Source: Limonium bicolor (Eukaryota > Streptophyta > Magnoliopsida > Caryophyllales > Plumbaginaceae). From it: 64,000 bases of DNA. The first letter of the stretch is position 1, and every line of letters starts with the position of its first letter. Below the pieces are notes generated by a model, which saw only the letters and a program-made list of their open reading frames with translations, did no database searches and was not told the origin of the DNA. The DNA lies in assembly GCA_023374045.1 (NCBI GenBank), contig CM041776.1, positions 41,980,171-42,044,170 on the forward strand, read 5' to 3'. The position numbers and the translations under genes are program-made. This document shows positions 1 through 64,000 of this stretch, one piece after another.

Positions 1-420
1 CATGTGTGACGCCAGTGATTATTCGGTGGGTGCTGTTTTGTGCCAAATTGGATAAAGTTGTGAGTCATTTATTATGCTAGTCGCACTTTAAACGGCTCAG
101 AAAAATTACACCACCACCGAAAAAAGAATTGCTGGCAGTCGTTTGCTTTGGATAAATTCCGTCTATATTTACTGGTAGTAAGGTTATTATTCATACTGAT
201 CATTCTGCCCTCAAGTATTTATTTGCAAAGCAGATGCCAAACCCAGGTTGATAAGATGGATACTTCTCTTACAAGAATTCGACATAGAGATAGAGATAGA
301 GATAAGAGAGGTATCCAGAATGTCGTGGCTGACCACTTATCAAGGATGGAGGGACCACAAGACGAAAGGCCCATCAATGAGTTTTTCCCGGACGAGGCTG
401 TATTCATAATCCAAACTGCA
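1..420 (+). pseudogene. RNase H domain of Athila pol (decayed)
   Basis: Translation across frames shows the RNase H hallmarks of Ty3/gypsy pol: CDASDYSVGAVL at about 1-40 (first catalytic Asp), TEKELLAVV at about 117-145 (Glu) and HTDHSALKYLFAK at about 196-235 (Asp). VVADHLSRM near 322-350 marks the link to integrase. The enzyme would degrade the RNA strand of the RNA/DNA hybrid during reverse transcription. In-frame stops (for example in the segment after TTEKELLAVVCFG) and a short GATA-rich expansion (agatagagatagagat near 285-300) break the frame. The reverse transcriptase itself would lie upstream of the window. Confidence 0.75.
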
Positions 421-539
421 CGAGACCCTTGGTTTGCCGATATTGCCAATTATCTGGCTACAAAGATCATCCCAGCTGATATGACGTATCAGCAGCGAAA
501 AAGGTTCTTCTCGATTGTCAAACATTATTTATAGGATGA

Positions 540-1793
540 TCCTTTTCTTTTCAAAATCTGTGTAGATGGAATTATAAGGAGATGTGTCCCACAAACGGAG
601 ATCAGAAATATCCTTCTCCATTGCCATTCTAGAGAAACCGGCGGACATCACGGTGCAACCCGTACAGCTGCTAAGGTACTTGAATCCGGTTTCTATTGGA
701 ACACCCTTCACAAAGATTGTCATGCTTTTGTGTCTACTTGTGATCGGTGTCAAAGGCAAGGTAACATTTCTCGCCGCAATGAACTACCCTTGATAATATG
801 CTGGAGGATGAATTATTTGATGTTTGGGGATTGATTTTATGGGACCCTTCCCAAATTCTTGTGGAAATTTATACATCTTAGTAGCAGTCGATTATGTCTC
901 TAAATGGGCGGAAGCCCTTGCTTGCTCTACTAATGATGGTAAAGTTGTGATGAAGTTTATAAAGAAAACATTTTCACTCGATTCGGTGTTCCGAGAGCAA
1001 TAATCAGCGATGGTGGATCTCACTTCTGCAATCGCCAGTTTGATGCTCTCCTGAAGAAATATGGTGTCCGACATAAGGTTGCTCTACCATACCATCCTCA
1101 AACGAATGGTCAGGCAGAGATAACAACTAGAGAGCTAAAATGGATTCTACAGAAGACGGTGAGCTCTTCTCGAAAAGATTGGTCGCTTAAATTAGATGAT
1201 GCGCTCTCGCATACCGTACCGCCTTCAAAACACCTATCGGCGTGTCTCCCTACAAACTAGTTTTTGGGAAGGCATGCCACTTGCCTGTGGAATTAGAGCA
1301 CAAATCTTATTGGGCTCTAAAGGTGTTGAACTTTGATCTACAACAAGCCGGTGAAAAAAGGAAGTTCCAATTGACTGAGCTGGAAGAACTTAGGAACGAC
1401 TCTTATGAGAATGCAGTAATTTATAAGGAGAAGACCAAGCGTTGGCACGATAAGATGATTGCTAAACGAGAATTCAAAGCAGGAGATCAGGTCCTTCTTT
1501 ATAATTCCAGACTTAAGTTCTTCCCAGGTAAGTTAAAATCCTTCTGGTCTGGACCATTTAAAATCATATCCACCTCTCCTTATGGAGCTGTGGAATTGGA
1601 CAATAAGAAAGGAGGATCGTTTAAAGTCAATGGCGCTCGAATAAAATTATTTCTGGGAACCACGTTAGACAACGAAGAGGCTTCTGCGCTTCTTCTCAAA
1701 GATCTAGTCACACTTAAAACACTCAGGTACGGTCTAGCCAAAGACCAAAAGAAGGGCAGCTTGGTAGGAGGCACCCTACTATCTATCTTTTAA
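540..1793 (+). pseudogene. Integrase of Athila element (frameshifted)
   Basis: The N-terminal zinc-binding region is visible, with HGATRTAAKVL and CDRCQRQGN (about 650-770). The catalytic core follows, with DFMGPFPNS near 833 (first Asp), [10 protein letters not shown] near 1005 (second Asp) and [10 protein letters not shown] near 1090-1120 (ending at the Glu). The C-terminal part, 1242-1793, is open for 183 codons and has [19 protein letters not shown] and [12 protein letters not shown], as in Athila integrases. The enzyme would insert the cDNA into the genome. The core and C-terminus are in different frames, so no full protein can be made. The tail sequence around 1757-1790 is shared with the pol-less Athila at 14890-14930. 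Confidence 0.8.
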
Positions 1794-2976
1794 ATCTGAA
1801 TTGTGCTTATATTCTGTATCTTATTTTATGATAAAAAATTAAAGAGTGAAATTAAAAAAAGAAAGGAGAGAGAACGAGGAGAATTAACTTGAGTTCTTCT
1901 AGCTGTTTAGAATATTTATTCCAGGAACATCTTGCACATCTATACAGCCGAACTCAAGTGTGGGGGAGCTACACTACATATTCTGCATAAATCTGGGGAG
2001 TACACTATCATTACCTTGCTCTTTAAATTTTCAATATTTCCTATCACCATGCTTTGTGATCATTACACAGGAAGTTTGCATGCCCTGTTATTTTAATTCT
2101 TTCTATGCAATGAGGGCATTGCTTTGGTTCAAGTGTAGGGGAGATATAATAATCAAAAAGCTTGCTCTTAAGTTTGTCTCTCTTTCGACATTGTGTTTGA
2201 ATATGTTAAGTGATTAATAATCAAAGAATGAGCCATATAGGGAGTAATGCCGGTGTTAACAGGTTTAAAGGGTATAAAAAAAAAACACTCTGCTCCTTAC
2301 TCAATGCTAAAAATTCTGAGGAAATTATCATTTGAGTTTTGTTTTGACTTTGAGCCTGGATTTGAATTGGAATGAAACGGTGGAAAAAGAACAAGGCAAG
2401 GTACTCCTCTGATCCAAACAGGCATATTTTGATCCTAAACAGGCCTCCTCCACTCGGTTATTAAGTTCTTAGGGGTGCTTCATCACCCGGCTACCTAAGG
2501 TACTCGGTAACTGGGATAGTAGACCCAAAACCGCTACAAGGGTGGAGAGAAAAGTCTGAGGTAAAAGAAAAATGAACTTCAAAATTGAAGTATCTGTGCA
2601 TTTTGTACAAAAATGATAAAAACTTCTTCATGGATCATGAGTATGTGGCATTGAAAGGTATAATGGAATAAGATTTTACTTCATGCCCCTTGTCGTTCAA
2701 AGGAAATGTGAAAGAAAATGGTGGATTGGCTCAGGGTTAAAAGCAGAATTCTCATGGTACTGCTTCTCTTTCTTTTGTAGGATTTCAGAGTTATTCTCAG
2801 AAATGGTGAAATATATCTAAATAAATTTAATGTTATTATACCCTTTTAAAATCTGAAAAGATTGGCAATTACCTCTTCTGTGCTCTCCATAATTGATTAT
2901 TGTCTGTTTAACTTGTTTAAACATTATGTCAGAAAGATTTGCTTGAGGACAAGCAAAAGATAAGTATGGGAGAGTT
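1794..2976 (+). other. 3' untranslated region of Athila element with repeated PPT-like tracts
   Basis: No coding potential was seen. Three purine tracts of the form aagtgtgggggag recur near 1957, 2131 (aagtgtagggg) and 2961. The last abuts the LTR and is the likely polypurine tract that primes plus-strand DNA. The same tripled arrangement occurs in the other Athila copy (15072, 15188, 15953). An A-run at 2276-2286 is a simple repeat. Confidence 0.65.
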
Positions 2977-3214
2977 TGATAAGTGAGAAATACATAGACA
3001 TTTAAGGGTTTAATTTACGTTGTACTTACTTTCTTTCAGGATAATATTACTCACTTATCGTATTTTTTCCTCTAGTTTATGTTTTATTGGTTATCTCACA
3101 AATTTATTGGTTAAACATGAGGAAAACCAAGCTAGGAGCAAGTACACGAAGAGACGAACGCGTGGGCGCAAACGGGGATCAAATCGGAGCTAAAACGAAT
3201 ATTTTAGAGGCAAT

Positions 3215-3320
3215 TGAAGTTGGTCCGGACCAGTGTCCGAATCACCTGGTCCGGACCAACAGATGCCAGCGCGCCATAGAAGAAAATCGACATGGTCTGG
3301 ATAGTGGTCCGGACACGCGT
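3215..3320. repeat. Cluster of GGTCCGGACC palindromes in Athila LTR
   Basis: ggtccggacc occurs near 3220 and 3250, with a variant (ggtccggacacg) near 3307. Each is a perfect or near-perfect short palindrome in otherwise AT-rich LTR sequence. The role is unknown. Confidence 0.7.
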
Positions 3321-3347
3321 ATTCTGCCAGCGTACAGAGCATGTCGG

Positions 3348-3387
3348 GGTGTGAATTGGTTAAATAATATATTTACCAATTCACACC
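3348..3387. repeat. Inverted repeat upstream of LTR TATA box
   Basis: The left arm ggtgtgaattggttaaata and right arm tatttaccaattcacacc are inverted copies with one extra T and a loop of a few A/T bases. The repeat ends about 31 bp before the TATA-like box at 3419. It could be a promoter element or an RNA hairpin. Confidence 0.7.
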
Positions 3388-3418
3388 GACACCCCTTTCA
3401 TTTCTACCCCATTTTCAC

Positions 3419-3428
3419 TATAAAAACC
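3419..3428 (+). promoter_or_regulatory. TATA-like box of Athila A LTR
   Basis: ctataaaaac lies mid-LTR, where the U3/R boundary promoter is expected. It is assigned by sequence and position only. Confidence 0.45.
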
Positions 3429-4382
3429 TATAACCCCCCATTAAATCATATCTCATTCCACCCCAAAACTAATGCCATTTTCCTCCATAAAATCTCCATT
3501 TTCTCTCAAAAAATCATCATCTCATCTACATAATCTCCACATAAATCCTCACTTCATCTCATCCCATAAAACCATTCCAAGAGTTCTTCCTTTTCTTAAA
3601 TCTACTCAGTTTTAATGTTGTCGTACTTACGATGTTTGTTTTTATAATTATGTGTGAGTAATAACTTTAGCCTCCCGGGTTGGGAAGCAAGCCTATTTTA
3701 TACAATCGTGTTACGTATATTTTCTACTATAATCTGTTCAAGCAATATTTTGATTCTCGTTCTTAATGCGCTTTAATATTCAGGCCAATTATTAAAGTGA
3801 TATTTGTAGTTTCTTGTTAAAATGCGGTGCTGAGACAAGGTTCTAGACAATAGAAGTCAAAACGGGTTAATGACTAGAAGCGAGTTTCGCCTATAGGTTA
3901 ATCTGTCTCCAACAGGTATTGTTAATAAAGCGATTAATTTATAATAACTTGGGCAAGGATTGCAGCTTGTTATTTAAATTAATCAGGGTTTATTGTACAA
4001 GGACCGGTCAACGAACTAATAAAAATACCTGAGTTTATTGCTAAAATGGTAGAAGTTTATAGTAATATAATTGGATAAAATAGGTGAGCAGAACAACCCG
4101 GGGTGCTTCTTAAAAACAAAAGAGTTTTATAACTGCTATTATTATTCTGTTTTGATTAACTGTTCTTTTTACTGTTTTGTTTACATTAAGTGTTAAACCA
4201 CAATCTCCCTAAAAAAGTGATAAGTTTCTATTCAACAGTCTAATTAGAATTCTCAGTTAATTTACACTATCAGTTGAACCACAGCAAGGTCCCCAAGAGT
4301 TCGACACCCCACAATTCCACTATTCCGCAAAACGATAGGTACACTGCCTAAGTGGTAGAAGTAGTCACATATTTCTCCATCA

Positions 4383-6150
4383 GTTAGCACATGTAATGTT
4401 TTTCACTAAGTTTTTATGTGGTGTTTTCAACCTATAACTACCACTATTCCCAAATGCTTTCTCACCACTACAACATCATCTCCCAAGCATCTTTTCTTCC
4501 TAACCAAACTCCTTGAATATCTCCACAAGTTTATAGCTCATTCATGCAATACATTACTTTCTCCTTGTTCACCATCTTTGTATAAGTCCTAAACACAATC
4601 TCACCATGATCTTGAAGTATCCCAAAATACTCATTTGCATTCTAAATCCTCTAAGATATTGCCTAAGTCCTTTTTACATCCTAGAATACCTTAATGCATG
4701 TTTCTTTCACTAGTAGAACACTTAATCATTTCTAATACTTCCTAGTTCACAAGAGCTCATTTAAACACCTAGGACTCCTTATACATTATCTAAATTTCGA
4801 CATGGGTTCTCCTAGCATCTTGTTACACCAAAACACAAAGTTTTAGCCATTAAACATTCAAGAACACCTAAATCCATCAAGAGCATTCTTATACACAAAA
4901 CTTCACCAAATTTACACTACATCACAATATAGTGCATTATTTAAATTGCTTGGCACTTAGGCCCTTAAATAACATGGCTCTTAGGCCCTTAAATAGCATA
5001 AACCTTAAACACTGAATTTCCCACAATATATTTGCCTTTGACCTGCAATTACATACAACAACACATATGTCCTTTAATAATCTCCTTGAGAACATTTTTC
5101 TAAGTCATTTACCATTAGCTCGTTAAGTAGTTTTAACAAGTACTATAAGCTCATTTCTCCTTAGTCATTAAACTACATTAAGTTAGCACATTTACCTCTT
5201 TTCCTTCACAAGTTTTTCACTTATTTCTCCTTGCTCCTTCTTTGATTAAAATCGGCAAGGACTTTTGATTGCTTGACAACTTCTAATCAATGTACAAGCA
5301 ATGTAATGAGTATTCAAGCTTCATGCTTAATCTCATTATAAAACCCTAGGTTATATATTGTCTTAAAACATTAGGATAGTTGTTTTACCTTGGAAATGGA
5401 AGAGGGTTTGAATAAGTAACAAGAGAGGACTCCACCAAGCCCTTGAATGATTGAAATGAAGCTAGAACAAAGCAAGAGAAAACACCATGAAGAGGTGATT
5501 TTCGGTCAACACTAAAACATGAAGGAAATGTTGTTTTCTTTGGTTTTTCCTTACCTTGAAGCCAAGATGATCAACAAGGCCTAAAAATATAAGCTCAAGC
5601 TCCTTCAATGGTGGATCTCCATGGCACCGAAATGGTGGTCTTGAAGTTTTGAAAGGATGAAGTTGAAGAGCTTGGCAAGACTAAGAGAATGGTGGTCTTG
5701 GTTTTTGATTTGGTAAATGGAGCTAGGAGATATAGACAATGGAAGATGGAGGTGAGTATGGTGCTGTAGCAAAACCGATGGAGATGGTAGAAGAGAGGTT
5801 GGAGACGTGGGAAATGAAGAAGGAAAGAAGAGAATGTGAAGAAGGCTTAGTTAGTTTAGATATTTAAGTAAAAGTAAATAGTGATTTGCTTTATCAATTT
5901 TCTATCTTATCAAATTAACAAGGGGGATGACTCATCCCTTATAAAAACCGGCCCCCATTATGTAATAAGGGGTATTTTAGTCTTTGTTGACCAATTAACT
6001 TACTTATATTGACTTATGTTATAAACTAGCTTAATTTAGTTATTATTCACAAAACAAGGCACATATTTGTGAAAGTTTTGATTTCTCATTGATTTAGACT
6101 TCTTAATGTGATACTAAGTAGTACACATGTAAGTGTTAATGTTGGGATAA
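4383..6150 (-). repeat. Truncated chromovirus LTR
   Basis: No ORF was seen. The segment is a diverged relative of the LTR sequence at 31220-33260 and 57470-58440. Shared stretches include the aatcggcaaggact region (5250), gaagctagaacaa (5458), gtgattttcggtca (5495), ccatggcaccgaaatgg (5620) and the closing part from cccattgatttag/tctcattgatttag to taatgtgatactaa (about 6090-6118). The homology stops abruptly near 6150. The left side is cut by the Athila end and the right side by the Tat/Ogre-like leader, so neither LTR terminus remains. Confidence 0.7.
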
Positions 6151-7264
6151 TCATTTTCCAGATCAATTATGACTCCATCTCACCGGGGAACCATCGTCCC
6201 TTCACTATCATCTCTCGGGGTTTTTCTCTGCTATGCCCCTTGCGAGGCACATGATAAAGAAAATTCGGAGTGCTTAAGTTCGAAAGGTCAGGACACCCGA
6301 GATGATAAGGAAATATATGCCACGACCAGTGATGATCCGACACACGCTCACTTTTCGGGAAACTCGGGGAAGTACTGCATGGGAACAGGTCTCCTCTCGT
6401 CTGCACGATAAGGTGTGTCTAAAGTCCAAATTATTCGCTAACTACGCTATATCATGTATGGGTATCCGTAAATACGAGATCCTTTATGAATTTGTAGCGC
6501 GACATTGGGCTTTAAAGACACCCGTGGTGTAGAGGAATCATGGAGAACTGAGCCCATGCAATCTTCAGGGTAAAGCAAATGGTGGTCAAACAGATGACAT
6601 ACAACGGGGTGACTACCCATAAGACCCGTCTTAGACACCAGACCAGGTAGTTGGACACTGAAGGCTCAGAGTTCACTATATGCTGGCTTTGACTCGGATA
6701 ATGTAGGATATTTTTGGATCATGAGCTCAAGGCATTGGTCGGAGACCGTACCGCCTCGTGGGTTTGTTCACTGAGAGAGTGACCCTAGCTCATGGGGAAT
6801 CAACCGTGGACTGGTTGGGGATCCCGTGACATCGTGGGTAAATCGGGTGACATAGAGGAATGCATGTCCTAAACTACCAAGCCCATGCACCCCACAATCG
6901 TAATATAAATATGAAAGCAGTAAATAAACCAGATGAAGTTAGTACCAACCTATGTACTAAGTGTTTTATCTTGAGATTACTGATTCCAATTCGTTTTATT
7001 AGCCTAAAGGGAAGTTAGCTTCATTTAACCCTAAGTGTCTCTTTCTAATTGTGAGCTAAACATTAACCCAATTGTTGTAATGTTTGTTGAGGATCTAATA
7101 AGTCCTGTCTGTCCTCATCAGATACACACTCAAAGTGTGGAGTAGAATAATCCTAGAGGCTTTGAAATGAATCTCTTTGAAGGTTTTGAAAGATGTGGGG
7201 AAGTCCTGACAATTTTGAATAGAGTTCAGTCTTCCTTGAGTTTGAGAAAAACTTACTTAAGTTT
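6151..7264 (-). other. Noncoding leader of the Tat/Ogre-like element
   Basis: This stretch lies downstream of the PBS on the minus strand. No coding signature was found in any frame, and the short open frames on both strands at 6169-6640 resemble nothing I recognise. The element is broken off at about 6151. Confidence 0.45.
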
Positions 7265-7282
7265 TCCCCAGCGGAGTCACCA
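7265..7282 (-). other. Primer-binding site (tRNA-Arg type)
   Basis: On the minus strand the sequence is TGGTGACTCCGCTGGGGA, starting 3 bases after the LTR end CTCCACA. This is the usual PBS form of Tat/Ogre elements, thought to pair with tRNA-Arg. It fixes both the strand and the LTR boundary. Confidence 0.75.
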
Positions 7283-8099
7283 TTCTGTGGAGGGTGATTT
7301 TTCGGTATGAGGGGGGTCTATCTAAATAGTTCTGACTGAAAAGTCTAGATCCTAAAAATTTGTCATTCTATGGAGGGTGAAAACCCATTTTTCTGGCATC
7401 CCTCAAATACCTACTAAATCGTCTGTCTTTCCCAGAAAGCATAGAGGGGAGTGCAAGTGTGCACTACACCCGCTCTCGATGGGCTCCACACGGACTTATG
7501 CCATAAAGGTGGAAATGACTAGAGTCGCCACCTAGTTTGACCTAAAGAACAAGGAAGGGATGAGAAGGGTTCTAAGAACCGTTAATTGACTCTGAGATTG
7601 TTGCCTATGGATAGGACTTATCTGATCATACCAGAGATTCTATTGTGGATTCGCACTGGGTTACACCCCTTGGAAGTGGCAACGACCACGACTTCGGATT
7701 GATGCCCGAGGGAACCTCGGTCTCCAATTGTCAGGATTGCCTTCTTTCAAAACCTTTTTAGAGAGATTCATTTAAAAGCCAAGGATAGGATTAGGACGGG
7801 AAGAGAGAAAGAGAGTGGATAGGTGAGCTTTTTGCCAAGCTAGTGCCAAGAAGAATTGGGGAATTTGAATGAATATAGCAACAAGATTTAGGAGGAGTCT
7901 GAGGTTGAGCAAATAGACAAGACATATGAAGTCTGATGGTCTGAAGTTTGTGGGAGCCGGAGAAGGTTCGAATGTTTTGAGAGATATGAGAGCCACCTTA
8001 GATGGGCTGCCTACGTACTCAACTCCCTGTTGAGATCATCCCTTACGTAGTTCACTATTTTGGGGACTTTTGAGATGTTTAAAGTTTCAGGAAGTTTCG

Positions 8100-8280
8100 G
8101 GTTCGAGGGGTTAGTCTGTGAGACACTCGGGTCTATAAGACATTTAGAATGTTCACGTAGTGGGAGGAATGGGATATCAAAGTCTATGAGACGCTCGCGT
8201 CTATGAGACGTTTGAAATCTTAAATGGTGAAGAAATTGAGATGCTTGAGTCTGTGAGGCGCTCGGGCCTGTGAGACTATA
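8100..8280. repeat. Degenerate repeats of a gagac-ctcg-gtcta-gagac motif
   Basis: Variants of tgagacgctcgggtctatgagac recur about every 65 bp (near 8117, 8185 and 8238-8275) inside the long LTR. Confidence 0.5.
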
Positions 8281-8717
8281 GAAGTTTGGAAGAAATCGGG
8301 ATTTGGGAGATGATTTGAGTTTGGAGTGATTTGGAGTTTGGATAATGATTTGAGTGTGTGAGCCAATTGGAATTTGGGAGAAATCCTGAGTTTTTGGGTT
8401 TGACGTTCGAAAAGAGTTTTGTTTGGAGGAATGATTGTCAAAATCGTCTTTCAAATTTTGTTTTATTTTGCAAAGGGCGGATGATCCTGAGGGATCACCC
8501 CGTGTACCCCCTCGAACGCGACACTTAATTAATGGTAAGTGCCGAGGCTCGAAAGATGAGGCAATGAATTTATGTCGAAAAATAGGATTTAGAAAAAACA
8601 TCATGAATGAGATGCTCTCGGTCAAATCCTAATAACGTCTCTAACTCCCGGGTTTCAAAACGATTAAAACCGAAAACATTGAAATCGAGTGGAAGGGAGT
8701 TAGACGATTCTGAAATC

Positions 8718-8864
8718 CCGGCTATAACTAGGAAGGCAGTTACACCCTAGCACCCCGCCTTGTAAAAATCTAGGCTGCAATTAGGGGAGGTTGTCTCCCT
8801 AATGCCCCGCCTAAAGAGATTCAGACTGCGACAAGGGAGGTTACGACCCCAGTGCTCTGCCTCG
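8718..8864. repeat. Tandem repeat of about 50 bp, three copies
   Basis: Three diverged units each follow the pattern gcngcaaytagg, then ggaggttrt, then ctagcaccccgcct (ends near 8760, 8812 and 8862). They lie inside the Tat/Ogre-like LTR. Confidence 0.6.
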
Positions 8865-9329
8865 GATTTTTATTTGGAAAGGGAGACAAGTGATGCCTAA
8901 CTGGGAGGAAAGTATTTGGAAGTGTTAGACATTTCTTGTTCCCTGAAAACAGTTTATTTTTAAGTTTGGAAATTGAGTTGGAAAATATTTGAAGTTGTTC
9001 GGAATTCCGATAAAGAAACACTGATTTTGAGAATTTTTTAAGGAGAAAACTTTCTGTATATGTGAGAAGAACTTTCTGTGTTTTGAGAATAGTTTTCTGT
9101 GATGTGAGAAGAGTTTTTCCTTTAAATTCCACAAAATGGTTCTTTGAAATCAAAGAAAACTTGATGAAATTCGAATGAAATGAATGTTTGAAATTTGAAA
9201 AAAAGAGATTTTTGGATTTCGGAGTTTGGATGGGATTTAAAAGTTGAGTTTGAATTGGATCGGATTGGACTGAATTGAATTAAGTCTGAACTGAATTTGG
9301 GCTGAGATTGAAAAACGGCCCAAGTCAAA

Positions 9330-9560
9330 GTTTGGGTTGATTGAAGTAAGGTCGATCAAAGTTGGTATTTGTCAAAGTCAAAGTTTGGGTTAGTCAAAGT
9401 TGGACTTGGTCAAAGTTTGGTTGGTTAAAGTTGGACCGGATGGGCCTGATGGGCCGAGTGGGTTTAGTGGCCGAATAGGCTTAGTGGGCTGAATGGGGTT
9501 ATTATGGGCTTAGTGGGCCGAATGGGCTTAGTGGGCTTCGGCCCATATTGGGTTTGGGCC
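9330..9560. repeat. Degenerate short tandem repeats (GTCAAAGTTTGG and GGGCTTAGTGGGC types)
   Basis: Two neighbouring arrays are visible. Copies of gtcaaagttngg lie at about 9330-9440, followed by copies of tgggcttagtgggccgaa at about 9440-9545. They are low-complexity and noncoding. Confidence 0.6.
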
Positions 9561-9998
9561 CGAATTAGGTTTGAAGTCGAATTATGTTTTATTTGGTCTG
9601 ATTTTTGGATTTTTGATTTGGGCCGAAGATGAGCTTTTTTGGATTGAAGTGAGATTTTCAATTTGGGCTGAAGGGGGCTTTTTTATTTGTGGGCTGAGGA
9701 TTGTTTTTGGGTTAAATTTGAGTTTTTGGGCCTGATGGGCCATGGAATAAGATTTGAAATGGTTTGGGGTTTTGATTTGAGGTGGTTTGAATGGACATTT
9801 TAAAAATGGGTCAAAGATGGGCCTCATTTGATTTGGGCTAAACTTGAGTTCTAATTTGGGTCCAATTGGACCTTATTGATTTTTGCTTTGAATTGAAATT
9901 GGACTTTGGAATCAGAATTGATTTTGGATTTGAATTCTCTTCTTTTTTTTTGGTAAAGTTTTTTAAGTAAAATTAGAGGGTGGTTTGGGATAGGCTTT

Positions 9999-10100
9999 AA
10001 GTTTGGAAGGTATTGTTCCCCACAAAGCAAATAGAAATGAGCTAGTTGTGGGGTACCTTCAATGGCTTAAAATAGATCCTCAAAGTTTGGAGGGTATTAG
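9999..10100. repeat. Tandem repeat unit that received the Athila insertion
   Basis: The segment from agtttggaaggtattg and tccccacaaagcaaatagaa to gtggggtacc repeats with a period of about 85 bp. The second unit starts near 10085 and resumes at 17621 after the Athila insertion (ccctacaaaacaaatagaaa then gtggggtatcc, to about 17665). Confidence 0.7.
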
Positions 10101-10396
10101 TGATAAGTGTCAAAATGAGCATTTTATAGGTGTATTTCATATATAATATTAGCACTTTTCTTGCTCATTTCTCCACTTCGGTTAGTTTTCCTCTAGTTTA
10201 TGTTTTATTGTTTATCTCACAAAATTATTAGTTTAACATGAGGAAAACCAAGCCGGGAGTGAAGTAGACGGAGAGACGAACGCGTAGACACAAACGGCTC
10301 AGAAAACAGAGTCTAAACGAAGAATCTAGAGCCGGTCGAAGTTTAGAACGAAATAGTCACGGTCAGCAAGAACAGCACTGCAACCTAAGTGGCGGA

Positions 10397-10545
10397 CTGC
10401 AACCGCCTACTAGCTGGCGGACCTCTCACGGCTGCAACCGCCTACTAGCTGGCGGACCTCTCACGGCTCCAACCGCTACTTATCAGGCGGTCTTCTCACG
10501 GGTGCAACCGCCCCGTAACTGGCGGACACCACACACAACCGCGAG
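10397..10545. repeat. 35-bp tandem repeat, four copies, in 5' LTR
   Basis: The unit has ctgcaaccgcctactagc then tggcggacctctcacgg. Each unit holds CCGCC followed 8 bases later by GGCGG, so every copy can form a small hairpin. The last two copies have diverged (ccgctacttatcaggcgg, ccgccccgtaactggcgg). Confidence 0.85.
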
Positions 10546-10572
10546 GCGGAACCGGGGCGGACAACAACAAGA

Positions 10573-10594
10573 AACCGCCTCTTAAGAGGCGGTT
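10573..10594. repeat. 22-bp perfect palindrome in 5' LTR
   Basis: The arms AACCGCCTCTT and AAGAGGCGGTT are exact reverse complements with no loop. The palindrome is conserved in the 3' LTR at 16440-16461. Confidence 0.95.
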
Positions 10595-10781
10595 AAGACT
10601 AAAATCAACGACCGGACTAGTTTTCTTCTTCGCGCAGTCGTCGTCTTCAACTTCAATCGCCATATCTATCTACTCCGCACCGCCTACCATATTTCCCTCA
10701 CGCACTCAGCTCCTGTCCCCTACAATTAATGCTTCAATCAATGAAGCAAATATCTACGGAAGACTACCTCTTAATTTCTTC

Positions 10782-10790
10782 TATAAATAC
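10782..10790 (+). promoter_or_regulatory. TATA box of Athila B 5' LTR
   Basis: tataaatac lies about 190 bp after the palindrome, and transcription would start some 30 bp downstream. The 3' LTR reads tataatac here (about 16647), having lost one A. Confidence 0.6.
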
Positions 10791-11757
10791 CCATTCCCTA
10801 CAGCCTTGTACGAGTGCACGGAGAAAACCTGAAAATCACTCACACTCACCTCATCTCATTCTCTTCCAGTAAATCACTCCCGTATACCATTTCACTCCAT
10901 TAATTCTCTAATTCACCCACTTCACTTATAATAACCTACGTACATGTTTCACTCTTCGACCTCTCCATTTCTCCATTCACTAATCACGTTCCGTGCTGTT
11001 ATTACGTCCAACCTCTGTCAGATTTATTACCAGTTAATATGTCTGGCTAAGGAGGATTTGCTCCGGGCAAGGTTTTAATTATGGTTTGTTTAATTATGTA
11101 ATCAATATTTCTACCGGTTTTAATAAATACAGTTTGTTACGCTTAAAGGATTTCTCTCACCATTTTAATAAATTACATGAATTTATTAAAATGCTTTCCT
11201 AAGTCTATTTTGATCAGACCAGGTGATAAATAGACAGGTTATTTAAGCCGTAAATCTGGAGAAAACTTATTATGATTTAATAAGTTAGTATTTACAGATG
11301 CAATTATAATTCCTTGAATTTAACGTCCGTTTACATAGTATTGCTCGAACCTTGATTAGACCGAGCATTTTCTGGTAAACGAGTTCTTAAGGGTCTATGA
11401 CTTAGTCCTTAGGATAATAACAGGAATTTTGCCAAACTAATATTAAACCGGTAGAGATAGCATAATTAATCAGATTATATAAAACCTGAACCCGGAGTTC
11501 CATTTAATTCATCTGCACTCAGTAATTTAATCTGCTCTTTTAATTCTCTAAAAACAAGTCAATTAACTTCCCCCTTTTGTGACAAGCTTAGGAACTATTT
11601 TAGCTCGCTATAAGTCCCACGGTTTGACCCCGGCCGCTTCTGTCTATACTACTCGACCGGGTTTTAATTTGCAGCCCGACGGATATTTTGAGTATTAATT
11701 TCTTTCTTTTAATAACTACACCTCTTCTAATCACTCACGATAAATCACTCTGCAAAA

Positions 11758-11775
11758 TGGCGCCGTTGCCGGGGA
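11758..11775 (+). other. Primer-binding site (tRNA-Asp type) of Athila B
   Basis: TGGCGCCGTTGCCGGGGA begins a few bases after the LTR end. This is the standard PBS of Athila elements, described as complementary to tRNA-Asp. Confidence 0.9.
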
Positions 11776-12156
11776 CTTGATTTAATCTAGTCCCTAAGCC
11801 CCGGTTAATTCACCTGTTTAATTACAATAATATCTGTTAATCTAAAAAAAAAAAAAAACTGTTAATCCAATTTGGACATATAACCTCGGACATTGACTTG
11901 GACATCTAACTTCTGACTTTGGACATCTGACTACTAACATTGTTAATATTATTGTTTTGTCATTGTCATCGTTCCATTGTCATTTCGTTCCATTGTCATT
12001 TTCCATTGTCTCTAACTACTATAATTTCTGTCATTTCGTTCCATTGTCATTTCGTTCCATTGTACTAACTACTAACTTTAAATTTCTGTCTACTAATTCC
12101 TAACATTTTTATTATTCTAACGTATAACCAGTTCTTTTCTCTGTTTTGAGTGGTGT
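11776..12156 (+). other. Leader between PBS and gag of Athila B
   Basis: AT-rich and noncoding, with an A-run at about 11846-11860 and repeated attgtcatttcgttccattg units at about 11970-12065. Confidence 0.6.
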
Positions 12157-13551
12157 ATGCCTTTCACCAGGTCACAGAGCCTCCCAGAGAATATTAATCA
12201 CACGGTTGGTTACATCCCTGAAATCGAGAGAACCTTTCTGCGCAATCTCAGGCAGAGACGAACTCAACGAAATACCACCACAGTGATAGATTCTAACCCG
12301 GAAGCTAACATGGCAGCTACACCAGCAACGGTTCGAAATATCAACAGGCCGTCTAACCAAGGACAACAGCCTGCTATCCTTCCTCACCTCAGCCCATCCG
12401 AATACGATGAGTGGCAGAAGCTGAAGCCATATCATCAGATTCGATGTGTGAAGGAGTTGGGCATGTTTGATGGCACCAGTCCAGACGAAGCCCTGTTACA
12501 TGTTACAAAATTCTTACAACATGCCAATAGCCTTACTGCAACCGACGCAGTACTTCAATATGCAAGATTGTCGTTATTCCCACACAGCCTGACGGGAAAC
12601 GCGAGCAAGTGGTATCATAGCTAACACCGAGTACCATTGGTACCTGGGACGACATGGCCACCAAGTTCTATGACAAATTCCTACCCCGAGCCGAACTTTG
12701 GAGATGATTGCTGAAATTTATAATTTCAAGCAACCAGGGTCGGAGAATATTTGTGAAACTTGGGACCGTTTCAAAGGTCTACTACTCACTTGTCCTCACC
12801 ACGGTCTGACGAAGGAACAAGTATCACAATTGTTCTACAAGGGCTTGATCGGTCCGTGCAGAACAATGGTGTTATCTTCGTTAGGGGCTGACGTTCTGAA
12901 AAAGCCGGGAGCACAATTTCTGAACAGCATGGAGTCTCTCTGTGAGGAAATTAGAGACTGGGCCTCCGGTGGATCAAGGAGCGGTACTCCAGGATTATAT
13001 CATGTTGGGGAGAGTGATAACAATTCGACCAGCTCATGAGAAGCCATGAGCAACTCATGGAAAGCAATGCTCAGCAAGCAACAAAAGTGAGCACTCTACA
13101 GAAAGTGGTCGAACAGATGGCTATGAATTCCTTCCCTCAGCAAGCTAAGTCGATGATTTCCGACCACCTACTACCCCTCCAGGCTATGCTCCTCAATCTC
13201 AACCGTCAAACAATTTCTTGTACGCAATGTTGCGGGCCTCATGATTACGATCAATGCCCCCAACTACAAGAAATGAAAGCAGCGGAGGAAGCAAACTACA
13301 TCACCAACAATTCAGGATACAGACAACCATGGCAACGTAACATGCAATCCAACCTTAGCTACTCAAACACCGGAAATATCCAAAACCCACATACCCTACA
13401 AACATCCCAAAACTACAGACCTCAGTCCAATTTCCAAGGAGGCCAAAGGCAATATCAACAACAGCCTTATGGCAATGAAGCTTCATCGAGTCGACCAACT
13501 CACCTCCTTCGAATCCTGAGTCTGATATGTCTCAGATGCAGAGATGTTTAA
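12157..13551 (+). pseudogene. Athila Gag (capsid and zinc knuckle), frameshifted
   Basis: Gag would form the cytoplasmic virus-like particle. The first open part starts at the ATG at 12157 (MPFTRSQSLPENIN) and reaches KWYHS at 12624. After two frame changes it resumes at 12698 with MIAEIYNFKQPGSENICETW, and after another near 13036 it continues to 13551. A zinc-knuckle-like CTQC, then H, then C (CTQCCGPHDYDQC) lies near 13220-13260, followed by a Gln/Asn/Ser-rich tail. At least three frame breaks make this copy unable to give full Gag. Confidence 0.8.
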
Positions 13552-13559
13552 GGCGATGA

Positions 13560-14372
13560 TGGGTAAATCCGAGATACGCAAGAAGAGGTCGCAGCTCTGC
13601 GCAAAGACCAAACAGCCTTGCAGTCTCAGATTCAACAACTCCTAACTCAACAAAGACCTCCTGGCCAACTCCCCTCACAAACCAATCCAAATCCAAAGAG
13701 TATGCAAAAGCAATTACGTAGTGGACCAGCCCATCACATTAGCTCAAAGGGAGCAACAACCCGAGAGTGAAATGGTCCCTGAAGTGGAGCAGCAGGCCGA
13801 GGAAGAATACCTCGACATGAACCAAATGAAGCTCTATGCCAAATTAGTTGCGATAAACGAAATGATGGAAGGTCCACTAGACCTTACATCACAGCAACCG
13901 GAGAGCAAACTGGTTCATGTAGTGGACGATTTACCTGAGGATTTGAGTTACTCAATACCACCACCCCCGTTCGAAAATGAGCAAACGGTATCAAACCTTC
14001 TGCTTGAGCTTGAAGACAAGCCATCAGAGGACAACTTCTACCTCAACTTCATGGAGTCTCCTCCCTCTGAAGTCAATTACCGTTATTTTCCCTCCTTCTC
14101 TGTGCTATACCCAGACAATGAGGATTGTTACATCCTCGAGAATGAAGAGGAGGAAATGCTCGCTCCCGCCAGAACATCCAAACAAAATACCAATATCACC
14201 TTCGAGGAACCACCCCCTCTGAAGTTGAATTCAACCAAGGCTCTTCCTATGAGCCTCTCAAAGAAGACGAGGATTATTACATCCTCAAATTTGAAGAGGA
14301 AAAGCCATCCAACTTTGATCTTCATCTGGAGGATCACAGCCTTCCCCTCTTGTGCAACAAAGAAGTAGGGTG
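13560..14372 (+). pseudogene. Acidic post-Gag region of Athila B
   Basis: From 13721 to 14368 a 215-codon open frame is rich in Glu, Asp, Pro and Ser (for example PEVEQQAEEEYLDMNQMKL). It lies where protease and pol should follow in a full Athila. It has no DTG/DSG protease motif, and I cannot assign a function. It is probably the Gag-Pol linker of the parent element. Confidence 0.5.
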
Positions 14373-15966
14373 GAAACTCGAAGTCAGCTCGCTGAGTGAG
14401 AAGGCACCTTTCCATTTGATCCAGGGTCAGAACTTGAAGATACAAATTTCCCAGAAGTTCTCCCTGAACCACTCAACGCAGTTAAGGATGTCTTCATCCT
14501 TAAATTTGAAAGGATGATACTCACACTAAGGATCATCCATTGGAAAATTTGGGCCCTTCGACAAAGAAAAATAATGCCCACCCAACCCACCCGTTGAAAC
14601 CACTTCCACCTTCATTTACATTCCAGAGGGAAGAAATTTACATCTCGTTTGAGAGCAAGCACCACCACCCGGATTTCAATACAATATTAATGGCAACAAA
14701 CACCTCCTTCAAAACCAGGTTTTGTGGAGTTTGTCTTTTCCTACTATAATTGTTGTCGTAGTTCTGTGTTTTGATCCAGGTGGTTCGGTCCTACATATTG
14801 CCAATTTCCTGTTCCCGGTACTACCATTGTCAACATTCATCTATGATCCGGGATAATAAAAAAACGTCTAGCTAGAGACGTTAAACCCGGGCAGCTTGGT
14901 TGGAGGCAACCCACTATCTATCTTTTATCTTTCCTTTAATTTAAATGTTGTTTTTCTTTTTTGTACTATATTTCCCTTTTATATGTTTAATAAATGCAGG
15001 CTTCACTTGAGTTCTTCTCGCTGTGTAGAATATTCTTTACAGGTTAATTCATGACATTCCACTGCAACACTCAAGTGTGGGGGAGCTCTACACACTCTAC
15101 GAAATCTGGGGAGTACACTCTTTCCTTTACATTGCTTGCCCTATTAATTTTATTTCATCTACGCAATGAGGGCATTGCTTAAGCTTAAGTGTGGGGGAAG
15201 AGCCTTTTCAGGTCATCTAAATGCTACAAATTGTTAAGTCTCTCTGCTTATCTTCTGCTTACCTCGCATTTGTTCAAATTGAATTATGTACCCTGCTAAT
15301 GTAAGTTGTTCTCTTTAAAAACAAATACTATTATGAATTGTGGGATAAAGGGTACAAATTTTTAAAAATTTTACATTTGATTACTTTTGAGGAGCATTTT
15401 TATATGCGGTGTGACCAAATAATCTGCAAATGGTTGGATTTTATTGCTCAGGGTTTCTTTCTGTCTTCTCTCTTAGGGATTGCTAAGGGGTATTTTTCTG
15501 TAAAAAAAAGAAGAAGAATACAAAAAATAAGGGACTTTCGAGACACCATTGGTAACCAACAAAGAGAGTTGAGTGTTCTTGAATACAAAGGCATTATGCC
15601 TACATTTTCTCATCCCTCATGCAAAAGAGAAGCAAATGCATAAATCTTTTCTTCCTTTTATTTTCTCCTCAATGCCCATTCTTGAGAGAAGTTGGCCATG
15701 GTAAAAGTTCTCGGAGTCACCTAAAACAAAAGAAACATTGAAGTACCTTAGATCATACCCCGAAACTCTATATTTTGTTTTTACCCTGAGCACACCTATG
15801 CCACCAGCAGATAATTTTTCACACTCCTCAATAAGTTATAAAGATCATGAACTATTGACTTTTTTATCCTACCCTTCATAATAATATTTGTTAGTATTGA
15901 GCATTTCCTACTTGCTTAGGTACATGGTTTTACTTGAGGACAAGCAAAAAGATAAGTGTGGGGGTG
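14373..15966 (+). other. 3' untranslated region and polypurine tracts of Athila B
   Basis: Noncoding. At 14890-14930, gggcagcttggttggaggca and ccactatctatctttta match the integrase tail of the Athila at 1757-1793, marking the right edge of the pol deletion. PPT-like aagtgtgggggag tracts lie near 15072 and 15188. The functional one, aagtgtgggggtg at 15953-15965, abuts the LTR. Short open frames such as 15338-15643 show no recognisable domain. Confidence 0.7.
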
Positions 15967-17620
15967 TGATAAGTGTCAAAATGAGCATGTTTTATAGGTG
16001 TATTTTATATAATATTAGCACTTTTCCTGCTCATTTCTCCACTTCGGTTAACTTTCCTCTAGTTTATGTTTTATTGTTTATCTCACAAAATTATTGGTTA
16101 ACATGAGGAAAACCAAGACGGGAGTGAAGTAGACGGAGAGACGAACGCGTAGACACAAACGGCTCAGAAAACAGAGTCTAAACGAAGAATCTAGAGCCGG
16201 TCGAAGTTCGTAGAACGAAATAAGTCACGGTCAGCAAGAACAGCACTGCAACCTAAGTGGCGGACTGCAACCGCCTACTAGCTGGCGGACCTCTCACAGC
16301 TGCAACCGCCTACTAGCTGGCGGACCTCTCACGGCTGCAACCGCCTACTAGCTGGCGGTCTCTCACGGGTGCAACCGCCCCGTAACTGGCGGACAGCACA
16401 CACAACCGCGAGGCGGAACCGGGGTGGACAACAACAAGAAACCGCCTCTTAAGAGGCGGTTAAGACTAAAATCAACGACCGGACTAGTTTCTTCTTCGCG
16501 CAGTCGTCGTCTTCAACTTCAATCGCCATACTATCTACTCCGCACCGCCTACCATATTTCCCTCACGCACTCAGCTCCTGTCCCCTACAATTAATGCTTC
16601 AATCAATGAAGCAAATATCTACATACGACTACCTCTTAATTTCTTCTATAATACCCATTCCCTACAGCCTTGTACGAGTGCACGGAGAAAACCTGAAAAT
16701 CACTCACACTCACCTCATCTCATTCTATTCTAGTAAATCGCTCCCGTATACCATTTCACTCCATTAATTCTCTAATTCACCCACTTCACTTATAATAGCC
16801 TTCGTACATGTTTCACTCTTCGACCTCTCCATTTCTCCATTCACTAATCACGTCTCCGTGCTGTTATTACGTCCACCTGTCAGATTTATTACCATTAATG
16901 TCTGGCTAAGGAGGATTTGCTCCGGGCAAGGTTTTAAATTATGGTTTGTTTAATTATGTAATCAATATTTCTACCGGTTTAAATAAATACAGTTTGTTAC
17001 GCTTAAAGGTTTTCTCTCACCATTTTAATAAATTACATGAATTTATTAAAATGCTTTCCTAAGTCTATTTTGATCAGACCAGGTGATAAATAGACAGGTT
17101 ATTTAAGCCGTAAATCTGGAGAAAACTTATTATGATTTAATAAGTTAGTATTTACAGATGCAATTATAATTCCTTGAATTTAACGTCCGTTTTCATAGTA
17201 TTGCTCGAACCTTGATTAGACCGAGCATTTTCTGGTAAGCGAGTTCTTAAGGGTCTATGACTTAGTCCTTAGGATAACAGGAATTTGCCAAACTAATATA
17301 TTTAACCGGTAGAGATAGCATAATTAATCAGATTATATAAAACCTGAACCCGGAGTTCCATTTAATTCATCTGCACTCAGTAATTTAATCTGCTCTTTTA
17401 TTTTCTCTAAAAAAAACAAGTCAATTAACTTCCCCCCTTTTGTGACAAGCTTAGGAACTATTTTAGCTCGCTATAAGTCCCACGGTTTGACCCCGGCCGC
17501 TTCTGTCTTCTATACTACTGCGACCGGGTTTTAATTTGCAGCCCGACGGATATTTTGAGTATTAATTTCTTTCTTTTAACTACCACCTCTTCTAATCACT
17601 CACGATAAATCCGTTCTGCA
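15967..17620 (+). repeat. 3' LTR of Athila B
   Basis: It runs from TGATAAGTGTC to TTCTGCA and is the same length as the 5' LTR by my count. Its tandem 35-bp repeats are at about 16267-16400 and its palindrome is at 16440-16461. Confidence 0.92.
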
Positions 17621-20220
17621 ATTAGTCCCTACAAAACAAATAGAAATCAGCTAACTGTGGGGTATCCCCCAAACTTATCATAAAAGGGTGACCTAGAAGG
17701 TTGTCTAGGGTTTAAACAATAGATATAAATAAAGAGTAATGAATTAAAAGATTGCAACAAAGCTGTAATACATTAAGCATGTACATGTATATATACATAT
17801 AAAAAAAATCAGAGAGCAAGTAATTCACATGACAAATAAATGAAATCAAAAAATCCGATCAATAACTAAATCCTTATTAAACCCGACCTTGTCTTTTTCT
17901 TCTTTTTTTTTAGCAAAAGTGGAATTTGGAACAAAATCAACAAAGCTCTCATGATTTGAGCTAGTGGTGTTTTCATAAACGCTTCAAATTAGCAGTATAA
18001 AGGATGTTCTAAAAAGAATCGGTATAAGCAAGAATAATGAATGGATAATATTTGCAATCAAACAATGACCATCGATCACCAAAACAAGTCAGTAAGCTGT
18101 GCATGAGACAAACTTTCAATGGAAAATATACATGTTTTATCCAAACTAACAAGAAGAGCAGATGAGGTTAGACAGTCAAAACTAGGTACCAGCAAGTTAA
18201 ACAAATTCGGCCTTCGCATTCTAGCAGATTTTAACATCCTGAAACACGATCTTGCAAATTTATACAAGTAGGACCTGAATACAAACACCCCAGAATTCTT
18301 AAAACAGATAGACAGGCATACGTACATCTCAAATGGAATACACTGTCATGTGTTAACCCAAGCGAGTTTAGGATTACTGATGTTGAAATTAAATACCGAA
18401 TAGAGACAAAGATCTACAAATAGCAGCGAATGAAGACTTCTGAAGGATGGCAAACCAAAATTTCTGGTAGTTTGTAGTGTAAGCGCCACTGAAGGGTCCA
18501 AAGTCCATGAGCTCGGCAAGGTTTGTCCATCATCCCCAAGCTCAATCCATAACCAACAAGCTCAGATAAAATACCTCAATAAATAGATAAATAAATGGAG
18601 AATATAAAGTATGCCATCCATAAAAGAGCTAGAGTTAACTGTTTTGACTGATAAACAAAACGTAATGGAGCAAATAAAGAGGGGACTATCAGAAGACACC
18701 AGAGAGTTATTAACATTCATTGTAGCTCTAACATGTAGCAAGACAAATAGGTTCCCAAAATTCGTAGGAGTTGGGCTAAAATAAACCGACAAAACTCAGA
18801 TGGACTTTTGTGATAATGAACATTGACAGGAACGTGAGCTGAATCCCAGAACAGAAACAAACGAAGCAAAATAAATCAAACCTTCTTTGCGGGTTCAACC
18901 GGAATAACAGGGAAACGTTAGAGACTTGATTGAACTGGAACCGTCAAACAACAAATGAAAACTCAATCCTATCCCGGGTGGGTATCCAAATGACAAAAAC
19001 CAGAAGAAAATAAACCGCAGTATCAGGTTCTTTGTATAGCAAGAAACAAAACTTGTTCGCATTTACAGAAAAAGAAAGTGCCAAGCTAAAACTGGGGATA
19101 TACAAGTTCATGACAATCTTAATCGTGAGTATAAACATGAAATGAGATACGCTTTAAACAAAACCGCCAAGACGTTCAACAGATAATAAAAAAACAACAG
19201 TTGGAATTAGGGATAGATACCGAAGTAGAGCAATTGGGATCCCCTGTCAAGAATCGAAAGAAAAGATGCGAACAAAACCCATTAATCGGACATATAAACA
19301 AATGAACGAGAGCGGAGAAGTTATGAACCCAAGTAATCAAGCGCCTGTCAAAATTTGAAGTTCGAAATCTCTGTGCAGGCGTGAAATAATCGATCGGGTG
19401 AGATTCTATTGGAACACAGAGGCCCGAATCGAAAATGACACTGCTAACAAGCAAAGTATCTAGGGTAGCCATAGAAAAGAACTGAATCGGCTAGATTGAT
19501 AAGGATGTTTTCTACAACAGGCAAACTCGAATCATCTGCTAGTGAAACGAAGATGAACCACAAGGAAGGTGGCGCCAAGGAAGTTGGGGAAGCTCGAGTA
19601 TACTGAAGCGGGTATGGGGTATTTGATTTTCTTTTGGATGAAGAATCGAATGCTCCAGATAAACGCAAGAGGGTTGTCGGCAATGTTGAATGCTTGTCAA
19701 AGGGGAAGGGGTCTGGGTTCTTGATGTCGGGATTTCAAACGTTGGGAGAGGACCGGTTCGAGAGAGAATGGATAAGCTGGGAGTATACTCTGTCGGCTAG
19801 CTTTTTTGAAGATTGAAGATGGTAATTCTCTTAGGAGGAGAATTATGGTCGAGATAGAGAAGAAGATGGTGGTGGTCGGATTAGGGCTGTTTCGACTTCC
19901 TGAGATGGAGCCAGGAAGTTCATGCCAGGATAGATGAAGAAGAAAACGGGAAAGAAAACGCCAGTAGCGGTTACAGTGTAGGAGTTAGGGTTCTTAGTTT
20001 TTTTTTATCAAGAAGAATGAAGATGGAGCTGGATGGAGAAGAAGATATCGACAGAGGAAGGAAGAATGTCGGGGCGGTATGTAGATCTTTAAGCTCTGTT
20101 ATTGTTGTTATTTTATAGAAAGGGATTAGGGGTTTTAGGACTACTACAGTTTAATTTGGATCGGGTCAAGCTTGGTCAAACGGGTCCTGGGTCGTTTGTA
20201 ATCAGACAGAAAAAACAAAA

Positions 20221-20300
20221 ATCATTTCTTGCGAGAGCCAGGATTTGAACCCCTATCATTTGATTCCCCAGAAATGCACAATAACCAGTTAGGCTATGAT
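20221..20300 (-). repeat. tRNA-like segment (SINE-like), unit 1
   Basis: On the minus strand it contains tagcctaactggtt, which fits a Pol III A box, and about 30 bases later ggttcaaatcc, which fits a B box. The T-stem pairing is poor, so it is not a working tRNA gene. It is probably a tRNA-derived SINE or a tRNA-derived part of the surrounding LTR. Confidence 0.5.
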
Positions 20301-20375
20301 AGAATTCAGTACAAGAATGTGCAAAATAGAAAGAAAAAAAAAGCTTAAAATCGAGCTGAATGAAAACAAAAACCA

Positions 20376-20450
20376 TCCAATGCTCTAGCCATGATTTGAA
20401 CCCAGAACATGTTGGTCATCTAATAAACATGCTAACAACCCCTGCTAACT
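20376..20450 (-). repeat. tRNA-like segment (SINE-like), unit 2
   Basis: On the minus strand ttagcaggggttgttagcatg resembles a D-arm/A box, and gggttcaaatcatggct resembles a B box. It lies about 75 bp from unit 1 in the same orientation. Confidence 0.45.
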
Positions 20451-21200
20451 CAAAAACTCAATATACAAATGATAAAAATAATACCAACACTCTAATTCAA
20501 ACCGAATGAAATCAATAAATACGTTGTCTTTTCAAATAGAAATATACAGTAAAATGAAAGAGTTTAATCTAACAGAATGAATTGTTTTCTAAGAATCATG
20601 AAATTATGGACTGTAAACTATAAAATACAAAACGTAATAGAAACATAAAATAAACTGAATAACATAATGATAAATACATGAAATAATGAAATAGTATAAT
20701 ATAATGTGATAAAAGTACAAGTGATTGCAACAAAAATGAGGATCAAATTAGATATGCACGAGCGGTAAATGAGATGAACAAATAACGAAAAAGTTTAATC
20801 AAACTATCGACAAAAATGAAATTTACTAATACGAATAACAATAGTGAGAAACACATAAAATGATGGAAATAACAATGAAAATGATGATGATGATAAAATA
20901 AAAAGTAAATGCTAGAAGACAATTAAAAGTAGCAATAAATTTGATAAAGAAGTAACAAAATGAAAGAAAACTGATAGGTAAGCAAATAGACAATGAGACA
21001 AAAGGGATGGGTTTAAAATCGGATTGTCATTTAGAAATTCATTTTTGAAAAATCATGTTTTCATGAAATGCTTTGAAAAAGATTATAAAATGATGGTTTC
21101 GTTTTAGCACGCACGCTAATATGTTTTTGAAAAAGAAAGGCGAAACCCGTCTTATTATTTCGGAATTTGCTTTATGGGGTGAGAATTTTTGGTGTCTACA

Positions 21201-24200
21201 AATCCCTCAACATTGTAAGTAACCATTACTATAAGGCATCGGTTGCCCACACAGACACAACCCTAACGGGTAAGGAAATGGTAGTAAGTTGTCAATATGT
21301 TTCAAATCATTACCGAGTATCATGATCACGGAGATCAAATTAACGAAGATGCGTACAATACAAAAATTGAGTTTCAATCATTGCTGGACATATTCTAGAA
21401 AAGGAATGGTGGAATACCACAGAGAAATGTAGTATTCAGCTTAATAAAAGACTAACCCTCTAGATAACATGTTCATCCTCCACTATGACTGTGAAGGAAG
21501 TGATACGAAGCCACACTAATTAATACAATGAAAACTCTAGAGCCAATGAAGGGTATGCTCACAAGATGTACATACCAAAGAGCACCTAGTGCCATATTCA
21601 GATGAGGTTTAACTGAGTGTTCAATACACGCATAAAACTTGTCCCGGGAGACTTATACGTAATAGACTTACAATGCATTTCATTTATAAATCTAACAATG
21701 GTCCAATGCAAGACCTTTCAATGAGTTATTGGTCTAAGCTTTACTATAACCTCAGTTAAGATTGTCACAATGTTTCCGAATAATAACCTCTCCTAACAGC
21801 AACAAATAAACAACAACCTGACAAAAGGGAGTCGAATTTTGGAAACACCATGATTAAGTAACAAATATCAGATGCCTAAATTTCCTAAAAATACATACCA
21901 GAGATTAGCAGAGATACCTCGAAACACCGATGCTGCTATTACAGTATAATCTTTCCAAACTAACTACATTGAAAGACAAATACTTTAGACTATAGTCTGT
22001 AAGTATGACCTCATTAATTTTAGAGAAGTTATAGCAGTTATAATTATAATCAAAAGGCCAAGAAGAACATCTGGTAAGATTTATAATGTAGCAAATATAA
22101 CCTAGACAAATATAGAGTCGGAGACTAAATCGAGGAACTCTGAATGAGATTTAGCAAATTATACGTAAACAAATGTATATACATATATAAATCAGGAAAG
22201 ACACAATACATGTAGAACTTAAGGAGCTAAATAAAATGCAATTAAAGAGTATCCTGACTAGTTACGCAACCATACCTAACTCGAGTTAACAATACAACTC
22301 AACGACCGAAAATAAATAGTGGGACCTCGATAGTAATAACTATGGATTAAGCACCATTAGTTTGGTGGAGCCCGCAAGTAAGAAGTTAAACAACTTCAAG
22401 TAAGAGGAACACACAAGGAAGAATGATGAGGAATTAACAGAAGGGTTCCAAGACCCAGAAAGGATTAAGATGAAAATTAGAATAAATAAATTGGACTTAA
22501 TGAAATCAGAATAGCAAAAAGATAGAATTGGGCCTAATTGGTCAAACAAAGTAAAATCAGTCAAATTTATTAGGAACTCAGACTCGGAACAGTTCCAACT
22601 TAGCCGAAACCTGGTAGTAGGTCAAGGTCCAAATTAGGAATGCATAGGAAATCTGATAATAAACAAGATTAATGGACTGAATTGAGGGACTAATTGATGG
22701 GCTAAGATAATTAAGGAACCCTTTTGGTAGATTCAGTATCAATGTGTAAATAATTTGAGAATTTGGAAGCATACAATTGTATATTCAATTGGCAAACACT
22801 AGAATTTAGGAGACTACATTTATAAGTGAAGAAACATGTATATGTACATATGGTACAAGAATTGGAATGAAAAGAACTTAGAAGATCAGGAGGATATAAA
22901 GGCAATCATACGTAATATATATATATATATATTAAGAGGATTATTGTAATATAAATCCGGCCTTCAACCTTATAACACATAAGTATATATTATATATACG
23001 TGAAGAATAATATATATATATATATATGTACACACCTAGATGTAAATATAGTTGGAGAATTTAAACCATTGATCTAAAGACTTAAGATTTTTGATACTAG
23101 TCCATGAATTAATTGCCAGATGACTAGGAACGAGTGGGATAAGAATTGAAATTGGTTAAATTGATCAGTTGTGTAAATTGGACGTGCAAGGTTGAACTTG
23201 ACCCTGGCCAGGTCAAGGGACACCGAGCACAAATTGGGGTGGAGGGGTAGCCCAACACTTACGCTGATCACGTCAGTGTTGGATGATTCTCGAAACCCCC
23301 TACAAGTGGACACATAAACTACAAATAGGTGTGAAATTTTATAAGTCTGAATTAGTAAAGTGCGAAGGAAGCGGTGTTGATACTAGATGATATGATCGTA
23401 TGAACACATGGATACACAATTCGAAACTTAGAGAGTAAGCACATGGGTATATAGAGATGTAAGTACTTAAAATTTTAGGAAGAATGGTGTGATGTTACTA
23501 ATAAACAAATAGTTGATACACAAGAAATATAGACTACTAAAATCAAATGCAAGACACTAGACCTTGCGACTAAGTAGAGCTAGTCGACAAGCTGTTGCTT
23601 GATACTATCATAAGAATAATGATGATGAGATGGAAACTAAACATCCTATGTTAAATAGTTTACAATCGTAAAAACTTGTAAGATGTGTAATTCGGTAACC
23701 TTTTGACTAAAACTAATTGAGGACAACCAGAAATGTCAAGGCCATAATTTGGCTAAAAATGGAACTAAACATGTTGTTATAACAATGACACATTTGCAAC
23801 ATTGAAGAATATATGAATATAAGCCTAAAGGTCAGCAAGAAAGAATAATTTAGGCGCTTAAAGGCGCACCAAAAGCATGGACTTCCGACCTTGAGAGAAA
23901 ATGGATAGACAAGTTACAACGCACCGAGACCAGGTATAAATTAAAATACCCCTTGTCAGTCAAGAGACCCTTGCTCCTATTATAGGGATACAGTTAAGCC
24001 ATGCACTACACTGGAAGGAATAGGAAGGGAAAACTAAGCCCGAAGGTAATCAGAGTCGCACAACAGAAGCTGGTGGACCGTACCTCACATCTTCCAGTTG
24101 AATAACAAGTGACTTATCGGCCAATACCTTAGACCTAGAGCGACTAAACCCGAATTCGGTTGTAGATTGGTATGGATGCTGATAAAAGTCTTTTGACACT

Positions 24201-25001
24201 GCAACTAAGCCATTAACATAGGTACGCCTTTGATCAGACTATATTGTGAGCTACCTTGCATAGAAACTAGAATGCACCATGAGAATTAAATATCTTGAAC
24301 CAAAGTTCAAGGATGATATGAAAGGGATTGCGAGGGTGTAATCCATTTTTAAGGGGGGTAGGCGCATTGCATTTTGGCTGTGTTGTTGCTCGTTTGAGGT
24401 GTTGTTTTGGATTCTATGTGTGTGAACTGTGTGTGGATTGGTTTGAATGCATGGTGGTTATGAACGAATGACTTGTTCATCTGATTGCTTATGAGTACAG
24501 TATATGAATATTACTAGTACATTGCAATATTATTAAGAACTTGGTCAAGCCATAGATGTGGCATGGTGCTTATAAGCACAAATGGTGAAATAGAACCATG
24601 GACCTTGGTTAGAAAGATTGAATTCGGGACTTGATCCTTTCACTATGTGTATTCCTACAACCACATGTTGGTTGGTAGGTCTGTGTGTATGAATTGTGTA
24701 GAATTGTGTGTGTATTGGATTGGATGTACTCTGTGCTATGAATGAATGTTGTGTACCTTGGGTTTACACCTCAGCATATTATATATACATTCCTAATACC
24801 TTGGACTACTATGAAAATTTGTGAGAAGCCGCTAAAGTGGCATGGTGCTTATAAGCACACCTGAGTAGCGAGTATTATATGGGACTTGATCCCTTGGTTA
24901 TCGTGAATGAATACGGGACTTGATCCCTGGGAATGACCAGAATACGAACATTAATTAACGAGACAAGACTTCGGGTCGAAGTCTCTTTAAGGGGGGTAGG
25001 T
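21201..25001 (+). mobile_element. Decayed chromovirus-type 3' end (element E0)
   Basis: No frame in this stretch encodes a recognisable pol domain. Its identity comes from the right end. A purine tract, tttttaaggggggtag (24346-24361), and a second, ctctttaaggggggtag (24983-24999), are arranged as in E1 and E2, and the second is followed directly by an LTR start, TGAAACACCCC. Simple AT repeats occur at 22915-22935 and 23007-23028. The stretch 21201-24300 may include other unrecognised repeats. Confidence 0.4.
24346..25001 (+). other. Twin polypurine tracts of E0 and the segment between them
   Basis: The two aaggggggtag tracts are about 640 bp apart. Between them a module is repeated: tggcatggtgcttataagca occurs at about 24559 and 24838, and gggacttgatcc occurs several times at about 24630-24930. 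GTGCTTATAAGCAC (24566-24579, 24845-24858) is a perfect 14-bp palindrome. Confidence 0.65.
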
Positions 25002-27238
25002 TGAAACACCCCTAATAATTAAAACACATGAAATCAAGAATATGTGTGGTATGTTCAATAAACCGGTCACACTAATATAACCATGGTATAACTTATAACC
25101 TACGATACTAAGGAACATACATATGTCCGTGAAGGTGATAGCGAGTCACATTATAATATAAACCCTTGTGCTCGTCGGTTTTGACATTAATCAATACAAT
25201 TGAGCAAATTAAATTTATCCATGTTGGGACATTTGTACGCGACACAAGTGTAGCGCATTATGCGAACTAAAATAAATTGGGTACTCGTTGACATATAACG
25301 AGTGTACTAAATAACATATGTTACGTGAATATAATATATGAGCTATGTTACTAGATATAAACATGTGCAGGAGTTGGAAATACTAAACAACTAAATTAAC
25401 CTATGATTTAGACATTGCACTAATCATTTAAGTGCTACTTAACTCTAATATATCAGTAAACTAAAATCAGACCGCATTTTGTTTACACATGTCCGAAAAT
25501 TCTGTAACACGCCCACACGCCATTACTTTCTTATTTCCAACCAGCACTCTTCCTTCCTCCTTGCAAGTGGTGTCATCAGATTAATAAAAAACACTCAATC
25601 CTTCCATTTTTCCCATACGAATTGTTTCTGCTTTGCAACCGGTGCCCCATCCCCTCTCGCATGTGTGAGTCCCGATTTCAAAACCCATGCAACCTTCACT
25701 TCCTCCCTGTTGCTTCCCGATGGCGCAAGTTTAGAGAAGGAGTCTCCAACTTCTCGTAACTGTTGAGCATGCGAGGAATATTACCGGTTGAGGAAACTGG
25801 AACAAATACAAGACCAATTTGCAAGCTTCTTCGACTTCTTCTACATGCAACTCGATTCTTGCATGTCCAGAGACTCTTAAATTCCCTCTATCCATTGGCG
25901 CAAGTTTTTGGCCGGTCCTGAGATCTGAAATAGCACAACCCAACTGGCAAGGTAATTCGATGACCAACCTTTCTCTGTATTTTCCATGTTTTGCTGTCCG
26001 AAAATCTCCACCTGCTAACTCCTTTTCCCCTCCCTTCTTCTTGCGCAACATCCTCTGGAAATGCTCCCCCTGGAGTGTACCGAGAATCCCCAAGAATCCA
26101 CTCATCCTTTGGAAATACATCCCCGAGAACTAGTATGGTAAATCTGGAATTTCGAGTGAATGAGTAAGTAAAGTAGGCTAAGATACTTAGCAAGATTTTA
26201 AAGAAAGCTGACGTGTCCAAATCGCCGGATTCTTCTAAAAATTCGGCTAAGTCTTCTAGCAACCTTTAGAACTTTTCCCTAACTTGTGACACCGATATCT
26301 CTCTCGTCTTTGAGAATTTTTTAGTGTCGTCTTCTCCATTCTCTTCTCCTACAATTCCTTTTTCCTACCATAACTCATACACAACCTTACTCCTTCTACA
26401 TCGACGGAAAATTTGATCTAACGTAGCCTCCCTGAAAACTTTCAACCCAGATTTCCAGAAAACCTAATCGGTAAGGTAACTTCGTCTCGTCATAACTTCT
26501 TCGTCTCTCAATCAAAATTCGTGTTCTTTAGCTTGTTGTGTAGATCTCTAATTCCTCTAGAACTCTTATGTTTACACCCAAGGCTAATTCCCAACCATGT
26601 GCAAGAATGAAGCGTCTAAAGTTCCGTTTTGTCACGCACATAAAATCATAGAGAAAACGCAGGTATAAACTCGTAACTTTTGGTTTTGATTTCTTTCTGT
26701 ATATTGCAAATTATATTAAGTTCTTGCTATCAATCCGCAGAGCTATATCTCCTGTTTCGATTAAGCCAACACACATAGTCTGACTCGATTTGTACTGTAA
26801 TTTATAGAGCTTCAAAGTCGGCTACCTGAAAAGCCTAAAAGTTTGAATTTTTCCAGAAAACCGGATTGGATTTTCCTCGTTAGCGTGATTCCGGTGAGTT
26901 TCCGATCAAATTGTTCCAATTATGTCATTCGTCTTCACATTACCGACCTAACCCTACTTTCAATTCCACCTATTATGTGTTATACTAAGAGAATTTGGCA
27001 AATCAAAATTTGAACTAACCTTAAATCCTAGTCGAACGAACCCAATATCGAATTTGTAGAGCACTGCATTATAGGTAACGAAACTGGTACCATTGGATTT
27101 GTTTTTTTATTTCGAGTCGAATGGAACAAAAATCGTCGAATTCAATTCTCTAGATCGCGAGGAATCAATCGATTCCCATTCACAGTGTTTAGGGATTAAC
27201 TGAAGAACTCATGAAAATTCGACCGTTCGATCGTAGGG

Positions 27239-30200
27239 TGTAACACCCCAACTCATAAAGCCATACTTATCTCATAAACCTCAATTCACTTATATTAACC
27301 TTGCAGCGGATTTCTTACAATATTTGGTGTTACCGCCGTTAGCCACCCACGTGACCAACTAGGCATACTAAAATCTCCATGATCTAGCTACGGTCTGATG
27401 GACCTGAATATACCTAACATTAGTACTTACAAACCTTAACCAATTACATAACAAATCTTACAATCTCCTCACATCCTATACAACTTACTAACTCAAAATA
27501 TGATACGAGTGTACATGCACAACTCGTAGGCCATACTTAAACCCGTAACGCATCTACCCCATCTTACTCTCAGGACGGTCGCCTTCTGAGATTCACCTAC
27601 GAAATAAAAATAGCCCCCAAAGGGGGTCAGCAAAATTGCTGGTACGATCCTCTCATGGCCCCCAAGCTAACGTGGCTACGACGACTAATTGTCGATCGCA
27701 TGGAGGTTGATTAGATGCACAACATAATAGAAAGTGCAATAAACAACAAGCCAAATATGAACAATCAAAGTTCAAACACTATGAACGACTTAAAAGCGTT
27801 CCCTTAGTTAGTGAGTTAATCGTTAACTCCTTAAGTTATGTTTTCTCTTATTCTCAGTCCAACCTTATATTACCTCAATCTTAATCCTTATCTTAGTCTT
27901 AGAATACAAACCGTTCTTTAAATAGAAATGGTTGTATCTTATCTCAATGTTTATTTTTGTCAGGTCTAAAGCAACCCTAGCCAATGAGCTATTAACTCCA
28001 TTGGTTTAATAAACATCTTAACTTAAAATTAGGATTTAGGTGATCCTACCGCACCATCTTAATGCCTCCTACCTTGGACTGGAAATCCAATGTAGCTGAG
28101 CCGGCAACCGACCCTAGGCGACGAGTCCGAAGACAAGTCCTTAAGCGGAAGTCGGATCCGATCCAGATACCGACCCCCTTACCTTAACATGCATGACCGG
28201 AGTCAGTCCCGAATTCCTCACTCCCCCCAAGTTCTAGTTAGTAGAAGTCTCAAGACAATGTTTGTTGGTTAAACCTCTTTCGGTTATTAACAAACTAATA
28301 TTAGGAAGTGTTCCTTAATCTCACACAATTCGTTACTAAACATTGTTAGTAAGTTCTCAAGGTAAGTTGTGTTATTTTCCAAACACCACACCACAATACA
28401 ATAGACACAATATTTCGGTTGCATGCTTTATCTTGTTTAGTCGGCACACATAAACAAATAGCACACAAGCCGAGGGACACCTCGTTAGCAAGCAGGTCAC
28501 AAGAAAGACTGTACCGTTCATCGTTGGTCGTTCAGTTGCTTACTCCCCTCCGGAGTCCAAATCTCAAGTCCTAAAACATTCATTCAGTTTTAGATTGTTA
28601 ATTACTTTTCCAATAAAGCTAACTTACTTAACTCACTTAGTCACTAATGATTTTCAACTAAATACCACTTAGGTTCTTATAAACTTAATCTTAAGTGAAT
28701 CACTTCTCCTCATTCCTTATACCTATTCACCCACTTAATCATCGTTGTTACTCACCAAACATGTCTTAAACAACCTTATATTATCATTACATATCAATCC
28801 CCATCTAGCACCTCTTAAATTCTTACTAACTTAACCTTAAACACTTAAAACCATTTTACTTACCTTAACCTCTTAAGCCCTTATATGCTTATCTTTCTAA
28901 TCATCATCACCCCTCCAATGTTGGACCACTAAGTCATTGCAATTTAAGCTCAATCTCATAAGTTAATCATTTCTCATTTATTCTCATACTTGTCCACCCT
29001 TCTAATGGTCATAAAATGTCACCAAACAAGGCCTAAACATCATCTAAAACCATTACCATCCAATCCCCCATCATTAGAAGCCAAAAACAATTTTTTTTTC
29101 TTTCTCTGCACTGGACCGCCCCTCTGGGGAGGTCCCAGGGGCGGTCCCAACCAGAAACCTCATACGCTGCAGAATTTCACTGGACCTCTCCACAGGGGCG
29201 GTCCACAGTAGAACCCATTTTTAAAAGTGCTTTTCTCCTCATTTTGAACTCAAAATTCACCCCAATCTTTTACCACTCATTCCACAATCTTTCCACATGT
29301 TTCCTGCATGTTTAAACACCTTAAAACATGCACTAAACATTCCTCAATCATCACCAAACTTGTCACTCAATTTCTTACAAAATTCTTACACTTAACACTT
29401 GATTCCTTACACTTCCCACTTGTGATTTTGCCTAAGACCTTGTGAGCCTCGATTTTAAACCCTATCCTATGTGGATTAACTTGATTGGGATCTAATCGGG
29501 TTTTAGGTCCACTTATAGCCTAAGATTAATGACTATGTCATATAAACAATAATTATTAAAACCCAGCTAGCTCACTGGAACCTATTATGAGTCGCCACCT
29601 AATTTTAACATAGATCAAATTAGGAAAGGAGTTCGGGTTCGGGGCTTGGTATTCGACTTAATTAGGGTTCAAATTACTTTCATTAACCCTTCCTAGGTTG
29701 TTTTTTCCTCTACTTGGTTCAATTACGGCTTCTACAAAGTTGTTTTTAACCCTGGTGCGCGCTTCTGTGTTTTTTTATTTTTTAACGTTTTTGACAGAAA
29801 ATTAAAGTGGAATTGAAATTACCTAAACTAGGGTTTTGGAGGCAGAATTAGGTCAAATTTTGTTTCCGTCCGTAGCCACGGACCTAATGTCCGAGACCAC
29901 GGACCCCAGTTAACCTATATGAAATAAAAGTCGAATTAAACAAAAACAGAAAATTGTAAAGTCCGGGGCCACGGACAGGCTGTCCGTGGGCCCGACATTA
30001 TTAGAAAACCTAAATTTTTAAAATTTAAAAATCCCGCCGCCGTCCGTGGGCGTCCGGGCTTACGGACAGGGAGTCCGGGACCCCGGACGTGACGTCCGTG
30101 GGTGCGGACCGCCCTCGGACGGCGGCGTTGAGGCTGTTCCCGAAGGTGTGTTTTGGCTCAAATTTTATGGGTGTGTAGCCTGAAAGATGTACAAGACGTT

Positions 30201-33200
30201 TGTGATTGAAAGTTTTCAATTTGAATTCGAATTAAGCACGAAACTTGGCAAACAAGTTATTGGACAGAAGCTTAAACGAACAGCAATACAGAAGCGTACG
30301 AAGGTTAGTTTGAACCCAAAATTTGACAGAGAGTTAATAAGGTCATGGGAATTAGAAAAGTAGGGTTGTAACCTGTTTTACCTTCGAATTCAAGATGATT
30401 CTTCACACCGGGATTCGTTGGGTGCTTCGTTGATGGCAGACCCGAAAGGATTTCGAACCAAGCTTCTGGTTGTTGGTTGTTCTTGCTGTTCTTCACGTTT
30501 TGGTGGTGTTTTTGTGGGGTTTTGATGACTATTGGTGCTTTAGGGATTGGAAAACGTGTTTAGATGGTGATTTCAGGGGATTTTCGGTATAATTTGGGTG
30601 GCCGGGTGTTGGAAAACGTGAGAGAGAGAGAGAGAGGAGGCTGTGTTTTCTGACTCTCTAGGGTTCTTGAGCATATGAGGTTCTCCCTTTATCAAAAAAA
30701 CCTATCCCCTTATATAGACTTTCTTAAAGAAAATCTAGTAAAAGTAAGATTTTTTGGTATTTTAATTAAAAGACTTCCCAAAGGAATTTTGCTGTGAAAC
30801 TTTAACCACATGTCAAGGATGGATATTATGAATTTTCTGAGGTGGAACCGAATTTTTAAATGTTGGAATATTTTTAAATTGAATTTCTTGTCAGATTCAG
30901 TCAGAAATTGCTAGAAAATTATTAGAAACTCGAAAAATCAAAATTCCAACGCCATTATGCTCAGAATGTCATCCTCTATCATGGGTTAAAATATCAAAGC
31001 ATTTCAAGCTGATTTGGGATCCTTTGGAGGAGAGAGAAAGCTTATAGGTCTCAGGAGCCTTTAAAGATTACCAAAACGCTCCTGAAAATGACGAAGCTGT
31101 TCCCCTGCCATGGAACGCGCCGATCGAGCCGGAATCCCTCACTACTTGATTAAAATGCCTCTCACAACACCAGCACCCCGTAGACCCTAACCCAGGGGGT
31201 CAAAATTTTGGGTATAACAGACCTCAACTAATCATTATGTTTCTTCACAACCATCTTAACTACTCCTCAAGCATCATTATGCATACCCATTTGCTTTACT
31301 CAAACTTCTCAAAGCTATATATAATATAGCACATGCTTACATCCTTACAAGTCATTATACCTTATTTTTCCTTCAAGCTTTGTACAAGTTTCATAGCTTC
31401 CTTAACCATGGTTTTGGTGCCTTTAATTCACCATTGTAACCCCTAGTCCTTCTTATACATCCCTAGGTCTCCCTAGTACTCAAGAACTCCATAGTTTATC
31501 CATTTTCACCAAAACAACCCTTAATGTTTACTAGAACTTCCTTAGTCATAAAATCTCCTTAGAACACCTTAAACACTTAGTTTTCTCTCCAAATTTTGAC
31601 ATGGCTTCCTTAGTATATTACTACACCCAACATTTAGTTTTTCACCCTTAATACAATCATGAACACTCAAATCCTTAGTTCATAATCTTAGCACACAAAT
31701 TACACCCTCCTAACCTCTAATTCCTTTTAGACAACTCTAGGTCATTCTAGTCCTCAATAACACCGTTGTTAACTTATTTTCACTCAAATTTTGCCATAGC
31801 TCCTCTAGTATATTATCATGCCCATATGCATGTTTTTTCTCATTTAATCATCTCACACACATCAAATCTTTTTCTCATCATAATTCTCACCCAAATCAAC
31901 TCATTCATAACAAACTTAATATAGTGCAATAATCTTAAATTGCATAGCACTGAGGCTCTTAAATGACATGGCTCTTAGGCCCTTAAATGACTTAAACTTA
32001 AACATTAAATTTCCCCAATAATAGCTTTCAACCTGCAAATACACACAACAATGCTCCTATAGCAATATAAGTGTTCTCATCATTCACCTTATACTTATCT
32101 TACTAACACATTCCCATTGGCTCCTTAGTCACAAGTTTACAAGCTTGTTTAAATTCATTTTCCTAGGTTATACAACCCATTACTTAATGTAAGCTTTAAG
32201 CTACATTGGTACTTATCTAAATCTCATCCCTTAAAACCTTAAACCACCATTAGGTAAGCAATTTACCTTGTTTTTCTCAAGCTCCTCTTACTTTCCTCCA
32301 TTGGTTTTCTTGGTTGAATTTCGGCAAGGACTTCAATCCTCTTGCCAATGTTCTAACCCACATTCAAATAATTTAATAACTGCTAAATATTGCACCTTAA
32401 CTTAAGGAATCATTTCCTAGGTTTACAAGAATTGCTTAATGCACTATGGATGTTTACCTTTGAATTTTGGAATGGCTTTGATAATAAAGCAAGGCAAGAC
32501 CTCCTCAATTCTTTGGATATTCGAATCAAGCTAGAACAAGGGATAAAACAAGCTATCTTAAGAGGCAAATTTTCGGCCATATAGAGAAAATGATGGAAAG
32601 TTGATTTTTCTTTCACTTTCATTACCTTGGATGAATGGAGAACCAAAAGATCTCTTAAAACTTGATTATCCTCCACCAACGGAGTTTTCTCATGGCACCA
32701 AACTTGAGCTTTGAAGGATTTGAAAAGATAGAAAGATAGGTCTTGCTCCAACTAAGAGAAATCTATGCTTAGTTTTGGATTCGGAGCTAAAATGAACATT
32801 TGGTGAGCAAGACAAGGTGGTGGTGCCATGGGTGCTGCTTGGAACGGTTTAGAACAGAGAAAGGAAGAAGAAAACGTTGGTGAAGAAGAGAAATGAAGAA
32901 GAGGGAGAGGTAGGCTAAAAGATATTTGTCTTTAAAAAGCAAATAGTAACTTTTCTTACTTTCCTCTTCTTTTCCTTAAGTTGGCTGTCTCCTATGGTGA
33001 CTCATCACCTTAAAACCGTCCCCCCTTAGTATATAGGATGTTTATGGTCTTGGTTGACCAACTTATTGACTTATGTTGACCAAACCTTAAACTAGACACT
33101 ATTTGGCACTATTCACAAATTAGTGCACAAATTTGTGAAATTTTTGGTTTCCCATTGATTTAGGCTTCCTAATGTGATACTAATTAGTAAAAATGTTGAT

Positions 33201-33553
33201 TAAGGTGTAATCATGGGCATTTAGCCACTCAAAACTCATTTCTAAGACAATTTCTCAAAAAAGTGATTTAAGGAGTCTTAAAGCACATTTTGTGTTTAAG
33301 CTTGTTTTTGAGCTTGGTTTTCTTTGGTAATTGAATTAACATGTCCATTATCATGTTACTAAGGTCTTATAATGATGTTTGGTGCTAATCAAAGTCACTC
33401 CAAGCTTAGAGCACATTTTTGCTTAAATTGCCCTTATGGCGTTTTCTTGTGTTTTCCTTGGTTTAAATTGTCTACCAATCTTTCTAAGGCATGATTTAGC
33501 CTTATTACATCATAACTTGATGTTTACTTAGCATACTTAGGTTTGGGGTTTCA
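27239..33553 (-). mobile_element. Solo chromovirus LTR with TSD TAGGG
   Basis: On the minus strand it runs from TGAAACCCCAAACC at 33553 to GGGGTGTTACA ending at 27239. The target duplication TAGGG is perfect (27234-27238 and 33554-33558). Without the inner insertion it is about 4.5 kb. There is no internal sequence, so it is a solo LTR left by recombination between two LTRs. It holds a GC-rich palindromic patch (29105-29210: ggaccgcccctctggggagg and gacctctccacaggggcggt). Confidence 0.88.
29441..31219 (-). mobile_element. Solo Tat-type LTR with TSD GACCT
   Basis: On the minus strand it starts TGTTATACCCAAAATTTTGA at 31219 and ends CGAGGCTCACA at 29441. The target duplication GACCT is perfect (29436-29440 and 31220-31224). 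It belongs to the same family as the LTRs at 45175 and 52732. It carries the clustered GTCCGTGG/CCACGGAC motifs at 29870-30125, a TATA-like ctatataagg on the minus strand near 30710, and a GA microsatellite at 30620-30640. Confidence 0.92.
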
Positions 33554-35426
33554 TAGGGTATAGGAATGGACGGCCGAGATTAAAACGTGGAAAGATTATG
33601 ATGTTTTAAGTTAGTTTAAATTACAGGAAAATACTCTAACTTGATAGATTAATTTGATAACCTTCCCTAATGTATTTTGACACAACATTTTAACCATAGA
33701 TTCCTTATACAATCTATTTTATTTCGATGTAAATTAATATGGGTTTTGAGTTTTTAAGCGAAAGTTATAATTTTTGTAAGTTCTGAGTATTATGGAATTA
33801 TTTAGATAATTTAAAAAGATATTTTTATGAAATAAAAATTTTATAATATGTCCAAAATATTATAGTTACTATATATTAAATTTGGGGATTTTTAGACAAG
33901 AGAAAATAGGTCTGAAAATTGTAATTCTGAATTTTTCCTAAGATATATTATAATATGGTTTTAATGTAAACAAAAATTAAAGTATAGTTGATTAATAATT
34001 TTCATAGGTTGGGAATAATATAAGAACACTAAATTAACATTTAATACAGAATGTTAATAAATATCTTTAGGTATTAACTTTTTAAGTCAAGTAAAATATA
34101 TATATATTATATATATGTGTAAAAGAAATAAAATAGTAACTTAGGTTAAAACAAGGAGTTAAATTAATCTACACTTATATTACTTAAATACTATAGAAGC
34201 TAATATACTACAATGAAACAAAAGAAATACTTTATAAAACATATATTGAATGTGGATATATGTAGAATTTAATAGAAATAGTTTAAATACAATAAGCTAC
34301 ATAAAGGATGACTTAAATAAATTCTAATACATGTACATGCATATGTATTAAAATAAATAAGGGGAATACATACCTCATGGAAAATGTAATAAGAGGGGAA
34401 AAATTCGAGTAGACCTAGTTCATACACAACAATCAAAACATTAAATGTTAGTTGACATGTAGATAGACTATTAGGAGAAATATAGATCCTAAACCTTAGT
34501 CATGTATTAAAGTAAAACTAATCCACTTTTACTTAAGAGCTTAATTAAGTTAACCCTATGACTAAGAGTAGGTGATCGAAATAAAATTAAATGTACCCTC
34601 AAGACATACAAATTCAATGGCGTATATGGTCAAGTCAAACCTAGAATTAAATCGAGGTTTCACGTTTGAAACCTCACAAGCTCTTTTTAGGAAGTTTCAT
34701 CAACTAACGAAAAGGTAAACGCGGACTTGGGCCATCCTACTGGGCCTAAGTCCATGATCTCCAAAAAATCCCACTTAAACAATTCAACGAGAGTTTGGGC
34801 CACTCTCGGGATAAATCCTAAATCATTCCAGATTAAATGAAATGGGCCTAACAAAAGATTTAATTAACAAAATCTAGCCCAAATCTTTGTGGGAGAATAA
34901 TGGTAAACCTGAAACTATAATGAGTAAGAATTGAAGATGTTTAGTTTGTAAGTTCCTTAACTAATCAATACTTGGAACACCTTAATTATAGGTTATTAGT
35001 GGGGGATCACTCATTCGAGTTAGTTACTACTTCTTCACATACCAGGTATGATTTCTCGTACTCAGATACTTTTGCTAACAGACTTTATGGAATGTTTTGG
35101 AAAACGCTAACTGACATTGAATGGTTTTCAAAAGGAAAATGTTTGTGTGACTAACTAAGCTTGATGTGACTAACTGAGCCTTGAATGTACAACTCACATG
35201 ATCATTGGTTCCTCTTATCTGGTTGTCTCATTAGATATTAACTGCTGAGGGTTTACGCCTCTGCACTCTGTAGGACTGAGTGTTTTGGTATTGCACTCGT
35301 GCAGTTATTAATCTAGTGGGAATATGGGAAATGTCAATCTTGGTAAATTCTTCTTCTGACGTTGGATATCGTTTCATCCATGAGCTGAGTCTTTGTTATG
35401 ACGTGCGCGCGTCTTCTCCAGTAACA

Positions 35427-35634
35427 GCAAAGGGTTGTATATCCCTTATCCAAAAAGGAGGTGTATGACAGTAGGGGGTTGTATATCCCTCGTCCATATG
35501 GACATTTATATCTGGCGGTCGTGAATAACTGCAAAGGGTTGTATATCCCTTGTCCAAAAAGGAGGTGTATGACAGTAGGGGGTTGTATATCCCTCGTCCA
35601 TATGGACATTTATATCTGGCGGTGGGGGCCATCT
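35427..35634. repeat. 104-bp tandem duplication in chromovirus LTR
   Basis: gcaaagggttgtatatccct starts at 35427 and again at 35531, with nearly identical following sequence. Each unit contains gggttgtatatccct twice, giving four copies of a near-palindromic motif. Confidence 0.9.
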
Positions 35635-36263
35635 CTCCCAATTGGTGTTGTTTCAATCTTGAGTTGTTGGTTCTTGGATATCTTCTTTCATTCCTAGTCC
35701 TTGTGAGTACTTGGGTCTTTCGACTCCTAATTGGAACTGAATCTAACACAAGCAATGGATGTTCACTAACTTATGGTGTGATTTCTTTTGATTGACTAAC
35801 TTTAACTTTCTGTTATTTATCTCTTTTCTCAACTTGTTATCTTGACTTGGTGATTTTAAAGTGTCTTGTTCCTCTGTGTTGTTTTAAGTGTTTGTCTTCA
35901 AGTTATTATTTATTAAAGATTTATGTTTATGAGTTTGATTTGAAGAACCGTACCAGTTCCATTCCAGGGAACTGACTTACCCCTCTCGGGGTGGGCTGCT
36001 TGGTTTCATCTTGCAGATACGAGTTGATATACAGGTGGCCACGAAGGGAATGAGTGATTGGGATGGGATTAGGTTTTGTGGAGAGTTAATGTATTTTATT
36101 ACTATTATGTTTACGTTAAGTTTTCTTGAGGTTCAGACTGTAGCTTTTGTAATTTTATAAGTTGTAATTGGTGAGGTTTGGTGAGGGGTGTTTGGAACCC
36201 GATGATCTGTAAACGCCATATTATTTTATTTTTCGCTGCATTTTATTTAATAGGGGTGTTACA

Positions 36264-36800
36264 TGTTATGTGTTGTTGTTGCTATGCAATGTTCATTGCT
36301 ATGCTTATGTATGTTGTATGTTAAATTAATGTCATGTTATCATGACAATTAGTTGCGTGTATCTTGGTAGCCTACGGGCTGCACGTTTATCATACCAGCA
36401 AAGGGTTGTTGAGCCCCTTTGGGGCACCATATTTTTGAATGAGGATCGAGGAAGCAGAGTGGCTTTAGATTCTAAGTACGATGAATACTTTTGTTAGCTT
36501 TTGGATAGTGAACCCGAGTTGTGCCTGTGCACTTGTGGATGTTTATACAGTTGATGGAGTTAGACTGAAGTGATGTTTGTATATATACACTCGGTATAGT
36601 TGGTTTGTAAGTAATGGGATGTTAGTAACTAATGCTCGGGAGTTTGTGTCCATCAGACCGATACATTTGTACGTATTTAGCCTTGTTAGCCACGTGGGTG
36701 GCTAACGGCGTGTAACACTGTCCCGTTTTGGCTAATGTTTATGTTATCAGTTTCCGCTGTGATTGTTGCTTATTGTTAAGTTTACAGTTGGGGTGTTACA
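36264..36800 (+). repeat. 3' end of another chromovirus LTR
   Basis: It ends GGGGTGTTACA at 36800. It shares the ccagcaaagggttgttgagc, cccctttggggcacc, catcagaccgata and gccttgttagccacgtgggt blocks with the LTR ends at 55910-56386 and, inverted, at 27239-27680 and 57007-57430. Its left end is missing. It abuts E1 gag with no primer-binding site. Confidence 0.75.
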
Positions 36801-37509
36801 ATAGCAACATACTACCTCAAAGATGCTGCTATGGATTGGTGGAAGCTAGTGAAGCATGAGTATGTTGATGACCCCTCATTTGATTGGGAATCTTTCACCG
36901 TAATTCTCCGATCAAAGTACTACCCCGAACACGTCAAAACCAAGAAGCGTTTAGAGCTTGACGCCTTGAGGATGACAGAAAAGATGTCAGTGGATGAGTA
37001 CTACCGCACCTTCACCTCCATTCTACGTCTCCTATCCAACCTTCGGTACACCGGCCAGGTCTTGGTCGATCGCTTCTATGGCGGTCTGAGCCATCTCCTT
37101 CGGTACGGTATGAGGTACACCCGATTTACCTCCCTTCAGGTAAACGTTGGTTCGAACCCTTAATGCCATTGTCAATATTTAAATCATTACCGTAATGAGC
37201 AAGAGCATCACCTAATACCTGAAACTTCAGGAGTGCTATCACGCTACATCTCGCATGGAAATCACTTGTCAGCTAAGAGATGAGGAGCAGGCGCTTAAGC
37301 GCAAAGCCAATAGCAAGAACACTAGCTCAGAGGAGCAGAACTAGGGCAAGAGCTGGAAGAAGAAGTAGGGGAAATTCTTTCAACAATCACAGAAGAACAC
37401 CCCAGTGAGAGCAGTGCCCATGCTGAGAAGGGAAAAGCAGTTGAGGCACTTCAGCTAGCTTACTCTGCGCTGGTGGCCGCAAAGCCACTGAGATCACACC
37501 CGCCCAAGG
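36801..37509 (+). pseudogene. Gag exon 1 of E1 (capsid part, truncated)
   Basis: The open part includes MDWWKLVKHEYVDDPSFDWE (36831 on) and KYYPEHVKTKKRLELDAL, typical of Ty3/gypsy capsid. The N-terminus is lost at the junction with the LTR at 36800. A stop follows near 37160 and TAG codons near 37343 and 37367. The exon ends EKGKAVEALQLAYSALVAAK (from about 37424) and PLRSHPPK, matching the equivalent Gag segment of E2, and then a splice donor. Confidence 0.8.
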
Positions 37510-37595
37510 GTAAAACTCCTAAATTTAAACTCGTATATGTGTAAATACAATAATTAATATCACCGCACCAATTGTGCTAACACTCAAAGCCACAG
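37510..37595 (+). other. Putative gag intron 1 of E1 (86 bp, phase 1)
   Basis: The donor is AAGG/GTAAAA and the acceptor GCCACAG/GTTCT, with a branch point TGCTAAC about 20 bp upstream. The retained frame meets a stop inside the intron. Removal joins PPKG to SSSGYG in frame. E2 has an intron at the same place and in the same phase. Confidence 0.65.
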
Positions 37596-37937
37596 GTTCT
37601 AGCTCCGGATATGGCAAGAACTACTCTGACGGTAGCTATGTTTATAGAAAGTGCAACCAAGATCACCCCGGCATAGATTGCCAAGGTAGAGAAATCTGGT
37701 GCTTCAACTGTCGGAAACCAGGGCACCGTGCTAATGTATGCCCGGAGAGCTCGAAGCCTAAGGGCAACTACCAGGGCTACAAGCAGAAGGAAGGCAAGGA
37801 GGTTGTATATGGCAATGCTCCAGCCCAGCAGGCCTCGCAGGGTCAGGGGTCCCGAGGTCCTCAGAAGGGCGCACCGCAGAGGCAGCCGGCCTTGCACATT
37901 ATTGACCGTGACGGGACCGGTACTAAGTCAGGCCTAG
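37596..37937 (+). pseudogene. Gag exon 2 of E1 (zinc knuckles)
   Basis: This is the nucleic-acid-binding end of Gag. A degenerate knuckle (CNQDHPGIDC) precedes a canonical CCHC knuckle, CFNCRKPGHRANVC, near 37700-37745. A basic, Gln-rich tail follows, ending LHIIDRDGTGTKSGL. The exon is fully open. Its end, CTAG/GTATTG, is a phase-1 splice donor. Reading through gives a stop (IDYNP then stop) within the next 20 bases or so. Confidence 0.8.
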
Positions 37938-38093
37938 GTATTGACTATAACCCTTAATCCTTGAAAAGCATGTCTAAGTATCGAAGTACTTGTTTGAATG
38001 AATGTATGAGTAAGTAGAGTTGAAGTACGTATTTGAGCATGAAATGAACAAGTTGAAACTAGAACTCACGGTAGATAAAATTTACAACCATAG
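37938..38093 (+). other. Putative intron 2 of E1 (gag to AlkB, 156 bp, phase 1)
   Basis: The donor is CTAG/GTATTG and the acceptor ACCATAG/GTAGAT. The same donor is also in phase with the protease acceptor at 38975/38976, so skipping the AlkB exon would give Gag-Pol. Confidence 0.55.
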
Positions 38094-38833
38094 GTAGATT
38101 TAATATCTGCTACCCGATACCTTCAAACCCAAACCATGAAGACGACGACATCATCACTCACCATTTCTCCAACGAACAGTGTCAGGTTATCGACCAGGTA
38201 TGATTTTATTAAAAGGATACCTGACACCGGAAGCACAAATTTCCATCATCTGACGATGCAACGAACTAGGAGAGGGTCCAGGAGGATTTTACACACTCGA
38301 ATTCCCCGGTGGAGCGAAAATAAAGCTGAAGATGATGTGCTTGGGAGAGGATTGGAATCCTTATACCAGGACATACCAAAAGACACGAACGCAAGACGGA
38401 GCGACACCACCAACAATACCCACTGAGTTCCAGATGCTTGTTACACAAGCTGTAGAACTTGCACAACAATGTGAATATGATCCAATCCCCGCACTTGGAG
38501 TGGATCTTTGTATCGTCAACTTCTATGAGAAAGAAGGACGACTTGGGTTACACCACGATAAGGACGAGACAACGGAATCTTTTGAACAAGGAGTGCCCGT
38601 AGTGTCTTGGTCCATTAGTAATGACGTTGTATATTCGTATAGCGAGCAAGAAGCGTGTGGACCTCGCAGAGAAACTGGTATTGAGATCAGGAGATGTCCT
38701 AATCATCGGTGGAAAACCAAGGTTGCTGTATCACGGGATCAATAAGATCAAGTTGAATACGGCACCACCGGTAATAATCAATGCCACACACATGAAACCA
38801 GGATGCTTGAACCTTACCTTTAAGAAGTATTAA
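38094..38833 (+). pseudogene. AlkB/ALKBH1-like 2-oxoglutarate dioxygenase exon in E1
   Basis: AlkB proteins use Fe(II) and 2-oxoglutarate to remove methyl groups from nucleic acids oxidatively. After a short linker (RFNICYPIPS) the domain reads MILLKGYLTPEAQ, GPGGFYTLEFPGGAKIKLKM, LCIVNFYEKEGRLGL, HHDKD (38551-38565; iron ligands His and Asp), SGDVLIIGG, LLYHGI (third iron ligand, His at 38732) and CLNLTFKKY, then TAA (38831). This is the complete fold and most resembles plant ALKBH1. Lesions are a 1-base deletion near 38190, TGA at 38251 and a 1-base insertion near 38649. Both arginines of the 2-oxoglutarate motif RxxxxxR are replaced (Cys at 38804, Lys at 38822). It lies between Gag and protease. 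Confidence 0.87.
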
Positions 38834-38975
38834 TCTTGTAGTAGCATGCAACATATTAGTAACGTTATTAGAGACACGGTGTGTATGATGGTTGGTTTAT
38901 CAATAAAGAGCAGTGTTGATTATTAAATTCCACTTGTGTCCTACCATCATTACTTACAAACTTGTGAATCAATAG
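38834..38975 (+). other. Spacer between AlkB stop and protease acceptor, E1
   Basis: 142 bp, noncoding, ending in a 3' splice-site-like GAATCAATAG/GT. The equivalent spacer in E2 is 156 bp and ends GAATAATTAG/GT. Confidence 0.55.
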
Positions 38976-39414
38976 GTTATGGACTCGGTAACGAAGGTAA
39001 CCTGAGTATCCTCACCAAAGCACAAGTCGGTAAGAGCGGTACCATCTTAACGGGAACCTTCCCGGTAAACGGCATTGATGCCTCCATACTATTTGACTCT
39101 GGCGCCTCTCATACCTTTGTTTCACAATTATTTTCGAAGAGGTTGGGGCTGGACGTAGATGAGCTACAAAACTTCTTGGTTACTCTCCCGTCGAAGGAGC
39201 GAGTACGATGTACCAAATATTATGAAGCTGCCACGATCCGAATCAAGGGCGAAGAGTTTCCCATCTCCTTCATCGAATTTAATGGGTTGGGATTCGACTT
39301 GATAGTCGGGATGAACTGGTTGGAGCAGCATAAGGGGCGAATTCTCTGCGCTGAGCATAGACTGCTGCTCAAGAGTCCGTCTGGGGTTACTGTTTCGTAC
39401 CGCCAGTGAGAGAG
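38976..39414 (+). pseudogene. Retroviral-type aspartic protease of E1
   Basis: It opens (G)YGLGNEGNLSILTKAQ. The catalytic motif ILFDSGASHTFVS is near 39090-39125, and the flap and second hydrophobic strand (FDLIVGMNWLEQHKGRILC) are near 39294-39350. The protease would process the Gag-Pol polyprotein. The open frame runs to VSYRQ and a TGA at about 39407. No start codon is needed if it is reached by splicing from Gag. Confidence 0.88.
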
Positions 39415-40480
39415 CCTTTGACTACAGTCATCTCCGCTATGGCTATGTACCGGGAGCTCGGAAAGGGGTACGACGTGTATCTATGTTATGTACAAGATCT
39501 GGAGAGAGATCCATAATTCAGTGTCGATGTGCTAGTTGTGCCAGAATTTCCAAATGTGTTCCTGAAAGAGCTACCTGGTATGCCACCTCAGAGAGCTGTT
39601 GAGTTTGAGATCGATCTCGTACCGGGTACTGGTCCCATTGCCAGGGCACCATACCGTATGACACCTGCAGAAATGACTGAGCTTAAGGAACAATTGCGTG
39701 ACCTTCTCGACAAAGGGTTTATACGCCCGAGCGTATCACCCTGGGGAGCACCGGTCCTCTTCGTGAAGAAGAAGGACGGTAGCCTCCGACTCTGCATCGA
39801 CTACCGTGAATTGAATGCGATCACTGTAAAGAATAAGTATCCATTGCCGCGCATCAACGATCTGTTCGATCAGTTGAAGGAGCTTCAGTCTTCTCCAAGA
39901 TTGACCTCCGATCAAGGTATCACCAGATTGCTATCAGAGAGCAGGATATTGAGAAAATGGCATCCGTACAAGATACGGTCACTACGAATTCACAGTCATG
40001 CCATTTCTGGTTTCTCGACGCACAAGCTAGTTCATGGATTTGATGAAACCGGCTATTCAGTGAGCAGTTAGACACTTCTGTATTAGTAGTCTTCATCGAC
40101 GATATCCTTGTTTACACAAAATCCAGAGATGAGCAAGAACCACCTCAGGAAGTACTTGAGACACTGCACGAGAAACAGTTGTATGCGAAGTTCTCTCCAA
40201 ATGCGAGTTTTGGCTAGATCAGGTATCTTTCCTCGGTCATGTCACTCGATCACGGGTATTTCAGTTGATCTGTCCAAAATTGAAGCAGTACGATCATGGC
40301 CTAGACCGAAGACTATTACTGACATCCAGAGCTTTCTTGGTCTAGCCAGTTATTACCGGAGGTTTGTAAAGGACTTCTCTAAAGTTGCTAAGCCCATGAC
40401 AACATTGATGAAGAAAGATGCACCGTTTTGTGGACAAACGAGTGTGAGGTATCCTTCCAGAGCCTAAAAGACTCATTGAC
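39415..40480 (+). pseudogene. Reverse transcriptase of E1 (frameshifted)
   Basis: From 39529 the frame is open for 180 codons with [36 protein letters not shown] and [11 protein letters not shown]. After a break near 39890 the catalytic [12 protein letters not shown] appears near 40090-40125, both aspartates intact. Then comes the connection region, RSWPRPKTITDIQSFLGLAS (near 40290-40350), and [16 protein letters not shown]. It would copy the element's RNA into DNA. Several frame changes at 39890-40260 inactivate it. Confidence 0.88.
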
Positions 40481-40880
40481 CTCAGCGCACATTCCCACTC
40501 TTCCAAAGGGCATAGAGGGATTTGAGGAATACTGTGATGCATCAGGCAAGGGCATGGGATGCGTACTCATGCAGCATGGCTAGGTAGTAGCTTACGCCTC
40601 CCGCCAGCTGAAAAAGCATGAGAGAATTACCCGACACACGATCTAGAGTTAGAAGCCATTGTCTTCGCCTTGAAGATATGATGACGCTATCTCTACGGGG
40701 TAAGCATCACCATCTACTCCGACCACAAAAGTTTACAATTTCACACAGAAGGAACTGAATTTAAGACAGAGAAGTGGATGGAGTTTCTCATCAGATTACT
40801 ACATCGACCTACAGTATAAAGAAGGGAAGGCAACGTTGTAGCCAACCCTGAGCCGTCGAGCACACTCGCTCCATTCGCTA
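40481..40880 (+). pseudogene. RNase H of E1 (degenerate)
   Basis: [17 protein letters not shown] (40530-40580), [12 protein letters not shown] (40588-40622) and [11 protein letters not shown] (about 40739-40771) identify the domain. Stops and frameshifts are frequent, including TAG in the QHG-VVAYAS stretch and a disrupted TDHKSL motif. Confidence 0.8.
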
Positions 40881-42240
40881 CTCGCTTCTTCTAGCTTGGT
40901 TGATGAGGTGTGAGACGCGCAGTTGAGCGACCCTTATATGACCAATATTAGACAGAAAATCACAGAAGGCACATTCGAGAAAAGGAAGTATGACTTCAAA
41001 CTGCATGAAGATGGTCTGGTCCAGCTGAATGGTAGGCTATGCGTTCCCCGAAGAAATGGTGAGCTAAGGGATTGTATCCTGCGAGAGTCACACTGTTCTA
41101 CACTATCTGCCCATCGGAGAGCCTCCAAGATGTACAAAGACATGAAGAGGTACTTCTGGTGGTCAGGGATGAAATCCGACGTGACTGAGTATGTCCTGAG
41201 ATGCCTTACGTGCCAGAAAGTAAAATTTGAGCATAGAAGACCGGGTGGAATGTTACAATCTATGTCAATCCCGGAGTGGAAATTCCATGATATCTCCATG
41301 GATTTTGTTGTAGAACTCCCACCTGCCAGGGGAGGACTCAACATGATCTGGGTAGTAGTTGATCGCCTCACCAAGGTTGCCCGATTCATACCGATGAAGG
41401 ACACCTAGAAGGTGGTGAAACTCGCAGAGTTATTCATCAAGGAGATTATCCGACATCACGGAGTCCCGAAGACTATCGTATTTGACTACGACACCAGGTT
41501 TCTTTCGAGATACTGGAGAGCTACACGGGAAGCGCTGGGTACCGAATTGAAGCTTAGTACCGCCTTTCATCCACAAACTGACGGTCAGACAGAAAGAACC
41601 ATCCAGACACTCGAGGACATGCTAGAGCATGTGCCTTAGACTTTCAGGGGAACTGGATAGATAAGCTTCATCTTATCGAATTTTCATATAATAACAGTTA
41701 TCACGCTTCGATTAAGATGTCGCCTTTCCAAGCTTTATACGGTAGACATTGCCGTACCCCGTTGTATTGGGATGAGTCGGGTGAAGTGGTCATCATAGGA
41801 CCAGAGTATCTCGAGCAAGTACAAGCGGAAGTTCAGCAAATCCGAGCTAATATGAAAGCAGCCCAAGATAGATAGAAATCCTACGCGGATGTGAGACTAC
41901 GAGACCTTGAGTTCGCTGTGGGCGACCAGGTGTTCTTGCACGTTTCACCTATGAAGGGCGTAATCCAATTTGGCCAGAAGGGCAAGCTAAGCCCAAAATA
42001 TGTAGGGCCATACACCATCGCTGAGAGAGTTGGATCTGTAGCCTACAGGTTAGCTTTACCTGGGGAGTTGGGGCGTGTCCATGATGTCTTTCATGTGTCA
42101 CAACTCAAGAAGTACATTGCTGATCCTTCTTATGTTCTAGAGCATGAGCAATTATCCATTGAGCCGACGATAAGATACGTCAAGACTCTCGTGAGAATCC
42201 TTGATACTAAGACTAGAGACACTCGCCATAAGTCAGTGTG
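40881..42240 (+). pseudogene. Integrase of E1 with GPY/F module
   Basis: The zinc-binding HHCC region includes HCSTLSAHRRASKMYKDM and CLTCQKVKFEH (41089-41235). The core has the first Asp in DISMDFVVELPPARGGLNMI (from 41288), the second in VFDYDTRFLSRYW (41480-41515) and Glu in HPQTDGQTERTIQTLEDML (41570-41625). The C-terminal part has VGDQVFLHVSPM, GKLSPKYVGPYTIAERVGSV and HDVFHVSQLKKYI (41918-42120). TAG codons at about 41407 and 41637 and TGA at 42239 interrupt it. Confidence 0.9.
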
Positions 42241-42340
42241 AATGGTGAAGGTCTTATTGTCCAACCACAATGTCAAAGAAGCGATGTGGGAGTTAGAAGA
42301 CGACATGAAGGTGAAGTACCCACAGTTGTTTATAGACTAG
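42241..42340 (+). pseudogene. Chromodomain end of E1 integrase
   Basis: After the TGA at 42239 the same frame continues MVKVLLSNHNVKEAMWELED and KYPQLF, then stops at 42338. The pattern (VKVLW-x-NH-x-VEEATWE) is the chromodomain at the integrase C-terminus of chromoviruses, thought to steer integration to chromatin marks. E2 has the same segment at 59000-59110. Confidence 0.8.
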
Positions 42341-42750
42341 ATTGTCTAATGCTTAGCGGGTATGGGGTGTACCCCTTTTAAGGGGGGTAGAGCCATTTTG
42401 TTTTTGCATTGCTTTGGGATTAGCATTGCATAGTATGTATGTATTGTAGTATATTTTGTGGGCACATGTAGTGCGAAGTGTATTTTGGTATGTGTGTACA
42501 ATGTGTAATGTAGTTGTGTTGTATGGTATTAACTCAATGTGTATGGTGGAATGATGTGTATTGAAATTGTGTATTACGTATGGTAAGTGTGTATTGTGCT
42601 TTAATTGTGTAGTGCTTGTAATGTAGAGAAAGTGAACACCTTGTAGGTGGTAGTAAGGTACATTGTAGCAATTGGTTTGCCAAATGAGTAGGAATAGTAA
42701 ACCGTTAACCTTGAGCAACTTTGAGGGCAAAGTTCCTTAAGAGGGTAGAT
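42341..42750 (+). other. Twin polypurine tracts of E1
   Basis: ttttaaggggggtag at 42376-42390 follows the pol stop. A second tract, ccttaagagggtaga (42735-42749), abuts the LTR start TGAAATACCC (42751). The 350 bp between are noncoding and rich in tgtgtat/gtagtg runs. Confidence 0.75.
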
Positions 42751-45174
42751 TGAAATACCCTGAAATAAAAAATAGTGATTAATTAGGCTAATGAAGATTT
42801 TAGAAGCTTAATTAGGCCTAAATAAACATGAGGGAACAAATCCCGGAGAAAACGGTTCCTTAAAACGGATTAGAAACACAAACGAACCTTAAAGCTCATT
42901 TTTTGAGGAAACCGGGAAAACGCGACCTTAAGCGGGTTAAATAAACCCGTAATAATTTTGGTCAACCAAATAGTCATTACTAAACCCTAATGAAGGATTA
43001 GAACCAATAAAATTAATTAAACAAGGAAATTCCAGAAAACGGGTTCCGGTTAGTAAATATTCTAAAAACCAGGAAGTTGTGGGGTGTGAGTGTAAATAAG
43101 CTAAACTAACATGTCCCCTTTTGAAAATAAAAATAAAAAATCTGTATGTGTGTGTATGGGGCCGGTTTTATCCCCCCCCCCCCCTCTCACTCTCTTTACT
43201 TTCCTAATACACTACAAGACAAATTAATAAAGTAAAAAAGCAAAATGTGCTCTCTCTCTCCAATTCTCTCACACTCCACCGTACTCCCTCCGTGTTCTCT
43301 CTGATTTTCTTCTTCCTACCAAGCACCTCTAATGGCGATTCGAAGAAACCCATACAGCCTCCATCTTCATCCTCACTTTTGAGCACTCAATCCTTGTCCA
43401 AAAATCACAAAAATAATACCGTTGGAATCCTTTTGTCAAGGAGATCATCTTCCTCTTTTCAAAAATCGAAAAGCTCCACTTTCATCTCCATGGGTATGAC
43501 TTTTTTAAGCTTGAGACCACCATTGGAAGCTCCTCCCTCTCCTTGTTGTTTTGAGGTAATAAGAAATTCAAAAATCCATCATTTCTAGCTCTCATTTGTA
43601 AAATAAGAATTTCTAAGTTTTGAGCTTCTTGTTCCTTGTTCTCCAGCCGATATTGGCTTCACTTTTGGAGTTGGAATCTTGTTATTCTTGTTGTCCAACT
43701 GAAATACCCCGAACCTATTAGGGTGATTAAATTACTCTAATACAATATTCGAGGGCCCATTAGTGCCTAATAAATTTTGGTAAAGAAAATAAATCCAAAA
43801 GAAAAGAGAAAAACACTTAAAAGCAAAAAACGCTAAAAGAAGGGTTATATGACCATAGGAGGAATACGACCTTGGTTAGAGTATTAAATGGATTTCCAAG
43901 GATTAATAACGCCTAATTAATATATGGGAACAATTCCCGAAGGAAACAGATCCATAAAATGAATTAAAAACGCTAATAAAGCTTTAGCGCATATTTTTCG
44001 AGAAAACCTGGAAACGTGACTTTGAGTGGTCAAATGAACCCGTAAAAATTATAGTTCACCAAATAACAATAATTAAACATTAATGGAAGCTTAAGAGCCA
44101 TTAAAATTAAAGAAACGAGAGAATTCTAGAAAACGGGCCCGGTTAGTGAATAGAGCTAAAATCGGGTAAATTAACGAGCGTTTTCTGTAGACACAAAACA
44201 CATTATGGTAGGACCCTTTAAGGTTGCTTGATTAGGAATGAAAAGGATGAGAATTGGTGAAATTAGGTATGCTAGGTTTATGGGGAGGTTATGGCAAAAT
44301 TTTGGTAGAAAATGAGTGTTTTTAGATGGCTTGGTGAATGAGAGAACCTAGGTGTTTGTAGTGTTGGGTAGAGTGGATTAATAGCCTTGAAATGGTGAAT
44401 GGGGAAGGGGTTTGAAAGATGTATAAATCTGTAGCAAATAGCATGTGAGAAACTTGGAATTTTTAGAAAAAGAGTTAGTGTGTATAACTTGTGAACAAGG
44501 AGTGAACTTGGGTTTTAGAAGTGCAATTGTCTAGTGATGAATTGGAATGGTCAAATGGAGTTAGAACAAGATGCAAAGTGGAAAGAGAAGTTAGGAAATG
44601 CACAAGGGTGCAAGATGCAAAAATAAGAATGGAAATTTGTAGAATTTGAGCAAGAAGTTGAGTAAGGTTTAAACCAAGGATTTAGAGTGGTTTGGAGCAT
44701 GTTTTGAGGTGTTTAATTATGTAGGAAACTTGTGGAAAGTTTATGAAATGATTAGGGGTAGATTAAGGGTTCATTTGGGGTTGAAAAACCCACTAAGTAA
44801 CAGTTTTTAGTAGGGTCTGGGACCTAGGTTAGGAACCAAGTCCCGGACCGCACCAGAAAACAAGCCGAGAGTAAAAACAGACATTGGTCCGGGACCTAGG
44901 TCCAGGACCAAGATCCAGACCAGAAGGAAAAAATGGCCAAAAACAGAAGTGTTGGTCGGGACTTTGGGTCCGGACCAAGTCTCGGACCACCCCCAGAATT
45001 CAACCGTAAGTGTTTTTAAGGGTTTAAAAGATGGGGGTTTGAATGGTATTGGTTTTAGATGATGTTTAGGAGTTGTTTGGTGATCTTTAAAGGTCCTAAG
45101 AAGTGTAAACAAGTTTAAGAAGTGATTGAGAAAGTTGTGAGTTTAAGAACACTTAAGTAAACCGAGATAACGGG

Positions 45175-46930
45175 TGTTATACCCAAAATTTTGGCCCCCC
45201 CTGGTTAGGGTCTGTAAGGCTTTGGTGTTGTGAGAGGCAACCAATCAAGTAATGAGGGATTCCGGCTCGATCGGCACATTCCGGGACATGGGGAGCAGTT
45301 TCGTCATCGTTAGGGGCGTTTTCGTAATTTTTAAGGCACCCAAGACCTCCTATAGGCTTTCTCTCTCCTCCAAAAGATGCTAAAATCAACTTGAAATGCT
45401 TTGAAATTTTAGCCCATAATAGAGGATGACATTTTAAGCATAATGGCATTGGAATTTTGATTTTTCAAATTTCCAATAATTTTCTAGCAATTTTCGATTG
45501 AATCTGACAAGAAATTGAATTTAAAAACATTCCAACATTTACAAAATTCGATTCCACTTCAGAAAAATCATAATTCCCATCCTTGACACATGGCTAAAAT
45601 TTTGCAGCAAAATTCCTTTGGGAAGTCACTTAATTAAAATGCCAAAAAATGTCACTTTTACTAGATTTTCTTTATCTTTAAGAAAGTCAATATAAAGGGA
45701 TAAATCTTTTGATCAAATGAGAATCTCACAAGCTCAAGAACCCTTGGAAGTCAGAAAGCATAGCCTCCCCTCTCTCTCACATTTTTCAACACCCGGCCAC
45801 CCGAATCATACCGAAATTCACCCAAAATCACCATCTAAGTTCGTTTTCCAATTCCGAAAGCATCAACAATCATCAAAACCCCACATAAACACCACCAAAA
45901 CGTGAAGAACAGCAAGAACAACCAACAACCAGAAGCTTGGTTCGAAAATCTTTCGGGTCTGCCATCAACGGAGCACTCGATGAATCCCGGTGTGAAGGAT
46001 CATTGTAAACCCGAAGGTAAAACAAGTAGAAATTCCACTTTCCTAACTCCCTACGACCTTATCAGTCTTGCCTCAAATTTGGGTTCAAACCAACTCTTTT
46101 CGGCCTCTATATTACTAATTGTTTTAGCTATTGCCTTGTTACTTGTTAGCTAAGTTTCATATTAATTTTGACTTCAAATTGAATTCTTTCAATTACTAAT
46201 GTGCTTATAATCTTTCAAGCTACGTACCCATAAAATTTGAGTCGAAAACACCATCGGGAACCACCAAAAAACCCTGTCTGTGGGTGGTCCGTGACCTCGG
46301 ACCTATGGTCCGGACCATAGACGGGTTATCCGTGGCCACGGACACCCACGGACGGCGGTGGGATTTTTCAAATTTCAAAATGTTCGGGCCCACGGACAGC
46401 TGTCTGTGGCCCCAAACTTTTCAAAATTTCGTTTTCTCTTAAATTCAACTTTTCTGTATAACTAGGTTAACCGGGGTCCGTGGTCTCGGACATGGGGTCC
46501 GTGGCTATGGACGTAAATACAATTTGACCTAGTTCTGCCTCCGAAACCCTAGTTTAGGTATTTTTAGTTTCCACTTTATTTTCTGTCAAAAAAGTTAAAA
46601 ATCAAAAAAAAAAGAAGCGTTGCACTTAGGTTAAAAAACGACTCGTAATAAGCCATAATTAAACTAATAGAGGAAAAATGACTTCTAGGGGTAATGAAAG
46701 TATTGAACCCTAATTAAGTCGAATATCAAGCCCCCAAACCCGAAACTCTCCTTTCTATTGATCAAGGTAAAATTAGGTGGCGACTCATAATATGTTCCAG
46801 TGAGCTAGCTTAGGTTTTAGCAATTAATGTTAACTGACTTAGTTATCAATCTTAGGTATAAGTGGACCTAAACCGACTAGACCTAATCAATCTAAATCAA
46901 CATAGGATAGGGTTTAAAATCGAGCTCACA
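45175..46930 (+). repeat. 5' LTR of element F
   Basis: It starts TGTTATACCCAAAATTTTGG and ends CGAGCTCACA. A TATA-like tataaagg is at 45691. Clustered GTCCGTGG/CCACGGAC motifs lie at 46275-46512, including the perfect palindrome TCCGTGGCCACGGA near 46329. Confidence 0.92.
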
Positions 46931-46933
46931 GAC

Positions 46934-46951
46934 TGGCGACTCTACTGGGAC
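46934..46951 (+). other. Primer-binding site of element F (tRNA-Arg type)
   Basis: TGGCGACTCTACTGGGAC starts 3 bases after the LTR. It resembles the TGGCGACTC(C/T)-x-CTGGGGA site of Tat/Ogre elements with one G missing. Confidence 0.8.
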
Positions 46952-47840
46952 AATTCTTAATATTAACTTGTTTATTTTAAGAAAAAGGGCTTAACTCGGA
47001 AAATGTTTATTTATGGCTTTATTACTTTGTTTATTTACTTTGTGCGCCTTTAATTTCTCACCTTGCATCATGTGAGAACGAGGGCCACAAAACCAATTTC
47101 ACCCCGCCCATTTGAAGGTCCCCTTTCAGGGACTCACACCTTTTAGGTGATGTGAATAAGCGGTGGAAAAGAGGAGGATGTCGGTCTAACAACACATCCC
47201 CTTAATACCTGGGCCTTAGCCCCAAGCGTTTTCCTAGCAGGTCCTTACCTAGCCCATTGTTTGGTCAGTCAAAGACCCGACCGTAGACGCACACCTTCAG
47301 GTGATGTGAAAAAAGTGGGGAAACCCAAAGAGAATAGCGTGCAAGCCCTATTGTGGTGACCTGGGCCCGTGCCCCCAAGCACCTCTCAAGATCGATCATG
47401 TGCCCGTTGGACTGAGTCATTTTGTGAGGACATTTGCATTAACTCTATGTAAGACTTTTGTGGTGTATGTCCTTCTGGGTCCTCAGGCCCAAATATCTGT
47501 ATCAACCCTTCAACCTCTTCTAGTCCAAATAAAACATTTAAAGAGTTTCAATGGTCCAAATACTTCTATCACCCTAACAAAAAATCCCTCAGGTTGGTTC
47601 TCGTTGAGGTTACAAGCCCGATTCTCGTAATGCAAAAATGGAACGCCCACTGTAAGACCAACGTATCTCATAACCCTAATTCTAGTCCAAAGCGAACCCT
47701 TCCAAATTTTAGAGTGCAGCATTCATTACATGCAGTCAATTCAAGCGCACTGGTTCTCGGCCTGTATTCCTAAGTTTAGTCCCAGCTTCACTCCCGCAAT
47801 GTTGACTTATCTTTTTTTTTACTCAAAACAGGTAGCACCC
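46952..47840 (+). other. Leader of element F
   Basis: Noncoding. Two similar hairpin-forming segments, cacaccttttaggtgatgtg (47134-47153) and cacaccttcaggtgatgtg (about 47290-47308), each lie in a matching context. They could be RNA dimerisation or packaging signals. The open frame at 47400-47630 shows no recognisable domain. Confidence 0.5.
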
Positions 47841-48821
47841 CTCACAGCTAGGATGTCGTCTGGAGTTAACGATCGAAGCACTCGCTTGCTGAGCTGTGGA
47901 TTTGATAGGGAAACTAGCTGAGTTAGAATTTGTCCACAGGAGTGCCTTGGAAGAGCTAAGCTCAGGATTTGTGTCGGCTGCAAGGGAAGCAAAGCTCTCA
48001 TTCATGCTCTTGGAGAAATTATCCTTTAGATCTAGCCCCCACGAGGACAAGGTCAAGCCACAGGAGAACCAAGAACCGCGACAAGAGCAGGCCGCACACG
48101 TGCCTATCGTGGATCAGCAGCAGCCGTAAAAGTCAGATTCCAAGAGTGCTTTTAGGGCGGAGGTTAGTCCAACTCAAAGCCCCACGGTTTCGCGGGCGGC
48201 ATCTAGGGGCATATCCCGAGTAGTTTCTGTCGTTTCCACCTACTCACGGGCCACTCCACTGATGATTGTCGCAATTTGAGGTCTAAGATTTTGTCATTGG
48301 CCCAAGAAAACAAGAAGGAAATCCATTGCAAACCCCAATACAGGAAACTTCCCCCCGCAAAGCCAAAAGGGAATTCACACCCATTGGTTGTCCCTTAAGC
48401 CAGGCCTTCGAGGAGCTGCAGGACGAAGGGCTCAACGACCAACTCATTCCTTGCCATGGAGAAACGCGAAAGGGGTAGGCTCAGTCAATTTTGTAGGTAC
48501 CATCAGCTAGTAGGACATGATACCAATGATTGCAAAGCGCTGAGTAATCGGATCCAAGATCTCATCGATCAGGGATATCAGTGTTTGGATGACCTCGAGG
48601 CTTTAGAGTCCGAAGTTCAGTGCGCTGCCTTTATTGTCATCTGGGAAGACAAAAAGCCGGCACGAGGGGCAGGACGGAAGCCCACACCTATGGTTAGCTT
48701 TGTCCCTACAAATGCTCATATTACCCGGTCAGGCAAACACTACGGATCCCCCGAAATGTCGTCACAAGGGGAAGAGCCAGTGTTGCCTCCCCCGGTAGTT
48801 GAAGAAATTCTAGGTGAATGA
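47841..48821 (+). pseudogene. Gag remnant of element F (zinc-finger end)
   Basis: The clearest part is 48456-48821, with a Tat-type knuckle CRYHQLVGHDTNDC (C-x2-H-x4-H-x4-C, about 48492-48535) followed by KALSNRIQDLIDQGY. Upstream, 47896-48223 has partly open frames without a recognisable capsid core, so most of Gag seems deleted or scrambled. Zinc-finger Gag would bind the element's RNA. Confidence 0.65.
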
Positions 48822-49601
48822 GAACTGCTTCGAAAGCTAAAGGCAACAACCATTCCCATGGAAATCTGGTCTTTGCTTACGATTTCATCAGAGCATCGGC
48901 GGGCCATTGCTAAACATTTAGGCGGGCCTGAGGAAAGTTTAGCCCCGGAAAGGATGGTCGCAGCTCTTTGGCAAAAGCAGGAGGAAGAGATCAGTTTTCA
49001 CGATGGCGAGATCTCCGAGCACTCGGGAAAAGCCCTGTATATTACTGTTTGGTGCGGGGCCTTCAAGGTTCCAAAGGTCCTCATTGACACGGGAGCAGAC
49101 ATAAGCATTTGCCCTCTGAAAGTGGCAAAACGTATGGGTTACGACAAGTTCGAGTCTTGCCAAATAGTGTTACGGGGATATGACGACAACCCAAGACATG
49201 TCTTCGGCCTACTGGATCTTCCGCTCAAGTTTGGGACAATCATTCATCTCTTGAAGTTCTTGGTTCTGCAAATTCCCCATTCTTTTAATCTAATTCTGGG
49301 ATGAGACTTCCTTCAGGATTTGAAGGTCATCTCTTCTACGGTGCATCAATGTTTGAAGTTCAAAAGAAACAGGAAGGTTCACGTCGTCAAGGGTGAACCT
49401 CACCAAATGGAGTTGCCTGTTTGTATGGTTGAAGAAGAGGGTTCATCCCACCTGAACAGGTTCAATGTTATACCAGAACGGTCCGACCCAATTTCTCTTC
49501 AGAAACTTAAAGTTGGACCAGGGAAGATTATCATGGAGAAATATGGTTATCAAGTGGGTAAGGGCCTTGTAGTCATTCATTTCTCGCTTCGGGATCATTA
49601 G
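48822..49601 (+). pseudogene. Aspartic protease with G-patch-like tail, element F
   Basis: The frame from 48858 to 49304 contains LYITVWCGAFKVPKVLIDTG (catalytic DTGAD near 49086-49100) and ISICPLKVAKRMGY, ending LILG, then a TGA where relatives have Trp. The continuation 49320-49601 ends KLKVGPGKIIMEKYGYQVGK, the Gly-rich G-patch-like segment usual after protease in Tat elements. A reverse transcriptase should follow but does not. Confidence 0.8.
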
Positions 49602-51330
49602 GAATCATTGTTATTTTTCTTCAGTTGTTTTACATAGCTTCTTTCTTACTATAGTTAGTTTAGATGTTCTTTCCTTTTGGATGGTACTTAATGTTTTTGT
49701 TTCTCCTTTTGGTTATTAATATAAATCCTTTGTTTGCTCATGTTCTTCTATATGCTTGGATTAATGTTTGCACATCTGTTCATGTGCCAAAAAAAATCCT
49801 TCATGAAGCATGCCCGTAGACATCGAAAAACAAAACCTTTGTCTTTCATGAAGCCCCTTGTACAAAACACCTTCCACCTCCCATCCAAACACTCACCACC
49901 TCCATTGCAGCCACCACATATATCACATCACTTTATTTTTGCTATTTCACCAGACACATAAAACCAAAATTGCGGCCACAAAAGAATCATCTCTTCACAA
50001 GAGTACCCCATCACCACTCACCATTACACACACAACCATCCTCCACAAATAACCTGGGTATTCAAAAGGCTTGTCAACAAACCCCACAACAATACTGGGG
50101 GCAATCTTAGTTAAGGAACGATAATGTTTATTTCTTTGTTAAACGTGTAAACAAGTCTCTGAGTGTACACTTCACGAGAACGTCTTGAGTGGCAAAACCA
50201 AGAGAGAAAGAGCATGTCATTCTTACACGACTCTAGAGAGATCACATTCAAAGGTGAGGTAAACGGCATAACTCTCCGACCGAAGGAGACATTTTGTAAA
50301 TTTACGCTTAAACCTATGAAAAGTAACAAAGAACGGATACACAACTATTAGGGATGACGAAGCACCTAGGTACAGCACCACACAGCCAAAAGCTTGTGAA
50401 CCCTGACATTACACCCTAGGCACCCCTGCTGAGCTTTTCGTATACGTCCTCTTTTACAACGCTACAAATTCCACAAACAAGCTAGCCAATGATGAATAAC
50501 TGACCCGGTGACCAAAGGAAGCAAGGAGCCCGACTTCCGAACAGCAACTTCACAAGTCCAAAGAAGCAAAACTGCTACCAGCATGACGAAATGATCCTCA
50601 AATGGTCCCAAAGTGACATAGGATCCAAATGTGCTAACATCAAAAACAGCTCTCAAAGTTCAAAACCGGGAAACAAAAGAACCCCGAAGGAAAAGAGATT
50701 CAAAGAAAGGCAAACCTGAAAAGCCTCGAAGAAATCTAAAATTGGAAGAAAGAGAGAAGGTGCAAGGAACAACCCAAAAGTCCCAAGCAAAGTCATCACG
50801 AAGTAGCCAAACGACTTCAAAAAAAAGAAGACAAGTCCGAGAGACAGTGCAAGTTGCAGATTCGATTACCCTTATAGCTCCACATATCCTAAACATTCCT
50901 CCATTGTCCTTTGTCATTCATCACACCCCATTGCCCCGTTATAAGCTTAAAAGACTTCTGACTTAGTAGTTGTGTACCCAATCACGTGAAAGTAACAGGT
51001 TGAACGCGTAAACCTAACAAATGTCAAATTCAATGGTTAAGATGTTTTGACCAAAAGGAGAGCACGAGTGCAAGCATTAAACACTTTGAATGTAGGCTAG
51101 AAAGCACCACATAAAGATAGACCCCCGACCTTGTGAGAGTGGGACTTGTTTTTGCGTAATTAATCAAAGAAAATACTGGGGGCAATAGATCGTTCCGATC
51201 GATTGCCATAAAATACTAAAAAACTCAGATCACCTTAAGGAAAAATACTGGGGGCAATTGTTGGTCCCAACAATTGCAACAACAAGACCGATTGAGGCCC
51301 AAAAACCCGAAACCTAAAGGATCAAACCCT
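49602..51330 (+). other. Noncoding part of element F replacing pol
   Basis: No pol motif was found in any frame. The open frame at 50631-50966 is Lys/Arg/Ser-rich and unrecognised. ctgggggcaa tracts occur near 50095, 51175 and 51248; the last two are followed by hairpins. Confidence 0.55.
51171..51277. repeat. Two PPT-like tracts each followed by a hairpin
   Basis: aatactggggg runs into ggcaatagatcg, ttc and cgatcgattgcc (51181-51207; one mismatch). A second aatactggggg runs into GCAATTGTTG, gtcc and CAACAATTGC (51254-51277; perfect 10-bp arms). Confidence 0.85.
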
Positions 51331-51339
51331 CTTCATATC

Positions 51340-51555
51340 ACACAGTCCCGTCCTAAGCCCTACCTCCACATCAAATTTCCTCAGGCCCGTCTTAAGCCCT
51401 ACCTTCACATTCAATCATCCACAGGCTCGTCTTAAGCCCTATCTTCACATTCAAAGCCCTACCTCCACACCAAATTTCCTCAGGCCCCTCCTAAGCCCTA
51501 CCTTCACATTCAAACATCCATAGGCCCGTCTTGAGCCCTACCATCTCCAGGCTTG
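51340..51555. repeat. Tandem repeat family 1 of element F
   Basis: About five diverged units of ggcccgtcttaagccctacc followed by ttcacattcaaacatcca, spacing about 45-60 bp. Confidence 0.8.
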
Positions 51556-51624
51556 ACATAAACCCGAATCCTTCTACATTCATTTAGACCCATCATACAT
51601 TTTTCTCACTTTCACTTAGAACTA

Positions 51625-52090
51625 CCTTTAGGCTCGTCATAAGACCTAGATACTACCTTTAGGCTCGTCATAAGACCTAGCTGCATACCTTTAGGCTCGT
51701 CATAAGACCTAGATCCAACCTTTAGGCTCGTCATAAGACCTAGATCCAACCTTTAGGCTCGTCATAAGACCTAGAACCATCCTTTAGGCTCATCATAAGA
51801 CCTAGAACCATCTTTTAGGCTCATCATAAGACCTAGTTGCATACCTTTAGGCTCGTCATAAGACCTAGAACCATCCTTTAGACTCGTCATAAGACCTAGT
51901 TGCCTACCTTTAGGCTCATCATAAGACCTAGAACCAACCTTTAGGCTCGTCATAAGACCTAGTTGCATTCCTTTAGGCTCGTAATAAGACCCTTTAGCTT
52001 ACCCACTCTCATCAAACACATTGCATTCGTCTCATTCATATAGGCTCGTCATAAGACCTAGTTGCATTATCCAGGCGCGTCACAAGACCT
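51625..52090. repeat. Tandem repeat family 2 of element F (about 31 bp)
   Basis: About 13 near-contiguous copies of tttaggctcgtcataagacc with tag-aaccatcc-type linkers, then two more diverged copies to about 52091 (ggcgcgtcacaagacctgg). Confidence 0.92.
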
Positions 52091-52364
52091 GGCGACAGAA
52101 AAGTTGGCGAGGTGATGGCAATAAATCCTCCTGTGTTATGTCAGCTTACTTTGGGATTAATGAATAGTGGGCGAAGCCAATAAGTCCCAGGGTTTTTACC
52201 AGGAGTTATCCCTGCACACCGGCTTGGGGGCGATGGCAATAAGTCCACATTGGGTCCAGTCAGGAGCATTGGCACGGGTTTTCGGTCCCTAGAAGCATCT
52301 GAGCATCATCAGCATCGTCAGCATCATTAGCATTTCAACATCCTTGCATTTGCATACCACCTAG

Positions 52365-52615
52365 TTTTTCACATTTTAGGTTGTCAACGCCTTAGAATTG
52401 TTTGACATTATCTCATTTTCACTTTTTAGGTTGTCAACGCCTTAGAATCGCTTGACATTATCTCAATTTCACTTTTTAGGTCATCAATGCCTTAGAATCA
52501 CTTGACATTATTTCATTTTTACTTTGCTAGGTTGTCAACGCCTTAGAATCGCTTGACATTACTTAATTTCACTTTACTTATAGGTAGTCAGCGCCTTAGA
52601 ATAGCTCGACGTGGC
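52365..52615. repeat. Tandem repeat family 3 of element F (about 50-60 bp)
   Basis: Five units of ttaggttgtcaacgccttag followed by aatcgcttgacattatctca and ctttcac-like spacers. The last is diverged. Confidence 0.9.
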
Positions 52616-52717
52616 TTGTTAGTCTCAAACGGCATGCAGGGTCTGTTTACAATCCGAAATTTTGGGGCATCACTCAAGCATCAACCAGACTTCTCATATT
52701 CATTACAAAGTCTAGTT

Positions 52718-52731
52718 AACGGGGGGCAATC
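52718..52731 (+). other. Polypurine tract of element F
   Basis: acggggggcaatc directly precedes the 3' LTR start TGTTATACC at 52732. Confidence 0.75.
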
Positions 52732-54443
52732 TGTTATACCTAAAATGTTGACCCCCCCTGGTTAGGGTCTATAAGGCTTTGGTGTTGTGAGAGGCACTCC
52801 AATCAAGTAATGATGGATTCCGGCTCAATCGGCACATTCCGAGACATGGGAGCAGTTTCGTCATCGTTAGGGGCATTTTCGTAATTTTTAAGGCTTCCAA
52901 GACCTCCTATAGGCTTTCTCTGAAATGCTTTGAAATTTTATCCCATGATAGAGGATGACATTTTAAGCATAATGGCATTGGAATTTTGATTTTTCGAATT
53001 TCCAATAATTTTCTAGCAATTTTTGACTGAATCTGACAAGAAATTGAATTTGAAAACATTCCAACATTTTAAAAATTCGATTCCACTTCAGAAACATCAT
53101 AATTGCCATCCTTGACACATGGCTAAAATTTCACAGCAAAATTCCTTTGGGAAGTCACTTAATTAAAATGCCAAAAAATCTCACTTTTACTAGATTTTCT
53201 TTATCTTTAAGAAAGTCTATATAAAGGGATATATCTAGAGAATCTCACAAGCTCAAGAACCCTAGGAAGTCAGAAAGCATAGCATCCCCTCTCTCTCTCT
53301 CTCTCACGTTTTTCAACACGTGGCCACCCGAATCACCGAAATTCACCCAAAATCACTATCTAAGTTCGTTTTCCAATTCCCAAAGCATCAACAATCATCA
53401 AAACCCCACATAAACACCACCAAAACGTGAAGAACAGCAAGAAAAACCAACAACAAGAAGCTTGGTTCGTATCCCGGTGTGAAGGATCATTGTAAACCCA
53501 AAGGTAAAACAGGTAGAAATTCCACTTTCCTAACTCCCTACGACCTTATCAGTCTTGCCTCAAATTTGGGTTCAAACCAACTCTTTTTGGCCTCTGTATT
53601 ACTAATTGTTTTAGCTACTGCCTTGTTACTTGTTTGCTAAGTTTCGTATTAATTTTGACTTCAAATTGAATTCTTTCAATTACTAACGTGCTTATAATCT
53701 TTCAGGCTACGTACCCATAAAATTTGAGCCGAAAACACCGTCGGGAACCACCAGAAAACCCCTATCCGTGGGTGGTCCGTGACCTCGGACCTATGGTCCG
53801 GACCACGGACGGGTTGTCCGTGGCCACGACACCTACGGACGGGCGGGATTTTTAAAATTTCAAATTTTAGGTTCTTCTAAATAATGTCCGGGCCCACGGA
53901 CAGTGTCCGTGGCCCCGAACTTTTCAAAATTTCGTTTTCTCTTAAATTCAACTTTTATGTATAACTAGGTTAACCGGGGTCCGTGGTCTCGGACATGGGG
54001 TCCATGGCTACGGACGTAAATAAAATTTGACCTAATTCTGCCTTCGAAACCCTAGTTTAGGTATTTTTAGTTTCCACTTTAATTTTCTGTCAAAAAATGT
54101 TAAAAATAATAAAAAATCAGAAGCACGCACTTAGGTTAAAAACGACTCGTATTAAGCAGTAATTAAACTAAGTAGAGGAAAAACGACTTCTAGGGGTAAT
54201 GAAAGTAATTGAACCCTAATTAAGTCGAATATTAAGCCCCCGAACCCGATATCTCCTTTCCTAATTTGATCTAGGTAAAAATTAGGTGGCGACTCATAAT
54301 AGGTTCCAATGAGCTAGCATAGGTTTTAATAATTAATGTTATATGACATAGTTATTAATCTTAGGTTATAAGTGGACCTAAACCCGACTAGATCCTAGTC
54401 AATCTAATCAACAAAGGATAGGGTTTAAAAATCGAGGCTCACA
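52732..54443 (+). repeat. 3' LTR of element F
   Basis: It starts TGTTATACCTAAAATG and ends CGAGGCTCACA. Compared with the 5' LTR it lacks about 30 bp near 52920 and about 40 bp near 53469. The TATA-like box tatataaagg is near 53218. The GC motif cluster is at 53760-54020. Confidence 0.92.
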
Positions 54444-57006
54444 ACGGGATAAGGGGTAATTACGGGAGTAGTAATTAATTACGTACCGTAACACCTTAAC
54501 ATTAATAGAACCATTTGACATGTAATCAGTGGTTCAAGAGTAAGACTCAAGGAACAAGTGGGAACCAAGAAACAAGAGGTGACCCAGTAAAAGTAAACCA
54601 CGGTGAAAGGTATGATTTTCTCATGCCCCGTATGCTAAAAGAGCTACTCTGATTTGTGTGCTTGTTTGATTGTGTGATCACCTAACAAGATAAATGCACG
54701 AATCGGACTGTTTGCACTTGTTAGTGCTTGTATTGTATTGTTGCTTGTTGGGTTGTAATTTGAACTGAAGTTTGTATAATTCATGAAATGTGTGAATTGT
54801 GAATGAATTGCTTGAATGTTGATTGTGTATTGTAGTTCGACTCATAGTTGAGCCTTGTTTAATTAGAGACTCGAAGAAAGAGTCAAGTTGTGAATAAACG
54901 AAAATGTGGTAACACATTAAAGCTATTGAACCGATAAACGAAAACATAAACCTATGAACTCACTAGAGCGTGAGAGAATTGTACGGGAGAAGTAAACTCC
55001 CGATAACGGTTAGAGAACTGGAACAATTTAATCCACAAATAATTAATAGTGGAAGTATATAAGGAACCTCTACTTAGAGGACTTGATAATTGTTCAAACA
55101 ATGAACCTTGAGAAAAGTAAAGAATGGTAAGGGATCACCAAACCCCTTAGAAAAATAGTCGAACCCCAATGAGAGGATCCGACTGATATAAACAATGTCC
55201 CGAACATGAGAGTATTCGATAAGTTGGGTAAAACCTTAAATCTTAGAATACTAGACATTGAGAATCCCCTAAGCTAATGGAGGATATCGAGAGAGATGCT
55301 TCTAGGCTAATCTATGAGATTGTGAAATGACTCCGAGAGAGAAGTTTTGGGAAATTGAGTAGTCCGGTAGAGCACCGGACATTTGAGAATTTGAGGAGCT
55401 AAATGCATAGCTCCTTTTGTATTTGTAAGCCTGGTGGTGGGTCTTGTGTATGACCCTGCCCGGAGGTCGTGGCAAAGACTTAAAAGATGCCTTTGAGAAT
55501 TGAGAATCGATTTGAGAACTTGAGTATTTGAGTATTGAGAAGTGAGTTGAGACTTGAGAGACTTGAGAAATTGAGTTTGAGTGGAGAATTGAGTTGAGTA
55601 TTGTAGAACTTGTTTGATGTTGAGAGTAAGAGATTTTGAGTAAGAGTACCCAAGAGAGTGGGTAAAGCAATGAGTAGTTGAGTAAGACATAGTGAGGTAG
55701 AAACCCTCAAGGTCTGTGATTAAGTAATACTAACTAATAAACCATTGTGTTAGTGTGGTTGCATTCCTTGGTTGAATGTTGTGTTTCTGTGAATGTACAT
55801 ATATAATGTGTGGTGTATGCATGCTGTTTGAATTAAAATGAACCACATGTTCTCGACCAAAGTAGTCGGCGTACCCCTGTTACCACGTGGGGTATGCGAA
55901 TTTCATATGCAGTGTTTTGCTGAGCCCCTAGGGGCACCATTTTTATTTTCCAGGTACATGGATGCTGATCGCCGTTCGAGAGTAGGACGGGTTATTATTA
56001 AGCATGGGTAGTTGTTTAAGGATTGTATTTGTTGTATTGTGGAACTGTAAGACCGGAAGGTCATCGATAGACTTGGGAATTGTAGTTACTCGGTATTAAA
56101 CAAACATGGGAATGTATTTGTGTATATTATGGAATTGAAGGTTGTATTTGGCTTGAGAATCGATAAGGAAATGGAATGTATCGTTTGTATAGAGTACTCG
56201 GTATAAAACCCATCAGACCGATATTGTAATTTGTTTGTTGTATTTGAGTTTGGATTGGCCTTGTTAGTCGCGTGGGCGACTAATGGCATTGTATCATCCC
56301 CGGTTGCATTGGAATTCCACTGCTTGTGTACTGGTAATAGAGACGGGTTAGGAGATAATTGTGTGATTATCGGTAGGGTTGTTACACCAACACTTCCTCT
56401 ATACACTTGCAAGGTAATGCCTTTTCTAAACCCTAAAAACATGTCCTAAGCTCTAGATTAATTTAAGGGTTGGTTTTGAATTGAAATGGTTGTGTATTGA
56501 TGGGCAGTAGCATTAGGATTTTGAACTCCCCATAACCGGTTGTGAGAGGAAGAGCAAGGGAAGAAGGAAGAAGAAAGGAGAAAGGAAGAAAGAAAGAAAA
56601 ACTAACAAATTCAAGGTAATGACCAAACCTTGACCTAGTTTTGCAAGTAATGTAAACTTATTTTTATGCTTAGTATGAGAGAATTATTTTGTTGGCTAAG
56701 CAATACATAGGCTGTTACATAGCGAGTAAGAAGGTAATAATGTTTTAGTGATGTTAAAAGGATGAATAAGTGCTTGTAAGTTTAGTGAGGTAAATTGTAA
56801 ATATGTTTGGAGAATTATATATTTGTGCCTTGAATAAACAGGTTTTATGAGTGATAATATGTGAACAAAACAATGTGGTGAGAATGCTAAATTTTAGGGG
56901 AGACTATGTCAAAATTTACCTAAACTAATAGGACTTACGACTTAATGTAAGTAGGAAACACCTTGAAAACAGTTTTGAGAAAGAGCTAAGTAATGGGTAG
57001 GATTAG

Positions 57007-58772
57007 TGTAACACCCCGTCCTAAGCTAATCGTGGTTATCGCAAACTTAACAACTTAAACATAAACGTCGCAGCGGAATTAAACCAACACCAGGACCTTG
57101 CCACGGTCTGAACAACAGAACATACCGAACTTTAGACATTTACAACCGCTAATCCAAAATATACATACCAACCAAGTTTATAGTATATCAAGTATCATCA
57201 TAAATGACATAATTCCCCACGAGTTTAAACATTAACGGACGGGTGCACACGTGCATCCCGTACCCAAATATGAAACCCATCCTAAGGCTAACCACCCTAC
57301 TCTCATGATGAGTCTTCATAGGGCGCTTACCTGCAAAATGCAAACAACATCCACCGAGGGGGTCAGCACCTTTGCTGGTACGATTCTCTTATAGCCCCCA
57401 AGCTAACGGGGCTACGACGACTAATTGTCGATTGCATGGAGATTGGTTAAATACATACATAAGTAGGAAGACATTTACCTTGTTCTTTTACAAGCTCCAC
57501 ACTTTTCTCTTTAGGTTTCCCTTGTTTGACTTTCGGCCACCAATTAAATTTTCCTTTCCAATGTTCTAAGCAATATACAATGACTCTCATGAGTGCCAAA
57601 TAATACACTAACCTTAAGGAATCATGCCTAGGTTAAAAATGTGTTTTAAGGTATAAAATGAATATTTACCTTTGAAGTCTTAACTTAAGCTTGGAAATGA
57701 ATCAAGAAGGACCTCCTCTAGTCCTTGGAGAATGGAAACAAGCTAGAAAAAGGGTAAAACATGTTCCCATTGAGAAGGTAATTTTCGGTCAAGAAGGAAA
57801 AATGGTGGAAAGGTGATTTTTCTTACATTTTCCTTACCTTAAGAGAATAGAGAAGCTAATGAAGTCTTCAAGCTTGTTTTTTTCTTTTAATGGCGGTTTG
57901 CCTTGGCACCAAAATGGAGCTTTTGATATTTGGAAAGATAGAAAGCAAGAGCTTGAGCTAACTAAGAGAACTATGTGCTTGGTTTTCATTTTGGAGCTAA
58001 AATGAGCAAGTTATAGGCAAAGCAAGATGAAGCAAGAATGGGGGCTGGTTCTCACGGTTTTAGAGGATGAAGAAGGTGAAGAAAAACGTGGAAGAAGAGA
58101 ATGAATGAAGAAGAGGAGAGAAGGTAGGCTTAAAGGTAAAATTTTCTTTTAAAAAGCAAATAGTACTATTACAAGTTTTCTTCTTCTTTTCCTTAATATG
58201 CTAGCTCATGTGGTTATTCACCACTACAAAAACCGGCCCCCTTCTTAATTTTAAGATATTTGTGGTCTTGGTTGACCAACTAATTGACTTATGTTGACTT
58301 AATGCTAAACTAGTCTTATTTGGGCACTATTCACAAATTAGTGCACATATTTTGAAATTTTTGATTTCCCATTGATTTAGACTTCCTAATGTGATACTAA
58401 GTAGTAAAAAAGTTGATTAAGGATTAATAATGGGCATTTAGCCACATAAAACCCCTTTCTAAGACAATTTTTCAAAAATGTGCTTTAAGGGTCTTTAAAG
58501 CACAATTTGTGTTTTAACTTGTTTTTGAGCTTGGTTTTCTTTGGTAATTGATTTAACATGACCATTAGGATGTTAATAAGGTCTAATAATGATATTTGGG
58601 TGTAACCCAAGTTACTCCAAGCTTAGAGCACATTTTTGCTTAAATTGCTCTTATGGTGTTTCCTTGTGTTTTCTTTGGTTTAAATTGTTTCCTAATGTTT
58701 ATAAGGCATTATTTAGCCTTATTATATCTTAGTTTATCATTTAAACACCTTATCTAGGTTTGGGGTATTTCA
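57007..58772 (-). repeat. 3' LTR of E2 with a large internal deletion
   Basis: On the minus strand it starts TGAAATACCCCAAACC at 58772 and ends GGGGTGTTACA at 57007. It is only 1766 bp. Sequence matching 27239-27720 is joined near 57460 to sequence matching about 32260-33553, so the middle of the LTR is missing compared with the about 4.5-kb solo copy. The end block with gtcagcacctttgctggtac and gcccccaagctaacggggct is well conserved. Confidence 0.85.
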
Positions 58773-58999
58773 ATCTACCCCCCTTAAAAGAACTTTGTCC
58801 CCAAAGTTCACATATGTACTTAATCATTCACGATACTCACATTCACACATCTTAAACTTACCACAAGTGTAATAACTTACACAAAACCACATCCTACACA
58901 AACCACACAAAACGACAAACATGTTCATTTACTAACTCAAAAGCGAGGAAGCTCTACCCCCCTTAAAAAGGGGTACGCCCCGTACCCTATACAGACGAT
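58773..58999 (-). other. Twin polypurine tracts of E2
   Basis: On the minus strand, ttttaaggggggtaga (58774-58789) abuts the LTR. A second, ttttaaggggggtagagc (58951-58968), lies just after the pol stop. The tracts are about 165 bp apart. Confidence 0.8.
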
Positions 59000-59110
59000 C
59001 TAGTCAGTAATTAACGAGGGGTACTTCAATCTCATCTTATCCTCTAATTCCTACGTGGCCTCTTCGACATCCTGGTTAGACCAGAGAACCTTCACCAGTC
59101 GCACTGACTT
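59000..59110 (-). pseudogene. Chromodomain end of E2 integrase
   Basis: On the minus strand it reads LVKVLWSNQDVEEAT, then TAG in place of the conserved Trp, then ELEDKMRLKYPSL and a stop at 59000. The single nonsense change interrupts an otherwise conserved chromodomain tail. Confidence 0.8.
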
Positions 59111-60470
59111 ATGGCGAGTGTCCCTAGTCTTACTATCTAAGATTCTTTGAGGAATCTCCACTGATCTCATATTCGGTTATAACGTCAACCTCTCAGGCTC
59201 TAACACATGGGAGGGGTGGTGCATGTATTTCTTTAGCTGTGAAACATGAAAAACATCATGCACTTTACCCAAGCTCAACGGGCAAATTTAGCCTGTAAGC
59301 AACTGGGCCCACCCGCTCCGTAATCTCATAAGGACCAACAAAGTTCGATCTCAATTTGTCCTTCTACCCAAATCTAAACACACCCTTCATCGGTGAGACT
59401 CACGGACATACCCGGTCGCCCACTACGAACTCCAGGTCTTGTCGTCGCACATCAGCATACGACTTCTGCCTATCTTGAGCAGCTTTCATATTCTCCCTGA
59501 TTTGCTGAACCTCAGTCTGAACTTGCTCTAAGTATTCTGGTCCTATAATGACTGTCTCACTCGACTCATCCCAGCAGAGCGGTGTACGACATGGTCTACC
59601 GTACAATGCTTGGAAAGGCGCCATCTTGATCGAAGCGTGATAGTTATTGTTGTATGAAAACTCGATCAGATGCAACTTGTCAATCCAACTGCCCTCGAAG
59701 TCCAAGGCACATGCTCTCAGCATGTCCTCGAGTGTATGAATTGTACGCTCAGTCTAACCATCTGTCTGAGGATGGAACATGGTACTCAACTTCAATTCCG
59801 TACCCAACGCTTCCTGTGTAGCTCTCCAGTACCTTGAAAGGAATCTGGTATCTCTATCTGACACTATGGTCTTTGGTATCCCGTGGTGTTTCATGATTTC
59901 CCTCTCAAACAACTTAGATAACTTAGTTACCTTCCAAGTATCCTTCATCGTATGAATTGGGCTACTTTGGTAAGGCGATCCACCACAACCCATATCATGT
60001 TCAGACCTCCCCTGGCAGGAAGAGTCCGACCACGAAGCCATGAGATATCATGAAACTTCCACTCCGGAACTGGCATTGACTGTACCATTCCACCTGGTCG
60101 TCAGTGCTCCAATTTTACCTTCTGGCATGTGAGACACCTCAAAACGAACTCGGTAACATCTGTCTTCATCCCCGACCACCAGAAGTATCTCGTCATGTCT
60201 TTATACATCTTAGAGGCTCCCAGAATGAAAACTGAAGAACAGTGTGATTCTTTAAGTATACGGTTTTTCAGATCTGTGCTGCCTCGTGGTATGCATAACT
60301 GGCCCTTAAGTCTGATCAGATCATCATCATGAAGTCTGAAGTCGTATTTCTGACTCTCAAAGGTACCCTCTGTCAACTTCTGTCTGACTTCCCTCATATA
60401 CTCATCGGTCCTCTGAGCCTCTCGCACCTCATCAACCAAGCTTAAGAAAGAAACTAGCGAATGGAGTGAG
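59111..60470 (-). pseudogene. Integrase of E2
   Basis: The zinc-binding region is 60101-60439, with HCSSVFILGASKMYKDM and CLTCQKVKLEH. The core continues at 59754-60041, with IVSDRDTRFLSRYWRATQEA (second Asp) and LSTMFHPQTDG. The last core segment and C-terminus follow at 59400-59723, with LHLIEFSYNNNYHASIKMAP and DLEFVVGDRVC. A stop sits in place of Gln after HPQTDG, and the frame changes near 60045. Confidence 0.88.
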
Positions 60471-60880
60471 TGTGCTCGACAGCTCAGGGCGTCAGCTACA
60501 ACATTGGCCTTCCCTTCTTTGTATTAGAGGTCAATATCACAGTCCTTCAAAAATTCTAACCACCTCCTCTGTCGAAGATTCAACTCCTTCTGAGTGAATA
60601 CATATTTCAAGCTCTTGTGATCGGTGTAGATCGTCACACTAACCCCGTACAAGTAGTGGCACCATATCTTCAAAGCGAAGACTACAGCTCCCAACTCCAA
60701 GTCATGAGTGGGATAGTTCTCCTCATGTTTCTTCAGCTGGCGTGAGGCATATGCCACCACCTTGCCATGCTGCATGAGCACGCAACCTAGCCCTCTGCTG
60801 GGTGCATCACAATATACCTCAAAGCCCTCCGTACCGTTTGGAATAGTCAGAACCGGCGTAGTGGTCAGTGAGTTCTTCAA
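60471..60880 (-). pseudogene. RNase H of E2
   Basis: It continues the reverse transcriptase frame with [18 protein letters not shown] (Asp), [15 protein letters not shown] (Glu) and [20 protein letters not shown] (Asp), so the catalytic acids are present. A stop at 60524 interrupts DIDLxYKEGKANVVADALS. Confidence 0.88.
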
Positions 60881-61937
60881 ACTCTGAAACAAAGTCTCAC
60901 AATCAGCCGTCCATACGAACAGTGCATCTTTCTTCATCAGACTAGTCATCGGCTTCGCGACCTTGCTGAAATCCCTAACAAACCTCCGATAGTAACCCGC
61001 CAAACCAAGAAAGCTCCAAATGTCGGTAACTATCTTCGGTCTCGGCCAGGTACGCACCGCATCAACCTTTATTGGATCCACTGAGATCCCAGCATCTGAG
61101 ATGACATGACCCAGGAAAGAGACCTGGTCAAGCCAAAACTCACACTTGAAGAACTTAGCGTAAAGCCGGTTCTCCCTCGGTATCTCTAACACCCTCCTCA
61201 AATGTTCCTCATGCTCAGCTCTCGATTTCGAATATATCAATATGTTGTCGATGAACACCACAACCGACTTGTCCAACTGTTCCCAGAACAAGCGGTTCAA
61301 CAGATCCATAAACTTTGCCAATGTGTTCGACAAACCAAACGGCATCACTGTAAATTCATAGTGGCCATATCGTGTCCGGAATGCCGTATTCTCAATATCT
61401 CCCTCCTTAATGGCTATCCGATGATACCCCGATCTGAGATCAATCTTGGAAATACGGATGCCCCCTACAACTGATCGAACAGATCATCAATGCGGGGTAG
61501 TGGGTACTTATTCTTCACAGTCACTGCATCAACTCTCTGTAGTCGATGTAGCAGAGACTACCATCCTTCTTCTTCATGAAGAGAACTGGCGCTCCCCATG
61601 GTGACACACTCGGTCTTATGAATCCTTTGTCTAGCAAATCTTTCAACTGATCTTTTAACACATTCATTTCTGCCGGAGCCATGCAATATGGTGCCTTAGC
61701 TATCGGTCCGGTTCCAGGTAGCAGCTCGATGGTGAACTCTACCTCCCGAGTGGGTGGCAAGCCGGGCAGTTCCCGTGGAAAGAGATCGAGGAACTCCGAC
61801 ACTACCGGTAAGTCGGGGTCAAACTCGGGGTCCCTCTCTATGTCCTGGACATAGCAGAGATATACTTCTTCCTTCCTCCTCAGTTCCTTATACATTGTCA
61901 TAGCGGAGATGATCTTGGTCGAAGGCTCTCTGGGCCT
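60881..61937 (-). pseudogene. Reverse transcriptase of E2
   Basis: The N-terminal part, 61521-61901, has [40 protein letters not shown] and YIDYREL. The C-terminal part, up to 61348, has [20 protein letters not shown], the active-site segment [14 protein letters not shown], and [10 protein letters not shown]. The active site reads FIDN rather than FIDD: the second catalytic Asp is Asn (codon 61244-61246). A frame break separates the halves near 61350-61520. Confidence 0.88.
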
Positions 61938-62368
61938 CTAGCGGTATGATATTGTTACCCCAGACGGACTCCTGAGCAGCAGTCGATGCTCGGCGCAGAG
62001 GATACGACCTTTGTGCCGCTCCAACCAGTTCATCCCGAAGATAACATCAAATCCCAACTCCCTGAACTCAATAAAATTGACTGGAAAGTCTTCCCCTTTA
62101 ATTCTAATGATGGCTCCTCGGTAGTAGCGAGTGCAATGAACCTTCTCCTTAGACGGGAGTGTAACCGTAAAGTCGGGTAGCTCATCAGCGTCTAGCCCCA
62201 ACCTTCTCACAAACGATGACGAGATAAAGGTATGCGAGGCCCCTGAGTCAAAGAGAACAGATGCCTCAATCCCATTAATCGGAAAGGTGTCGGTGAGGAT
62301 AGTACCGCTTGCGTCGGCCTGTGCCTCTGTAAGTATGCTTAGCGCACTTTCCGTACCGAGTCCATAAC
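61938..62368 (-). pseudogene. Aspartic protease of E2
   Basis: The exon begins at the acceptor ATTAG/GTTATGG (62369/62368) and reads (G)YGLGTESALSILTEAQ, then SVLFDSGASHTF with the catalytic Asp-Ser-Gly near 62245. It ends GMNWLERHKGRILCAEHRL and TISYR, with a TAG at 61938. It is open throughout and colinear with E1. Confidence 0.88.
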
Positions 62369-62524
62369 CTAATTATTCACAAGCTTCATGAGTAATGATG
62401 GTATAACAAGAGTCGTAACAATTAATATGAACAACACTGTTATTTTATTCATAACCATCCTGTTTACATCATGTGCTTCTTTCTTACATCTCATTCCTTA
62501 CATCATTCTTAAAACATTACATGG
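62369..62524 (-). other. Spacer between AlkB stop and protease acceptor, E2
   Basis: 156 bp, noncoding, with the AlkB stop at one end and a 3' splice-site-like sequence at the other. Confidence 0.55.
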
Positions 62525-63264
62525 CTAATATTGTCTAAAGGTTAGGTTTAACCGTCCTGGTCTCATATGCGTCGCATTAATTACAGCTGACGGTGTTGTA
62601 TTCAGCTTAATTCTCTTAATCCCATGGTATAACATTCTTGATGCTCCTCCCATAACTAATACATCTCCAGACTTAAGTATTAACTTATTAGCACGGTCTG
62701 CACGCTTCTGCTCGCCGTACAAAAATTCAGCGTCGTCTCCAATGAACTAAGACACTACGGGTATCCCTCTTTCGAGAGACTCCGTTGTCTTGTCCTTATC
62801 CTGGTGTAGTCCGAGTCGCCAGTCTTTCTCGTAGAAATTCACAATGCAGATGTCTGCTTTTATGTCTGGAATCGGGTCAGCTTCCAATTGCTGAGCGATC
62901 TCCACGACTTGTGTAATAACCGGATGGAACTCTTCGGGTATTCTCGGTGGTGAGACTCCATCTTGTGCTCTCGTGGTTTGGTACGTCTTGGCATACGGAT
63001 TCCAATCCTTGCCTAAGCTCATCATCTTTAATTTCATCCTTGCTCCTCCTGGGTACTCCGGTGTATAGAAACCTCCCGGTCCCACTCCTAACTGACTGCA
63101 TCTTCTGATGATGGCTATTTGCGCGTCGGGTGTCAGGTATTCCCTTAATAAAATCATACCTGGGCGGATAACCTGACATTGTTTGGTTGGAAAGTCTCGG
63201 GTTTCGATGTCGGTCTCTTCCGGGTTTAGTGTTGAAGGTATGGGATAGCAAATGTTGAAGTTTC
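62525..63264 (-). pseudogene. AlkB/ALKBH1-like 2-oxoglutarate dioxygenase exon in E2 (one nonsense codon)
   Basis: This exon has about 246 codons. After NFNICYPIPS and a linker, the domain reads VIRPGMILLREYLTPDAQ, LGVGPGGFYTPEYPGGARMK, LKMMSLGKDWNPY, ADICIVNFYEKDWRLGL and HQDKD (iron ligands His 62804-62806 and Asp 62798-62800). It continues with SGDVLVMGG, LYHGIKRIK (third iron ligand His 62624-62626) and RPGRLNLTFRQY, whose RLNLTFR carries both 2-oxoglutarate arginines (62552-62554, 62534-62536), then TAG. All catalytic positions visible to me are kept. The only lesion is TAG at 62747-62749, where E1 has Trp (TGG). It resembles plant ALKBH1, enzymes acting on methylated DNA or RNA. It sits between Gag knuckles and protease on the same strand. 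Confidence 0.92.
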
Positions 63265-63396
63265 CTAAGGTGGTAATAGGTTATATCTCTCTTAAATTCT
63301 CATCTTGTCTTAATCTTATCTAACTTAATTATTCACCCAAGCATGCATAAAATGCGGTAAGCAGAAATTTTATCACTAAATGGTTTATGGCGGTAC
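63265..63396 (-). other. Putative intron 2 of E2 (gag to AlkB, 132 bp, phase 1)
   Basis: The donor is GGCCAG/GTACCG and the acceptor ACCACCTTAG/GAAACT. Position and phase match E1. The donor phase also fits the protease acceptor at 62369/62368. Confidence 0.55.
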
Positions 63397-63737
63397 CTGG
63401 CCTTGACGAGGGTTCAGCCTCATCGTCCCGGTCCACCAGGTGTAGAGAGGGTCCTGGCTTCTAGACTACTCTAGGGTTCTTATTTGCTGCAGGCTGTGTC
63501 GCCTTCTAACCGCCGGATCCAGTGCCATGATCGGTCCTAGCCTTGCCCTTGAAACCGAGCCTGAAATTCTTGCTCTCCGGGTTCCCATAGCACTCATAGG
63601 CTCGGTGCCCGAACACACCACGAAATTACACTCCACCTTGTTACCCTTACAGTTAAGCCCGGGGTGGTCCTTGTGACACCGCTGACAATAGTAGTGTCAT
63701 TGGTAGCCACCACCGGCTTCCTTCCCAGTCTCAATAC
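63397..63737 (-). pseudogene. Gag exon 2 of E2 (zinc knuckles)
   Basis: It reads ETGKEAGGGYQ, a TGA, then YYCQRCHKDHPGLNC (a CX2CX3HX4C knuckle) and a second knuckle broken by a small frame change (CNF, then a shifted GTEPMSAMG stretch near 63590-63640). The end, LHLVDRDDEAEPSSRPG, aligns with LHIIDRDGTGTKSGLG of E1. Confidence 0.75.
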
Positions 63738-63816
63738 CTGATCACATATGGCATCAGTGATTGTGTCTCAATGTTTGTTCAACCATTCTCGGCTCACTTA
63801 AAATATATTTCCTTAC
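63738..63816 (-). other. Putative gag intron 1 of E2 (79 bp, phase 1)
   Basis: The donor is AAGG/GTAAGG and the acceptor TGTGATCAG/GTATTG, with a CTGAT branch-like motif about 20 bp upstream. Position and phase match E1. Confidence 0.65.
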
Positions 63817-64000
63817 CCTTTGGCGCCTTTGAGCGCAAGGGTTTAGCAGCGATTGCATAGGTCAACTTCAGTGGCTCTTCAACAGCCTTCTCAGTTTCCA
63901 TCTTATTCTTATGACCTTTCTGGGCCTGAGGCTGGTACTTCTGCTTCTTGTACCTGCCCTGCCCTTGGTTCTCAGCACCTTTACCAGCATTCTTCCTCTT
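63817..64000 (-). pseudogene. Gag exon 1 end of E2 (basic region)
   Basis: On the minus strand it is a Lys/Gln-rich stretch (KRKNAGKGAENQGQGRYKKQ), followed by EKAVEEPLKLTYAIAAKPLR and the donor. The same segment precedes the donor in E1. The rest of gag is outside the window. Confidence 0.75.

Follow-up and report, generated by a model that had tools for sequence, protein, structure and literature searches.

Why should a plant retrotransposon carry an AlkB dioxygenase between its gag and protease regions, and how might such an enzyme be expressed? The question is raised by a locus near the end of a 64,000-nucleotide stretch of Limonium bicolor DNA (hereafter the window). The answer that we favour, and consider probable though far from certain, is that an ALKBH1-type exon lies between gag and protease, that one gag donor splices alternatively to AlkB or pol, and that the resulting Gag–AlkB protein is predicted to carry a demethylase into particles.

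The AlkB exon and its host element

The exon runs from 63264, the first base past a conserved AG acceptor, to 62525, where its stop codon ends. A Pfam profile search matched PF13532 to two pieces of it (E 2.3e-17 and 1.1e-19, 64.3 and 71.9 bits, against a cut-off of 31.2 bits), and an uninterrupted relative, L012, gave the whole domain (E 3.3e-46, 158.4 bits). Comparison of the L012 exon with the PDB returned chain 5xeg first (residues 35–251, E 1.2e-73), which we take to be rice ALKBH1, followed by E. coli-type AlkB and ALKBH1-named chains. Of the 21 PDB matches with E ≤ 0.1, 15 are named AlkB, 5 are named ALKBH1 and none is named ALKBH5, and an ALKBH5-like identity of the kind found in orchid elements was rejected on this ground. 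The database relatives listed with informative names are also of ALKBH1 type, and the assignment to the ALKBH1 subfamily is based on this PDB ranking and these names.

These results bear out the preliminary description, which had recognized an AlkB domain of ALKBH1 type from the letters: the profile match is far above the cut-off, and the iron triad (HQD and the His of YHGI) and the 2-oxoglutarate arginines (RLNLTFR) that it named can all be read in the window copy. Its claim of a full AlkB in one exon stood for the domain and the limits, which are exact, and fell for the reading frame, which a single in-frame stop splits in the window copy (the frames meet at 62746/62747). Since the gag and pol frames are likewise broken, the window copy is not a working element.

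The AlkB exon is flanked on the same strand by zinc-knuckle gag upstream and by Pfam pieces of RVP_2 protease, RT, RNase H and integrase downstream, the arrangement first proposed, and many copies repeat it. The LTRs, primer site, gag and protease–RT–RNase H–integrase order are those of a Ty3/gypsy element, and recovery of the pol domains and the chromodomain region agrees with the chromovirus host that had been named. The zinc knuckle was matched by Pfam in a relative (E 0.0039, just under Pfam's cut-off). The chromodomain, PF00385, was matched in L012 just below the Pfam threshold (E 2.2e-5, 24.7 bits vs. a cut-off of 25.1), and the window copy is 90.7% identical to this better-kept relative in the chromodomain region. 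The C-terminal motif presumably resembles that of Tekay.

The whole element spans about 8.5 kb, and each LTR is about 465 bp long (Table 1). The 5′ LTR falls beyond the window, at what would be 65002–65466, and is followed by the primer site TGGTATCAGAGC, which resembles that for initiator tRNA-Met; intron A and gag exon 1 also lie beyond the window end.

Table 1. Coordinates of the gag–AlkB–pol elements in the window (a slash in a motif marks an exon–intron boundary)
Feature	Position	Strand	Basis or remark
Gag exon 2, truncated by window end	63817..64000	(-)	L028; runs on to about 64063 (C1 coordinates)
Intron B, within gag	63738..63816	(-)	GT-AG
Gag exon 3, zinc knuckle region, phase 1 end	63397..63737	(-)	Relatives' alignments
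Intron, gag exon 3 donor to AlkB acceptor	63265..63396	(-)	CAG/GTACCG donor, CTTAG/GA acceptor; exactly removed in 10 genomic copies
AlkB exon (ALKBH1-like 2OG-Fe(II) oxygenase)	62525..63264	(-)	PF13532, acceptor and stop coordinates
Non-coding stretch, AlkB stop to pol acceptor	62369..62524	(-)	Aligned copies
Pol exon: protease, RT, RNase H, integrase, chromodomain	59003..62368	(-)	Pfam; frames broken in window copy
3′ LTR of window element	57007..57470	(-)	94.9% identity to 5′ partner over 467 columns
Second copy, related gag–AlkB–pol element, older, broken	36780-42337	(+)	Same order, same intron sites; 71.9% DNA identity
Second copy, gag zinc-knuckle region	37529..37937	(+)	Ends at conserved donor, GT at 37938
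Second copy, AlkB exon	38094..38833	(+)	
Second copy, pol	38976..42337	(+)	Conserved acceptor AATAG/GTTATGG; frames broken

Other repeats occur in the window. The stretch from pol to the 3′ LTR (57464–58766) recurs at 32251–33549 and 5420–6123, with 77% and 68% identity. A direct repeat of about 1.66 kb (10100–11755 and 15966–17621, 95.8% identical) may represent the LTRs of another element, as may one of about 1.7 kb (45175–46930 and 52732–54443, 87.8%), of which a third, inverted copy is found at 29441–31219 (about 80%). A 98-base unit is present in two tandem copies, 98% identical, at 35422–35623.

Copies, lineages and selection

At least 150 places in the 2.92 Gb genome, the window included, encode the AlkB exon at 88% identity or more to its first 177 residues. 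By hand count, 118 of 150 among the matches listed contain no stop in the matched part; the search started from 46,581 first-look candidates, and the listed matches are biased towards the window copy. Recurrence on this scale rules out a one-off insertion beside the element, one of the two outcomes named at the start as refuting; the other, a profile search without an AlkB hit, did not occur either.

Twenty loci were fetched, comprising the window copy and 19 others listed as stop-free. The AlkB frame is 251 or 252 aa in all 19 of these others, gag and pol sequence surrounds AlkB in most of the fetched copies, and LTR sequence is present in 19 of the 20 loci, with the primer site exact in 14. 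Four copies (L009, L020, L025 and L026) carry a one-sided rearrangement within the aligned region; in L020 the pol part is foreign past the acceptor, resulting in a long branch in the junction tree described below.

More distant relatives were found with a 67-aa piece of a Cocos ALKBH1, which matched at least 150 places with 48–60% identity and long open frames; among these, a host ALKBH1 gene was not distinguishable from element copies. Two loci from these matches, L051 and L052, are retrotransposon copies with a gag zinc knuckle, an AlkB exon and a protease. Their AlkB is 58% identical to that of L012, and identity to the Cocos protein is 58% for them vs. 49% for L012. Judged by sequence, they are a deeper lineage of AlkB-bearing elements with the same layout and with AlkB frames listed at 252, 259 or 268 aa.

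The element AlkB is about 49–51% identical to the five host ALKBH1 proteins compared. In an AlkB tree of 39 rows (L051 and L052 left out), five rows of the family group at 100/100 with P0001–P0005, AlkB proteins from ENA and one other source, apart from 29 rows that are mostly named plant proteins. P0001–P0005 likely come from similar elements of other species. Two of them, P0002 and P0003 (both ENA), keep LG before the DICYP motif, where the element's acceptor TTAG/G falls, a hint that these too are element-borne. A scan of viral contigs found no relative, and a tblastn search of plasmids gave 4 bacterial records, all below 30% identity.

Residues N148, Y150, H159, D161 and H219 are kept in 18 of 18 copies, and R243 and R249 in 17 of 18 each. 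Across the 153 pairs of these 18 copies, which were chosen stop-free (L028, with a stop, and L024, with 252 aa, were left out here and in the residue table), dN/dS is 0.145 (mean dN 0.045, dS 0.315). Because the copies had been picked in this way, the neutral simulation was made stop-free as well, and it gave a mean dN/dS of 0.68 and a minimum of 0.57. Diversity at AlkB codon positions 1, 2 and 3 is 0.056, 0.040 and 0.171 among 15 copies (L009, L020, L024, L025 and L028 left out). These codon statistics establish purifying selection on the AlkB exon as read from its genomic copies. Many copies are decayed, both window copies included, as would be expected of a passenger, a functionless copy of host ALKBH1 swept along with the element and useful at most as a stop region; but the low dN/dS, the kept cofactor residues and the presence of the exon in divergent lineages make this reading hardly credible.

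Splice sites and intron-less junctions

Gag contains three interruptions whose limits are conserved among the aligned copies: intron A (TTGCAG/GTAAT...AAGCAG/GAGTGC), intron B (AAAGG/GTAAGG...ATCAG/GATCTG) and a third that begins after CCAG/GTACCG. The third donor ends in phase 1, and both the AlkB acceptor (TTAG/GA) and the pol acceptor (AATTAG/GT) match that phase, so that gag can be read in frame into AlkB (RPG/NFNICYP, with its own stop) or into pol (RPG/YGLGTEG). Of 20 aligned copies, 19 have the donor GT, all 20 have the AG of the AlkB acceptor and 19 have that of the pol acceptor. With the third intron retained, Gag stops at most 28 codons on in all 20 copies read.

If the element RNA is spliced, some spliced RNA is expected to have been reverse-transcribed. 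A pattern search of the genome found the exact gag–pol junction at 12 places (7, 2 and 3 with 0, 1 and 2 mismatches) and its gag–AlkB counterpart, likewise exact, at 10 (1, 6 and 3 with 0, 2 and 3 mismatches), compared with 2,033 places for the unspliced donor. All 12 and all 10 are in frame at the junction, several being broken further on; in one copy, L043, an open frame of 449 aa runs from gag exon 2 across the junction and closes at the AlkB stop. Over the compared stretches, identity is 98–99% within three gag–AlkB pairs and one gag–pol pair, each of which may represent a single event, leaving 7 and 11. Reversed-pattern controls for both junctions matched nowhere in the genome, and the donor joined to a false acceptor inside AlkB matched a single place, at 3 mismatches, where the sequence reads as AlkB without a break. 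The word “exon”, used from the outset, thus fits: the flanking GT-AG sites are conserved, and exactly spliced junctions exist elsewhere in the genome. Among the 120 listed of 163 relatives of the L043 fusion frame, none has a gag domain among its Pfam domains, which speaks against the fusion.

The upstream introns vary among these junction copies. Of the gag–pol copies, 7 lack intron A and 4 keep it (1 unscored); 7 lack intron B and 3 keep it (2 unscored). The gag–AlkB copies keep intron A in 7 cases (3 unscored); 3 of them lack intron B, one of these differing by one base, and 6 keep it (1 unscored). Copy L015 lacks intron A exactly (about 3380–3450, oriented) and keeps its AlkB region, which may be another sign of reverse-transcribed spliced RNA. 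For the deeper lineage of L051 and L052 the result is weaker: the gag–AlkB junction pattern had no match, and the gag–pol pattern matched two places with identical letters, 16 kb apart, with 3 mismatches each.

In a tree of 41 copies (L009 dropped), spliced and unspliced copies are mixed, with 7 label changes, at least 4 of them forced by well-supported branches. Spliced copies do not cluster more than label shuffling would produce (values as low arose in 248 and 239 of 500 shuffles), and some form well-supported pairs with unspliced ones, such as L029 with L018 at 100/99.

The scarcity of the junctions, 12 and 10 copies vs. 2,033 unspliced donors, would suit the view that they are ancestral elements without AlkB or the products of chance deletion. 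However, their ends coincide exactly with the GT-AG sites, both junction types occur, presence or absence varies independently for introns A and B, and the false-acceptor control yielded only the uninterrupted AlkB-like place. The copies are also scattered in the tree beside unspliced ones, and a single basal gag–pol clade was not seen. We rejected this view, for the gag–pol copies in particular, as very improbable. The junction copies are instead, by strong inference from their sequences, reverse transcripts of alternatively spliced element RNA. The gene order, the phase-matched GT-AG sites and the occurrence of both exact junctions, gag–AlkB and gag–pol, among scattered copies are established at the level of the genome.

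Predicted products and known systems

Alternative splicing of the element RNA would give three predicted products: Gag, Gag–AlkB and Gag–Pol. RNA that retains the introns very probably yields Gag alone and serves as the usual genome, and splicing, with no need of a frameshift, would keep Gag in excess of Pol. The Gag part, with capsid and zinc knuckle, is predicted to carry AlkB into particles and to the RNA packaged in them; AlkB would be placed behind the zinc knuckle and hence in the particle. There it is predicted to demethylate or dealkylate the genomic RNA or the single-stranded cDNA, which would help the element past host marks or damage. To the full scheme, in which one donor and a retained intron vs. 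two acceptors give the three products and the enzyme is a particle-borne eraser of marks on the packaged genome or cDNA, we give an even chance. If the fusion is real, the place of the enzyme on Gag tells where it works, namely the particle. Both splice forms are preserved in the genome, and control of the Gag : Gag–enzyme : Gag–Pol ratio by splicing is directly testable with plant RNA.

The internal Met at residue 42 of L012, beside the start of the Pfam domain at residue 41, is a possible start, so that fusion need not be the sole route to an AlkB protein. AlkB could then be a free accessory enzyme with its own translation, from this start or from another RNA, acting in the cell on host or element RNA, as is proposed for the orchid protein, which is encoded by a separate ORF and has in vitro m6A demethylase activity (PMC9289625). 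We regard this as unlikely: the coding sequence upstream of the Met is kept and is related to P0002 and P0003, and the AlkB acceptor is conserved in phase and used in ten copies.

As for the substrate of a Gag-borne AlkB, rice ALKBH1 is described as acting on 6mA in unpaired DNA (PMC10469495), an activity that would fit single-stranded cDNA; RNA marks or the m1A of the primer tRNA are alternative substrates. It seems to us doubtful that the real target is the primer tRNA, with packaged AlkB tuning the m1A58 stop in reverse transcription. The primer site is exact in 14 of 20 loci, but primer sites like that of initiator tRNA-Met are common in plant elements without AlkB. According to PMC13191261, m1A58 strongly arrests plus-strand synthesis in retroviruses and ALKBH1 acts on tRNA m1A, but loss of m1A58 reduces HIV-1 infectivity. 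The plant enzyme, moreover, is chiefly known to act on 6mA in unpaired DNA (PMC10469495).

A search of the open-licence PMC literature found no description of a retrotransposon whose AlkB is of ALKBH1 type or is spliced to gag. The closest system is that of Phalaenopsis, where Ogre-type Gypsy elements carry an ALKBH5-like domain that demethylates m6A in vitro and was found in no other plant genome among the 121 screened (PMC9289625). As described there, Gypsy_Pa_2799 resembles the Limonium element as a many-copy plant Ty3/gypsy element with a captured AlkB whose cofactor residues are kept, and as one in which a captured nucleic-acid eraser is proposed to aid the element. The Limonium element nevertheless lies outside the Phalaenopsis AlkB-Gypsy family, differing in AlkB class, ORF position, LTR size and primer site. 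The AlkB of Gypsy_Pa_2799 is ALKBH5-like and forms a separate ORF2 of 565 aa (PMC9289625), whereas that of Limonium is ALKBH1-like and lies between gag and protease; the former element is of the Ogre/Tat lineage, 25.5 kb long with 6.4 kb LTRs, and the latter has a chromodomain, about 8.5 kb and LTRs of about 465 bp. The primer site of Gypsy_Pa_2799 is antisense to tRNA-Arg, that of Limonium is TGGTATCAGAGC; and gag and pol share one ORF in Gypsy_Pa_2799 but are split by introns in Limonium, where AlkB would be reached through an alternative acceptor from the shared gag donor.

Plant LTR elements are generally without introns, Ogre and EVADE being exceptions, and in Ogre and in the short Gag of EVADE/Copia, as is proposed here, splicing gives more than one RNA per element and intron retention alters the Gag product (PMC12786077). 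Neither is described there as splicing gag to a captured enzyme (PMC12786077); the Limonium element has no fewer than three introns, and two acceptors would compete for one gag donor. Relative to plant ALKBH1 (5xeg), the element AlkB has the same fold by sequence and the same metal and 2OG residues, but forms a separate clade, is encoded by an exon without internal intron and is a predicted Gag fusion. AlkB in plant RNA viruses is linked to the replicase, in contrast to the enzyme of Limonium, for which linkage to Gag is predicted. The likeness is that of a mobile RNA-based agent bearing its own AlkB; the AlkB domains of these viruses are described in PMC9289625.

Capture of AlkB by a plant Gypsy element is thus already known from orchids, and the Limonium case, as read from its sequences, differs from it in the class and position of AlkB, in the element and in the predicted mode of expression. 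This suggests that plant retrotransposons have captured an AlkB eraser a second time and independently, with another AlkB class and another element type, in which case the erasing of methylation or alkylation would be a recurrent need of such elements.
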